In this document: positions 1 to 64,000 of the stretch, piece by piece
Layout of the letters: each line of letters begins with the position of its first letter
Position numbering within the stretch: position 1 is the stretch's first letter
Source of the DNA: Hysterangium stoloniferum
Lineage: Eukaryota; Basidiomycota; Agaricomycetes; Hysterangiales; Hysterangiaceae
Direction of reading: 5' to 3'
NCBI GenBank assembly: GCA_015178975.1
Contig: WHVD01000075.1
Coordinates: 310,001 to 374,000 of the forward strand
DNA: 64,000 nt
The notes under the pieces: generated by a model
The model's input: the letters and a program-made list of their open reading frames with translations, nothing else
Database searches by the model: none
What the model was told of the DNA's origin: nothing
Translations under genes and position numbers: made by a program

Positions 1-28
1 TAGTACGTAATCCCTGTCTTGGGTCTAT

Positions 29-754
29 TGTTACGACCATGTCGCAACCCTATCGGTCCCGAGGTTATCGCCACTTATCAATGTTTTCAAGTTACCATTT
101 CAGAAACCATCGGCCCCCAAAGCTGACGTATGTTTTCACAATGATCAAACTCCATTTACACCCACGTCAAAATAACTCGTATTTGTCTGGTTAAACTTTT
201 GATACGTCCCTTTTATTATGTTGATCCGTTCAATCCTATGTTTCACATATGTCTATCTATATTTGTAGTCCTTGAACTATTTCCTTTTATTGTAATCCCG
301 CTCTCAGTTATCATCGGCCTCTGAACTAATCATAAACTTCCCGTTCCTAGTCAAGCTTATTGTTAATACCGTTTTCTGCCCTTCTCCCTGTTAGTATTTT
401 CTAGATGCCTGTTACTTGTATATGAACCTGCTGTATTTGTAGTTACTAGGCAATCAGAATAACGACTCAGAATACCCTCATACGTTTGTAACAGTCTCAT
501 ACTAAGAATCCCCCCATCCGCCTTCACGTGCGCTCGCCCACTCCCGGCCCCGACCCCTTGGCACGACGCTCGACTTGTCCTTCAGTGCCAATCGGTATCT
601 TGCTGAAAGGAACTCTTTAGGATTAGTCTTCGCCTGTCTGAAATCTAAGGACACCCTATGGATATTTGTGAGGGCGCAGCACATAAGCTGAAGCCAAGTC
701 CTTCCGATCGGTCCCTGTCAGCCACTGACATTAGTCAGTTTTCAGTTCTTAACA
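29..754 (+). mobile_element. solo LTR, family alpha, with target-site duplication
   Basis: The segment begins TGTTA and ends TAACA, and is flanked on both sides by TCTAT (24-28 and 755-759), a 5-bp target-site duplication typical of LTR retroelements. Its last 200 bases share the sequence around AAGCTGAAGCCAAGTCC with the LTRs at 3,006-3,825, 3,974-4,720 and 5,549-6,309, but the rest is more divergent, so it is a distinct subfamily. No internal coding region adjoins it, which fits a solo LTR left by LTR-LTR recombination. It lies about 90 bp from an inverted fragment of host gene X. Confidence 0.8.
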
Positions 755-844
755 TCTATTCACATTACTGATGTATCTGCAACCATTGTTCGTGTACACC
801 GTGAAGTGGTCCGTTATGCAATACGTGATTGTCTCTCCATGTAG

Positions 845-1515
845 GTGCCTGCTTCTACACACCTAGTTCGCTCGCCCCATGGGTAATTTACAGAGGTAAC
901 CGCTCCCAAAGCATTACGTTCAGTATGTCTCTGTGTTGATACGAAACTTCAGGCTACTGCTACTCGCATCAGGTGTACTCTCACTTAGCTGCAAAGCATA
1001 CGAACCTATTAGCACACGCTCTGTTCATGAATGGTTCGCCAAAGACGGGTGGGACTTCTTTTGTGTTGGAGTGGGCATAGTTGACATTGAATTGAGCGAC
1101 AATGCAAACACATCATGCCCTGAAATGAAACGCTGAAGGCCTCACTTGTGCTTGCCCTGGGAGTCACGGCTGAGCTGGGTACCACCCCTGCACCATGCTC
1201 AACTACAAGGCCATCGATGAGTGGCTCTGATGCAAAGGTCTATGTGCATTTAGAGATGGCCTTCATGGTTTATGTCTGTGATTACTTGCTTCCTTCATTT
1301 CAAGTCCTTTATTTGAGGTATTACTCACAATCACTTAGTGTTTATATTTTTATGCAAGCACATTGCAGACTCATACTTGCACTACCTGCATACACTCATC
1401 CTAGACATCATCTTTCTAATGTCATATAGTGGAGTCTTAAAATAAAAAAAAGTCATGCATAAACACCTTAAGGTTCCTCCCACTGCAAGCAACATGGGTA
1501 CCTGGGTGGATCTAA
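845..1515 (+). pseudogene. inverted fragment of host gene X (copy D)
   Basis: The plus strand here matches the minus strand of 14,214-15,270 (copy A) and 57,000-58,050 (copy C). Two readable pieces, 933-1136 and 1148-1429, give stretches such as EWFAKDGWDFF and ALGVTAELGTT that match the X reading frames at 14,755-15,240 and 57,503-57,970. About 340 bp present in A (roughly 14,410-14,750) are missing near position 1,310, and the frame is also interrupted near 1,135, so this is a broken copy. The 3' flank (1,440-1,515) matches the X downstream region with the word AGGAACCTTAAGGTG. The function of X is unknown. Confidence 0.75.
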
Positions 1516-3000
1516 CATCAGGAAAACAGGGATGGGTGCTACTGTGTACAGTACTGTCTAGACTGATGGGGTTTGGTACAGACAGTATAGACAGTCCATG
1601 AGTTTTATCATGCATACTGTTAAGATCTAAGCTAAAAGAGGGGAGAGGCTCTAAGTCAGGGGGGACCAATGATAAGAAATGAGTTAATTGGGGGGCCAAC
1701 AATAGAGATTGTACTAGTTGGGAGGTCCAACTCTATAAATGTAGTGGAGCTTGGCTTCAACTTACAGTGACCCAAAAAAGCATCCAGATGTTTGGTGAAA
1801 TTGGAAAGAGGGCTTCACGGCTCCAGAAATAAAATAGATAAAAATTAGAAGAATCAGAAGTAAGAGGTATACATCTGACCTACATATATGGTGACATAAG
1901 CATGACATCATAGCCTTCCTTATCAGGAGAGTAAAAAACAAGGACATGGTGCATCCAGACACTTTTTTTGCTCTGTCAACTGATACCTGAAACTCAACCA
2001 AGGTTCATATGACTGTGGGAATTTCTGGTTAGATTCAACAAGGTCATGTGACCACATGTTTAAATAACACATTTATATAAACCTTTGCCTCATCTCATTG
2101 AATAGACATTGTCACCAGAACTGTATAATGTCAAGATAAAATTCATTCATATTGTTTCATGTTCCCAGGGTCAATAGGAGAGATTTGAAGGCATATCACT
2201 CCAACAGAAATGGTGCAGATGTGTCATATGCATTATGGCTGTAGTGAGTGCCAAGATCCTCTTCTCATAGTCCTCTTGTTTACCAGGTGGCTTGAAAGAT
2301 TTTGGTAAAAAAGAGGATAAAATATGATTACAGGGTGTAATAGCTTTACAGCATGTAATATCATCTCACTGTGGCATTGCTTTACAGTAGCACCAGTGCT
2401 CCAGAACTAACTCATCAATTAATTTGAGTATCCACATTCTTGCAGTGAAATGAGGTAGAAGCAATCCATTGCTATACATTGATTTGGCAATGGTTGCACC
2501 AAATATGGATAATGAGAAATGATGAGATGATTATGGAGTGGAAGACTTTTGATGTCAGTGCCAAATGGGCTATAGGAAAGTGCTGTGACATGTGGCTTTT
2601 TTCAAATTAAGTAGATACTTCATCAATTTTGTATTGGAAATTATCAAAATAAAATGATGTTTGACATTATTTATCAAAAGGTGAGAACTGTTACATGTAA
2701 TGTACAGTTTCCTGGTGAAATATACCTTGTGCACCACTTAGTTTTAGCCTTTCCTTGAGTAATATTAATAATCAAATAAACTTACTAAAGTCCAAAATAA
2801 CAAAATTTAACTTCTAAATGACATGGGTTCTTGGTTTATGCCAAAATTTGAATGTCATGGCAGTTACATACCTTTTTCATTAGAAAGGTACTGTTGTGAC
2901 ACTGAAACAACTTTACTTATGGATGATGGAAGCTATAAAATGCCAAATACTATGTGTTCTATACTCTATATTGTGTCTAATGCTCTATATTGTGTTCTAT
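1516..3000. other. AT-rich stretch with no recognisable gene
   Basis: About 1.5 kb of AT-rich sequence without a convincing coding region. A short reverse-orientation echo of the LTR word GCTTGGCTTCAACTTA occurs near 1,748, suggesting an eroded LTR remnant. Short open frames (1,762-2,001 minus, 2,823-3,101 plus) have no family resemblance that I can see. The stretch ends at the target duplication of the next solo LTR. Confidence 0.5.
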
Positions 3001-3005
3001 GCTCT

Positions 3006-3825
3006 TGTTACAACCAGAATTCCCACCGGACTCTGGGCACTAACTTATATGCACCCACACCCTATACACACCAATTGTCAGTTTACCGGAATTCCCACTG
3101 AACTCCGTACGTCAGACTTGTCTACATTCGACTTTGTTACATTGTGTATCAGTCACCAGAATACCCACCGGACTCCGTCCCTGTCTATGTCTGACCTTGT
3201 CCCACACATCAGTCACTGGACCCCACTTGGAAAACCCATCATCCCTCTAACAGAGCCCCGTTCCCATTTTAGTCAAATGACCTGTCACAATTCAGATTCC
3301 ACTCCCACTCCATTTCCCATTATGGTTTATGATTTGTCACGATTTGGACTCCGCTCTGTTCCATCCCATTCCTAATACCAAATTTGGTGTTTACTATTCT
3401 CGTTTTATGTTTTGCTAGTTTCATTTCATTATTACTGGATTTGGTATGTCACTCATTCCACGGTCTATATAGTCTGGCAGATGTTGTACATACAATCCAG
3501 TCAGAAAATCAGCTTAGATTCCCCCCAGTAATCTAATACATTTTCTGCTCTAAACTCCTACTTGAATTACACCGCTCATGCTAGTCAGAGCCCACAGGCT
3601 CCAGCACATCTATCTCTCTTATTTATCTTGACTCCTGATCTCTCAACCCATGACCTCCTACAACCCCTCGACCCACGAACCCTGCCCGGACTCCCTGGGA
3701 TTCCCGTCCGCCTGTCTGAAATTGGACAACATGATCTCGCAAGGGTGCAGCCTATAAGCTGAAGCCAAGTCCTACTGGATATTCCATGGGTTTCTCTGGA
3801 AACCCACCATGTATGTACCCTAACA
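3006..3825 (+). mobile_element. solo LTR, family alpha, with target-site duplication
   Basis: An 820-bp segment that starts TGTTACAACC and ends CCCTAACA, flanked by GCTCT at 3,001-3,005 and 3,826-3,830. The perfect 5-bp duplication shows an integrase-mediated insertion, and the lack of any internal region shows that it is a solo LTR. It aligns with 5,549-6,309 (same strand) and with 3,974-4,720 (opposite strand). Its sequence is closer to those copies than to 29-754. Confidence 0.9.
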
Positions 3826-3863
3826 GCTCTTGAAAATGAATAGTATATACAGAAAACCTTTTA

Positions 3864-3894
3864 TTAGGGGTTAGGGTTAGGGTTAGGGTTAGGG
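3864..3894 (+). repeat. short interstitial telomere-like (TTAGGG)n tract
   Basis: Five consecutive TTAGGG-type units (the first TTAGGGG) lie in the 148-bp gap between two oppositely oriented solo LTRs. TTAGGG is the telomere repeat of most filamentous fungi, including Agaricomycetes. The tract is too short to be a chromosome end and is embedded in unrelated sequence, so it is interstitial. Confidence 0.85.
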
Positions 3895-3973
3895 TCTTGC
3901 TATGCCTCTAAGTGTTAGGACAACACTAACAAGGCTACCAAAACACAAAGAGGAAACAAGAGATAAGACAAAG

Positions 3974-4720
3974 TGTTAAGAGTCATGCATGGAGCTTATT
4001 GGAGGGTTTCTGGAGAAACCTGCAGGAAAGCAGGTAGGACTTGGCTTCAGCTTATAGGCTGCACCCTTGCAAGATCGTCTTGTCCAATTTCAAATGGGCG
4101 GATGGGAATCCCGGGGAGTCCGGGAGGGGCTCGTGGGTTGAGAGGTCAGGGAGTCGAGATAGATAGGTTGGTGAGTGATAGATGGGTCAGAGCCCGTGGG
4201 CTCTGACGAGTAAGAGCGGTGTGTTTCAAAGAGGAGAATAGAGCAGAAAATATACTAAGATTACTGGGGAGAATCTAAGCTGACTTTCTGACTGGATTGT
4301 ACACATGTACAACATCTGCCAGACTATATAGACTGTAGAATGAATAACATACCAAATCCAGTAATAATGAAAACTTAAACTAGCAAACATGAAACGAGAT
4401 AAATAAACACCAAACTTGGTGTTAGGAATGGGATGGAACAGAGTGGAGTCCAAATCATGACAGGTCGTAAAACCATAATGGGAATGGGGTGGGAGCGGAG
4501 TCCAAATTGTGATAGGTCATTTGACCATAATGGGAATGGGGCTCAGTTAGAGAGCTGTTGGGTTTTCTGAGTGGGGTCCAGTGACTGGTGTGTGGGACAG
4601 GGTTGGAGATATACAGGGGCAGAGTCCAGTGGGTATTCCAGTGACTGATACATGAAGTAATGAAGGTTGAGTGTGGACAGGTCTGACGTATGGAGTCTGG
4701 TGGTTTTTCCGGTCATAACG
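3974..4720 (-). mobile_element. solo LTR, family alpha, inverted, with target-site duplication
   Basis: On the minus strand this 747-bp segment is an alpha LTR. On the plus strand it opens TGTTA at 3,974 and closes at CATAACG (4,720). CAAAG flanks it at 3,969-3,973 and 4,721-4,725. It lacks part of the region present in the 820-bp copy. It faces the LTR at 3,006-3,825 across a short gap that holds the telomere-like tract. Confidence 0.87.
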
Positions 4721-4725
4721 CAAAG

Positions 4726-5548
4726 ATGCAGAATAGAGGAAGAGAGGTTTTAGTGACTTAGGAATATCACACTTGTGTTTAGCAGAAATCCTAAGAGATT
4801 GAAATTGGGGTCTAGTTATATACATCCTGAAGTAGGTATGTATACTAAAGAAAAATCTAAATAAAGTTTAAACTTAATATTTTGACACATGTGTATCACA
4901 TGACATGTGACATGTGACAAAATAAACTAAAATAAAATAAAATAAACACAAATTTAAACAGAGATAAAAAGACAAGAAAAATATTCAGAGCCCTGACACT
5001 AAGTCTCTTTATAGATCAGCTTGGGTGTTAGGACAAGGAAACCTACCAAGACCCAGAACTCATTCTATATGCACTCAACCCTCTATACATATCATATGAA
5101 CCAGTCACCAGACTCTGACTGGACACTCCAGACCTGTCAGGGGACTTTCTGTCACAGACCCCAGGGAGTACCATTTCCTCATCTTATTGAAGTCCCTGAG
5201 TCCACAGTCCAACCCCATGTCTTTTGTCACTTTCCCTCCTTGTGGATATCAACTACTCTGGCTAATACATGTCTCTGAGGAGTAGGTGACTAACTTCAGG
5301 AGCTTGTAGCACTAGTGTTCCATTGTGGGAAGGGTCCCTGTTCTGTATTAGGTAGAGTAACTATTTTTGGACTACTGGGTGCCTATGGGTCACACCTTGC
5401 AGGGGGAATTCCTTAGACTGTTTCTCTTCAGATTCTCTCCTGCTAGGTGAGTTAGGTAGTTGTTTGTATATATGTATAGCAGTTCTAATATAACTTTGGA
5501 TTCCTTCCTGCTAGCCTAGTGTGAATACTATTGGTAGCAGGGGCTGGC
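4726..5548. other. AT-rich spacer between LTRs
   Basis: No gene is visible. The first part has AATAAA-rich low-complexity sequence (about 4,855-4,975) and near-palindromic words such as ACATGTGTATCACATGACATGTGACATG broken over 4,885-4,918. The second part, up to 5,548, may be internal or leader sequence of an old LTR element because it runs directly into an alpha LTR without a target duplication. Confidence 0.4.
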
Positions 5549-6309
5549 TGTTATGACTGGAATTCCCACCAGACTCTGGGCACTAACTTATACGCACCCG
5601 CACCCTACATGCACCAATTATCAGTTTACCAGAATACCTGCTGAACTCTGTACATCAGACCTGTCCACACTTGACCTTCATTACTTCATGTATCAGTCAC
5701 TGGAATACCCACTGGACTCTGTCCCTGTCTATCTCCAACCCTGCCTGTCCCATGCACCAGTCACTGGAACCCACTTGGAAAACCCAACAGCTCTCTAACT
5801 GAGCCCAGTCCCCATTCTGGTCAAATGACCTGTCATGATTCGGACTTCACTCTGCTCTGTTCCATTCCTAACACCAAGTTTGGTGTTTATTTATCTTGTT
5901 TTATGTTTGCTAGTTTAGTTTTCATTATTACTGGATTTGGTATGTTATTCATTCCACAGTCTATATAGTCTGGCAGATGTTGTACATACAATCCAGTCAG
6001 AAAATCAGCTTAGATTCTCCCCAGTAATCTTAGTATATTTTCTGCTCTAAACGCCTCTTTGAAACACACCACTCTTACTTGTTGGAGCCCATGGGCTCCG
6101 ACCCATCTATCACTTGACCTCTGACTTATCTATCTCGACTCCCCAACCTCTCAACCCACGGACCCCACCCGGACTCCCTGGGATTCCCATCCACCTGTTT
6201 GAAATTGGACAAGACAATCTTACAAGGGTGCAGCCTATAAGCTGAAGCCAAGTCCTACCAACATTCCCGAGGGTTTCTCTGGAAACCCTCCATGTATGCA
6301 AACTTAACA
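5549..6309 (+). mobile_element. LTR, family alpha, without matching target duplication
   Basis: A 761-bp copy starting TGTTATGACTGG and ending CTTAACA, closely similar to 3,006-3,825. The flanking pentamers (CTGGC and GTATT) differ, so this is not a clean solo LTR. It is followed 26 bp later by the gag-like fossil at 6,335, which would suit a 5' LTR of a mostly lost element. Confidence 0.75.
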
Positions 6310-6334
6310 GTATTTTCTGACTAAGACTCACAGA

Positions 6335-7222
6335 TTGTTTAATATGCCACCAAGAAGAAAAGTACACATACAGGAATCATTACCTGGACTGTCGACTCTT
6401 CATTCCCTGCTTACTTTGTATACCAGCCAGACACTCAGAAACCAGCCAGACACTCAGAAACCAGCCAGACACTCAGAAACCAGCCAGACACTCAGAAACC
6501 AGCCAGACACTCAGAAACCAGCCAGACACTCAGAAACCAGCCAGACACTCAGAAACCAGCCAGACACTCAGAAACCAGCCAGACACTCAGAAACCAGCCA
6601 GACACTCAGAAACCAGCCAGACACTCAGAAACCAGCCAGACACTCAGAAACCAGCCAGACACTCAGAAACCAGCCAGACACTCAGAAACCAGCCAGACAC
6701 TCAGAAACCAGCCAGACACTCAGAAACCAGCCAGACACTCAGAAACCAGCCAGATGCCATGGAAGAAGCCCATATCAAAGAAGTCCCAGAAAACCCAGAC
6801 AAATCAGAGCACGAGGACAAGTCCATGGCCCCCAACAAGGACAAAGGTGTCAAAAATCCTCCGTCTAACAATTGACCACCACTTTCAGACCCACCTCTGA
6901 GTTGTTAGCAATCACTTTAGAGAGATTGATGAATCACATGCTCGGAGAAGGCAATAAGAAGGATCCGGAACTTCCACAGTCAAAAGGGATTCCAGTGCCG
7001 GTGCACAAGGAGGTCTCCATGGGCACACAGTGCAAAGCAATGTGTGTCCGTCAGGGTGTTGGCGGCAGTGTCGGCCTTACATCAGCACCATCATTTGGCC
7101 ATGCCACACTACATTGCATCACGGTGCTGCTGCACAGCCATGTTCAGGACATAGGCAACACCGCCGTCATTATGTTGGCACCATTGCTTGGCCATACCAC
7201 CCACAAAGTGTGCAAATTGTGA
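6335..7222 (+). mobile_element. gag-like fossil of an LTR element
   Basis: Basic N-terminal reading frame (starting near MPPRRKVH) just after an alpha LTR, then a 19-bp tandem repeat, then a region reading ITLERLMNHML that is reminiscent of gypsy gag leaders. The placement after an LTR and the composition suggest a gag remnant of the alpha family; no pol follows. The element is broken and most of it is gone, because an inverted LTR remnant starts at about 7,250. I cannot confirm the family from the sequence alone. Confidence 0.45.
6422..6754 (+). repeat. 19-bp minisatellite, about 17.5 copies
   Basis: The unit ACCAGCCAGACACTCAGAA repeats almost perfectly from 6,422 to 6,754. The period of 19 is not a multiple of three, so the reading frame rotates and the translated repeat has a period of 19 residues. 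The near identity of the units points to recent expansion inside old sequence. Confidence 0.95.
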
Positions 7223-7249
7223 CTTTGCTGTGTACCCAAATGTAATAAT

Positions 7250-7588
7250 ACCAAATCTGGTATTAATGAGGGGCAGAACTATTAAACATAAAATGAAACA
7301 AGTAAATACTAAACTGAGAATTAGGGACGGAATGGAATGGGAGCAGAGAATGAATCATGACAGGTCATTAGACCATAATGGGAACAAGACTCTATTAGAG
7401 GGATTCTTGGGAGCCCAGCCAGGGGTCCAGTGACTGGTCCATAAGATACAGAGTGTTAGGTGTATATAGGGTGGAGTCTGGAGTCTGGTGGGACTGGTGT
7501 GTGAGACACAGAGACAGACCATAACAGGAGCAGGGTTCTATGCTCTGTTAGGGTTCTGGGAGTCCAGTGGGTTTTCCGGGTCATAACA
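7250..7588 (-). mobile_element. truncated, diverged alpha LTR (inverted)
   Basis: The minus strand matches part of the alpha LTR. Words such as ATGACAGGTCATTAGACCATAATGG correspond to 4,457-4,530 of the inverted solo LTR, and the segment closes with GGGTCATAACA at 7,588, the inverted LTR start. One end is missing, so it is truncated. Together with the plus-strand LTR at 5,549 it brackets the gag-like fossil in an arrangement that a simple insertion would not give. Confidence 0.6.
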
Positions 7589-7806
7589 GAAGGTGCCTAG
7601 TCAGGGGGCAGACTGACAGAATGGGATGTGAGTCAAAGGATACTTGAGGGATGAGGGTCAGGTTCTGGTGGATTCCAGATCTTGATAGTGGTCCAGAAGA
7701 TGGTTCAGAACCTAATATAATATCCAAAGGATACTCCATGGAGTTCCCAGGAATGGGTCTTGACAGGCTTGGACAATCAACCTGGTAATGACTATGTCCC
7801 CCACAG

Positions 7807-8496
7807 TTGCATTATGTAAGGTGCACGCTAAATTTGTGTGGAAATATTGCTGAAAGTTGCAAACCTTGTAGCTTGCTCAATAATTGACCAATTGTCTTGT
7901 AACTTCATATACTGTATGTATTTTACTACTATATATCTAGTATATTATGATGTTATAACTCCAAAATTTGACCTACAGCATGTTTCCCAAAATTGCAGTC
8001 CATTTGAGCTTGTGAACCAATTCATGAGCCAACAAATGTGTCACTCCCAATGAGCTTGTAATATGTTGTTTTATATGTATCTAGGTAGTAAAAAATGACA
8101 GCACCTGGCTTTTGCTGTCTAAATACCAGCTGCAAACCTGTATGAGGGTAGTTGTATGCATTTACTCAGCAACCTCACTCACATTAGCTCTGACCGCAAA
8201 AGCCAGGTGCTGTCATTTTTTACTACCTAGATACATGTAAAACAACATATTACAAGTTCATTGGGAGTGACACATCTGTTGGCTCATGAATTGGTTCACA
8301 AGCTCAAATGGACTGCAATTTTGGGAAACATGCTGTAGGTCAAATTTTGGAGTTATAACATCATAATATACTAGATATATAGTATTAAATATTAAGTTAC
8401 AAGACACTTGGTCAAGTACTGAGCAAGCTACGAGGTTTGCAACTTTCAGCAATATTTCTACACAAATCTAGTGTGTGCCTTACATATGTAATGCAA
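7807..8496. mobile_element. foldback (long terminal inverted repeat) element
   Basis: Two arms of about 300 bp, 7,807-8,115 and 8,196-8,496, are near-perfect reverse complements separated by an 80-bp centre. Both arms translate to nearly the same short peptide on opposite strands, but this is a consequence of the palindrome. The outer ends read TTGCATTA. No coding region lies inside, so it would be a non-autonomous foldback or MITE-like element or a single-copy palindrome. I find no convincing target duplication. Confidence 0.8.
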
Positions 8497-10139
8497 AGTG
8501 CTGTAATATAGCATATATTGCATCATAATCATCAGTATCAAAACCTTTTCAATGAGCAAGCCTGAATAAACTATTTTTAGCATACCCAAAAATGGATATT
8601 ACATAATAATATGTTAGACACTGATTCTACACATGTTTAGCTATATACTGTATTCATTTGAGATTTCTTGCTATTTTATCTCCCCTGGTAGTAGCCTGCC
8701 AATATGCAAATGTCAAACATTGAAAAGGTTTTGAGAGTCACTGTATGTTTCACAGTGGCAATCCATAGCTGCATGCTTTGTGAGTCATCTTTCTTCATGG
8801 TCAGAAAGTGGTGAAGAGCAAGATGAGACACAAATCCATGGGTGACATGCACTTGGTGCAGGTTTTCCCAAGAGATGATGGGATTGTTTTCATGGAGGTG
8901 AGGGATTTGCTCTGGTTCATACCAAGAGTAAGTTCTGATTGCACAAGTTGCTGTTTTTTAATGAATGTACAGACCAATTTTGAGGAGAATGAGCTGAGTG
9001 GTTGAGTTTCCAAACCATCAATAAGATCTCGGATGTCCTTGCAGATGAGAAATGCTTTCATATAAACACACCATGTATTATAATTTTCTTCCCCTAGTTT
9101 TTAAAAGTAATTCTCATTCCCCATTTTTGGATAAGTGTGCAATGCCAATGTGAGAAAAATGAAGATAAGGTGTGCAGTGCCAATTTAGATGCACTGCCCC
9201 GGAATCCTTTCCATGCACATACTGTGACTTCTAAGTCCTTTTATATGGTCACCTTCAATATACTGCCCTGGAGTCCTTCCCATGCAAGTATTGCAGCTTT
9301 GAAGCCCTTCTATACGGCTGCCTAAAAAGAATATGATGAGTAGCTACTCAAAGGAACAAAAATGTGCAGCGATGAATCTGAAAGATAAGTCTGTGGGGCC
9401 CATTGTTAAAACTCAAGACCCATATTATGAGGGAGTCATGGATAAGTATAACCGACTTGTAACTATACAGTAGTTGCCTCATTTATATACATTTTCTCGA
9501 TTATGTAGGCACTGGGGGAGTCGGGGTGATATGCCCGAGAACAAAGGGTGGAAGAACCTTTATGTCTCAGGTCATATTGCCCCCTGATCGGGAAAAGCAG
9601 GACGGTGTTTTCTTCACCTTCCAACACCCATAACCTGTAAAAATACAGTGCAGACATATATCAAGACACAGTGGATGCAAGCAAAGAACGTTAGTATTAC
9701 TAAGCAGCTATACAGTAGTTACTTATCTATTTACAAAAGAATGCAAGATTACTAATTATATATATCATATTTCAACATCCAATGCTTTCCCATCATCCAC
9801 TCTACATGTACATATCATTTGCCACCTCAAACCCTTTTAGTATTATCCTATTACTTTGCATTTGATTTCTTTCATTCCTCTGTTCCATCACTTGCTTCCT
9901 TTGATCTTGTCTTCTTACCTCCATGATTGGTCTCCCCCAGTCACCCATCTTTAGTATAAAACTCTCATCTTGTATGCTACAGTTCTTTCGCTGAAATATC
10001 AACTTAAGTTCCCCTACTCCTTACTTAATACTCTTTGAGACATCTTCAGCTAGCTGAGACTCTTATCACTCCAACCTTTAGCATTCTGGCCTTCTAGTTG
10101 ATTTAGTTAAGTGTTGACTCTTAGTCTATTACATACTAC
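8497..10139. other. AT-rich stretch, no gene recognised
   Basis: About 1.6 kb with no convincing gene. A second, short inverted pair AAAACCTTTTCAATG (8,540) and CATTGAAAAGGTTTT (8,720) flanks part of it. The open frames at 8,801-9,061 (minus) and 9,137-9,325 (plus) are short. The latter includes a loose direct repeat around CTGCCCCGGAATCCTTTCCATGC and CTGCCCTGGAGTCCTTCCCATGC (9,198 and 9,262). 9,480-9,640 is GC-richer and could be a gene scrap, but I cannot assign it. Confidence 0.4.
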
Positions 10140-11640
10140 TTGCTTGTTGCTAAACACCAGAGTAACTGAAGTTTGTGTGAGGGCATAACACATAAATTGA
10201 AGCCAAGCCCTACTTGTCTTGTAGAACTGGACCTCCCAGTTAAGTATGTTCCAACCCTATAGACCCTTGGCATACTCTCCCTCTTTGGTCTTTAGACATA
10301 TAGACTTCATGAAAAGTGTTGTGCAGCTTCAACCTTTTGAAAGATGTTTTTTCCTTGGCCTGCATCCTCTCTCATTGGAATCCAGATGTCCTGCTCATTG
10401 TGGCAATGGATGCTTCTGGCTATGCACTAGATGCAACTTTATATCCAGGACTCCAATGGTGGAGTGCACCTGGTAGCTTTCCTTTCTTCCTCTTCCAGAC
10501 TTTCACTGGACCCAAGCTCACTTATAATGTCCATGACAAGGAAAATCTTGCAATATTAAGCATTTAAAGTGTGGCAACACTACTAGGAAGATGTAGGAAG
10601 TCTGATTGATGTTGTTACAGAACACAAGAATCTGGAATATTTTTCAATCACAAACTTTTGACCCATCAGCAAGCCTGATGGTCCAAATACTTGTCTGCTT
10701 TTAATATGGTTATTCATTTCTGGCCTGGCTGCCTTGATAAAAACCATAATACTTTGACTAGACAATGGGATATCTACCCAAAAGAGCAGAGTAGTGACTA
10801 TTCCACAGTAAACCCACATAATCTGAAACCTATTTTCATGACTATGCAACTTTCTGCATCAGTCTGTACTATTTATCCTATCCATCCAGTCATGTATGGC
10901 ATTATCATTGTGGACATTGAGAAACTACACCAAGACATTCTATTGGCAATTCTACTAGATCCCATAACCAAGGCTCATCTCAACAATCCTGCAGACCCCA
11001 ACCCAGTGGTCCCAAGACCCACATGTTTTCATTAGACTTAACAACCACATATATGTACTGGACTCTGCAAGCCATAGAAGCTGTGAGACTCGTATGGTGT
11101 CTCAGATGAGTGATTCTGGGATTAAATTAAGTAAATTTGGGTACATAAAGGTCATGTAGTTAGCATTATACAACACTGTGCTTTGCCCTTATACATTGAG
11201 ACTCACAAAATATTTAATGCATCCAGTACAAACATAACCACCTAATCTCAGGATATTTGGGCTCCACAGGACTCTAGAAATGGTCTGCAGAGAGTGTACT
11301 TGGTCTAGACTCTGAGATTTTGTTAAGCACTATTGTAAATTATGCATCACTTGTTCATCCTCTAAAGTATACAGTCAGGGATCAGGCACTCTACTGTAAC
11401 TCCAGGCTCACACTGGTTGTCCAGTGCTTTTATGCTTTCTTATGAAATAATTCATTCCCTGGACACCTGCTTCTTGGTTCTCAGCAAGCATTCCAAATAT
11501 TCTTTGGAATTAATGATGACTGAGCCTGCACCTGTGTCAATTTCTACAATATCTAAGATTCTGCTGTAATTTTCCCATTCTATCATCTACAACAAAGATA
11601 ACCTTGTCCTGTCTGTTACCGACCGAGTGAGGTTGACACA
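10140..11640 (+). mobile_element. Ty3/gypsy pol fragment (RNase H to integrase N-terminus), fossil
   Basis: After an LTR-like scrap (word TTGAAGCCAAGCCCTAC near 10,197), the region 10,330-11,060 and 11,260-11,420 matches the larger gypsy fossil at 21,840-22,730: the RNase H start, the connection region (IEKLHQDILLAI) and the integrase zinc-binding region. The copy is heavily broken, with many interruptions, and is clearly older than the 19.3-24.4 kb copy. It lies against the left edge of duplicated host segment A. Confidence 0.75.
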
Positions 11641-11681
11641 GCAACAACCGTACAGTTTAACAGTTAACCTGTATCTCCAAC

Positions 11682-12128
11682 CCAGTCATGACTGCGATAT
11701 GGGCTCGGCTTGGATGTGGTGTCCGTGGGCCTCCCTGGCATCGTAACAATAAGCGGTGGATCATGGTAACTCGTCTCTCCTTGACACTGAAATACACAGG
11801 ATGTCATACAGATTACATGATAATAACATTGTACTTTACTCACCAACTCGTCAACCCAAACCTCTACATGATTTGCAGACAATGGTATGTGCTGGCCATC
11901 ATCGGGTGCCAGGTAACATATATCATGCCTGGGTTCATTACAGCTCCATCGTTCTCGGAGTTTCAACCGGAATCTTTCCCTCATCCCCGTCTCAATGATC
12001 TGCTCCCGTTCCTCTGAGCTCAAGACACCTGGGGAAATCAAAGGTGGTAACTCCTCAACATCTTCGAGGAGGGCTTCAGTCGTTGCCGAATCGTGATTCC
12101 CCAGACTCGCCTCGTTGAAAGTAGACAT
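11682..12128 (-). pseudogene. 5' part of gene Y (copy A)
   Basis: The minus strand starts at ATG 12,128 with MSTFNEASLG and matches gene Y at 52,930-54,784 nearly residue for residue. Exon 1 (12,128-11,844, 285 nt) has the same length as in Y, and the same 57-nt intron (11,787-11,843, GTGAGT...CAG) is present. Homology to Y stops abruptly within exon 2 near 11,682, next to the gypsy fragment. Roughly three quarters of the gene is absent, so this is a truncated copy. Confidence 0.85.
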
Positions 12129-14213
12129 TGGTGGGTAGTAGTCGTACTTACATTAGAAGGGGGCGTTTATGCAGCAGCCAGTCGGAACAGCCCTGTGGCC
12201 GTGCCTACACAGGATTCACGGCAGTTCATCCCTCCCTTCGTAAACAAGGCGCCCTTACCCCTCCCTCAACCATATAGGCTCCAGTGTACCTAGCTACCTT
12301 ACTACTTTCTTACGCCTTTCGCTGAAGGCTCACAGCTTCCAATAATAGTTTGTCGATTGTCACCCCCGTAGAATAGTATTTCTAGTGTTCTTGAGCGTCA
12401 GAGTTGAAAGTAAAACAGCTTTTCTGTTATTCGAAAAGTGGCATTACCGTGTATAATGTAATTACAGTCCAGAGCGATGCTTCCCGCCTGCTGCCTTCAA
12501 GTTGGCGCTGTCAACCTCAGTCTTTATCAGGCGAGATTCGCGCTATCGTGCTTGCTCAGAGTCATCTCGTTGGGAGTAGACATTGGTGGACAGCAGTCGT
12601 ACTGATACCAGGAGGGGATGCAGCCTTTCTATGGCGCAGTCAGCCTCAGAGTAATTTCGAGCTATAGTCTTGTGGCCGTGCTTGTACAAGGATACACTGC
12701 CGCGGTGAACCCTTTTTGGAGCACCGCAAATGCTTCCCAAGGAAATAAAATTTCATAATGAATTTTGTTTTGTACCAAACGTTATTTAAAATGGATATTT
12801 TAGGTCATACAAAGATTTAAAGGTAACCTTTAAGTTGAATTTAACAACATTGTTTTTACGGCATAAAATGAGTCATTTTAAGACAACATTAAAAGGAAAC
12901 AATAGTTGAAAATTAGATAGACTTTGCAAGACTAAAACTATGGCATTTGATATCTAATTTAAGGAGTACCTAACTCCCATTCTTGAGGGTGTCCTTTTGT
13001 GTTGTGTTAATAAATTTAGTAATAAGATTTTAGAGTACATCAAAATGAGCTATTTAGTCAATGGATTTGAAATGTTTCTGAAATTTAGAATTTTGCACAC
13101 TACAAAATTCATCGTGCTCTACGTGTCACTCTGGAGATAATCTGTGTGAGAAGCCGCAAAACAAAGTTGCATGATTTGACTGTTACATGTTGAGCAGTGA
13201 GTGGTGAGCACAAATATGAGCAAAGGAATTACTGGCAGGTAACTACATATGAAGCAATAGCAGTGATACATATAGTAGTATTATACTAAACTTTGGGATT
13301 CATGGTCTCGTTAGCCAAAACCGTTGTGTTTGTGTCGACGATGAGTCTCAGAATATTTACAATTAGTTCTCAGATAGGTGCCCCCAAGTTCAATTATTGT
13401 AAGTGTGCAACCACTGGAGTAAGAAAATGCACTTGAATGAAGTGTTCTAGATGCTGTTATCCAGTGTCGAAAACACTGAAGGGTCAGCTCGCAGGACACG
13501 CAGAATACTGTAACTTCCCTACAATGGAATATAAATTTATAAAATCAAGCTAAATGGCGATATATCTATCGCACATTTTGTCGGTGCCGAAGCATGATTG
13601 GCTTCGGAGGCAGGTCAACCTTCGGTCTGTGCCAGGAACAGCTGCAAGTAAACCAAAATATTAATCCCTTACCCACATGTTCGGAACTGAACATCCAAAA
13701 TCGAAAATTATTAAGCCGTGGATTTTTTCACATAAACCTATAATCCTCGTTTTAAATCGACAAATCAATCTAGCAGCTTGCTTTTCGAGGGTTGCGGAAG
13801 GATTCTTTACGCTGCTCTGGACTGAAACTATCGTTTATTGGCTAGCGCCCATTGAAACGCATACTCGGTTCTCCCTGGGACGCCCAGAAATATTCATGCT
13901 TTCCTTGCATCGGCAGATGTAGCCCGGGATCGGGATTTCAAGGTCAAGGGCTGTTCGTCTTACCGGGAATTCTATCTGTGACCATTGACAGGAAAATTTC
14001 ATAATACAAACTCCCACGACCATGCCCAAGAACCAAGGACTGAACAGGCAATTGGGTGAATATAAGAAACCTTTTTAGATCCGCACTGTCTCTTGTCGCT
14101 GGTTCACGGCATATTATTATCCATCGTGATCTAGAAGAGGTGTCGACATTGGCATTTTCATGCAGGACAAAGTCTTCCCACGCTAGGATCCGCTGTACAT
14201 CTTTGCTTGCTTC
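12129..14213. other. duplicated intergenic segment between gene Y and gene X (copy A)
   Basis: This stretch corresponds base by base, with small indels, to about 54,785-56,935. It starts with the Y promoter side, in which a segment of about 120 bp (12,113-12,230) recurs in diverged form at 12,568-12,700. It then passes into AT-rich sequence (12,720-13,160) and a part near 13,840-14,030 that is open on the minus strand in copy C (56,477-56,830, 117 codons) but interrupted here. I see no assignable gene. Confidence 0.55.
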
Positions 14214-15660
14214 TTTAGATCCGCCCGGGCACCCATGTTGCTCGTGGTGCGAGGAACCTTAAGGTGTAAATGCACGACTTTAATTTTATTTCAAGACTCC
14301 ACTAGGTGCCCTTAGAAAGATGATGTCTAGGATGAGTATGTACGGGTAGTGCAAGTCTGCAATGTGCCTGCATAAAAATATAAATGCCAAGTGATTGTAA
14401 GTAATACCGTAATTAACCGATTTGGACCCAGTGTGCTCTCGAGTCCATTTCCACCGGATCGGGATTTAGTCCCAAGCCCGCCCGAATTCATTAAGAATGA
14501 ACTTCTGCACAAATCTCTTGATGGTGTCCTTACTGACGCCGCCTTCACCCCACGCCTTCGCCAGCTTCTCCCCCATTCTCTTTGTGATATTCGTATAAGG
14601 GTTAGGAGAAGCAGAAGGTCTGCATCGGCCTCAAAAAAAGAAACCTACAAAAGGAATTTCCAGGTCCAACAGTGTCGATATCATCGCCCACACGTGCCCG
14701 GATTCAGAAAACGCTGCCAAATGTGATCTGTGGTGTTCAGAACACCGTAAGGACTTAAAATGAAGGAAGCAAGTAATCACAGACGTGAACCAAAGAATGC
14801 TTCCCGTATTTCTCAAAGGCCATCTCTATATTCGCATCAGAGGTACTCGTGGATGGCATTGTAGTTAAGCGTGGGGCAGGGGTGGTACCCAGCTCAGCCG
14901 TGACTCCCAGGGCAGGCACAGGTGCGGCCTTCAGCAGTTCATTTACCGCCCCACTCACTGTCCCTGTCCCTTTCAAGTGTCCATTGCCCGCGAGGCGTGA
15001 TGTGTGAGCATTGTCGCCCAATGCAATGACACCTATCCCCACTCCGACACGAAAGAAGTCTCGGCCGTCTTGGGCAAACCATTCATGAACAGCGCATCCG
15101 TTAATGGGTTCGTATGCTTCCCAGCTAAGTGAGAGTGCACCTGATGCGAATTGTAGGAAGCGGTAGCCCGAAGTTTCGTATGAACACAAAGACATATTGA
15201 GTGCAAGCCTTAGGGAGCGGTTACCTTTGTCGATTACCATGGAATTCGGGATGGCGAGCGGGGATCTTGAGGTGCCATTCGTAGTCGTAGGGATCCGGCA
15301 AACCGGGAACGTTGATGATTGAGCCGCAGGAGGATCTGTAGACGTAGATGTAAAGCAATATAAGACGTCAGATACAATAAATATTCAGGTTCTGTTTTAT
15401 TTCTTTTTCTTTCAAAAGTGGACAGGATACCTTAGCCACAGCACCCTCTAAATGGGAGATACAGCGAGAAGTAAATAAGATAAATTCTCAAGAGTAATAA
15501 CCTTACATTGACGATGACAAATGTGAAAGTTTCTCAGGTAGATTGCAGCACAAAGACGACGGACACGCCGCCCATATTCAAACAGATAGCACGGTACAGG
15601 CATCAAGACCAAATGTGCACGTGGAATCACTGGACGGCGTCGCGGCTATCCTATACGAGC
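14214..15660 (-). pseudogene. gene X copy A, unknown host gene
   Basis: Minus-strand reading frames at 15,448-15,630, 14,755-15,240 (161 codons) and 14,631-14,816, plus a frame across 14,480-14,600 containing EKLAKAWGEGGVS, appear to be exons or pieces of one gene. Copy C has the same parts, and candidate introns (for example GTAAGG...CAG near 15,430-15,510) separate them. The residues around HEWFAQDGRDFFRVGVG and FSESGHVW are conserved among copies A, C and D. I do not recognise the family. The frame changes between the last two parts in both copies, so either an intron or decay separates them. Confidence 0.45.
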
Positions 15661-15799
15661 AGGAGCGATGATCGACGTTATGCTTAGCGCTTTTGGAAGA
15701 CGTTACCCTAATTAATTGCCAACGTCCCGTCCGCACGGATGTCAGCCTCGGATCGCAAGACGATCATGCCGTCTAGCTTGCTTCAGCGGGTCTTAGTCG

Positions 15800-16608
15800 A
15801 GCCATGGATAACTATGCGACTTTCTTTTAACCCATTCCTCTGGCAACCCAGACTCCTTTGAAACCCATAGGATTTCCGTGTTTGCAGCTATTCGTGCTCC
15901 CTTGTGCTTCATACTCCCCCATAACCCATACTCTGGCGTTTCCAGAGAATGGTATAGATTATCAGGGAGTCAACTGTAATCCACACGTTCAATATTGGTC
16001 TTCGATAGGTTGGTTTTAAGTCGCATGGCCTTTCTAAGCCCATGCTGAACTTCAGCAATACCAAGCACACGCTCCTGCCTTCACTCATCCCTTCATCCCA
16101 GATGATGATGAAGACCGCTTTTCCTAATATATACGGTCAGGCTGAGAATCAGATCCAAACATCAAGTCCGAATCAGGCTCTAGCTGCAATTCCCCGTCTA
16201 GGTACCTGCAGCGGTATTGACATGAAAATCTCCATAGCCTTCAATACTAGCAACAATATGCCCTTCAATACCCTATCTCACCGCGTGTTGACATGCCGTC
16301 CCTCACTGGACCCTGTGAATTTAGAGACTATGCGTCATCGACGAGCAAGTGTTAGTCTTAACCCTCCGGAAGTCGTGAGAGGGTTTATGTTTGGCGCGAA
16401 GGGGTGGAGGAGTGAGGGGACATTGGGATCCGGAGGGGAAGACTTTATGTGTACAGCAGCAGCAGGGGCCAGAGGGCCAAGGTCTAATGGGATATCGCTC
16501 ACGGGATCGGCGCCAGTCTTGAGGTCGGGTGCATCAATGTCAACTGCGTATCCGCATAGCGTTTCAAGTACCGTTGGGGCAGGGGCGAAGCAGGGTCTTT
16601 ATCTTTGA
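15800..16608 (+). pseudogene. C-terminal tail of a PrtT-like transcription factor (copy A)
   Basis: The piece starts with the sequence that ends the coding region of the fuller copy at 44,581-47,440: the word GGAGTCAACTGTAATCCACA occurs here near 15,966, at 47,006, and with changes near 40,562 and 58,722. The following open frame (16,042-16,608, 188 codons) is low-complexity and rich in Ser, Asn, Gly and Ala, with the conserved stretch SIAFNTSNNMPFNT. The MHR domain that should precede it is absent, so it is the orphaned 3' end of an otherwise lost tandem copy. Confidence 0.6.
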
Positions 16609-16639
16609 TTAGGGCAGATGTGGTCACACTATGTCCTTT

Positions 16640-17010
16640 CCTTCCCTCTCTTTTCCATCTGCGCGTATCGGTGGTTCGCAGCCGCACGTGAGGTGTTTGT
16701 GCGAGTGCGGACTCCTCTCGACCATTTTATATCCCGAGCTAGACCTCTCCATTTCACCCCTTCGTCCTCTGTCTGTCTATTCTGACTGGACACCCGGGAG
16801 AGTGGATACCGATCGAAGAATGATTGTGATGGAATGGGACGGGGGTGAAAGTACCATGTTCTTCCTTTCCCTCTCTTTCCCAACTTGTGTGTATCGGGGT
16901 TTAAAGCCGGGCGTAAGGTGTTTGTGCGAGTTTTGGACTCTTCCATCATTCTATCTCACCCCACGCCATCACTCCCAGCGAACAATCTTCCCGCGACCCG
17001 GATATTACAC
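16640..17010 (+). repeat. three-block dispersed repeat (blocks 2 and 3), copy A
   Basis: Contains block 2 (16,640-16,735) and block 3 (16,865-17,010) of a module also found at 43,325-43,860, 48,436-48,850, 51,119-51,470 and 61,832-62,170, always in plus orientation. The shared core is GTGAGGTGTTTGTGCGAGT followed by GGACTC and a CCATT, and block 3 ends with GATATTACACC. The two blocks are themselves similar. Short frames inside it are not conserved between copies, so it is probably non-coding. Confidence 0.6.
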
Positions 17011-17545
17011 CGTCTTTCTGTCCAAGTCTGTCCTGGCTTGACACTCGACACTCGAGACGTGGATGCGTCAGTTGAATCACCCACCGCTTGCGCCATGATG
17101 GAAGCAGAGGCGTTATTCTCTCTAAAACAAGATAGCAGATTGTCACATGAGGAAGGATTCAACGGAAGCTGAAGGCCGGACAGCAAGTCTGGAATTGGAT
17201 GTTAATGGGAGTGGCAGCGGATTAGCCGCGGGAGCTGTGTTGAGACGAACTGAGACAGCAGCGTTGATACCGCTTAAGAAGGGCGGGGGAAAGACGAAGA
17301 ATGCGGGTAGTGGTGCGGCCTCGGGATTGAGGATGCATGAGAGGGAGATGGTGCGTGAACAGAGCGGAGAAAATAGCGAAGACAGTGATGATGGGTGAAG
17401 TAGTGAAAGGGAGGGAGTAACGAGGAGGTGCCTTAGGATGGAGAGTTAGAGACGGAGTGGAGGGAGTTTGTACGTGAGGAGGACGGAGAGTGCCAGGACC
17501 GAAAACAAAAAAACCAAGCTGGAGATCGACAAAATCATCTCGTTT

Positions 17546-18470
17546 GTGCTATATAACCTCTTCCCTCACCGCTCATCCCCCACTTACACACGCTCCCCTC
17601 TCGATCTGCGCCGATGGGTATGCTTGCGCGGCTTAGTCTCGAAGAGGCGTGTGTTGTTTCGAAACCCGGTTCTTCAACCTCATCGTCATTATCAACAATA
17701 AAAAGTGAAGAAGGTTCCGAGGCCAAGCTGAAACGCGCCGCTACCTATGACGAAGACGACTTTGGAACAGAATCCGAATCTGCAACCACCGAAGGATTTG
17801 GTCTCGCCTTGACAAATTATCATGCCCCATGGCCTGCCTCCAACCTCGCACCGAAGGGTCTTGGAAACGCACCCTGCCCCGCTCGCTATTCTTTCGAGTG
17901 GGGTTAGTGGATTGGGAGGCTGCAAAGGAGTTGTTTGACATGCGAGTGGCTTGTGATCCTAGGTTTTTTGATATTAAGTGTTGACTTGTTCTTTTCCAAT
18001 GGTGGTAGATTTTTCAAATATGTGCGTAAGCAGTGTTTATCCTTCTTCCGTTCAAAAGACGAATGTTTATAGTGTTTTCTACTATCCAAAGCGGTCTACG
18101 AACGGGACCTATTCTTCACCGTCGGTAAGTCCTTTCCCACTTCTTTTCCTTCCAGCCTTCTTTATAATACAACCCGTATAATCGTAACCCTATAGACAGT
18201 TCTAGCAATCTCATCTCGCTACCTCCCCTCCTGCCGAAGACTCCACAATATCGCCATGAACTTCCCTGAATACGCAGCAGCAACAGCTTCATCGATGGCG
18301 TGAAGAGTGTTGAGATGGGGAGAGGATAGGAGTGGGTTTAATGGGGCGGTTAGTCGGGTTTCTTTCTTTCTTGTCTTTTGCTTGCTTTCATCCTTTCCTT
18401 TCCTCCGGACTTTTCCGTTGTGACGGGAAGGTTTTGTAGTGCGTTTTTACTAATGGTACGTTATGCCCCG
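17546..18470 (+). pseudogene. N-terminal part of PrtT-like transcription factor (copy A)
   Basis: A TATA-like CTATATAA (about 17,549) precedes ATG 17,614 by some 65 bp. The first exon gives MGMLARLSLEEA, then an acidic Ser-rich stretch (SEEGSEAKLKRAA) and the pre-MHR helix GLVDWEAAKELFDM near 17,903-17,942, followed by a GT...TAG intron (about 17,942-18,009). The next exons are eroded; about 1 kb of the middle homology region present at 45,370-46,390 is missing, and the copy ends in a fragment near 18,410-18,450 (CSAFLLMV). No Zn2Cys6 motif is visible. The fragment YTGVALDLE near 18,555 is the only trace of the otherwise lost DRSW-LYTG motif. Confidence 0.65.
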
Positions 18471-18570
18471 TTTAGTGATCATTTGACTGAGTCAATGGGT
18501 CGAGGCCACACTTCCCATCAATGCAACAGCTGCATATTTCCCTTTTTCGGACAGATACACCGGAGTCGCG

Positions 18571-19313
18571 CTAGATCTTGAGAATCATACCCAGCAACAA
18601 CTTCGTCGCATGTGCGATCACCACACGTGGCACCCTGCTCGTAATCGTCGCTTGGACAACTGCACCATTGTAAATACGCAGCGACATCGTGTCAAACAAA
18701 CTCTTCAGCGCTGCAAGGGTGCGCACGAGATTGATGAACCTGCGGCTGCCGGACACGGACGGCGTGCAGGAAGCTGTTTAGAGACTTGCGAGACACAACC
18801 GTGAAACCGTGAACTCAGCTCGTCGCGATCGCGATCGCGCTTAGCGTGCGTGTTCTTGACTTTGGTTCTGCAGGATAGTGACAATAACCTGTACAGAAGG
18901 CTCAGAGTCAGGTTGCCCAACCATACTCGTAGAAGCGCCTGGTTTACACTGATTGCGGCCCCGCTGCGAGTTTCTCCACTGGCATGGGAAAAGGCGCTGC
19001 GTCCCGCTTCCCAAGATTGCATAGCCGGAACCAGTCTTGACTGACAGGTAGAAACGCCGTTTGTGGTGGGCGCGACGAAAGGCGAAGGGGCAGTAGGTAG
19101 TGCAGTGAAAATGATAGATAACGGTGTCGGGTTGATTTCCACTTGTACAGATCCCTCTCCTAAAATGAAAGAGTGATTTTGCAGTAAAATGATATTGGAC
19201 TGACGTTGGCGTTGGGGCATACAGTGACAATTGCAAAGGCCAGCATGGGAGCAGACATGCCCAGAATGATATAACCGCTTCAACCCACCATAACAAATGA
19301 TAAAAGGGTTAAA
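18571..19313 (-). pseudogene. gene M copy A, small membrane-protein-like gene
   Basis: The minus strand holds overlapping frames (18,705-19,340 and 18,841-19,296). The start MLWWVEAVISFWACLL is strongly hydrophobic and looks like a membrane segment. Copies B (50,110-50,960) and C (60,878-61,560) match. The frames overlap instead of following each other, so introns or frameshifts must be assumed, and I cannot give a reliable protein. The 5' end is cut at 19,313 by the gypsy junction. Confidence 0.4.
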
Positions 19314-22300
19314 TAATCTTCCGTGATCGTGCTGCTGCATTCTCCACGGACTCCCGAAAAGTCAACTACACACTGTCATATTTGTCAGGATCCGCGTTGA
19401 AATGGTTCAAACCGGCTTTTAGTGGAATATCCGAGGAAGAGCCGCTCTGGCTTGAAAATTGGGAGGCATTTGTTGAGGAGCTTGAAACCAACTTCGGCCC
19501 GTATGACCTGACAGGAGAAGCTGAGAATAGTCTCACAAATCTTCGTATGAAGGACACGCAGCGCATCACGGACTACATCGTCCAATTCAATAATCTTGCA
19601 GCTCGTTGTCAGTGGGGCGATCCCACTCTCCGCCACCAATTCTACGCCGGTCTGCCATTCCGCCTTAAAGACGAAGTCTTGAAAGGAGAAGATGGCAAGC
19701 CAAAAACCCTGTCCCGTATGTGCCTCAAAGCTCAAAACGTGGACGCACATTATTGGGAACGTCGTGTGGAAGTTGCCCGCGAGACATCCGCGGACAAAGT
19801 AAACAAGTCCAAGGACAAAAACAATAACAACAATTCATCAACCAGCAACCAGAATTCCACGCAATCTGACAAGAAGAACGATAAAAAGTCTTCAAACAAC
19901 AACAACAATAAGGACAATAAGGACAACAACAAGGGTCAATAGTCCGGCAAGCAAGCCGGAAAACCCAACCTCACAGGCAAACTCAGACCCGATGGCAAAT
20001 TGACCCCACAGGAAAGACAACATCATATGGACAATAACCTCTGTCTCTTGTGCGGGAAACCCAGTCATCAAGTCCCAGAATGTCCACTGACAAAAGCAAA
20101 CTCTGCAAAGGGTTGAATAGCTAAGACCTCCATGGAAACCCCGTCGAAGGACTAAACAACCCTGCAGACTCCGTGCGGGTTGGGGGTTGCATTGCCTCTC
20201 CGTGCATTCAAGAGTTTACCCGTCTCAACGCATCCACTCTTTCGCATTCTGATTCATTTTTCGTTAAACTTATGTCTAATATGATTCCAAAATTTGTTTT
20301 TTCAGCTCTTATAGATTCCGGCTCGACTCATTGTTTTTTAGATACAAAATTCACGCAAAAAGATTTGTTGTCAACTTATCCGATAAATCCCGTCGGCCTC
20401 TGCCTCTTCGATGGCACAAGTAATTCGGTTGTCACCCAAGCTTGTGATTTATCCATCTGTTTCCCGTATGGAACATCTCAATTGGTCACTTTCTATGTGA
20501 CCCAGTTAGACTCAAGTTGCTTGGTGGTCCTAGGACACAACTAGCTTACCCGCTACAATCCATTGATTGACTGGATAGCTAACAGTATAACATTCCAGAC
20601 TCCCACAGCAGCTGAGGAAACTGCGCCTGTCACAGCCTCTATGGCACCCATGGCCTTCCCGGCACCTGCAGTCTTGAGGACTCCTGTGATCCCTACAGCA
20701 CCCATAGCTTCCCCGGAACCCACGGCACCTCCGTCTATTTCTCTGATTAATGCTGCAGCTTTTGTTAGGGCTACAAAAATGGATGGGTCCCAGGTGTTCA
20801 CTATCAACTTAAAAATTGATGAAGCAACTGGATATTTTTCAACTCCGTTATCCACATCTGAGCAAGCCACTGACCTAGAAGGCGTCCCAGAGAAATATCA
20901 TGACTTTGTGGATGTTTTTAGCAAATGGAAAGCTGACCAGCTTCTGCCCCACAGAGAATACGACTTAAAAATTGATCTCGAAGATGGCGCCCAGCCACCC
21001 CTAGGACATATTTACCCACTCTCATCCACAGAACCTTCCACAATCTGCGATTTCCTGGATGAACATTTGTCCATAGGTTTTATCAGACCCTCAAAGTCTC
21101 CTTTTGGAGCACCTGTTCTGTTTGTCAAAAAAAAGAATGGATCCCTCAGACTATGTGTTGATTTTACAGGACTCAATGCTGTCACCAAAAAGGATAAGTA
21201 TCCACTTCCACTTATATCTGATCTGCTCAATGCCCCACAGAATGCCCGGATTTACACCAAAATAGATCTCAAACATGCCTATCACTTGGTCTGGATCTCC
21301 ACAGGTAACGAATGGAAAACCACTTTTAGAACCTGCTATGGGGCCTTTGAGTGGTTGGTGATGCCCTTTGGACTCACCAATGCTCTATCTGTTTTTCAGC
21401 ATTTTATCAACGACATTTTCTCTGACATGCTCAATGTATGTGTTATTGTTTAGTTGGATGACATTCTTATCTACTCCGAGAATCCTGTGGAACATGACAA
21501 ACAAGTCCATGAAGTTCTCTAGAGACTCAGACAACATGGTTTATTCGCGAATGGTAAAAAATATACTTTTGACATGGACTCCGTGGAATACCTGGGTTTC
21601 ATAATGGGACCTGACAGACTCTGCATGGACAAAACTAAAGTGTAAGTCATCAAAGATTGGCCTGAACCCCGAAAAGTTAAAGATATACAATCCTTCCTCG
21701 GCTTTGCCAATTTTTACAGGCAGTTTATCTGCAGATATTCTGACATCACGGTTCCCCTTACCCATCTTATGCGTAAGGATACTCCATGGAATTTTAACGA
21801 TAAGTGTCACAAAGCTTTCAATCTTTTAAAAAATTCTTTTTCTTCAGCTCCTATTCTGTCGCATTGGAAACCGGACTTCCCACTCATTGTTGAAATGGAC
21901 ACCTCAGACTATGTGCTTGGAGCCATTCTATCTATCCAGGACTCCAATGGAGAAGTCCACCCCATGGCTTTTCTGTCCTGGACTTTTACCTGAGCAGAGC
22001 TCAATTACGACATTCATGATAAGGAACTCCTGGCAATTTTTTCAGCTTTCAAAGTGTGGTGACACTACTTGGAAGGCTCGGGAACTCTGATTGATGTTGT
22101 AACAGATCACAAAAACCTGGAATACTTTTCTACTACCAAACTTTTGACCTATTGGCAGGCCCGCTGGTCTGAATATCTATCTGCTTTCAATATAATTATC
22201 TGTTTTTGACCCAGCCATCTTGGCAGCAAACCTGACGCTTTAACTAGATGATGGGACGTCTATCCTAAAGAGGGGAGCAACGACTATGCCACGGTAAACC

Positions 22301-24440
22301 TGCACAACCTGAAACCTATTTTCATGAATCAGCAACTTACCGCATCAGTCCGCACAACTTTCCTCATCAATCCCATTGTCCATGGAATTATCATTATGGA
22401 TATTGAGAAGTTACATCAAGATATTCTATTGGCAATTCCGCTAGACCCAATAACTAAAGCTCACCTTGACAATCCCATGGACCCTGATCAACCCCAGTGG
22501 TCTCTTGATCAGCATGGTTTCATTAGACTTGACGATTGGATCTATGTACCAGACTCCGATGGCCTCCACCTCAGGATCCTTCAGTACAAACATGATCATC
22601 CACTTTCAGGACATTTCAGGTACAACAAAACTCTATCATTAATAAGAAGAGAATATACTTGGCCCGGACTCTGTGGATTCGTTAAGCACTATTGTAAATC
22701 TTGCACTACTTGTCCCCACTCAAAATCTCAGCAACACAAGCCATACGGCCTTTTGAAACAACTCCCGGTACTGGAACACCCATGGAATTCTATCTCTATG
22801 GATTTCATTGTACACCTACCAGATTCTGAAGGCTTTTCCACCATTCTAGTCATTGTTGACAGATTCTCAAAACAAGGTATATTCATCCCTACACATGATA
22901 CAATTACATCTGTGCAGTTAGTGGAACTTTTTATTATCCATGTATTTTCCAAGCATGGAGTTCCGTCCCACATAACTTCTGATCAAGGATCAGAGTTCGT
23001 ATCTCACTTCTTTAGATCCCTTGGGAAATCCTTGGACATGAAACTACATTTCACATCCAGACATCACCCAGAAGGTGACGGACAAACCGAACACATCAAT
23101 CAGACATTGGAACAATATCTCCACATATATTGCAATTATCAACAGGACAATTGGAAATCCTTGTTACCACTTGCAGAATTTGCTTGCAACAATGCACCCT
23201 CGCCACTACTGGCATTTCCCCATTCTTTGCAAATAAAGGATATAATCCAAATATTACAGTACATCCAGAATGCAATCTCACCTCTGCTCATGCTCAAAAG
23301 TTCACCATGGACCTCCACGAGCTCCACGAGGAACTCCAGACTGCAATAAAGTCCACCCAAGAGCAATACCAACATTCAGTGGACAAACACCAGATCCCGC
23401 CACCAAACTTCAAGATTGGCGACTGTGTTTTTGTCAAAGCTCAATTCTTCTGGACTACCCATCCATCAAAAAAGCTTGCTGAAAAATATTTAGGTCCGTT
23501 TGAAATAATCGCACAAGTAGGTTCAGTCTCTTGGACCCTACGGCTTCTGGATAGCATGCACGTGGTACACCCAGTATTTCATGTTTCTATGCTAGAACCT
23601 TGTACTACTAACACTATTCCGGATCACGTGCAATCTCTGCCCCCTCCGGTCATTATTGACAGAGAACCCGAGTTTGAAATCTCATAGATTTTAGATTCGA
23701 AAATTGACAAGCATCCACGCACTTGTAAACTGCTTTACTTGGTCAAGTGGGTGGGTTACCAGGGCACCGATGAAGAAACCTTATGGATTTTGGCCACGGA
23801 ACTCGGTAATGCCATGGAAATCGTTACTGACTTTCATACAGCTTAGCCACTCAAACCCGGACCACTATCCTCTGACCACACTCCATGGGCTCCGTGTTAT
23901 GTTTGGACTCATTTTCATTATTCCTTGTCGCCCTATGTCTCTCTTTGCTTTTACAGGTTCTGACATGATTTCAAGTCCTTAAGTGGATTTTCCGTGGACT
24001 TTGATTTTTATGTTTTTCACGCTTTACTTTTATTTTCAAAAAAATATTTTATTTTATTTCAATCTACATTTATGGGGCTATGTTTTTGCCCAACCTCAGC
24101 CATCTCCTGAGGAAGCTCCGCTACCTCCACGGGCACCCCATCCTCATCCAACCTGGCGTCCTCAGAACTCCTGGCTTGCAGCTCCTTATAAATATATCTG
24201 CCGAACTCCACAAGGAACTTCCAAAACTCCAAGCAGAGTCCATGGAGCTCATTCGCCACTACAATTTGGACCTTGTTGCTTTTTCGGAGCAACTCATTCT
24301 GGGCCTCAATGCCCTCAGCGATCCACCCAAAACTCTTTATACTCTTCTGTCCCTGCTGCTCACTTTCTTTTTCTTTCTTGTTTACCTCAATCTTTTATTG
24401 ATAGTTAAAAAAGTTGACATTCTTTTAAATTCACGATAAT
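19313..24440 (+). mobile_element. Ty3/gypsy chromovirus fossil, 5'-truncated
   Basis: Parts in order: gag (19,320-19,940) with a CCHC zinc knuckle near 20,040-20,090; protease with a DSG motif near 20,320; reverse transcriptase (about 20,940-21,800); RNase H (about 21,830-22,200); integrase with the zinc-binding part near 22,660-22,720 and a core to about 23,300; a chromodomain at the C-terminus (about 23,700-23,850), which marks it as a chromovirus. Broken in several places (roughly half a dozen breaks). The 5' LTR and gag start are absent, and I find no matching 3' LTR before 24,650. An additional short frame at 24,080-24,439 follows the chromodomain. Most of pol is still readable, so it is moderately young compared with the 10.1-11.6 kb copy. 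Confidence 0.9.
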
Positions 24441-24769
24441 ACATAATATACTAAGTAATGATGGGTGTCCCGCAGCATACTTGCCGGAATCGCATACAAT
24501 ACTGTTTGTGGATATTATTAGTTTAATGGAGTGGCTGGTGGTCTTCTTGCGGGATAAGCCAACCCTCGAGTCGGTTCACTTTTGATGCCATCAGATCTCC
24601 GCGAGAACATCGGAGTGGTACCAATCATCATATAAAGTAAAGTTGTACGGTGGGTGGTGGGCGTTTTTAGGCGCCGCAGGCCCTGTTCGTGAGGGCGCGG
24701 AGTGCCCGAACCTGGAGGTGTGGGAGAGTGTGACTAATATTGACGCCCAAAGCTCCTTATTACTCAGCG

Positions 24770-25010
24770 CGGGAGCAAATGCGGAGGCTTTTTGCCATTC
24801 GCGGAAGCATTTCTGCGCTCGCGGGAGTATTTTTAGTGCCGCGGGAGTATTTGTGACTAACGCGGAAGTATTTATGCAAGCGCGAGAGTATTTTGTCACG
24901 TGCGCGGAGATATTTTATGACGTGCGGAGGTATTTTTACATGCGCGGGAGTATTATATCAGGTGCGCGGAGGTATTTTGCAATGCCGCGGCAGTATTGTT
25001 ATACTGCATC
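24770..25010 (+). repeat. irregular GCGCGGGAGTATTT repeats
   Basis: About nine imperfect units of 25-33 bp sharing GCGGGAGTATTT or GCGGAGGTATTTT. They form the second module of satellite unit 1 and are almost absent from unit 2, which keeps only GCGCGGGAGCAAAT near 28,507. Confidence 0.7.
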
Positions 25011-25205
25011 CACCGTGCACCCATCCGCCCGCACCCATCCACGGCGCACCCATCCACGGCGCACCTGCTCCCATCCACCGTGCACCCATCCACCCGCTCC
25101 CATCCACGGCGCACCCATCCGCCCGCACCCATCCAAGGCGCACCCACTCCCATTCACGGCGCACCCACTCCCATTCACGGCGCGCCCTCTCCCATTCACG
25201 GCGCG
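25010..25205 (+). repeat. C-rich minisatellite (CACCCATCCACGGCG type)
   Basis: Tandem 14-15-bp units of the form CACCCATCCACGGCG, alternating with longer CCGCACCCATC and CCGCTCCCATC variants. Related arrays occupy 28,590-28,720 (unit 2) and 31,420-31,795 (unit 3). Confidence 0.85.
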
Positions 25206-26790
25206 TCCTCTCTCTTTCCTCCAGGTGATGTGTGTACTCTTTCCTTCTCCCTCCGTCCTGCGCTAATCCGCCTCCTCTCTCTTTCCTCCAGCGAGTGTGT
25301 GTACTGTTTCTTTCTCTCTCCGTCCTCCTCTGATTGACCTCTTCTCTCTTTTGTCCAGCTGGTGCGTGTACCATTTCCTCTCTCTTTGTCCTCTGATCAT
25401 CCTCCTCTCTTTCCTCCAGGTGTGTGTACCATTTCCTTCTCTCTCCATCCTCCTCTCATTGGGACCCTCTCTCTTTCCTCCAGCCGGTGTGTCTACCATT
25501 TCCTTCTTCCTCTGTCCTGCGCTGATTTGCCTCCTCTCTCTTTCCTCCAGCCGGTGCGCGTTCCATTTCCCTCTCTCTCTGTCCTCTTCTGATTGGCCCC
25601 CTCTCTTTCTCCAGCCGGTGCGCATTCCCTTTCCCCTCTCTCTTTGTCCTCCTCTGATTGTCCCCCTTTCCCTCTTTCTCTGTCCTCTTCTGATTGGCCC
25701 CTCTCTTTCCTCCAGCCGGTGCGCATTCCCTTTCCCCTCTCTTTGTCCTCCTCTGATTGTCCCCCTCTCTTTCCTACAGCCGGTGCGTCTACCATTTCCT
25801 TCTTCCTCTGTCCTGTGCTGATTTACCTCCCCTCTCTTTCCTCCAGCCGGTGTGTGTACTGTTTCTTTCTCCCTTTGTCCTCCAGCCGGTGGGTGTACCG
25901 TTTCTTTCTCCCTTTGTCCTCCTCTGATCGGCCTCCTCTCTCTTTCCTCCAGGAGGTGTGTGTACCATTTCCTTCTCTCTTCATCCTCCTCTAATTGGCC
26001 TCCTCTCTCTTTCCTCCAGCCGGTGCATGTACCATTTCCTTCTCCATTTGTCCTCTCTCTTTCCTCCAGGAGGTGCGTGTACCGTTTCCTTCTCTCTTTG
26101 TCCTCTGATCGGCCTCCTCTCTCTTTCCTCCAGCCTCTGCGTGTACCGTTTCCTTCTCCCTTCGTCCTCTCTCTTTCCTCCAGGAGGTGTGTGTACCGTT
26201 TCCTTCTCTCTTCGTCCTCTGATCGGCCTCCTCTCTCTTTCCTCCAGCCTCCGTGTGTACCGTTTCCTTCTCCCTTCGTCCTCTCTCTTTCCTCCAGGAG
26301 GTGTGTGTACCGTTTCCTTCTCTCTTCATTCTCTGATCGGCCTCCTCTCTCTTTCCTCCAGCCACTGCCTGTACCGTTTCCTTCTCCCTTCGTCCTCTCT
26401 CTTTTCTCCAGGAGGTCCATGTCCCCTTTCCTCCTCTCTCCTTCCCCCAGCGAGTGCGTGTACTATTTCATTCTCTCTCCATCCTGCTCTGATCTGCCCT
26501 CTCTCTTCCCTCCAGGTGGTTTGTGTACCCTTTCCTTCTCTCTTCATCCTGCCCTCATTGGCCTCCATTCTCTTTCCTCCAGCCAGTGCGTGTTCCTCTG
26601 ATTGGCCTACTCTCTCTTTCCTAAAGTATGTCTACCATTTCCTTCTTCCACCATCCTCCTCTGACCAGCCCTCTCTTTCCTCCAGGTGGTGTGTGTACCC
26701 TTTCTTTAGTGAGTGTGTGTACTGTTTCCTTCTCTCTTTGTCCAGCTGCTGTGTGTACTGTTTCCTTCTTCCTCCGTCCCCATCTGATTG
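25205..26790 (+). repeat. tandem array of intron-like ~64-bp units (unit 1)
   Basis: Roughly two dozen units. Each has GTG(C/T)GTGTACC, then a pyrimidine-rich run, CTGAT (sometimes CTAAT), about 20 more pyrimidine-rich bases and TTTCCTCCAG. The next GTG follows after 0 or 3 nt (for example CAG-GAG-GTG, CAG-CCG-GTG). These are the positions and words of a fungal 5' splice site, branch point and 3' splice site, at a normal basidiomycete intron length. The long minus-strand frames here are explained by the purine-rich composition of that strand. Confidence 0.85.
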
Positions 26791-26799
26791 GCCTCAATA

Positions 26800-26945
26800 A
26801 AATCAGAATAATTCAAATAAAATATAATAAGTGAATATAAAATGTTTTAAAATAAAATAAATTGAAATGAAAAACAATAAAATAAAATAAAATTCAATAA
26901 ATCAAAATAAAATGCTAAATCAAAATAAATAAATTGAGTGACCAC
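26800..26945 (+). repeat. AATAAAAT-rich module (unit 1)
   Basis: A-rich low-complexity stretch built on AAAATAAAAT and AATCAAAATAAAAT, ending in AAATAAATTGAGTGACCACAGTAATTA. The same stretch with the same end (CTGACCACATTAATTAGTTG) closes the intron-like array of unit 2 at 29,680-29,860; the counterpart in unit 3 is 33,285-33,480. Confidence 0.85.
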
Positions 26946-26979
26946 AGTAATTACTTGCAGTTGAGAGTCAATTTAACCA

Positions 26980-28225
26980 CTCTTTCCATTTGTAACCATT
27001 GTTTCCATTTGTAACCTGTGTCTCCTTTTGTAACCATTGTGTCCTTTTGTGGCTGTGGCTTCCATTTGTGACTGATGTTTGCTTTTCTATTGTTTTCCAT
27101 TTTTGGAACACTTTCCGTTCTTGGAACACTTTCCATTCTTAGAACACTTTCCACTCTTAGAACACTTTCCGTTCTTAGAACACTTTCCATTCTTTAAATG
27201 GCTTTAGTTCTAAAACAGCAAAGCCCCAGATATACTTAGAAGTTATGTAATGGTTGTTCCCTTTTGTAATGGTTGATTCCTTTGTAACCGTTGATTCCTT
27301 TGTAACCGTTGATTTCTTTGTAACCATTGATTTCTTTTGTAACCGTTGTAACCATTGATTCCTTTGTAACTGTTGATTCCTTTGTAACCGTTGATTCCTT
27401 TGTAACCATTGATTCCTTTGTAACCGTTGATTCCTTTGTAACCGTTGATTCCTTTGTAACCGTTGATTCCTTTGTAACCGTTGATTTCTTTTGTAACCGT
27501 TGATTTCTTTTGTAACCTTTGATTTCTTTTGTAACCTTTGATTTCTTTTGTAACCGTTGATTTCTTTGTAACCTTTGTATCCTTCCTTTGTAACTACTGT
27601 TTTCTATGTTACTGTTGTTTCCTTTATAACACTTTCCATTCCCTGAACACTTTCTGTCTAACATGACTTTCCATTCTAATGTGACTTTCTGTTCTAATGC
27701 AACTTTCTCTAATGCGACTTTCCATTCTAACATGACTTTCCATTCTAAATGACTTTCCGTTCTAATGCAACTTTCCTTTCTAAATGACTTTCCGTTCTAA
27801 TGCAACTTTCCTTTCTAAAGTGACTTTCTGCTCTAACACGACTTTCTGTTCTAACATGACTTTCTGTTCTAATGCAACTTTCCTTTCTAATGCAACTTTC
27901 CATTCTAATGTGACTTTCCATTCCAAAGTGACTTTCCATTCTAAAGTGACTTTCCATTCTAAATGACTTTCCGTTCTAAAGTGACTTTCCATTCTAAATG
28001 ACTTTCCGTTCTAATGTGACTTTCCATTCTAACATGACTTTCCGTTCTAAAGTGACTTTCCATTCTAAATGACTTTCCGTTCTAAAGTGACTTTCCGTTC
28101 TAAAGTGACTTTCCGTTCTAAAGTGACTTTCCGTTCTAAAGTGACTTTCCGTTCTAAAGTGACTTTCCGTTCTAAAGTGACTTTCCGTTCTAAAGTGACT
28201 TTCCGTTCTAACAGCTTCCCTTTTA
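26980..28225 (+). repeat. series of 18-bp arrays (unit 1)
   Basis: Successive arrays with the same 18-bp period and different sequence: CCATTTGTAACCATTGTT type (26,985-27,090), TTCTTAGAACACTTTCCG type (27,105-27,195), TTGATTCCTTTGTAACCG type (27,255-27,590) and TTCCGTTCTAAAGTGACT type (27,640-28,210). Because 18 is six codons, the frames stay open on both strands; this does not by itself show coding. Confidence 0.9.
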
Positions 28226-28234
28226 GAACAATGG

Positions 28235-28375
28235 GCCTCAGAAATACTTAAGAGTCATGGATGCGGGGGGGTTTGGGGGGCGAAGCCCCCCAACAAGCCG
28301 GAGCCCGCAGTGAAGTTGTGGGGCAGGTCACGAAGTGACCGCCCCGCAGCGTAGCAAGGGTTCCCAGGCTTGTCA
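28235..28375 (+). repeat. GC-rich hairpin tail (unit 1)
   Basis: Follows AGAAATACTTAAGAGT. It contains the perfect hairpin GGGGGGCGAAGCCCCCC and the longer one GCGGTCACTTCGTGACC-type pair near 28,325-28,345, then GCAGCGTAGCAAGGGTTCCC. An almost identical copy ends unit 2 at 30,912-31,050, and a related stretch with GGGGGCTTGCCCCC lies at 34,495-34,575. Confidence 0.9.
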
Positions 28376-28854
28376 AATAAGTGAAAGGAGCATGGTGGGT
28401 CCGTGGGCGTTGTTAGGCGCCGCAGGCCGTGTTCGTGAGGGCGCGGAGCGCCCGAACCCTGAGGTGTGGGAGAGTATGACTCAGCTTAGCGCCCCTAGCT
28501 TAGTCAGCGCGGGAGCAAATCACCTGTGCCTGTTCCTGTCACGGGCATTGCCAGGTGTGACGCATGCCGCGTTGTTTGCGCGCGAACGCGCACCCACTCC
28601 CATCCGCCGCGCACCCATCCACGACACATCCACGACGCACTCATCCACCGCGCACCCATCCACCGCGTACCCATCCATGACGCACCCACTCCCATCCACC
28701 GCGCACACACTCCCATCCATGGGCACATGCCTGCCCGCCCATTCGGGCACAAACCGGCAAAGCGCGTTCCGTTTGCCAACGCGCGCATGCGCCGCGCCTG
28801 TTCGCAACGCGCTGTGCCCATTTGTGCCCGATTGGGCGTGCACCCTGCTCTGAT

Positions 28855-29670
28855 CGGCCCCTCCAGTTGGTGCGTGTCCCCTTTCCTTCTCTCTTCATCC
28901 TCCTCTGATCGTCCTCATCTCTTTCCTCCAGGATGTGTGTCCCCTTTCCTTCTCTTTGTCCGTCTGTCTTTCCTCCAGTTGGTGCGTGTCCCCTTTTCTT
29001 CTCTCTTCGTCCTCCTCTGATCGCCTCCTCTCTCTTTCCTCCAGGACGTGTGTGTACCTTTTCTTTCTCTCTTCGTCCTCCACTCATGGGCCTCCTCTCT
29101 TTCCTCCAGGAAGTGCATGTACCCTTTCCTTCTCTCTTCGTCCTCCTCTGATGGCCTCCTCTCTTTCCTCCAGCAAGTGCGTGTCCCCTTTCCTCCTCTC
29201 TTTGTTCTCCTCTGATCGTCCTCCTCTCCCTTTCCTCCAACGAGTGCGTGTATCATTTCCTTCACCTTTGTCCTCCTCTGATTGTCCTCATCTCTTTCCT
29301 CCAGCCAGTGTGTGTACCATTTCCTTCACTCTCCGTCCTGCTCTGAATGGGCCCCTCTCTCTTTCCTCCAGATGGTGCGTGTACCATTTCTTTCTCTCTC
29401 CATCCTGCTCTCATTGGCCTCTCTTTCCTCCAGGTGGTGCATGTACCATTTCCTTCTTCCTCCATCCTGCTCTGATCAGCCCCATCTCTCTTTCTTCCAG
29501 GGTGCCTGTGCTGTTTCCTTCTCTCTTTGTCCTCTGATTGACCTCCTCTCTCTTTCCTCCAATGAGTGTGTGTACTGTTTCCTTCTCTCTTCCTCCCCAT
29601 CTGATTGGCCTCCTGTCTGTCCTCCCGGAGGTGCGTGTCCCCTTTCCTTCTCTTTTTGTCCTCTGATCAC
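28855..29670 (+). repeat. tandem array of intron-like ~64-bp units (unit 2)
   Basis: About a dozen units of the same type as 25,205-26,790. Spacers between CAG and the next GTG are 3 nt (GAT, TTG, GAC, GAA, CAA) or 0. The donor-like word is often GTGCGTGTCCCC here, compared with GTGTGTGTACC in unit 1. Confidence 0.85.
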
Positions 29671-29869
29671 AGCAATCCTAAAATAAAAATAATATACATT
29701 AAATAAAAATACAATGGAATAAATTAAAATAAAATGCAGTAAATTAAAGTGAAATTCAATAAATTAAAATAAAATACAATAAATCAAAATAAAATACATG
29801 AATCAAAATGAAATAAGTAAATCAAAATAAATAAATCAGCTGACCACATTAATTAGTTGACTGTCAATT

Positions 29870-30905
29870 CAACCATTGATCCATTTGTAACCATTGATCC
29901 ATTTGTAACCATTGTTCCATTTGTAACCATTGTTCCATTTGTAACCATTGTTCCTTTTGTAACCATTGTTCCTTTTGTAACTGTTATTTCCATTCTCTAA
30001 ACAGTTTCTGTTCTTTACACAGTTTCTGTTCTTTACACAGTTTCTGTTCTTTACACAGTTTCTGTTCTTTACACAGTTTCTGTTCTTTACACAGTTTCTG
30101 TTCTTTACACAGTTTCTGTTCTTTACACAGTTTCTGTTCTTTACACAGTTTCTGTTCTTTACACAGTTTCTGTTCTTTACACAGTTTCTGTTCTTTACAC
30201 AGTTTCTGTTCTTTACACAGTTTCTGTTCTTTACACAGTTTCTGTTCTTTACACAGTTTCTGTTCTTTACACAGTTTCTGTTCTTTACACAGTTTCTGTT
30301 CTTTACACAGTTTCCGTTCTTTACACAGTTTCCATTCTTTACACAGTTTCCGTTCTTTACACAGTTTCCATTCTTTACACAGTTTCCGTTCTTTACACAG
30401 TTTCCACAATTTTTGTTCTCTAAACACTTTCCCTTCTTTGCATGGTTTCCACAATTTCTGTCTCTGTTCTACAAATACTTTCCATTCTACAAACACTTTC
30501 CGTTCTACAAATACTTTCCATTCTACAAACACTTTCCGTTCTACAAATACTTTCCATTCTACAAATACTTTCCATTCTACAAATACTTTCCGTTCTACAA
30601 ACACTTCTGTTCTCTGAACACTTTCCTTTCTCTGAACACTTTCCGTTCTCTGAACACTTTCCTTTCTCTGAACACTTTCCGTTCTCTGAACACTTTCCGT
30701 TCTCTGTCCGTTCTCTGAACACTTTCCGTTCTCTGTCCGTTCTCTGAACACTTTCCGTTCTCTGTCCGTTCTCTGAACACTTTCCGTTCTCTGTCCGTTC
30801 TCTGAACACTTTCCGTTCTCTGTCCGTTCTCTGAACACTTTCCGTTCTCTGAACACTTTCCGTTCTCTGAACACTTTCCGTTCTCTGAACACTTTCCGTT
30901 CAAAC
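29870..30905 (+). repeat. series of 18-bp arrays (unit 2)
   Basis: Begins with CCATTTGTAACCATTGTT (29,875-29,990), then about 22 copies of TTCTGTTCTTTACACAGT (30,000-30,400), then TTCCATTCTACAAACACT (30,465-30,605) and TTCCGTTCTCTGAACACT (30,605-30,900). All have a period of 18 bp, with a short stretch of 30-bp higher-order units (TTCTCTGTCCG insertions, 30,690-30,840). Confidence 0.92.
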
Positions 30906-30911
30906 AATAAG

Positions 30912-31050
30912 TCTCAGAAATACTTAAGAGTTGTCGACGCGGGGGGGTTTGGGGGGCGAAGCCCCCCAACAAGCTGGAGCCCGCAGCGAAGTTGTGGGGC
31001 CGGTCGCAAAGTGACCGCCCCGCAGCGTAGCAAGGGTTCCTAAGCTTGTC
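30912..31050 (+). repeat. GC-rich hairpin tail (unit 2)
   Basis: Near-identical to 28,235-28,375: GGGGGGCGAAGCCCCCC hairpin, then a second hairpin around GGTCGCAAAGTGACC and GCAGCGTAGCAAGGGTTCC. It is preceded by AGAAATACTTAAGAGT in both units. Confidence 0.9.
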
Positions 31051-31067
31051 ATAGAAGTTAATTCGCG

Positions 31068-33480
31068 TCGGTGGGTCCATGGGCGTCGTTGCTGAGTCAT
31101 AAAATAGAAGCACTGCGAGCGAAGCGAGCCTTAGTTTCCCACGGTCTAATCTGCGAGCGAAGCGAGCCTTAGGGCTTCCCACGGTGTTATGTCACCCTGT
31201 CACTTTGTTCAAGATTTCTCAACCGGTGTGTACCATTTCTGTCTCTTCGTCCTCCTCTCTCTCTTTTCTCCAGGAGGTGTGTACTTTTTCTTTCTCTCTT
31301 CGTCCTCCTCTGATCAACCCTCTCTCTTTCCTCCATCACTTGCGTGCGTGTCCCGTCTCCTTCTCGCTCTAACCTCCTCTGACCAGCTTCGTTTTTCTTC
31401 CTCCAGTGCGTACGTGTGTGCATCCACCGCGCACCTTTCCACCGCGCACCTGCTGCCATCCACCGCGCACCAACTCCCATCCACGGGCACCCATCCACCG
31501 CGCACCCGCTCCCATCCATCGCGCACCATCCACCGTGCACCCATCCACCGCGCACCCATCCAGCCGCACCCATCTGCCGCGTACCCATCCACCGCGCACC
31601 CATCCACTGGCTCTCATCCACCGCGCACCCATCCACTGGCTCTCATCCACCGCGCACCCATCAATCTGCACCCATCGACGACGCACCCATCCATGGTGCA
31701 CCCATCCAACCGCTCCCATCCACCGCGCACCCATTCACGGTGCACCCATCCAGCCGCTCCAATTCACGGCGCACCCACTCCCATTCACGGCGCACCCTCT
31801 CTCTTTCCTCCAGGTGATGTGTGTACTCTTTCCTTCTCCCTCCGTCCTGTGCTAATCCGCCTCCTCTCTCTTTCCTCCAGTGAGTGTGTGTACCGTTTCC
31901 TTCTCTCTCCGTCCTCCTCTGATTTGACCTCTTCTCTCTTTTGTCCAGCCGGTGCGTGTACCATTTCCTCTTTCTTAGTCCTCTGATCATCCTCCTCTCT
32001 TTCCTCCAGGTCGTGTGTGTAGTGTTTCCTTCTCTCTTCGTCCTCCGAGTGTCCTCCTCTCTTTCCTCCAGCCGGTGTGTGTACCGTTTCCTTCTCTCTC
32101 TGTCCTCCTCTAATCAGCCTCCTCACTCTTTCCTCCAGGAGGTGCGTGCACCCTGTCCTTCTCTCTTCTTCCTCCTCTGATTGGCCCCCTCTCTTTCCTC
32201 CAGCCGGTGTGTGTTCCTTTTCCCCCTCTCTCTGTCCTCCTCTGAATATCCCTCTCTTTCCTCCAGCCGGGGTGCGTTCCTTTTCCCCCTTTCTCTATCC
32301 TCCTGTGATTGGCCACACCCCTTTTTCCTCCAACCGGTACATGTTCTCTTTCCCTCTCTATCCTCTTCTGATCAGCCACCTCTCTTTCCTCCAGCCGGTG
32401 CATGTTCCTTTTCCTTCTCTCTCCGTCCTTCTGTGATTGGCCTCCTCTTTCCTCCAGCCGGTGTGTGTTCCCTTTCCCTCTCTCTCTGTCCTCTTCTGAT
32501 TGGCCCCCCTCTCTTTCCACTGACCAGTGCGCATTCCCTTTCCTTCCCTCTCTGTCCTCCTCTAATCAGCCTCCTCACTCTTTCCTCCAGGAGGTGCGTG
32601 CCCCCTTTCCTTCTCTCTTCAGCCTCTTCTGATTGTCTTCCTCTCTTTCCTCCAGGGATGTCTGTGTCCCCTTTCCTTCTCTCTTTGCCCCCCTCCGTCT
32701 TTCCCCCAGACGGTATGTGTCCCCTTTCCTTCTCTCTCCATCCTTCTCTGATTGGCCTCCTCTCTTTCCCACAGTCGGTGCGCGTTCCCTTTCCCTCTCT
32801 CTCTGTCCTCTTCTGATCGGCCCCCTCTCTTTCCTCTTCTGATCGGCCCCCTCTCTTTCCTCTTCTGATCGGCCCCCTCTCTTTCCTCTTCTGATCGGCC
32901 CCCTCTCTTTCCTCAAGCCGGTGCGCATTCCTTTTCCCCTCCTCTCTTTGTCCTCCTCTGATTGGCCTCCTCTTTCCTCCAGCCGGTGTGTGTTCCCTTT
33001 CCCTCTCTCTCTGTCCTCTTCTGATCGGCCCCCCTCTCTTTCCTCCAGCCAGTGCGTGTTCCTTTTCCCCTTCTCTCTGTCCTCCTTTGATCGGCCTCCT
33101 CTTTCCTCCAGTTGGTGTGTATATCCTTTCCTGCTCTCTCCGTCCTTTGCTGATTGAACTGCTCTTTTTCCTCCGGTTGGTGTCTCCTTTCCTTCTCTCT
33201 CCATCCTGCTCTGATCGGGCTCCTCTTTCCTCCAGGAAGTGTATGTCCCCTTTCCTTCTCTCTGTCCTGCTCCCACTGCTTTTTTGAACCAAAATAAAAT
33301 GTTTGACAATAAAATAAAATAGAATAGAATTAACCGAAATAAAATACAGTAAATGACAATAAAATGCTTGAAAATAAAAGATAATCGGAAAAATAAAAAT
33401 AAAAAATTCAAAAATAGAATAAATTAAATCAAAATAAATTGGGAAATTTCCAATCAAAGCAAATAATTGCAACCAATTCA
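31068..33480 (+). repeat. composite satellite unit 3, divergent
   Basis: Opens with the short head GGTGGGTCCATGGGCGTCGTTG, then two copies of GCGAGCGAAGCGAGCCTTAG (31,108 and 31,152), three intron-like units (31,215-31,400), a C-rich array (31,420-31,795), a second intron-like array (31,795-33,285) and an A-rich module (33,285-33,480). The 18-bp arrays are missing, and unrelated AT-rich DNA follows until a hairpin-tail relic at 34,495. Confidence 0.75.
31795..33285 (+). repeat. tandem array of intron-like ~64-bp units (unit 3)
   Basis: About two dozen units of the GTGYGTGT ... CTGAT ... TTTCCTCCAG type, the first several nearly matching those at 25,228-25,430. In the second half the word after the donor is TTCCTTTTCCCC instead of ACCGTTTCC. 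A local sub-array of four 30-bp CTGATCGGCCCCCTCTCTTTC repeats, with no CAG, lies at 32,810-32,915. Confidence 0.85.
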
Positions 33481-34490
33481 AAAACCAATCACTTTGACTA
33501 CTTGAATCAAAAATGAAGTACCAACTGACCAAATGCAAGCAAACTGTGAAATTGCTCAATTCTCCATATGTATATTCAATGTCTAAAGTTAAGTAGTCAA
33601 ATAAGTCACAGGGTAAATCTTTAAAATTAGTTGGATTGGATCTGTGCACTCCTGTCTTCCCACATAGACAGTTGTATGTTGGTGTTTCAAGAGAAAAAAT
33701 TTGGAGAAGAGTGAAAATCATACTCCATAACACTCATATGACTGAATATAGTGTTTAAGGATGTTATTACTGACCCATAAGTATGTATAAAAAGACTCAG
33801 GTGGAAGGAATAGATGAGAAATGTGGCATGGAACAACTAGGTTCAGAGGCTAAGGTCAAAAAGGGTCATAAGTCTCAATCTGGCAGACACTAGCAAAAGG
33901 ATTAAGCAGTATGAACAACACTTAAAATGTAAATGAAGGTATTATTGCATACACTTCTAAACATGAGAGTGGAATTCTAAATCAGTATTCTATGTAAGTC
34001 AATATTCAAACTGAAGCATAGTAGTGTACATAATGGAGTTTTATACTAAAGTAAATGGAAGCACAGGGCTGAAAGTGGAGATTTGGTATTTACAGAACAA
34101 AGGAAATCAGGAAGCAGAACAGGATATTAAGAAGAGGAATACAAGACAACAGAAAAAAGATGACTATTCTGAGATGGCAAATGATATGATGAAGTGATGC
34201 AAGAAATAATAGAATGTCATTAGAACAGAACTTAGATAGAGTGGCTGGAAAAGGAAATCATTAAGTAGGTGTGTTATTGAGTATCACCATGCTAGAGGAC
34301 AGTATATGTAGGTTGAAAATACACATAGCGGTCTGAACAATGTTATAAGTAGAATACAAGACAATAATTTATACTAAATGATTCAATGACAGATGAATGA
34401 GTGGAATGGAAGGAAAGTGGGGTATGAGTATGGGGGAGAATAAATGGGAAGCTGGAATGTAGAAGTCCTCAAGATGACATGGTCACGGAT
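33481..34490. other. AT-rich stretch without gene
   Basis: About 1 kb of AT-rich sequence. A long minus-strand frame that begins at 33,733 runs back into the satellite and is not convincing. I see no domain, repeat family or RNA gene. Confidence 0.45.
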
Positions 34491-34494
34491 TATT

Positions 34495-34575
34495 GATCCA
34501 CCAGGTCGCGCAGCGACCGAGTAAAGTTGTGGGGTGGTAGCATGGTGGGGGCTTGCCCCCCACGGGTCACAGCCT
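34495..34575 (+). repeat. hairpin-tail relic of the composite satellite
   Basis: Contains AGGTCGCGCAGCGACCGAG and GGGGGCTTGCCCCCCAC, both hairpins with the same flavour as the tails of units 1 and 2, and AAGTTGTGGGG shared with them. It may mark the original right end of unit 3, now separated from it by inserted AT-rich DNA. Confidence 0.6.
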
Positions 34576-35084
34576 TGTTGACTATAAACTCATTAGCAGG
34601 GGTACACATATGTCCACTCGGGCTAATTTGCTTATAAATATGGACGTACTAGGTGTTTCCCATGGCCATTGAATCTCACTGTGGGTGCCACGCACCGCTG
34701 TGAGGGGTGCCGCAAAAAGTGGACAATTGCCGCGATTATACATTTTGGTTTCAAACTAAAACATAGATATATTTTGAATGGTAATACTCAAAATACCACT
34801 TTACATGATATATTCTCTTAAACAAGGGGCTAATTCACAATTTTAAACATTAAAACCCAGTCTTAAAGTAAATTAGCAGAGCCCAGTAGGCAGATTGATA
34901 TATTATGAAGAATATATACAAACTATATCTATTTTATACTAGTGAAGTGCATATTTGAGGGTATCTTGAGGTGTTCGCGGCAGTCGCGACACCCTGCGCG
35001 GCACTTTCCCATGGCCCTAATTGGTCGAGGGAACCCACAAAGCAACTCGTCACGTCACCCTTTAACACTTCACTTACCCTGAAT
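34576..35084. other. upstream region of the F-box gene
   Basis: No gene. It has two similar GC-rich patches, 34,655-34,735 and 34,957-35,020, that share CCATGGCC and GCGGCA-type words, with AT-rich DNA between. The second patch lies 70-130 bp before the proposed F-box start and may be promoter sequence; no clear TATA box. Confidence 0.4.
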
Positions 35085-36778
35085 ATGTATGTTCCGTCCC
35101 CTGTATATTTAGTGTCTAACCTCTTTCTTATTTTTTTAGGTCTTCCCACACTGCTGCTACTTCCCTATGTGATCAACCAGAAGAGATTTTGGAAGCCATT
35201 ATATCAGAAATTGAAAATCCACAGCATTTATTACACTTGGCATTAACTCAAAAACGTTTTAGAGATTTGATAATTCCGTGGCATATCCGGTATCGAGTCA
35301 TATTTGCTAAAATCTCGGATATCGGCCTTTGGGAACACCTCGCTTCTCGAAGGGATCTGGCATCCCGTGTTCACATGCTAGATATAACGACAGGGGAACA
35401 TTCATTGGACTCGCGGGGACGTCAAATTTTCGTACGCAGGTACCTTCGAGATGATCAGTCATATTCTGCAACGAAACTAAGCGAAGAGGAGCAGGCCTCG
35501 TGTCTAGCTAACTTCCGCGCGGCTCTAAGGTTAATGGTTAACCTAGATCGTTTCTTTATATCATCTGGTTTCAAAACCGACTTTGTATCACGACTGGACT
35601 TTGCAAACACGTTGAAACAAATAGTTCCCAGACATATTCAAGAACTGTGTCTTCGTGGATTTGATGTGTCTACTAATAGTTTAAATGAGTGGCTCCAGGT
35701 GGGCTTTTGTGCGCGGAATGTCGGATGATAAAATAATAACATTTCAATTAGATCTTCCACTTTGCATATCTCACTCAACTCTCTATTACGGTCAACCCCT
35801 GGGACCCCCTCCCAGATAACGACCAGAACCTCCTGACCATTCTTTGTCTCGCTCCCCGACTACGTGATTTATATATCAATATACCTTACTCACAACTTTT
35901 ACTTGCGACACTCAGGAATGTACATCTGCCAGAACTCTTACGCCTTGGTATTCAATCCGTACAAGGCAGAAACGAGGTTCTCAGGGAGGATGAATCACAA
36001 GACATCATGCACAACTTTGTCAGAAGGCATAACAAGTTAATGAGCCTTTCATTGCATGGATCATTTCTTGCACGCGGGATTTTCCATACAAACAGCCTCC
36101 CGGGCTTAAGAAGTCTGAGTATATGGCCGTGTGAAGCCGAGATATTAGACCTTTGGCCCGTTGACTTCGGTAGACAGCTTCGCCACCTCACCGCCGCAAT
36201 AAATGCAAGACGGTGGGACCTGCTCTCGCACATGACCGAATTAGTTATTTTGGAAATATCGATGAGGTCCTATTCCTTGTTGACGGAACTGAACGTGCTG
36301 CCGAATCTTCAGGTTTTGGACTTAAGTACCATGTTCCCAGATACCATGTTCCCAGATAGGAAGAGGGTTGATTTAGACCAATTTGTACGTATGCTGGTAA
36401 TAACTTGTGATCTGTTTCCTTTGACGAACACTTGCGTTCTAGCTCAGCCAGTTATACAAATTTCCCAATCTGCGATACCTTTCTGTGCGCGACGGTTTCT
36501 TCAGGTCATCCGATGCTATTGTTATCGGCAAAAAGGTCACAGAGATACTACCCCTTTTGGAAGGCCTCAGGGTCGAATTTTATGACGAGAACAACAATGG
36601 GGAGGACATAGAAGCTATCGAAATACAGTGGATTTATAACCAGAAAATGTGCCGATATACGACAATTGGGAGGAAGGGCAGATGCTCCAGTCTTCTAGAC
36701 AACACTAGTGGGCCGTTTGAGAGATTGAAGGGAACGAAGTACCCCGATGATTTTTATTACGGCGGGTTGAGGTACTAG
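35085..36778 (+). CDS. F-box protein with LRR-like C-terminal region
   Basis: Proposed exons: 35,085-35,086, 35,140-35,698, 35,752-36,384 and 36,443-36,778, giving about 509 residues. Introns are 53, 53 and 58 nt with GT...AG ends, and all phases agree. Near the N-terminus (residues about 15-50) the pattern EEILEAIISEIENPQHLLHLALTQ followed later by RFRDLIIPWHIRYRVI is an F-box as found in many basidiomycete proteins; such proteins join a substrate to an SCF ubiquitin ligase. The rest has repeated leucine-rich segments (LRDLYI, LMSLSLHG, LRSLSIW, LQVLDLS, LRYLSVRDG), so an LRR-type substrate domain is likely. The first exon supplies only AT of the ATG, split by an intron; this start is an inference. 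The frame is intact to the stop at 36,778. The substrate is unknown. Confidence 0.8.
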
Positions 36779-36865
36779 GATGCCAAACTTGCGATATGCA
36801 GTATCATCGGGCTCAGGTACTAGGATGCCAAACTTGCGATGCAGTATCATTCCCATCAGAACGAA
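36760..36865 (+). repeat. tandem duplication across the F-box gene stop
   Basis: GGTACTAGGATGCCAAACTTGCGAT occurs twice, starting near 36,769 and 36,813, followed in each case by GCAGTATCAT. The first copy contains the stop codon of the F-box gene. A third partial echo, CCCCGATGATTTTTATTACG, lies just before. Confidence 0.75.
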
Positions 36866-37122
36866 AGTGCCGAGTACAATTCTATAAATTGTCACTCATG
36901 TCGCACTATACCAACTATTTGTACTGAATTTCCTTTGGCAATATTACGATCTCGCCGACTAATACTTCGGGAATTCCGATTTACGCACAGAGTATTCCTC
37001 AGTATTTATAACCAAAGCATAGGTGAAATAAGAATATCTAATAAAGACGTCAGCAGTTATTAGAATTAATAAACTGTAGTGTTAATAAGCCTCCCCCTTG
37101 CTTCAACACCCCTCCTTTTAAG

Positions 37123-37305
37123 ATTCAGGTGACGCCCAATCCTGGTATCCGCTTGGCTGCACCTACATGCAAGGCCAAAAATACGATAAAGCCTACGAAG
37201 TCTACCAGCAAGCCATCGACCGTGACCCTACATTCAAGTGTTTGATTGGCGTACTCTACTTCCAAATAAACTCATACCGTGACGCTCAATCCGAATCAAC
37301 CCTCA
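37123..37305 (+). pseudogene. Cyc8/Ssn6-like TPR fragment
   Basis: The plus strand reads, from about 37,128, DAQSWYPLGCTYMQGQKYD, then KAYEVYQQAIDRDPTFKC and LIGVLYFQINSYRDAQ. This is the very characteristic TPR repeat of the general co-repressor Cyc8/Ssn6, where the sequence W-x-L-G-R-x-Y-M-x-G-Q-x-Y-x-K-A-Y-E-A-Y-Q-Q-A-V is followed by a short spacer and S-I-G-V-L-Y-F-Q-I-N-Q-Y-R-D-A-L. Several residues expected in the spacer are absent, and no further TPRs follow. It is a captured or leftover fragment of a host gene between the F-box gene and a copia fossil. Confidence 0.8.
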
Positions 37306-37324
37306 CATCAATATGGTGTGATTA

Positions 37325-38420
37325 TTGAGATACGAGCGTTGAACTGGAGCGAGTGGAGCCGTGTGTATACGAACGTTGAACTGGAGCGAGTGGAGTCGTG
37401 TATATGATGCAATAGGTGATCCATATTATGATGCGACTTATGATGTATTGATCCACTTAGGTGGATAAACTCTATCCACCTGTACGATATAAATATACGA
37501 GAATTAGCGTAACGAATAACAACTCATCTTACACTCGTTAATCTTCAGTGATTCGACCTAGGAAGTGTCTATGAGAGCTGTAATAGCCAAGTCAGCGTAT
37601 GTGAGTGACCTTTTTAGGCATAGAGGCCGAGCGAGATCGCACCTCACGAATAATTCATTTTCACAACGTACGTACGTTGACAACATTATAGCACGATTCG
37701 GTTTGCAAGATGCGAAACCGTTATCCACCCCGCTCGACCCTCACCAAACACCTATCCATGACACAGATACCGAGCACGCCTCGACAGTACGAAGAGATGC
37801 GTAACGGGCCCTACCGCGAATCGATGGGATTACTCATGTCCTCTGCACTTGGCACGCGCCCCAATATCCCATTTGCAGTATCGCTGCTCTCGCAATTCAT
37901 GCAGAACCTTGGACGACCTCATTGGGAAGCCCTCAAAAGAGTTTTCTGGTACCTCCAGGCATTAAACAACTATACATCTTTGATTAGTACTTCGGGAGGG
38001 ACAAGGTGCGGAGGGAAATGGTATAGAAGGCTATACCGACGCGGACTGGGCTTCAAAGGAACACCGCCATTCATTCTCCGGCTAAATCTTCACGATCGAG
38101 GGGGCGCTGTGTCTTGGAGTTCCAAGAAACAACTAATTATCATGCTATCAAGCACCAAAGCCGATTATATTGCAGCAACCCACGGAACTAAGGAAGCATT
38201 ATGGATATGCGCGTTGGTTGCAGAAATTGCTCGCCCGCTCACTTGACTACTCTCGCTTTATTGCGACAACCATTCGGCGATCGCTATCGCTAAAACGATG
38301 AATTCCGTGCACGAATGAACAAATGAAACACATTGATATACATTATTCGGGTGTCTAAACAATGCATGCATATTGCAGATGTCTCCACTAACGACAATCC
38401 AGCCGATCTCTTCACTTCCG
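37325..38420 (+). mobile_element. Ty1/copia fossil (3' part of pol and LTR-like sequence)
   Basis: 37,565-38,246 carries reading frames of copia reverse transcriptase C-terminus and RNase H: YVDNIIARFGLQDAKPLSTP, the LMSSALGTRPNIPFAVSLLSQF block and, further on, the SWSSKKQ and SSTKADYIAATHGTKEALW block, which are hallmarks of Ty1/copia. The element is broken in several places, and only the 3' end of pol remains. 37,325-37,560 has two 37-bp direct repeats (GTTGAACTGGAGCGAGTGGAG) and inverted words GGTGGATAAACTCTATCCACC that may be LTR sequence. Confidence 0.85.
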
Positions 38421-38539
38421 CGCACGAAGGTTGAATCTTTGCTCTAATTGAATCTTTTGCTCGAAATATTAACTAACCGAAAACCGTACCGCCATAAATC
38501 GCCTCAGACGCCGTTGTGCGTTCAGGGTCCTCAGAGATA

Positions 38540-38755
38540 AGGCTCGACTTCGCGAACTTTGCGTGTTAAGTTCTTGCCGGCAACACTGCCACCACTATCA
38601 TCGTCACCGTCACCGTCATCGTATCGCCACTACCGATGCCAATCTTGGATAGTTCCCTGATTCGAATTGTTAGCCGTATCCCGTGCCGACATCTTGTCAT
38701 TCCGCTCCAGGGGACTTTCTTCGATCCCGATTACTTCCTTGGATGCTCCAAAGTT
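38540..38755 (+). repeat. duplicated 215-bp segment (partner 42,717-42,925)
   Basis: Begins CGACTTCGCGAACTTTGCGTG and contains GTTAAGTTCTTGCCGGCAACACTGCC and GGGGACTTTCTTCGATCCCG, all present with few changes at 42,717-42,925. Both end near CTTGGATGCTC. The (GTCACC)n-like stretch inside is shared as well. Confidence 0.85.
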
Positions 38756-38894
38756 AGATCATCTCCGACACATGAGGGATCTGCTGCCACCCACAGTGCA
38801 AAGGAATGCAACAATTTGAAGGATGCCGGCAGATATTCTACCTTTGGAATTGAGAAATGTCGCAGAAAGTATGGAATTTACGCAAACCAGCCCG

Positions 38895-40010
38895 TCATAA
38901 CCACATGCTGTACACAGGGATGACTCTGAGGCAAAGGATGCCATCAAGTTCAGCACTGGGTGCCCGATTGTTGCTGGTGGTAGAGTGCAGACACCTCGTC
39001 ACTTTGGACAACCTTTTGTCTGCTCTGCCAGGCGGCCTAAGGGCTGAAAGGAGGTGAAAATGACAAAAGGAAGATCTCTGTGGGACATATGGTGAAGTGA
39101 CTAGGAACTGTGCTACCATGATTGAATCCGATGTTCCGGGTGCCCGGGAATGCTCATCTTGGCGCGTTCGGGAGGAAGTCGGAAATGCAACCTTGAAATA
39201 GGGCGCCCGCTATGTTGTCCCTTGAGGCGACATATTCAGTCCTCAACTGTATCCGGTTTATCGTCATTAGTTTGTGAATCTCTTTCAAGATCTTGTTTGT
39301 CTCTTTACTGTGAGACCAGCCCTTGTTCATTACTGCTATGGCTCTGCTATTGTCCGACTGCGCCTGGAACATTGGCTGTCATGGGTGCTGGCTGCAGTGT
39401 CATCTTTAAGCCAATCTCTACCACCACAACTTATACCGTGCCCACTCTGAAGCCGGGTGTTCATTTCCATACGGCCAATGTCACATGGGAACCGTGCACC
39501 CACTCTGAAGCCGGGTGCTCATTTCCATATGGCCTAGTGGTCGTCCACTACCACGCCTAGCCCAAAGGATGTGCTACCAGCCGATGTCAACCACGTTGAA
39601 AGACTGGTAGCTCGTTCGGTAGGTGTCTCAAAACATATTGTATCCATGAAAGATCTGCTAAAATCGCCGCATGAAGGATCAATTTTGCTGGTTGTGAATG
39701 GAAACTGTTTGCTAATGTTGAAATCAAGCATAGAAATGCCCGAATCCATGGGAAAATGGACGAGACATGAACCAGCTTCCCATGCAACCTCTGCAATATT
39801 TGGCGTGAATGTGCTCCACTGGCGAATCAACTCCATGGTTGCCTCGGGGTTTTCAGCTGGGACTGCTACCATTTTGGGATGCAGGTCCCATATAAGACCT
39901 GTGTGCTTCTGGATAGCAGAAAAAGGCCAGGTTTTTTTCTGAGTCCACAGTACAATGAACTGAGCTGTTAGGGCCAATTGGCCTGGTACAATAGATAGGA
40001 AATTGCCCAC
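38895..40010 (-). mobile_element. DIRS-like retroelement fossil (RT C-terminus and RNase H)
   Basis: On the minus strand, 39,534-40,010 gives 158 residues ending in ATSLSTWLTSAGSTSFGLGVVVDDH, and 39,154-39,372 gives SDNSRAIAVMNKGWS and TEYVASRDNIAGAL. These are the RNase H motifs (D...SDN...SRDN-ADAL type) of the tyrosine-recombinase (DIRS-like) retroelements common in Agaricomycetes. 38,895-39,119 may belong to the following region. The element is broken in a few places and much of it is missing. The assignment to DIRS rather than another RT-RNase H class is moderate. Confidence 0.6.
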
Positions 40011-40479
40011 CCATTTGAGTAGCCATGGCCATTGGTTAGGTCATAATGACCTCATATTCTACTTATTTTTTACCCTTTATTTACCATGTGATCCCCCTCT
40101 CTGAGACAAGAGGGGAGTGTAGAAAGGCTGTACTGGCCAGGAGCATATATTGTACTATAGACTGTATGTCTCTTCCATACTCCCATCCACAATAAGTGTT
40201 ATTCAAGAGAGAAGGAGACAAGTGATCCTCAAGTCTGCCTGTACATGGTATATATTGTTCCCAGCGATGAGAAAGGTTTCTCAGGCAGACTGGAGTTATA
40301 TAACACAAAAGATAAATGCACAAAGGGAATATTCAAACAAATAGATTTATAAAAAATTTCAGCACTAACATGCAGGAACCGAGAGGATCATGCCGTCAAC
40401 CCGTCTTAATCAGGTCATGCATGCAGTCGACTCTCTATTAACCTTGATAACCACTCCCTTAAAACCCTAGGATTTTCAT

Positions 40480-41640
40480 ATGAAAGTTTGTTTCCAGGCT
40501 ATTCGCACTCTCTTGTACCCCATATCCCATACCCTGGAGTGTCCATGGAACACATGGATTATGGAGGAGTCAACTGTAATAAATGATAAAGATAATAGGC
40601 CGATTTATAAAATTTCAAGCCGCACGCCGCTTCGTACAATTGCAAGCCTATGCTCAACTTCAGCAATACTTAGCACACGCTCCTGCTTTCACTCGGTCCT
40701 TCATCCCCGATGATGGTGAAGACAGCAAATGTATACAGCCGCCGCCGCAGACTCAGAATCAGATGCAAACACCTTCAACTCCAAGTCCGAATCCGCTCCA
40801 GCTCCAAATCTCCAAGCAGATACCAGCAGCGGTAGTAACATGAACGTCTCCATAGCCTTCAATACTAGCAACAACAACGTGCCGTTCAACACCGTCCCCA
40901 TCTCACCGCCCTTTGGAGGTGAGGGAGCATTGGGATCCGGAGGCGGGGACTTTATGTTTGCAGCAGCAGCAAAGGCTGCAGGGTCATGGTCTAAAGGGTT
41001 GTCATGCACGCGATTGGCGCCATTCTTGGGGTGTTTTGTCGGGGTGCATCGGTGTCAACTGCGTATCCGCATACAGCAGTCTTCCCATCCCAATTCCAAT
41101 TGCAACCCTGCACCGGATATCTTCACACCGGTTTCATTAACGACGTAGAATTCCAGCCGTTTTATTATTTGTCCGGAGTTTTCGTTTCAGATGCCCTTGG
41201 CGGCGGGGACGGGGGAGGCGGCGCAGATCCAACCACAGTCACGGTCGCAGCTCTATTGCCACAATTGCAGTCTCAACGCCAACCGCAACACAAACTCCAC
41301 ATTCGATCTCAATCTCAACCCGACTTCCAATGACAATGATAGCTCGCCAAAACTCCCTTCCAAACCCTCGTAGTCGCAATTCCACGCGCACCCCAACCCC
41401 AACCTCAGTTTCGACCCGGACCGATCCTTTTGCTTTCTATTCCCGTGGCTTAATAGGCCTAAGCTGCTACTGCGTAACAAGCTCAGGCGCCGTAGCAGAG
41501 TCAAGCGAGGAAACATGGTCAAAGTCAACATCATCATCATCAATCCCCAAACGGTACCAGTGTCAGGAGTATTGCGCCTGCTCTAGCATCAAGGCAGAGT
41601 AGCGTGGAAGTGGGGGCAGGGGTAGGGGCGGTGGATAGGT
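40480..41640 (+). pseudogene. C-terminal tail of PrtT-like transcription factor (copy at 40 kb)
   Basis: Starts with the sequence that ends the MHR-containing exon in the fuller copy (GGAGTCAACTGTAATAAATG at 40,568), then RRFVQLQAYAQLQQY (frame 40,583-40,843) and the conserved NVSIAFNTSNNNVPFN and GSGGGDFMFAAAA (frame 40,729-41,148). A Pro/Gln/Ser-rich stretch follows (41,191-41,602), likely disordered. The DNA-binding and MHR parts are missing: upstream lies a DIRS-like fossil. A GT...CAG pair (41,638-41,713) looks like an intron. Confidence 0.6.
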
Positions 41641-42716
41641 GAGTTAGATGCATGGTCCAGATTCAGAGATTGGGAAGCTCAATCTGGACTGCTGTTTGCG
41701 TTTGCGTTTGCAGGTGCAGGGTGAACGGGCGCATGTGCAGACGCAATTCCAGACTTGGACGCAAGGTCAAGCGCAAGTGCATAGTAAGAAGCAATTCTGA
41801 GCTCGAGAGTCTTGATCTTAAACTCACGTTTTATGTTCAAGGCCATTTGGGGGTTCAAGTGCAACCGGAAACACACCAAGTTCATGCACAAGCCCAGGCA
41901 CAGACAGCGATAAGACCACATTCTCAGTTTTGAGTCTCAATTTCAACCGCATCGGCCTCAGTTTCATTCCCAACCTCAAACTATTTTGTATATACGACGG
42001 CCCGGTGTAATCTTTCTTCATGGCGTGGTCTACCACCATACGATATTAGGATGGAAAGGCAGGACATCTGGTTTGGCAGTCGCCTGTATGGGATTTTCGA
42101 CTGCGTAGGACTTCGTTCACATTGGATTTTCATCTAAATTGGATTTTCATCTATATTGGATTTTCATCTACATCGGATTTTCATCTACATTGGATTTTCA
42201 TCTCCATTGGATTCCTACCTATATTGGATTCCTTACATCGGACTTAATACGGGATTAGCGTTAGCATTGACACGGATTTCCTCTTGGCACCGAGGAAGGG
42301 ATTTCCGCGACATTGCATCTCGCATGTTACGTCGTTGCACATTCACATCCCTTCGACCGACATTCATATTCACATCCACACGGCCATTCACATCGCCTCT
42401 GTCAATGTCATTCCGATTGGCATCAATCGCGGTGTTGTCTCTGGCCGCGGAGGAATCTGCATCTGTTAACTGAAGTCTCACTTGCATTGGTGTCAAGGCT
42501 TGCTCATCTACTCTTTGGTGCCAGCGCTCATCTCATCTATCCTCAATCTTCAATCGCACTTTGACACCGATGTAGTGCGTGTGACGATCTTCGGACCTGG
42601 GGAATGAGATCCGACTGATCGGATTCTTGGATTCTTGGATTCCCGGGGTATTTTTCAAATTCTATCAGATTCGCCGCCACTCTATAATTTTACTCCACCA
42701 TTTCAACGCCGTCTTA
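41641..42716. other. low-complexity stretch between transcription-factor tail and duplicated segment
   Basis: Contains an 18-bp minisatellite (42,121-42,240) and CAGGTGCAGGG-like repeats with Gln-rich frames (41,713-41,935), perhaps more of the transcription-factor tail. No separate gene is visible. Short frames over 42,233-42,496 are compositional. Confidence 0.4.
42121..42240 (+). repeat. 18-bp minisatellite ATTGGATTTTCATCTACA
   Basis: About six and a half units with substitutions, period 18 bp, starting CACATTGGATTTTCATC at 42,119. The last units are degenerate (ATTGGATTCCTACCTATA). Confidence 0.85.
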
Positions 42717-43320
42717 ATGCGACTTCGGGAACTTTGGGTGTTAAGTTCTTGCCGGCAACACTGCCACCACTATCGTCGTCACCGTCACCGTCATCGCCAC
42801 CACCGATGCCAATCTTCGATAGTTCCCTGATTCGAATTGCTAGCCGATCCCGCGCCGACATCTCGTCATTCCGCTCCAGGGGACTTTCTTCGATCCCGAA
42901 TACTTCCTTGGATGCTCTGTACCTTCTTGGATCCCGCATACTCGGTCCCGCTTCAACTTACTGCAATTCTGTCGCCGCCGGCTTCTTTCGCTTTCCACCG
43001 TCAACGTCTTTCGTCTTCTGTCTTCCATTCGTGCCTATCCCATCTTGCCGCTCTCTTTTCCAGTGCTATCCCGCCATTGTTTCTAGCCCGCGCCATTCCT
43101 GCCATCACTTCCGCACTATCCACCCGAACGCACGATTCCCACTCCGCACGCGATGGCCAGGCTGTCTCCCCAAACTTCAACTGCCCATCTCTCTCTTTCT
43201 ATCAACTACAGCCCCACCACTTGGTCATCCCATCGCGAGTTAGGCTTCCGTACACCCAGATATTACACCTCTTTTCAATTTGTGTGCACTACGCAGGGTT
43301 GTGCAACTGCACTCTAGATA
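42717..43320 (+). repeat. duplicated segment (partners 38,540 and 48,040)
   Basis: Two parts. The first (42,717-42,925) is the partner of 38,540-38,755. The second (42,955-43,320) matches 48,060-48,430 over words such as CTTTCTATCAACTACAGCC, CACCCGAACGCACGATTC and GATATTACACCTCTTTTCAATTTG. The reading frames are not maintained between the partners, so it is probably non-coding or decayed. Confidence 0.7.
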
Positions 43321-43324
43321 TGTA

Positions 43325-43860
43325 GATGCAAATGCGCACAAATAAGACACTCCTCAATCATCCTATTCCATCCCGAGTTAGAACGCGGATAAATATTGGA
43401 CCTCTTTGTCCTCTGTCTGTCTTCATCTTTGTTTGGGGAGAATGTGATGGGGGTGGTCGCACCATGTCCTTTCTGGCGCTCTCTTTCCCATTTGTGCGTA
43501 TCGGTGGTTCGCAGCCTCGCGTGGGGTATTTGTACGAATGCGGACACCTTCCATTCTATTCCATCTCGAGGTAGACTGCCCCATTTCCCCTCTTCGTCCT
43601 CTATGTCTGTCTATGTCTATTCTCACTGGAGACTCGGGGGTGGATGTCAATCGAAGAATAATCCGAGTGGAATGGGATGGGAGTGAAGGCGCTATGTTCT
43701 GTCTTTCCCTCTCTTTCCTAACTCGTGTGTATCGTGGTTTCCGCACATGAGGTGTATATGCGCGTTTTGGACTCCTAGATTGTTCTATCTCTCCACCCCA
43801 TCACTATCAGCATGCGATCTTCCCGCGACGCGGATATTACACCTCTTTCTCCGTTTGAGT
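43325..43860 (+). repeat. three-block dispersed repeat, copy at 43.3 kb
   Basis: The complete form of the module: block 1 (43,325-43,385, CACTCCTCAATCATCCTATTCC), block 2 (43,470-43,575, CGTATCGGTGGTTCGCAGCC then CGAATGCGGACACCTTCCATT) and block 3 (43,695-43,855, CGCGTTTTGGACTCC, then CCATCACTATCAGC and GATATTACACC). It lies 0.7 kb upstream of the transcription-factor copy at 44,581. Confidence 0.65.
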
Positions 43861-44580
43861 CTGCGACGATCTGCCAGATTTGTCCTTTTCCCCCTGGAAC
43901 CGCTACCGACACCTCAAACGCTTCGAGGAGCTTTCCACCTGCGAGCGTGATAGGTATGGCATACCGCCGACGATTCGTAGGATTCCAGGAGGGTCGCTAA
44001 TAAAAGAACAGAAAAGAATAACGAATAAATAGAAAGAATAAAGAAAAGTGTTAAAGAGAATAACGCTACTGCTCCCACCACAGGGCAAGCGGTTAGTCAA
44101 CCGACGCATCCGCCTTTGGAGTGTCAATGGGGAAGAATTCAGCGGAAACTAAAGCCTGGTCAGGAAGTCTGGAGTTGGATGCCGATGAGAGAAGCAGCGG
44201 ATTAGTGGTGGGGGCTGTGTTGGGACAAGCTGAGAGAGCGGCGTTGATGGCGTTTGAGAAGGGTGGGGGAAGACGAAGAATGCGGATAGTGGTACGCCCT
44301 CGGGATTGGGGATGTGTGAGAGGGATAGGGCATATGAAAGGAGCGGTGATACCGACGATGAGTGAAGTAGCGAAGGGAGGGGAGTCATGAGGGAGGGCCT
44401 TGGGACGGGGATTGTGAGAGGAAGTGGAGGGAGGCTGTAGGTGAGGAGGACGGGGACTCCCAGGGATAGAAACACGAACGCAAAGCTGGCCATAGACAAA
44501 ATCACCCTGCACATGCAAGAAAACCTCTTCCCTCCACCGCACATCTCCACCGACACACGCGCCCCTCTTGATCTGCACCT
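43861..44580. other. region upstream of the transcription-factor copy at 44.6 kb
   Basis: Equivalent to 17,020-17,600 in copy A. Frames on both strands (44,093-44,578 minus, 161 codons; 44,121-44,390 plus) are not maintained in copy A, so I read the region as 5' flank or decayed exon. No Zn(II)2Cys6 cluster (CX2CX6C) is visible, although the gene family would normally have one N-terminal to the part seen at 44,581. Confidence 0.4.
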
Positions 44581-47440
44581 ATGGGTATACTTGCGCGGCT
44601 TGGTCTCAAAGAGTCCTATGTTGTTTCGAAACCTGGTTCTTCCACATCATCGTCACTAATCAACAATAAAACGTGAAGAAGGTTCCGAGTCCAGGTTGAA
44701 ACGCGCCGCTATCTGACGAAGACTCCGACATCAAACATGATGAAGACGACGTTGAAGCAGAATCTGCCTTTACAACCACCGAAAGGTCCGGTATAGCATA
44801 CACAGATTACTTCACCCCAGGGTCTGCCGCCAACCTGGCACTAAGAAGGGTCTTAAACATGCGCGCTGCCACGCGCGCTATTCTTGCCAATGGGTTGGTG
44901 GATTGGGAGACCGCAGGGGAGTTGTTTGATATGTGAGTGGCTTGTGGTTTTTTCGATAGCTGATGTTAACATTTCCTTTTGCAATGATGGTAGATTTTTC
45001 AAATATGTTAGCGTAAGCAGTGTGTATCCTTCTTCCTTGCAAAAGACGAATGTTTATAGTGTTTTTTACTATTTGCCAGCCCTTCGTATCCCTCTTAGAC
45101 CCCGTTCTCCACACGTCCAAAACGTCTACGAACGGGACCCGTTCCTCTTCACTGTCGGTAAATCCTTTCCCACTTGTTCCCCTTCCAGCCTTCTTTATAA
45201 TAAAACTCGTGCAAGCGTGCTAACTCTCTGATCAGTCCTAACAATCTCATCTCGCTATCTCCCCTCTCGCCCAGGACTCCATATAACCGCCATGTACTTT
45301 GCTAAACACGCAGCAGCAATAGCCTTCATCGACGGCGTGAAGAGCGTTGAGATGGCTCAGGCATATCTGCTCATGAGTGTATATGGTCTTCCTGCGAGGA
45401 GATGGGAGGAGGATAGGAGTTGGTCTTAGGGAGGATTGGCTAGTCGGTTAGTCGGGCTTCTTTCTTTTCTTTCGCTTGCTTTCATTCCTTTTCTGTTACT
45501 TTCTCACCTTGATCGTGATGCTGATGATTTTTGTATGAAATCAGGTTCCCAAGTACTGCGCCCCTCTCAGAGCGGCATGAGCGCGAGAGGCTGAACTGTG
45601 CGCGGACGTGGTTAAACTGCTTTGATGTGGATCGCTCGAGTTCGACGCAATGGGGGCCTACGGGTATACAGGAGGATGAGGCCATTAGAGGTGCAAAGGC
45701 TTGGCATCGGGGGAGCAAGTAAGTAGACTCTTGAATAGCCTTGGGTATTTTGCTGATGCTATGATGTATTCTAGATATAATCACCCCTATGACGCCCATC
45801 TCGTTGCATATATGGAACTGCTGAAGATCGTATCGAGGTTCCATGAGAGTATTCATACACCAAGTGGAACTGTGCGTGTTTTGATTTTCAAGGCGTCTTT
45901 AAGCAATAATGATTTACCATCGAATTTCTATAGAGCCCTGATTTCCGTGCTATAACGGAGACCACTGAGGCGGAGATCAGGGGCTGGCACGATAGTGTTA
46001 AGTGGAGTTATGAGAATGAGTCGGATAGGAATGGTATGTGCCCCCATGGCTCTAACTATGGTGTAGCATTATTTAACCTCCCTTTTCTGTTGTTTAGACC
46101 CTGCCAACTTCGTCCGTCTCGAAGGTGTTCCTGTGTTTGAAAATTACATGCGTCTGGTTATGTACTCGTTCGGGTTTGAGGATGCATGGAAGCGTCATGG
46201 TCTAGAGCCAGGCGATATGTTCTTTGCCAAGGTATGTATGCTTGTATGTCTGCGAGATTGCCTAGGTATTGATTTGGTGACTCTGTAGTGTCTGCAATCG
46301 GCCATGGCGGTCGTACGTCATCTTAGTGAAATATATGCCCCGAGTGGTTTCTTAAAGTACGCTCCGGATTGTTTCTTTGTAATGGGAGGTTTTTGTAGTG
46401 CATTTTTATTGAAGGTACGCTGTCTCCCTTTGGTGCTCTTTCGACTGAGTAAATGGGATGTATAGATGCTTCGTCCCGAATTTGCGACACTGCTGGATAA
46501 GGAATCACGCAAGCGAATCGTAGCCCTTGTCACTGGGTTCGTAGACGTGCTCGCCTCGTCAAAAGCTTTCATCGACGAAAGACACACCCCGAAACTATAT
46601 GCTAAATTCTTAAACGGGCAACTCAGATTCGTAACCGTCAAAGTACCCCCTGTGCCCGTCCAAAAACAAAAGCAACCACATCAGTATGCGGTGGCATCCC
46701 ACGACACGGACACAGCCTCACAAGACCGTGTATTCCCCTCAACCAGCGGTCATACTTCGCCAGTCTCCGACCTCGTCCAACCGCCCCACACACCCGCCCA
46801 CTCCTTCTCGAGCAGACAGCCATCCGTTCCCACGCCAGATGTAGAGCAATATGGCACCTCGCACGGTTGGGACTTTTGGACTGAAACAGGTTCGACGACG
46901 GGCTCGGGGTCCGTGACAGCTGCGGCCGCAGGGGGTGTGGTGGATTATGATCCGATGGAACCCATGCCCCGGAGTATCCACGGAACGGTATGGATTATGA
47001 GGGAGTCAACTGTAATCCACATGTCGAATGATTTGTCTTCATAGGCTGGTTCCGAGTCGGACGCCGCTTTCTACAGTTGCAAGCCCATACTGAACTTCAG
47101 CAATACCAAGCACACGCTTGTCTTCACTCATCCCCTCATCCCAGATGATGATGAAGACCGCCTTTCCTGTAGCAAATACATACTGTCGTCGCAGGCTCAA
47201 AAACAGCTCCAAACATCAAGTCCTAATCACGCTCCAGCTGCAATTCCCCGTCTAGATACCAGCAGCGGTATTGACATGAACATCTCCATAGCCTTCAATG
47301 CCAGCAACAACATGCCCTTCAATACCCTATCTCACCGTCTTTTGACACACTGTCCCTTACTGGACCCTAGAGACTATGCGTTAACGACGAGCGCAAGTGT
47401 TAGTGTTAATCCTCCGGAAATCGTGAGAGGGTTTATGTTT
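44581..47440 (+). pseudogene. PrtT-like fungal transcription factor, most complete copy of a tandem family
   Basis: Begins near ATG 44,581 (MGILARLGLK), followed by an acidic linker and the helix GLVDWETAGELFD (44,895-44,932). Introns, all GT...AG, are visible at 44,933-44,993, 45,013-45,079, 45,158-45,235, 45,719-45,774, 45,872-45,933, 46,034-46,097, 46,232-46,288, 46,415-46,465 and 46,988-47,044. The exons encode the fungal_trans middle homology region: SVYGLPARRWEEDRSW, IQEDEAIRG, YNHPYDAHLVAYMELLKIV, FRAITETTEAEIRGWHDS, FENYMRLVMYSFGF, GDMFFAKCLQSAM, FLLKMLRPEF and DERHTPKLYAKFL. This pattern is that of the Agaricomycete PrtT-like Zn(II)2Cys6 regulators. The Zn cluster is absent, the frame is disturbed near 44,700-44,740 and 45,110, and the LYTG-type segment after DRSW (45,420-45,540) is missing. 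The 3' exon leads into a Ser/Asn-rich tail (47,045-47,440). It is probably a pseudogene. Confidence 0.7.
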
Positions 47441-48039
47441 GGCTCGAAGGGGTAGAGGTGAGGGGACATTGGGATCCAAAGGAGAGGACTTTATGTTTGC
47501 AGCAGCAGCAGCAGGGGCGAGAGGGTTAGGGTCTAATAGGATATCGCTCACGGGATCCCAATCTCAGCCCCACTTCAAGCGACAACAACGACAACATATC
47601 AACCATACAACACCTTTGCAAAACTCCCAAACCCTCGCAGTCGGAGTCGCAATCGCATATTTAATCACAACCCAACCACAGTCGCGACCCGAACTGGTCC
47701 TTTTGCTCTCTACGCCTGGATTGGGGCTGAAGGGCACAAACTGCTGCTGGGCAACAGGCTCAGGCGCAGCGGCAGAGTCAAGCCGGGAAACATAGTCAAA
47801 ATCAACAACTACACCTTCATCAATCTCCAGGTGCTAGTGTAAGGAGTATTGTGCCTGTACCTGTATTAAGGCAAAGTAGGAGTGGAAGTGGGGACAGGTG
47901 GGTTAGATGTACATTCAGATGCAGAGATCGGGATGCTCATTATGGACTATGTTGGTTGTATTTGTGTTTGCAGGAGCAGATGTATGTTCAGGGGCAAATG
48001 CACGTTCAGGTGCAAGGTGGATGAGCGTGTGTGCAGACT
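47441..48039 (+). pseudogene. remainder of a transcription-factor tail (copy B)
   Basis: Equivalent to 59,160-59,830 in copy C. 47,439-47,795 is an open frame with DFMFAAAAAGARG, as in the 40.9 kb and 59.2 kb copies, followed by a Gln/His-rich stretch and a donor-like GGTGGGTTAG near 47,898. A 69-bp stretch (47,905-47,972) ending in TTTGCAG repeats the likely intron of the 41.64 kb copy. The frame differs from the preceding tail exon, so decay or an unrecognised intron separates them. Confidence 0.5.
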
Positions 48040-48430
48040 CAGACTCGTCCTTTCGGTGTTGTTTCAGTTTACTGCAATGTTGTTGCCGCCCACTTCTTTC
48101 GATTCCGCCGGTCAACATCTCCCGTCGTCTGTCCCTTCGTGCATATCCCCATCTTGCCGGATTCTTCTCCAGCGCCATCGCGCCACTGCTTCTAGCCCGC
48201 GCCATCCTGCCACCACTTGCGCACTATCCACCCGAACACACGATTCTCACTGCACGCGATCGCCAGGCTATCTCTTCTCAAATTTCAATTATTCATCTGT
48301 CTCTTTCTATCAACCACAATCCCACCTTGGCTTGATCATCTCATCCCGAGCTAGACTTTCTTGGACCCAGGATATTACACCTTGTTTCAATTTGCGTGCA
48401 CTCCGCGGGGTTTCACAACTGCACTCTAGA
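48040..48430 (+). repeat. duplicated segment (partner 42,955-43,320)
   Basis: Matches 42,955-43,320 with the same order of words (CACCCGAACACACGATTC, CTTTCTATCAACCACAATCCC, GATATTACACC, GCACTCTAGATATATAGATGC). Its right end abuts block 1 of the next three-block repeat. Confidence 0.7.
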
Positions 48431-48435
48431 TATAT

Positions 48436-48850
48436 AGATGCAAATACGAAAGAATGAGGTACTCCTCGACCATTCTATTAAAATCGGAGTCAGAACGCGA
48501 ATGTTGGACCTCTTTGTCCTCTGTCTGTCGTCATCTTTGATTAGAGAGAATGTAGTCACGCAATGTCCTCTCTTTTCCGTCTGCGCGTATCGGTGGTTCG
48601 CAGCCGCACGTGAGGTGTTTGTGTGAATGCGGACTCCTCGACCATTTTATATCCCGAGCTAAAACTCTCGATCTCACCTCTTCGTCTTCTATTTCTGTAT
48701 GTCTGGTCTGACTGGACACCCGCGAAGAATGGTCGTGATGGAATAGGACGGGAGTGAATGTACCCTGTTCTTTCTTTCCTTCTCTTTCCCAACTCTTGTG
48801 TATCGGGATTCGCAGCCACACATGTGGTGTATGTGCGAGTTTGGACTCCT
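48436..48850 (+). repeat. three-block dispersed repeat, copy at 48.4 kb
   Basis: Block 1 (48,436-48,500), block 2 (48,560-48,660) and the first half of block 3 (48,780-48,850), then directly GAGGGAGATGGTGCGTG of the transcription-factor 5' flank. Block 3 is truncated compared with 43.7 kb. Confidence 0.65.
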
Positions 48851-49049
48851 CGACCGAGGGAGATGGTGCGTGAAAAGAGCGAAGAAAATGACGAAGATAG
48901 TGATGATGGGTGAAGTAGTGAAAGGGAGGGGAGTAACGAGGAGGTGCCTTGGAATGAAGAGTTAGAGAAGGTGTGAAGGGAGGTTGTAGGTGAGGAGGAC
49001 GGAGAGTACCAGGAACAAAAACAAAAACACCAAGCTGGAGATCGACAAA

Positions 49050-50040
49050 ACTTGTGCTACATAACCTCTTCCCTCCACCCCTCATCCCCAACCTACACAC
49101 GCTCCCCTCTCGATCTGCGCCGATGGGTATGCTTGCGCGACTTAGTCTCGAAGAGGCGTGTGTTGTTTCGAAACCCGGTTCTTCAACGTCAGCGTCATCA
49201 TCAACAATGAAAAAGTGAAGAAGGTTCCGAGTCCAAGCTGAAACGCGCCGCTACCTATGACGAAGACGACTTTGGAACAGAATCCGAATCTGCAACCACC
49301 GAAGGATTTGGTCTCGCCTTGACAGATTATCATGCCCCAGGGCCTGCCTCCAACCTCGCACCGAAGGGTCTTGGAAACGCGCCCTGCCCTGCCCGCTATT
49401 CTTTCGAGTGGGTTAGTGGATTGGGAGGCTGCAAAGGAGTTGTTTGACATGTGAGTGGCTTGTGATCCTAGGTTTTTTGATATTCAGCGTTGACTTTTCC
49501 TTTTCCAATGGTGGTAGATTTTTCAAATATGTTAGCGTAAGCAGTGTTTATCCTTCTTCCGTTCAAAAGACGAATGTTTATAGTGTTTTCTACCATTTGT
49601 CAGCCCTTCGTATCCATCCTAAACCACGTTCTCCACACTGTGCAAAGCGGTCTACGAACGGGACCTATTCCTCTTCACCGTCGACAAGTCCTTTCCCACT
49701 TCTTTTCCTTCCAGCCTTCTTTATAATACAACTCGTATAATCATAGTAACCCTATAGACAGTTCTAGCAATCTCATCTCGATACCTCCCCTCCTGCCGAA
49801 GACTCCACAACATCGCCATGAACTTCCCTGAATACGCAGCAGCAACAGCCTTCATCGATGGCGTGAAGAGCGTTGAGATGGGAAGAGGATAGGAGTTGGT
49901 TTAATGGGGCGGTTAGTCGGGTTTCTTTCTTTCTTCTCTGTTGCTTGCTTTCATCCTTTCCTTTGCTCCGGACTTTTCCGTTGTGATGGGAAGGCTTTGT
50001 AGTGCGTTTTTACTGATGATACGTTATGCCCCCTTTTAGT
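49050..50040 (+). pseudogene. N-terminal part of PrtT-like transcription factor (copy B)
   Basis: A start MGMLARLSLEEA at 49,123 as in copy A, then the acidic linker and the helix WVSGLGGCKGVV in a shifted frame (49,407-49,446), the first intron (GTGAGT, 49,452-49,517), the next exon (FFKYVS, 49,518-49,536) and an intron GTAAGC (49,537-49,600). From about 49,870 the copy jumps to a piece (49,970-50,020) that corresponds to 46,370-46,415, so about 1 kb of the MHR is deleted, as in copies A and C. This shared deletion shows that A, B and C descend from one deleted ancestor. Confidence 0.65.
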
Positions 50041-50109
50041 GCTCATATGACTGAGTCAATGGGTCGATGCCACACTTCCCATCAATGCAACAGCTGCATA
50101 TTTCCCTTT

Positions 50110-50960
50110 TTCGGACAGATACACCGGAGTCGCGCTAGATCTTGAGGAACATACCCTGCAACACCGGAGTCGCATGCGCAATCACCACACGTGGCACCCT
50201 GTTCGTAATCGTCGCTTGGACAACTGCACCATTGTGAATACGCAGCGACATCGTGTCAAATAAACTCTGCAGCGCTGCAAGGGTGGGCACGAGATTGATG
50301 AACCTGCGGCTGCCGGATACGGACGGCGTGCAGGAAGCTGTTTAGAGGCTTGCGAGACACAACGTGAACTCAGCTCGTCGCGATCGCGCTTAGCGTGCGT
50401 GTTCTTGACATTGGTTCTGCAGGATAGTGACAATAACCTGTAGAGAAGGCTCAGAGAGTCAGGTTGCCCAACGGTACTCGTAGAAGCGCCTGGTTTACAC
50501 TGATTGCGGCCCTGCTGCGAGTTTCTCTACTGGCATGGGAAAAGGCTTTGAGTCCCGCTTGTCAAGTTTGCATAGCCGGAACCAATTCATGATAGTCTTG
50601 GCCGACAGGCAGAAACGCCGTTTGTGGTGGGCGCGACGAAAGGCGAAGATGCAGTAGGTAGTGCAGTGGGTTGATTTCCACTTCTTGTACAGATCCCTCT
50701 CCTAAAATGAAAGAGTGACTTTGCGTAAAATGATATTCAACTGACGTTCGCGTTGGCGCATGCAGTGACAAACGCAAAGGCGCAGCGAGAGTAGACATGC
50801 CCAGAAGGAGATGACCGCTTCAACCCACCATAACAAATTGATATCAGTCTGGGATGTCAAATATCTGGTCGATCTTAGATTATGTAAGATGGGCTGGGTT
50901 TTGGGTGCTTTTGACACGAATCCTGGGGTCATTAGAAACCAAGGGGGCGGCGGCAAATCC
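50110..50960 (-). CDS. gene M copy B, small membrane-protein-like gene
   Basis: The minus strand starts near 50,956 or 50,835 with the hydrophobic stretch LLWWVEAVISFWACLLSL, probably a membrane segment, then RQRERQLNIILRKVTLSF and GEGSVQEVEINP (frame 50,562-50,798) and later the basic part (50,182-50,433). The pieces lie in different frames, so several introns are needed. I do not recognise the family. Copy B preserves the longest open pieces of the three copies, but I cannot show that it is intact. Confidence 0.35.
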
Positions 50961-51118
50961 TCACAGTTGGAGTCATCGAAACATCAATCACATAAATTCA
51001 CCAACCCAATCTCTCTTTCTATCAACCACAATCCCATTCCAAGCTAGACTTTCGTAGACGGCGATATTACACTTATTTTTCAATATGCGCGTGGTTTGCA
51101 GCTGCACGCTAGATGTGT

Positions 51119-51470
51119 AGATGCATATACGAAGGAACAAGACACTCCTCGAACATCCTTTTCCATCCCGAGTTAGATTGGGTATTGGACCTCTTCCACC
51201 TCCATGTTTATCTATGCTCGCGGAGAATAGGATGGCAGTGGCAGCGCTATCTCCTTTTCCCTCCCTTTCCCGTCTGCGCATAATCGGTGGTTCGCATCCG
51301 TACGTGAGGCAATTGTGCGAGTGCAGACTCTTCGACCATGCATACACCCTGAGCACTTGGGTGCATCGGGGTACGCAGATGCACATAAGGTGTATGTGGG
51401 AGTTTTGGATCGTTCCATCTCACCCCATCCTATCACTCCCAGCGTACGATCTTGTAACGACGTGGATTTG
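51119..51470 (+). repeat. three-block dispersed repeat, copy at 51.1 kb
   Basis: Block 1 (51,119-51,180), block 2 (51,255-51,345) and block 3 (51,350-51,470), closely similar to 61,832-62,170. Here blocks 2 and 3 are adjacent rather than separated by 130 bp. Confidence 0.65.
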
Positions 51471-51557
51471 CACGTCTTCCTCCGGCTAAGTCTGTCCTGC
51501 CTTGACACTCAAATAGTGGTGGATGCGTCTGTTTAAACTCTCTTTAACACCTTTTTA

Positions 51558-51803
51558 TTGTTTCTATTTACTCTCTCTTCTCTTCTTTTAATCCCTTATT
51601 CTATTCCCACCGCTTTCCTTTCGGAATCCACTCAGAATCGTACTAGCCTTCTTCTCTGGATGAATGTGTATTCCCCCTGCCCTCCTACCCACAAACCCAA
51701 CAACCACCCAGCTTTCGACGGTTTCAAACCACGACGCTATGCTGTGTTGTTAACGGCCGAAAGCCGCAGACACCAAGTATGGGGGAGGCGTTATTCGCTA
51801 TGA
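51558..51803 (+). CDS. short unknown reading frame (copy B)
   Basis: An 81-codon frame with a hydrophobic start (MFLFTLSSLLLIPYSIPTAF, signal-peptide-like) and a second Met (WMNVYSPCPPTHKPNN). The copy at 62,260-62,505 has the same length and frame with a dozen residue differences, so the frame survived duplication. No family resemblance. A conserved frame after ten or more changes is mild evidence for coding. Confidence 0.35.
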   Translation: MFLFTLSSLLLIPYSIPTAFLSESTQNRTSLLLWMNVYSPCPPTHKPNNHPAFDGFKPRRYAVLLTAESRRHQVWGRRYSL

Positions 51804-52929
51804 TAAATCTCTATTCCACCGTCCTGTCAGCCACGCTCCTCTCACAACCAACAACAACAACTTACTGGCCTACTCGTACAGTCCCGCGAAAAAAAACGCC
51901 ATATTAATGACCTCCTGACATCCTACGAACTGTCGCCGTACGCTACAACTATCACGCTCGCGGGTGGAAATATCCTTGCAGCGTTTGACGGCGCAGGTGT
52001 CGGTAGCCGTTTCAGGGAAAAAAACAAATTTGGTAGATGGTCACATTGGGAAGAATTCAACGGAAGCTAAATGATTCTCCGGGCACTCTTTCATGATAAA
52101 TTATACCCAAAAATATCTCTCCGTCTGGGGGGGATGAAGTATACTCTATTTCGCTCTCCCCTGGCATGAGCCAGTTGAGGATTGCCGGGTTTTGGGCGGG
52201 TAGCATGGCTGTTGTTCCCTCTCCTCATACGCCTGCACAGATAAAGAAAAAGAAAACGCAGTACACTGGCATCTATAAATATATTGGGAGAAAATTAAGA
52301 TCGTCGTGGCTGTGGCAAGAGATGTGATTTAGTAAAGAGTGTTTAAATTTCATTTATACAGATCTGATTGAGAGGAGTAGTAGTAGCCCGCTGAATTACT
52401 AACTAAAACAGTTCTCCAGGGTACCTTAACAATCCACCTGACGCCGTCACTCGCATCGATTGAAAGTTTCATGGCAGAGTTTTGGCTATAAAGTCGCGAT
52501 CCTGAGGATTGAATAAAGATCTTGGTGAGAGCCTGAAGACAAATGTCGGCATGGATTTGTCAGTGATTGTTGCCGACGGTCTGGTAGGGATGATAGACTT
52601 TTAAATGGGATCCTTTGTAACGTTACCATCGTCCATAGATCCAATGCACTTTCCTCCGAGGCTAGTGTTCACAATATGTTCACTGCTAGTCTAGGGAGGG
52701 TACAGAGATTATACAAAGCGAATGTATGCGCTCTTAAATTCCCCCAACTAAGTAGGTTCCTACAGCTATGAAATCCGCCTCCAGAGCGGGTTAGATAAAG
52801 GGGGACGATGCTACGCTACTCTTGGTTTGGTTGGGATATGTAGGCGTTATCCAAGATGATTAATAACCCAGCGAAATTGATAGTTTAGAAGGTGAACCAT
52901 ATGTCTTTAACAACGATATCAAGCTCGAA
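51804..52929. other. downstream region of gene Y, repeated at 62.5-63.3 kb
   Basis: No gene recognised. It matches 62,506-63,338, but the copy at 62.6 kb lacks about 480 bp (roughly 52,000-52,135 and smaller parts). The conserved stretches are CCCGCGAAAAAAAACGCC (51,881 and 62,582), CTATAAATATATTGGGAG (52,274 and 62,759) and 52,600-52,800. One of these may be the 3' UTR of gene Y. Confidence 0.4.
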
Positions 52930-54784
52930 TTAGACGTTACGGACACCAGTGAAAGGTGTGGCAATTACGCATAAGAAGGAACGAGCGATGAGAAGTAAAC
53001 ATTCAAGACTCTCAAGGTGAAATGGGTCGCTGATTGAACCACGCATTGTTTCACAATGTTGAAGGAGACGCAGAAGAATGGCGATGCTATCGAGGCTGCG
53101 CACGGTGGTACACGCAGATTCGGGGTCGAAAGATACAGCTATCAGCTGCAGAATAACCGAGATTATTCGTTCGCCAGACTCTAAGAGTAGCCAATGTGGA
53201 CTTGTTTGCGTCAAAATAAGACTGGTAGGAGAATTTCATGAGAGGAGGTAAGACAGTACTGGAAGGTAAACATTGTAAACCTACCGTAGGAGGGGCCCAA
53301 TGAGCGAAGACACCACATTTAGCTGGCTGATGTGATCGGTGCGGAGTGTGTTGTTGAAGAAGAAGAGTTGCACGGCCCGGGTATCAGTGAACAGTAAATA
53401 TGTGTTAAAATGATCATGAAGTGTCAAGGATGCAATATTCAAGTGTATGTCGTCCACTATAACCTCCAATACAGCTCCAGCAATATCTCGAAACCATGCA
53501 TCTTGTTGTATGCAATTAATGAAAAGCAGTATACGATCATCATTATATCCATACGACCGTCGTTGCTGGCGATTTTGTCTGTTTTGGTCTTCGTCAGCAG
53601 GATGAAAAGATGTGATGGCGGACGCACGGTTGTAACCAGAATTCAAAGTACCCTTTGATCGCAGTGAGCTCCTCTACGGACAGTTGACGCACGTGGCAAA
53701 TACTTTCCACAATATACACAAGGCCGAGAACGGGATCTGGATATTGACTACCAAAGCATGATAAATATCGGGCGAGTTGGACGATAAATGTTGATGCAAC
53801 CTCATCTAAGTTGGTGTGTAGCGGTGATTCGATTACAGCATTATAAAGGGATGACGTGATTGTTGCCGTATTATTTCCATCTGACCATCGAGTGCCGGGG
53901 CAAAGTATCAAGGCCCAACCCAAGCATGTCACAAGCTCTGTAGCGTCACTTTTGTTTGAACCCACCCAGCAGTCACGTAAGATCGACGCGGCCCGTTCTC
54001 GAATTTGAGGCGGGTATGAGGGTCTGTGAAGACATAAGTATTTCGAATATATTCAATGATTGGCGCTGTGTCATCCCTACCTACACAAATCAATGCTCTC
54101 TTGAATCACACGTCCCAGTCTTGGGAGAGTCAAATACTTTTGTGAGAACCTGTCAAGCCCACCGTGCCGATCCAATCTATGCGCAATTCGCTCGTACACC
54201 GTCAACTTTGCCATCAGCGAAGTTTTCTTTGCAATGTAAAGGAATTTCATCCCAATCCTTTCCAAACCAACTCCACCATAATACCCGAGTCCTATTTCAA
54301 TACTTGTAGATGTGCCAACATCCTGTGAGGCCGCTCCCCAGTCTTGACTGTGATATGGGCTCGGCTTGGATGTGGTGTGCGTGGGCCTCCCTGGCATCGT
54401 AACAATAAGCGGTGGGTCATGGTACGTCGTTTCTCCTTGACACTGAAATGCACGGGATGTCATACAGATTACATGATAATAGCATTGTACTTTACTCACC
54501 AACTCGTCAACCCAAACCTCTACATGATTTGCAGACAGTGGTATGTGCTGGCCATCATCGAGTGCCAGGTAACATATATCATGGCTGGGTTCATTACAAC
54601 TCCATCGTTCTCGGAGCTTCAACCGGAATCTTTCCCTCATCCCCGTCTCAATGATTTGCTCCCGTTCCTGTGAGCTCAATACACCTGGGGAAATCAAAGG
54701 TGGTAACTCCTCAACATCTTCGAGGAGGGCTTCAGTCGTTGCCGAATCGTGATTCCCCAGACTCGCCTCGTTGAAAGTAGACAT
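52930..54784 (-). CDS. gene Y, unknown protein of 534 residues, five exons, apparently intact
   Basis: Exons on the minus strand: 54,784-54,500, 54,442-54,081, 54,023-53,652, 53,578-53,285 and 53,221-52,930. The four introns (57, 57, 73 and 63 nt) all have GT...AG ends and all phases match, giving 534 residues without a stop. The N-terminus (MSTFNEASLG) is acidic (LLEDVEELPPLI), and the C-terminal two thirds is rich in hydrophobic helices (LLRLILTQTSPHWLLL, LDSIAILLRLLQH, LECLLLIARSFLCVI), as in helical-repeat scaffold proteins; this is only a composition argument. Intron 1 is 57 nt long and free of stops, so an unspliced form would stay in frame. Copies: 5' part at 11,682-12,128 and 3' part at 63,339-64,000. 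I do not recognise the family. Confidence 0.8.
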
Positions 54785-57000
54785 TAGTGGGTAGCAGTCG
54801 TACTTACATTAGAAGGGGGTGGGGCGCTTTTATGCAGCAGTCAGTCGGAACAGCCTTGTGGCCGCGCCTACACAGGATTTACGGCAGTTCATCCCTGCCT
54901 TCGTAAACAAGGTGCCCTCACCCCTCCCTCAACCATATAGGCTCCAGTGTACGAAGCTACCTTACTAGTTGGTTACGCCTTCCGCTGAAGGCTCACAGCT
55001 TCTAATAATAGTCTGGTCGATTGTCACCCCCATAGAATAGTATTTCTAGTGTTCTTGAGCGTCAGAGTTGAAAGTAAGACAGCTTTTCTGTTATTCGAGA
55101 AGTGGCATTGCCATGTATAATGTAATTACCGTCCAGAGTGATGCTTCCCGCCTGCTGCTGCCTTCAAGTTGGCGCTGTCAACCTCAGTCTTTATCGCGAG
55201 ATTGCGCGCTATCGTGCTTGCTCAAAGTCATCTCGTTGAGAGTAGATATTGGTGGACAGTCGTACTGATACCAGAAGGGGATCCGGCCATTTTATGGCAC
55301 AGTCAGCCCGAGATTAATTTCAAGCTATAGTCTGTGGCCGTGCTTGTACAAGGATACACTGCCGCGGTGAACCCTTGTTGGAGCACCGCAAAATGCTTCC
55401 CAAGGAGATAAACTTTGAAAATGAATTTTGTTTTGTACCAAACCTTACTTATAGACATGTTAGGTCATACAAAGATGGGTTTAAAGGTAACCTTTAGGTT
55501 GAATTTAACAGCATTTTCTTTACTGCATAAAATGAGTCATTTTAAGACAACATTAAAAGGAAGCAATCGCTGAAAATTAGATAGATATTTGTAAGACTAA
55601 AACTATGGCATTTTATATCTAATTTAAGGAGTACTTACCTCCCATTCTTAAAGATGTCCTTTAGTGTTATGTTAATAAATTTAGTAATAAGATTTTAGGG
55701 TACATCAAAATGAGCTATTTAGTCAATGGATTTGAGATATTTCTCAGATTTAGAATCTTGCACACTACAAAATTCATCGTGCTCTACGTGTCACTCTGGA
55801 GATGATCTGTGTGCGAAGACGCAAAACAAAAGTTGCATGAGTTGATTGTTACATGTCGAGATGTTGAGCAGCGAGCGGTGAGCACAAATATGAGCAAAGG
55901 AATTACTGGCAGGTAACTACATGTGAAGCAATTTGCAGTGGTACATGTAGTAGTATTATACTAAACTTTGGGATTCATGGTCTTGTTAGCCAAAACCGTT
56001 GTGTTTGTGTCGACGATGAGTCGCAGAATATTGACTATTAGATCTCAGATAAGTGTCCCCAAGTTCAATTATTGCAATGTGCAACCACTGTAGTAAGAAA
56101 ATGCACTTGAATGAGGTGTTCTAGACGCTGTTATCCAGTCGAAAACACTTTCCTTAAGTGCACAAACACTGAAGGGTCAGCTCGCAGGATACGCAGAATC
56201 TGCAACTTCTCCTCAATGGAATATAAATTTATAAAATCAAGCTAAATGGCGATATATCCATCGCACATTTTGTCGGTGCCGAAGCATGTTTGGCTCCGGC
56301 GGCAGGTCAACCTTCGCTCTGTGCTAGGAACAGCTAGCTACAAGTAAACCAGAATGTCAATCCTCTACCCACATGTTCGGAACTGAACATCCAACCCCAG
56401 TGTAAATCGAAAATTATTGAGCCGTGGATTTTTTCAGATAAATTTATAATCCTCGTTTTCAATCGAAAAAATCAATCTAGCAGCTTGCTTTTCGAGGGTT
56501 GCCGAAGGATTCTTTATATTCGTAGAGCAGCCTTCCAGTGTGAAGAAGCTGCTCTGGACTGAAACTATCGTTTATTGGCGAGCGCTCATTGAAACACACT
56601 CTGGTTCTCCCTGGGACGCCCGGAAATATTAATGCTTTCCTTTCATCGGCAGATGTACCCCGGGATCTGGATTTCAAGGTCAAGGGCTGTTCGCCTAACC
56701 GTGACCATTCAGAGGAAAATTTCATAACACAAGCCCACGACCATGCCCTAGAAAGGACTGAACAGCGAATTGTGTGAATATAAGAAACCTGTCTAGATCC
56801 GCACTGTCTCTTGTCGCTGGTACACGACATATTATTATATTTACGATGATCCGTGATCTAGAAGAGGTGTCGACATTGGCATTTTCATGCCAGGATCCGT
56901 TGTACATCTTTGCTTGCGTCTTTAAATCCGCCCGGGTACCCATGTTGCTCGTGGTGCGAGGAACCTTAAGGTGTAAATGTATGGCTTTATTTTATTTTAA
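54785..57000. other. intergenic stretch between gene Y and gene X (copy C)
   Basis: Equivalent to 12,129-14,213. The 5' flank of Y again contains a segment of about 120 bp (54,769-54,890) that recurs at 55,240-55,370. An open minus-strand frame of 117 codons (56,477-56,830, Cys- and Ser-rich) is interrupted in copy A, so I do not claim it as a gene. No RNA gene is visible. Confidence 0.5.
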
Positions 57001-57123
57001 GACACCACTGGGTGCCCTTAGAAAGATGATGTCTAGGATGAGTATGTACAGGTAGTGCAAGTATGAGTCTGCAATGTGCCTACATAAAAATATAAATCCG
57101 AGTGATTGTAAGTAATACGGTAA

Positions 57124-58140
57124 TTAACCGATTTGGACCCAGTGTGCTCTCGAGTTCATTTCCACTGGATCGGAATTTAGTCCCAAGTCTTCCCGAATCA
57201 ATGTGTGGTTCTGACTTGGAAAACACATTACCAACCGCCTCATTCGGAAGTCATTCATTAAGAATGAACTTCTGCACAAATCTGTTGATGGTCTCCTTAC
57301 TGAGGCCGCCTTCACACCACGCCTTCGCCAGCTTCTCCCCCATTCTCTTTGCGAGATTCGTATAAGGGTTAGGAGAAGCAGAAAATCTGCATCGGGCTCA
57401 AAAGAGAAACCTACAAAAGGAATTTCTAGGTCCAACAGTGTCGATATCATCTCACACACGTGCTCGGATTCAGAAAACACTGCCAAATGCGATCTATGGT
57501 GTTCAGAACACCATAAGGACTTGAAATGAAAGAAGCAAGTAATCACAGATATGAACCAAAGAATGCTTCCCGTATTTCTCGAAGGCCATAACTAAATGCG
57601 CATAGACTTTCGCATCAGAGCTACTCGTGGATGGCCTTGTAGTTGAGCATGGCGTAGGGGTGGGACCCAGCTCAGCCGTGACTCCCGGGGCAAGCACAGG
57701 CGCGGCCTTCAGCATTTCATGTCCCGTCCCACTCACTGACCCTGTCCCTTCCAAGTGTCCATTGCCCGCGGGGCCTGATGCGTCTGCATTGTCGCCCAAT
57801 TCAATCTCACCTATCCCCACTCCGACACAAAAGAAGTCTTGGCCGTCTTGGACGAACCATTCTTGAACAGCGCATCCGTTAATGGGTTCGTATGCCCAGC
57901 TGAGTGAGAATGCACCTGATGCAAGTTGTAGGAAGCGGTAGCCCGAAGTTTCGTATGAACACAGAGACATATTACCGTAGTGCTTAGGGAGCGGTTACTT
58001 TGGTGCATTACCCATGGAATTCGGGATGGCGAGCGGGGATCTTGAGGGTGCCATTCGTAGTCGTAGGGATCCGGCGAACCAGGAACTTTGATGATTGAGC
58101 CGCCGCAGGATCTGTAGACGTAGAGGTAAAACAATGTAAG
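57124..58140 (-). CDS. gene X copy C, unknown host gene
   Basis: Minus-strand frames at 57,811-58,134, 57,503-57,970 (155 codons from MSLCSYETSG) and 57,124-57,546 (140 codons). The middle one contains EWFVQDGQDFFCVGVGIGEI, the next FSESEHVCEMIS and LDLEIPFVGF; an alternative frame over 57,240-57,390 contains KRMGEKLAKAW, shared with copy A. Likely introns include GTAACC...CAG (about 58,118-58,200) and one near 57,950-58,015. The exon structure after 57,540 is unclear because both copies change frame there. The family is unknown. Three copies (A, C and inverted D) exist in the window; this is the least damaged. Confidence 0.45.
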
Positions 58141-58659
58141 ACGTCAGATACAATAAATATTCAGGTTCTATTTCTTTCAAAAAGTGGACAGGTTACCTCA
58201 GCCGCAGCACCCTCTAGATGGGCCATATAGTGAGAAGTAAATAAGATAAATTCTCAAGAGTAATAACCTTACGTTGGCGATGACAAATGTGAAAAGTTTC
58301 GCAGGTAGACTGGAGCACAAAGAGGACGGACACGCCGCCTATATTCAAACAGACAGCGTGGTACAGACATCAAGACGAGATGTGCACGTTGCGGACCATG
58401 ATGGAATCATTGGACGACGTCGCAGCTATCCTATACGATGATCGACGTGATGCTTAGCGCTTTTGCGCTAATTGCCAACGTCCCGTCCGAATGCGAAGCA
58501 CGGAATATTAGCCTCGGATCGCCAGATGATCATGCCCGTCTAGCTTGCTTGCTTCAGCCGGTCTTAGGCCATGGATAACTATGCGACTCCCTCTTAACCC
58601 ATTCCTCTGGCAACCCAGATTCCCTTGAAACCCATAGGATTTTCGTATTTGCAGCTATT

Positions 58660-59830
58660 CGTACTCCCTTGTACTCCATACTCCCCCATAGCCCCGGAGT
58701 GTCCACGGAACGGTATGGATTATCAGGGAGTCAACTATAATCCACACGTTCAATGATTGGTCTTCGATAGGCTGGTTTCAAGTCGCACGCCGCTTTCTAA
58801 GCCCATGCTGAACTTCAGCAATACCAAGCACACGCTCCTGCCTTCACTCATCCCCACATCCCAGATGATGATGAAGACCGCCTTTCCTTTAGCAAATACA
58901 TACTGTCGCCGCAGGCTCAGAACCAGGACCACATATCAAGTCCGAATCAGGCTCCCGCTGCAATTTCCCGTCTAGATACCAGCAGCGGTATTGACATGGA
59001 CATCTCAATAGCCTTCAATACTAGCAACAACATGCCCTTCAATACCCTATCTCACCGCCTTTTGACATGCCGTCCCTCAATGGACCCTGTGAATTTAGAG
59101 ACTATGCGTCATCGACAAGCGCAAGTGTTAGTGTTAACCCTCCGGAAATCGTGAGAGGGTTTATGTTTGGCGCGAAGAGGTGGAGGAGGCGAGGGGACAT
59201 TGGGATCCGGAGGTGGGGACTTTATGTTTGCAGCAGAGGCGAGAGGGCCAAGGTCTAATGGGATATCGCTCACGAGATCGGTGCCAGTCTTGGGGTCGGG
59301 TGCATCGATCTCAACTGCGTATCCGCATAGCGTTTCATGTACCGTTGGGGGCAGGGGCGAAGCAGGCGGCACGGGTCCGACCACAGTAGTCGCAGCTATC
59401 ACCACAATCGCAATCCCAGTGTAGCCAGCTCCACAATTGAAGTTCCAGCGCTGCACCGCAACACCAACTACACGTCCAATCTTGATCCCAATTTCAACCC
59501 CACTTCAAGCGACAACAACGACAACATATCAGTCTCACGACGTCTTGGCAAAACTCCCTTCCGAACCCTCGCGCAATCACATACTTGATCACAACCCCAA
59601 CCACAATTGTGACCTGGTCCTTTTCCTCTCTACGCCTGCACGGATTGCTGCTGAAGGGCACAAACTGCTGCTGGGCAACAGGCTCAGCGCAGCGGATCAA
59701 AATTAACAACCACGTCGTCATCAATCGCCAGGTGCTAGTGTAAGGAGTACTGTGCCTGGCCTGCATTAAGGCAGGCAGGGTAGGGTGGAATTAGGTACAG
59801 GTGGGTTGGATGTACATTCAGATGCAGAGA
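58660..59830 (+). pseudogene. C-terminal tail of PrtT-like transcription factor (copy C)
   Basis: Equivalent to 15,930-16,600 and 46,970-47,900. It begins with the end of the MHR-containing exon (CCACGGAACGGTATGG near 58,698), a 57-nt-like intron to TCGATAG (58,771), and the tail exon with LNFSNTKHTLL, then SIAFNTSNNMPFNT and FMFA. As with copy A, the upstream MHR is missing and gene X lies next to it. Confidence 0.6.
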
Positions 59831-60028
59831 TTGGGAAGCTCACTATGGGCTATGTTGTTTGTCTTTGTGTTTGCAGGGGCAGTGGATGAGGGTGTAGTGA
59901 AAGGACCGAGAGGTGCCTTGGGATGAAGAGTTGGAGAGGAAGTAAAGGAAGGTTGTAGGTGAGAAGGAAGGACAGTGGGAGGAACCAACACAAAAACACC
60001 AAGCTGGAGATCGACAAAATCATCTCGT

Positions 60029-60900
60029 TTGTGCTATAAAACCTATTCCCTCCGCCGCTCATTCCACCACCTACACACGCTCCCCTCTCGTTCTGCGCCG
60101 ATAGGTATGCCTGCGCGGCTTAGTCCCAAAGAGGCGTGTGTTGTTTCGAAACCCGGTTCTTCAATGCCAACGTCATCATCAACAATAAAAAGTGAAGAAG
60201 GTTCCGAGGCCAAGTTCAGACGCGCCGCTACCTATGACGAAGACGACTTTGAACAGAATTCGAATGTGCAACCAACGAAGGATTTGGTATTGCTTCGACA
60301 GGTTATCTCGCCCCAGGACCTGCCTCCAACCTCCCACCGAAGGGTCTTGGGAACGCGGTGCCCCGCCCGCTATTCTCTCGAGTGGGTTAGTGGATTGAGA
60401 GACTGCAAAGGAGTTGTTTGGTATTTGAGTGCCTCGTGATCCTAGGTTTTTCGATATTCGGTGTTGACCTTTCCTTTTCCAATGGTGGTAGATATGTTAG
60501 CGTAAGCAGTGTTTATCCTTCTTCCTTTCAAAAGACGAATGTTTATAGTGCTTTCTGCTATTTGTCAGTCCTTCGTATGCATCCTAAACCACATTCTCCA
60601 CACTGTCCAAAGCGGTCTACGAACGGGACCTGTTCCTCTTCACCGCCCGTAAGTCCTTTTCCACTTCTTTCCCTTCCAGCCTTCTTTATAATACAACTCG
60701 TATAAACATGCTAACCCCATAGACAGTTCTAGCAATCTCATCTCGCTACCTCCCCTCCTGCCCAAGACTCCACAACATCGCCATGAACATCCCTGAATAC
60801 GCAGCAGCCACAGCCTTCATCGATGGCGTCAAGAGCATTGACATGGGAGGAGGATAGGAGTTGGTTTTATGGGGCGGTTAGTCGGGCTTCTTTCTTTCGT
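60029..60900 (+). pseudogene. N-terminal part of PrtT-like transcription factor (copy C)
   Basis: A TATA-like CTATAAAA at about 60,035, then a start region where the Met of copies A and B is changed (ATAGGTATGCC); the next Met gives MPARLSPKEACVV at 60,108. The linker, the helix WVSGLRDCKGVV (60,382-60,420), the intron pattern and the loss of the MHR after about 60,860 are as in copies A and B. The remaining tail CGGATACACCGGAGTCGC (60,917) joins gene M. Confidence 0.6.
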
Positions 60901-61560
60901 CTTCCCCTTTTTCGGACGGATACACCGGAGTCGCGCTAGATCTTGAGAATGATACCCTGCAATACCTTCGCCGCATGCGCAAACACCACACGTGGCGCCC
61001 TACTCGTAATCGTCGCCTGGACAACTGCACCATTGTGAATATGCAGCGACGTCGCGTCAAACAAACTCTTCAGCGCTGCAAGGGTGCGCACGAGATTGAT
61101 GAACCTGCGGCTGCCGGATACGGACGGCGTGCAGGAGGCTGTTTACAGGCTTGCGAGACACAACCGTGAAGTCAGCTCGTCGCGATCGCGCTTAGCGTGC
61201 GTGTTCTTGACATTGGTTCTGCAGGATTGTGACAATAACCTGTACAGAAGGCTCAGACTCAGGTTGCCCAACCGTACTCGCAGAAGCGCAGGGTCTACCC
61301 ACTGATTGCGGCCCCGCTGCGAGTTTCTCCACTGGCATGGGGATCTGTACAAGAAGTGGGAATCAACCCACTGCACTACCTACTGCATCTTCGCCTTTCG
61401 TCGCGCCCACCACAAACGGCGTTTCTGCCTGTCGGCCAAGACTATCATAAACTGGTTCCGACTATGCAATCTTGGCAAGCGGGACTCGAAGCCTTTTCCG
61501 CCCGGAATGATATGTCCGTTTCAACCCACCATAACAAATGATAAAGGGGTTAAATAATGT
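60901..61560 (-). pseudogene. gene M copy C, with an internal inversion
   Basis: Matches 18,571-19,313 and 50,110-50,960 on the minus strand, except that 61,339-61,501 is in the opposite orientation and the part next to it (about 50,700-50,800 in copy B, with the hydrophobic N-terminal exon) is missing. The gene is therefore broken here. Confidence 0.55.
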
Positions 61561-61831
61561 CTGTGGTCAAATATCCAGTCGATCCTAGATTATGTAAGAT
61601 GGGCTAAATTTTGGGTGCCTTGACACGATCCTGGTGTTATTAGAAACCAAGTGGGCGGCGGCAAATCCTCACAGTCGGAGTCATCGCAAACACCAATCAC
61701 ATAAATTCACCAACCCAATCTCTCTTTCTATCAACCACAATTCCAAGCTATACTTTCTTATACGGGGATATTACACCTCTTTTTCAATATGCGCGTACTC
61801 CGCGGGGTTTGCAGCTGCACGCTAGATGTGT

Positions 61832-62170
61832 AGATGCATATACGAAGGAACAAGACACTCCTCGAACATCCTTTGCCATCCCGAGTTAGATTCGGTATTG
61901 GACCTCTTCCTCCTCCATGTTTATCTATGCTCGCGGAGAATAGGATGGCAGTGGCAGCGCTATCTCCTTTTCCCTCCCTTTCCCGTCTGCGCATAATCAG
62001 TGGTTCGCATCCGTACGTGAGGCAATTGTGCCAGTGCGGACTCTTCGACCATGCCATTCCACCCTGAGCACTTGGGTGCATCGGGGTACGCAGATGCACA
62101 TAAGGTGTATGTGCGAGTTTTGGATCGTTCTATCTCACCCCCTATCACTCCCAGCGTACGATCTTGCGGC
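61832..62170 (+). repeat. three-block dispersed repeat, copy at 61.8 kb
   Basis: Block 1 (61,832-61,895), block 2 (61,970-62,055) and block 3 (62,060-62,170), the closest relative of 51,119-51,470 as expected from the tandem duplication. Confidence 0.65.
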
Positions 62171-62259
62171 GATGTCCCTTCCTCCGGCTGAGTCCGTCCT
62201 GCCTTGACACTCAAATAGTGGTGGATGCGTCTGTTTAAACTCTCTTTAACACCTTTATA

Positions 62260-62505
62260 TTGTTTCTATTTATTCTCTCTTCTCTACTTTTAATCCCTTA
62301 TTCTATTCCCCCCGCTTCCCTTTCGGAATCCACTCAGAATCGTACTAGCCTTCTTCTCTGGATGAATGTGTATTCCCCCTGCCCTCCTACCCACAAACCC
62401 AACAACCACCCAGCTTCCGACGCCCCCAAACCACGACGTTATGCTGCGCTGTTAAAGGCCGAAAGCCGCAGACACCGAGCGCGGGGGAGGGGTTATTCGC
62501 TATGA
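62260..62505 (+). CDS. short unknown reading frame (copy C)
   Basis: 81 codons, MFLFILSSLLLIPYSIPPAS, same length and frame as 51,558-51,803, with substitutions mostly near the C-terminus. The signal-peptide-like start is retained. The function is unknown. Confidence 0.35.
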   Translation: MFLFILSSLLLIPYSIPPASLSESTQNRTSLLLWMNVYSPCPPTHKPNNHPASDAPKPRRYAALLKAESRRHRARGRGYSL

Positions 62506-63338
62506 TAAGTCTCTATTCCATCGTCCTGTCAGCCACGCTCCTCTGACAACCAACAACAACTTACTGGCCTACTCGTACAGTCCCGCGAAAAAAAACGCCA
62601 TATTAATGACCTCCTGGCATCCTACGAACTGCTATTTTGCTCTCCCCTGGCATGAGCCAGTTGAGGATTGCCGGGGTTAGGGCGGGTGGCATGGCTGTTG
62701 TGCACTCTCCTCATACGCCCCCACAGAAAAAGAAAAAGAAAACGCAGTACACTGGCATCTATAAATATATTGGGAGAAAATTAAGATCGTCTTGGCTGTG
62801 GCAAGAGATGTGATTTAGTAATGAGTGTTTGAATTTTATTTATACAGGTCTGATTGAGAGGGGTTAGTAGTCCGCTGAATTACTAACTAAAACAGTGTTC
62901 CAGGGTATTTTAAGAATCCACCTGACGCCGTCACTCGCATCGATTGAAAGCGGTCGTTTTTTCATGGCAGAGTTTTGGCTATAAAGTCGCGATCCTGAGG
63001 ATTGAACAAAGATCTTGTGGTGAGAGGCTGAAACAGACAATGTCGGCAAGGATTAGTGAGTCATTGTTGCCGACGGTCTGGCGGGGATGATAGACTTTTA
63101 AGTGGGATCCTTTGTAACGTCACCATCGTCCATAAATCCAATGCACTTTCCTCCGAGGCTAGTGTTCACAATATGTTCACCGCTGGTCTAAAGAGGGTAC
63201 AGGGATTATACAAAGCGATTGTATGCGCTCTTAAATTCCCTCAACTAAGTAGGTTCCTACAGCTATGAAATCGGCCTCCAGACCGGGTTAGATAAAGGGG
63301 GACGATGCTACGCTACTCTTGGTTGGGATATGTAGACG
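62506..63338. other. downstream region of the second gene Y copy
   Basis: Shortened counterpart of 51,804-52,929. It matches closely from 62,640 on (GCATGAGCCAGTTGAGGATT, CTATAAATATATTGGGAG). No gene recognised. Confidence 0.4.
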
Positions 63339-64000
63339 TTATCCGAAATGATCAAAAATGTAGTCAGATAGTTCAGAAGGTGAACTATATGTCTCTAACA
63401 CTGATATCAAGCTCGCATTACACGCTACCGACACACCAGTGAAAGGTGCGGCAATTACGCATAAGAAGGAACGAGCGATGAGGACTAAACAATCAAGACG
63501 CTCAAGGTGAGGTGGGTTGCTGATTGAACGACGCATTGTTTTACAATGGTGAAGGAGACGCAGAAGAATGGCGATGCTATCGAGGCTGCGCACAGTGGTA
63601 CACGCGGATTCGGGGTCGGAAGATCCAGCTATCAGCTGCAGAGTAACCGAGATTATTTGTTCGCCAGACGCTAAGAGTGGCTCATCTGGACTTGTTTGCG
63701 TCAAAATCAGACTGGTAGGAGAATTTCATGAGAGGAGGTAAGACAATACTGGAAGGTAAACATTGTAAACATACCGTAGGAGGGGCCCAATGAGGGAAGA
63801 CACCACATTTAGCTGGCTGATGTGATCGGTGCGAAGTGTGTTGTTGAAGAAGAAGAGTTGCACGGCCCGGGTATCACTGAACAGTAAATATGTGTTAAAA
63901 TCATCATGAAGTGTCAAGGATGCAATATTCAAGTGTATGTCGTCCACTATAACCTCCAATACAGCTCCAGCAATATCCCGAAAGCATGCATCTTGTTGTA
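63339..64000 (-). CDS. gene Y, second tandem copy, cut by the window end
   Basis: The minus strand contains the last exon and most of exon 4 of Y: IVDDIHLNIASLTLHDDF, RTDHISQLNVVSSLIGPL, then an intron with GTATGT...CAG (about 63,722-63,784) and LLASGEQIISVTLQL, SLDSIAILLRLLHH and LIARSFLCVIAAPFTGV. At the end of exon 5 the first copy stops seven codons earlier; here the frame reads on for about 27 residues to 63,339 because of small indels. The rest of the gene lies beyond the window. Confidence 0.7.

Follow-up and report, generated by a model that had tools for sequence, protein, structure and literature searches.

Unit arrays of the window and the composite element

The window, a stretch of 64,000 nucleotides from the ectomycorrhizal fungus Hysterangium stoloniferum, carries several arrays of short tandem units on its plus strand. 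Array 1 (25205..26790) consists of partly decayed units of ~67 bp, each an intron-like 64 bp plus 3 nt, with a 114-bp higher-order repeat. Array 2 (28855..29664) has the triplet order TTG GAT TTG GAC GAA CAA CGA CCA ATG GTG, which was found again in other genomic copies. A short array fragment lies at 31215..31400, and array 3 (31795..33285) is again made of partly decayed units. The blocks of ~64-67 bp units are therefore present where the preliminary description had placed them, and the GTGYGTGT, branch and CAG motifs that it reported are above chance; in the genome (111 Mb), the exact junction TTTCCTCCAG-NNN-GTGYGTGTACC occurs 570 times and its reversed control 0 times. A unit profile gave 62 matches in the window. 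By wrap-around alignment, 71 of 122 parsed pieces passed a length and identity filter and were scored, the remainder being bridged other satellites or fragments. The spacer between these units was 3 nt in 65, 0 nt in 4 and 1 or 2 nt in 2, a count in which the alignment used favours 3 nt; the spacing of 0 or 3 nt described earlier was thus recovered for all but two units.

The window arrays are part of a dispersed composite element. Copy 1 (24628..28373, plus strand) has the block order G-B-A-C-D-E-F, in which A is the unit array; its start and the end of F were taken from the alignment of copies. Copy 2 (28374..31053, plus strand) was delimited by the block map and the same alignment. Copy 3 (31054..33568, plus strand) ends in an AT-rich block, and its likeness to other copies stops near 33568 (tail matches in L010, L018 and L028). 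The F block of copy 1 (28201..28373, plus strand; GGGGGGCGAAGCCCCCC ... GGGTTCC..GCTTGT) is present at both ends of several dispersed copies. Block order is largely fixed across 18 loci; partial copies occur, and L022 and L023 deviate. Among the right ends listed, 8 of 12 stop at GCTTGT, and the flanks beyond differ. The element thus has defined ends and the same internal order at unrelated sites, as a dispersed composite repeat does, and the satellite of the window may be read as three tandem copies of it.

Some other explanations of the unit sequence were considered. An inverted CCAAT box was rejected as the reason for CTGATTGG, since ATTGG is not the part that is kept; CTGATCGG is common, and variation is found in the column that follows CTGAT (entropy >1 bit in g529, g445, g46 and the composites). 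A coding satellite on the minus strand was also rejected: long frames exist, but a period of 64-67 bp is not divisible by three. A search for structural RNA gave no Rfam match at gathering scores.

A gene family carrying the same units

An orphan gene family with members on contigs C124 and C46 also carries the unit of the window, in arrays of 18 to 100 consecutive intron-like units. The best-kept members are g344 (BU17DRAFT_85984 locus, C124:343823 on), g529 and g397 (both on C124) and g46 (on C46). They begin with an N-terminal exon of 128 codons, continue with a second one of 25-26 codons and then the array, and close with a terminal exon. The conserved terminal exon encodes the C-terminal sequence P(F/L)(H/Y)DI..MGLLPAY...NIRYCFF and is open in phase 0 in 6 of 6 genes; all exons flanking the genic arrays are in phase 0. 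Other members show defects. Besides one TGA triplet, g445 has a single lost donor and a single lost acceptor, and g434, g442 and g327 are broken or truncated. Among the best-kept members, g397 lacks the donor in one unit and the branch A in two.

A raw recount of the junctions in six genes revealed that the distance from acceptor to donor is exactly 3 nt in 238 of 248. Five junctions read 1 nt when an overlapping GTGTG donor is taken first, and 3 nt with the next donor. Three, all in g46, measure 9, 12 and 15 nt, which are multiples of three, and the remaining two are a broken donor in g445 and a terminal exon. Unit lengths vary freely. The predicted internal exons are thus many, far below 51 nt and multiples of three, as in micro-exon genes.

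Deposited models agree with the beginning of this architecture. P0001 joins exon 1 (ALMK) to exon 2 (FHTKG..INMGK) and then to a single E, all in phase 0, and P0004 supports the first of these splices (ALMK / FHTKG). P0001 continues from the first one-codon exon into the intron that follows, P0004 runs into the intron preceding that exon, and P0002 and P0003 end before these stopping points. The array is therefore absent from all four models. A protein search returned four proteins, exclusively from H. stoloniferum. No Pfam domain was found in P0001 or P0004 up to E 1, and AlphaFold2 gave a poor, helical model of P0001 (mean pLDDT 44.5).

Splice signals, single codons and the origin of the arrays

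When the six genes were pooled (252 units), the five most conserved of the 64 columns were G+1, T+2, the branch A, A-2 and G-1, so that GT, branch A and AG are constrained above the rest of the unit, as in spliceosomal introns. In g46, mismatches occupied 0 of 240 splice cells vs 17.5% of other sites, with two defective units left out by the identity filter; in g344 they occupied 2 of 500 splice cells vs 8.2% elsewhere. Taken singly, g397 (P 0.13) and g327 (P 0.08) were not significant in the column test. The unit is also homologous to the introns on either side of the array: the intron before it (letters from g434) scored 57.5 vs 10.8 +/- 6.3 for shuffled sequence, and the terminal intron of g344 scored 30.7 vs 3.6 +/- 5.5.

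The window itself is less clear. Of its units, 77.5% retain an intact GT and 76.1% an intact AG, and all splice signals are intact in 39 of 71; several units have neither donor nor branch motif (50-bp units at 26134, 26248 and 26362). The five splice columns mismatch in 51 of 355 cells (14.4%) vs 754 of 3479 (21.7%) in other columns, and five random columns are equally conserved in 14% of draws (P 0.14). By themselves, the window arrays do not show this excess constraint on GT, branch A and AG. Thus, the earlier statement that the three signals persist amid variable intervening bases is not confirmed in the window and holds strongly in the genic sister arrays. The idea of a head-to-tail stack of introns stands as far as origin is concerned, given the conservation of the genic splice columns and the phase-0 flanking exons. 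The roles suggested for the satellite itself, as a sink for splicing factors or as a transcript that disarms itself, receive no support from window arrays in which only 39 of 71 units are intact. Across composite units, splice columns mismatch in 10.4% vs 20.5% elsewhere (column test, P 0.04), and single copies such as L027 (3.6% vs 19.7%), L028 (4.2 vs 16.2%) and L014 (5.0 vs 18.0%) keep their splice columns well; the word decayed therefore suits the window more than every copy.

It could be argued that a plain intron-like minisatellite, never spliced, invaded one gene family as well as the composite element. In favour of this, the unit is repeated in tandem and rich in pyrimidines, its exact junction is abundant genome-wide, and splice signals are weakly favoured in the window. 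This is highly improbable, as conservation in the genic arrays is highest at exactly the five columns predicted to act in splicing, phase-0 exons lie on either side of these arrays, and one of the gene's own ordinary introns is homologous to the unit.

The best reading, which we regard as likely, is that these are genes of single-codon exons, that a mobile composite captured such an array and that the window holds decayed copies. Each unit of ~64 nt would be removed as an ordinary short fungal intron with a GTGYGT donor, a CTGAY branch, a pyrimidine tract and CAG. Removal would probably proceed from the 5' end, joining each codon to an already long upstream exon; in the mature protein, each one-codon exon would add a single residue to a tract of as many as ~100. 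What the genic arrays show directly is their structure, with its spacing and phase, the pattern of conservation and the hypervariability of the codons; we infer from these features transcription, splicing and the inclusion of each triplet.

The single codons of the genic arrays are hypervariable, and paralog-to-paralog alignment is impossible. Among phase-0 triplets of the genes, 1 of 251 is a stop, a weak test with an imperfect null, because phase 1 is equally free of stops (0 vs 7.7 expected). Stop triplets were rarer in the genes than in composites, window and g442 together (25 of 686; Fisher P 0.006), and a comparison of TGA with CAA gave P 0.03; both contrasts were set aside as weak because the composite copies share their triplet order and are not independent. 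In exon 1, the frame stays open over 128 codons, an outcome given about 0.02 by a simple neutral simulation, and purifying selection is not visible there since dN is about equal to dS between g344 and g46 (0.31/0.335).

These codons bear on a second alternative, in which the three-base exons are mostly skipped, by splicing from the first donor to the last acceptor or in random subsets, and the triplets hardly reach protein. Three-base exons are difficult to recognise, any number of them can be dropped without a change of frame, and the triplets are unconserved between paralogs. Skipping would not, however, need the near-invariance of every internal donor, branch A and acceptor, and the rarity of phase-0 stops speaks against it as well, though that test is confounded; we consider it quite unlikely.

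Another possibility concerns how the arrays grew: an introner-like intron may have entered repeatedly between neighbouring codons of a pre-existing exon, with no tandem duplication of intron plus codon. The units look like a star-shaped intron family with the codons between them near saturation; even where two units show 0-1 differences over 54 intron sites, their codons differ at 1.8-2.3 of the 3 positions (25 such pairs in g344, 28 in g327). Diversifying selection or homogenisation of introns only would give the same pattern, however, and near-identical pairs may arise by chance in a star phylogeny. The closest pairs share their triplets in g445 (2 pairs, no differences) and g46 (3 pairs, 0-1 differences), and in C40 a block of units was duplicated together with its triplets. 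It is also implausible that ~100 codon boundaries were all hit without a targeting mechanism. Finally, when the window and 47 loci, a small part of the 111 Mb, were scanned with the unit profile, no unit turned up on its own in an unrelated gene; the sole isolated match was the truncated family member g434, in two overlapping loci. Repeated insertion is thus unlikely, and the suggestion that the satellite is a source of introner-like elements found no support within these loci.

Instead, the array probably arose from an ordinary intron of the gene. The direction of transfer could be the reverse, with the satellite ancestral and a piece of it captured by the gene family: composite units are more diverged (20.5% vs 5-17.5% in genes) and more numerous, as the eight gene loci account for 107 of the 570 exact junctions. 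Against this, L044 (C113) and L045 (C122) hold array units, the gene's terminal intron region and the gene family's terminal exon within composite sequence, joined to the composite AT-rich block, and L044 additionally carries the composite 5' part. Furthermore, none of the composite motifs B, D, E, F and G was found in the eight gene loci, and the homology of the unit to the gene's intron before the array also points away from a satellite origin, which we judge very unlikely. Under the single-codon-exon reading, a dispersed composite element would later have captured the array and terminal exon of the gene family, the terminal exon would have been lost from most of the composite copies read, and the composite would have spread. 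At 29669..29683 (plus strand), ACAGCAATCCTAAAA matches by eye 14 of 15 letters of ACAGCAATCCTGAAA, which directly follows the stop codon in g529, g397 and g327; it is a possible scar of a lost terminal exon. In summary, an intron array of a protein-coding gene family is the probable source of the window arrays, which would be decayed copies of it.

Relation to known systems

Several known systems resemble parts of this architecture. Micro-exon genes (MEGs) of Schistosoma mansoni have many short exons, of 3-81 bp according to the abstract and with a minimum of 6 bp in the text, mostly multiples of three (PMC10526429), a likeness by structure and not by descent. MEG introns span 100 to ~5000 bp and most short exons are 15 bp, whereas the H. 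stoloniferum genes have near-identical introns of ~64 nt and nearly every internal exon is one codon. The bicycle and megacycle genes of aphids encode rapidly evolving putative effectors with many microexons, >100 in megacycle (PMC9168663). Megacycle encodes about 2000 aa and its exons therefore average tens of bases; internal exons of bicycle genes are nearly all in phase 2, unlike the phase 0 found here, and no mention of repeated intron sequence was found in the accessible part of that article. SP7-like effectors of arbuscular mycorrhizal fungi are tandem-repeat symbiont proteins with a family-defining exon-intron structure (PMC11333574); there the repeats are in the protein, and no one-codon exon array was found described in the sections available.

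Repeated introns are also known. In Cryptococcus CNN00420, a ~107-nt repeat comprising exon ends and a whole intron was expanded, giving identical introns supported by ESTs (PMC2395259). This is likewise intron gain by expansion of an intron-containing repeat, but with six introns and longer exonic parts, compared with up to ~100 introns and one-codon exons in H. stoloniferum. SNHG14 (SNORD115/116) is a single gene with runs of 29 and 48 introns in succession (PMC11608373), but it hosts snoRNAs and is not a one-codon coding tract. Introners, or introner-like elements, are near-identical introns in many copies (PMC9860276; PMC4457414); they insert into many genes, whereas the copies described here lie head to tail in one gene family and a composite element. 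A single 3-bp exon is known from Drosophila homothorax (PMC7392893). Among the literature matches listed, from a coverage that mostly leaves out subscription papers, neither runs of one-codon exons nor this gene family appeared.

If spliced as predicted, the arrays would be an extreme of exon size and intron density, with one codon per exon ~100 times running, and would provide a natural, countable test of the spliceosome on minimal exons. Satellite expansion, intron gain and protein hypervariability would be linked in one locus, which suggests that an intron can multiply to form an array and later move out of its gene as part of a mobile satellite. More tentatively, with the odds slightly against it, the family may work as a codon-by-codon diversity generator, in which near-constant introns would serve as scaffolds of recombination and splicing, lone residues of a hypervariable tract would be added, dropped or swapped, and the array would also have escaped into a mobile satellite. 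This would hint at a route by which a mycorrhizal fungus might vary a protein one residue at a time. The loci also carry a warning for annotation: the four deposited models cover their 5' part alone.

Intron-like units in the window and their composite element

We aligned the window with wrap-around to a 67-column unit (NNN + 64) and kept 71 of the 122 parsed pieces, the rest being fragments or other satellites bridged by the alignment. These 71 units, with a period of 64–67 bp, confirmed the blocks that the preliminary description had placed at 25,205–26,790, 28,855–29,670, 31,215–31,400 and 31,795–33,285. Its spacing of 0 or 3 nt between units held for 69 of the 71 (AG-to-GT spacer of 3 nt in 65 and 0 nt in 4). 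Exact matches to the junction TTTCCTCCAG-NNN-GTGYGTGTACC number 570 in the genome, and those to the reversed pattern 0. GT is intact in 77.5% and AG in 76.1% of the window units. Five splice columns set beforehand (G+1, T+2, branch A, A-2 and G-1) were compared with the other intron columns, and mismatches amounted to 51/355 (14.4%) versus 754/3479 (21.7%) in the window, where 14% of random five-column draws were equally conserved. Thus, the idea that the signals are kept while the bases between them vary was not confirmed for the window itself, although it held for six pooled genes described below.

From the 111-Mb assembly that contains the window (C528:310001-374000), we fetched twenty loci of at most 10 kb each, picked non-randomly from the best matches. 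In 18 of them, as in the window, the array is block A of a dispersed composite element with the largely fixed order G-B-A-C-D-E-F; the other two are gene arrays. Block B consists of CATCCACC/GCGCACC repeats, C is AT-rich, and D, E and F carry TTTGTAACC, CTTTCCGTTC and GGGGGGCGAAGCCCCCC, respectively. Several copies are partial, and two (L022 and L023) deviate. Block F lies at both ends in several copies, its exact core occurs 70 times, and 8 of the 12 right ends listed terminate at a common GCTTGT, after which the flanks differ. Many copies share the order of the 3-nt triplets between units and hence descend from one lineage. Composites outside the window showed 325/3130 mismatches (10.4%) in splice columns versus 20.5% elsewhere, and the column test was weakly significant (P 0.04). 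In some single copies the signals are well preserved (L027, 3.6% vs 19.7%; L028, 4.2 vs 16.2%; L014, 5.0 vs 18.0%), so that composites vary from almost intact to decayed. The window, with three tandem copies 3' of a gypsy-like element, sits near the decayed end. The gypsy-like element (19313–24439), directly upstream of the composite satellite, matches gag, reverse transcriptase and integrase, each in a separate frame.

Unit arrays in a gene family

Two loci on contig C124 (L024 and L025) contain unit arrays without composite blocks. A 128-codon exon (MPGT...ALMK, or ...GLIK) lies upstream of the gene arrays, and as a query it found eight places, of which six lie on C124 and one each on C46 and C442. 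The B, D, E, F and G motifs tested were absent from all eight gene loci. The deposited protein model P0001 reads ALMK|FHTKG...INMGK|E, which puts the first three-base exon in phase 0, and the first splice is also present in P0004. Family proteins returned by the protein search, with genes on C124 and C46, were named Hysterangium stoloniferum, which is described as ectomycorrhizal (PMC7550596); the search gave no homolog outside this species. Pfam recognised no domain in the family, and an AlphaFold2 model was unusable. In exon 1, dN ~ dS, which fits either fast evolution or weak constraint.

After filtering, the arrays scored 100 units in g344 (one 109-bp stretch counted as two), 31 in g529, 18 in g397, 37 in g445, 18 in g327, 48 in g46 and 22 in g442, with a mere trace in g434; the long arrays may contain assembly error. 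In the six genes from g344 to g46, 13 of 265 parsed pieces were dropped (11 partial ends and two full but defective g46 units). A terminal intron follows the array, and after it comes a terminal exon that is open in phase 0 in all six genes and encodes P(F/L)(H/Y/R)DI..(M/I)GLLPAY...NIRYCFF. Exons are intact in g344, g529, g46 and g397, the last having one unit without a donor and two without a branch A. g445 carries one TGA triplet and has lost one donor and one acceptor; in g327 most of exon 1 is missing, with the junction in frame; both g434 and g442 are broken.

Mismatches in splice versus other columns were 2/500 vs 8.2% in g344, 0/155 vs 9.3% in g529, 4/90 vs 11.9% in g397, 3/185 vs 10.1% in g445, 0/90 vs 5.2% in g327 and, with its two defective units dropped beforehand, 0/240 vs 17.5% in g46; the degenerate g442 had 14/110 vs 20.2%. 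In the six genes pooled, the five splice columns are the most conserved of all 64 and no other column equals them, and the same was found for g46 alone. Taken singly, g397 (P 0.13) and g327 (P 0.08) were not significant.

One-codon putative exons

Among 248 raw acceptor-to-donor junctions in the six genes, the putative exon is 3 nt in 238 and 3 nt with an overlapping next donor in 5 more. Three in g46 are longer (9, 12 and 15 nt), one has a broken donor (g445) and one is a terminal exon. The longer g46 exons are hidden in the unit alignment (251/252 of 3 nt) because that alignment favours 3. Triplet entropy in the six genes is 1.4–2.0 bits per site, against a mean intron entropy of 0.1–0.6. 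Phase-0 triplets contain one stop in 251, with 10.5 expected from shuffled columns; phase 1 is also stop-free (0 vs 7.7 expected), so the shuffling null overstates the expectation and the scarcity of stops lends weak support. The C124 paralogs share 82–88% identity with g344 over the full length of exon 1; in codon-level alignment of the arrays, 0 of 15 paralog pairs beat the best of 60 shuffles. In g344 and g327, units with near-identical introns differ at about two thirds of codon sites, and in g445 and g46 a few closest unit pairs do share codons. Codons thus either change much faster than introns or have an ancestry separate from theirs.

In fungi, recognition across the intron is common for short introns and would tolerate very small exons if removal starts upstream. 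Single 3-bp exons (PMC7392893), aphid genes with >100 microexons (PMC9168663) and expanding intron-bearing repeats in Cryptococcus (PMC2395259) have been described; the literature searched contained no report of a run of ~100 one-codon exons.

Origin of the units and other repeats

The intron just 5' of the array (letters from g434) scored 57.5 against the unit (shuffled, 10.8 ± 6.3) and, by this similarity, is homologous to it. The terminal intron of g344 also resembles the unit (30.7 vs 3.6 ± 5.5). Within the window and 47 loci, no isolated unit was seen in other genes. The terminal-exon region occurs at 11 genomic places, among which three further ones were fetched. On C113 (L044) and C122 (L045), array units and the terminal exon are joined, as read by eye, to the composite's AT-rich block, and L044 additionally has the 5' part of the composite. 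At window position 29669, ACAGCAATCCTAAAA resembles ACAGCAATCCTGAAA of the gene in a by-eye comparison. Units likely spread from gene to composite, the exon being lost later. In the three further copies that have a terminal exon, splice versus other mismatches were 7/125 vs 12.1% (C40), 3/45 vs 17.9% (C113) and 2/20 vs 17.3% (C122).

Further copies of the terminal-exon region lie at C356:609180-609401 and C518:459023-459188. L043 (C40:88900-92400) has ~25 scored units and the family terminal exon, and an upstream exon 1 was not recognised there. A unit block with the same triplets (GTC TTC CCG CGA ..) is present twice in L043, showing that blocks of units are duplicated along with their codons. 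L047 (C35:911200-911800) is a short relic with ~3 array units in otherwise different DNA.

Other repeats were observed in the window. Related open frames (MSTFNEASLGNHDSATTEALLEDVEELPPL...) on the minus strand at 11664–12152 and 54077–54808 had no Pfam match at E 0.001 and are possibly another repeat family. A 19-bp repeat at 6422–6754 has 17.5 perfect copies with three plus-strand frames open, a long inverted repeat at ~8030–8460 is MITE-like by eye, and an interstitial telomere-like repeat (GGGTTA, 4.7 perfect copies) lies at 3868–3895.
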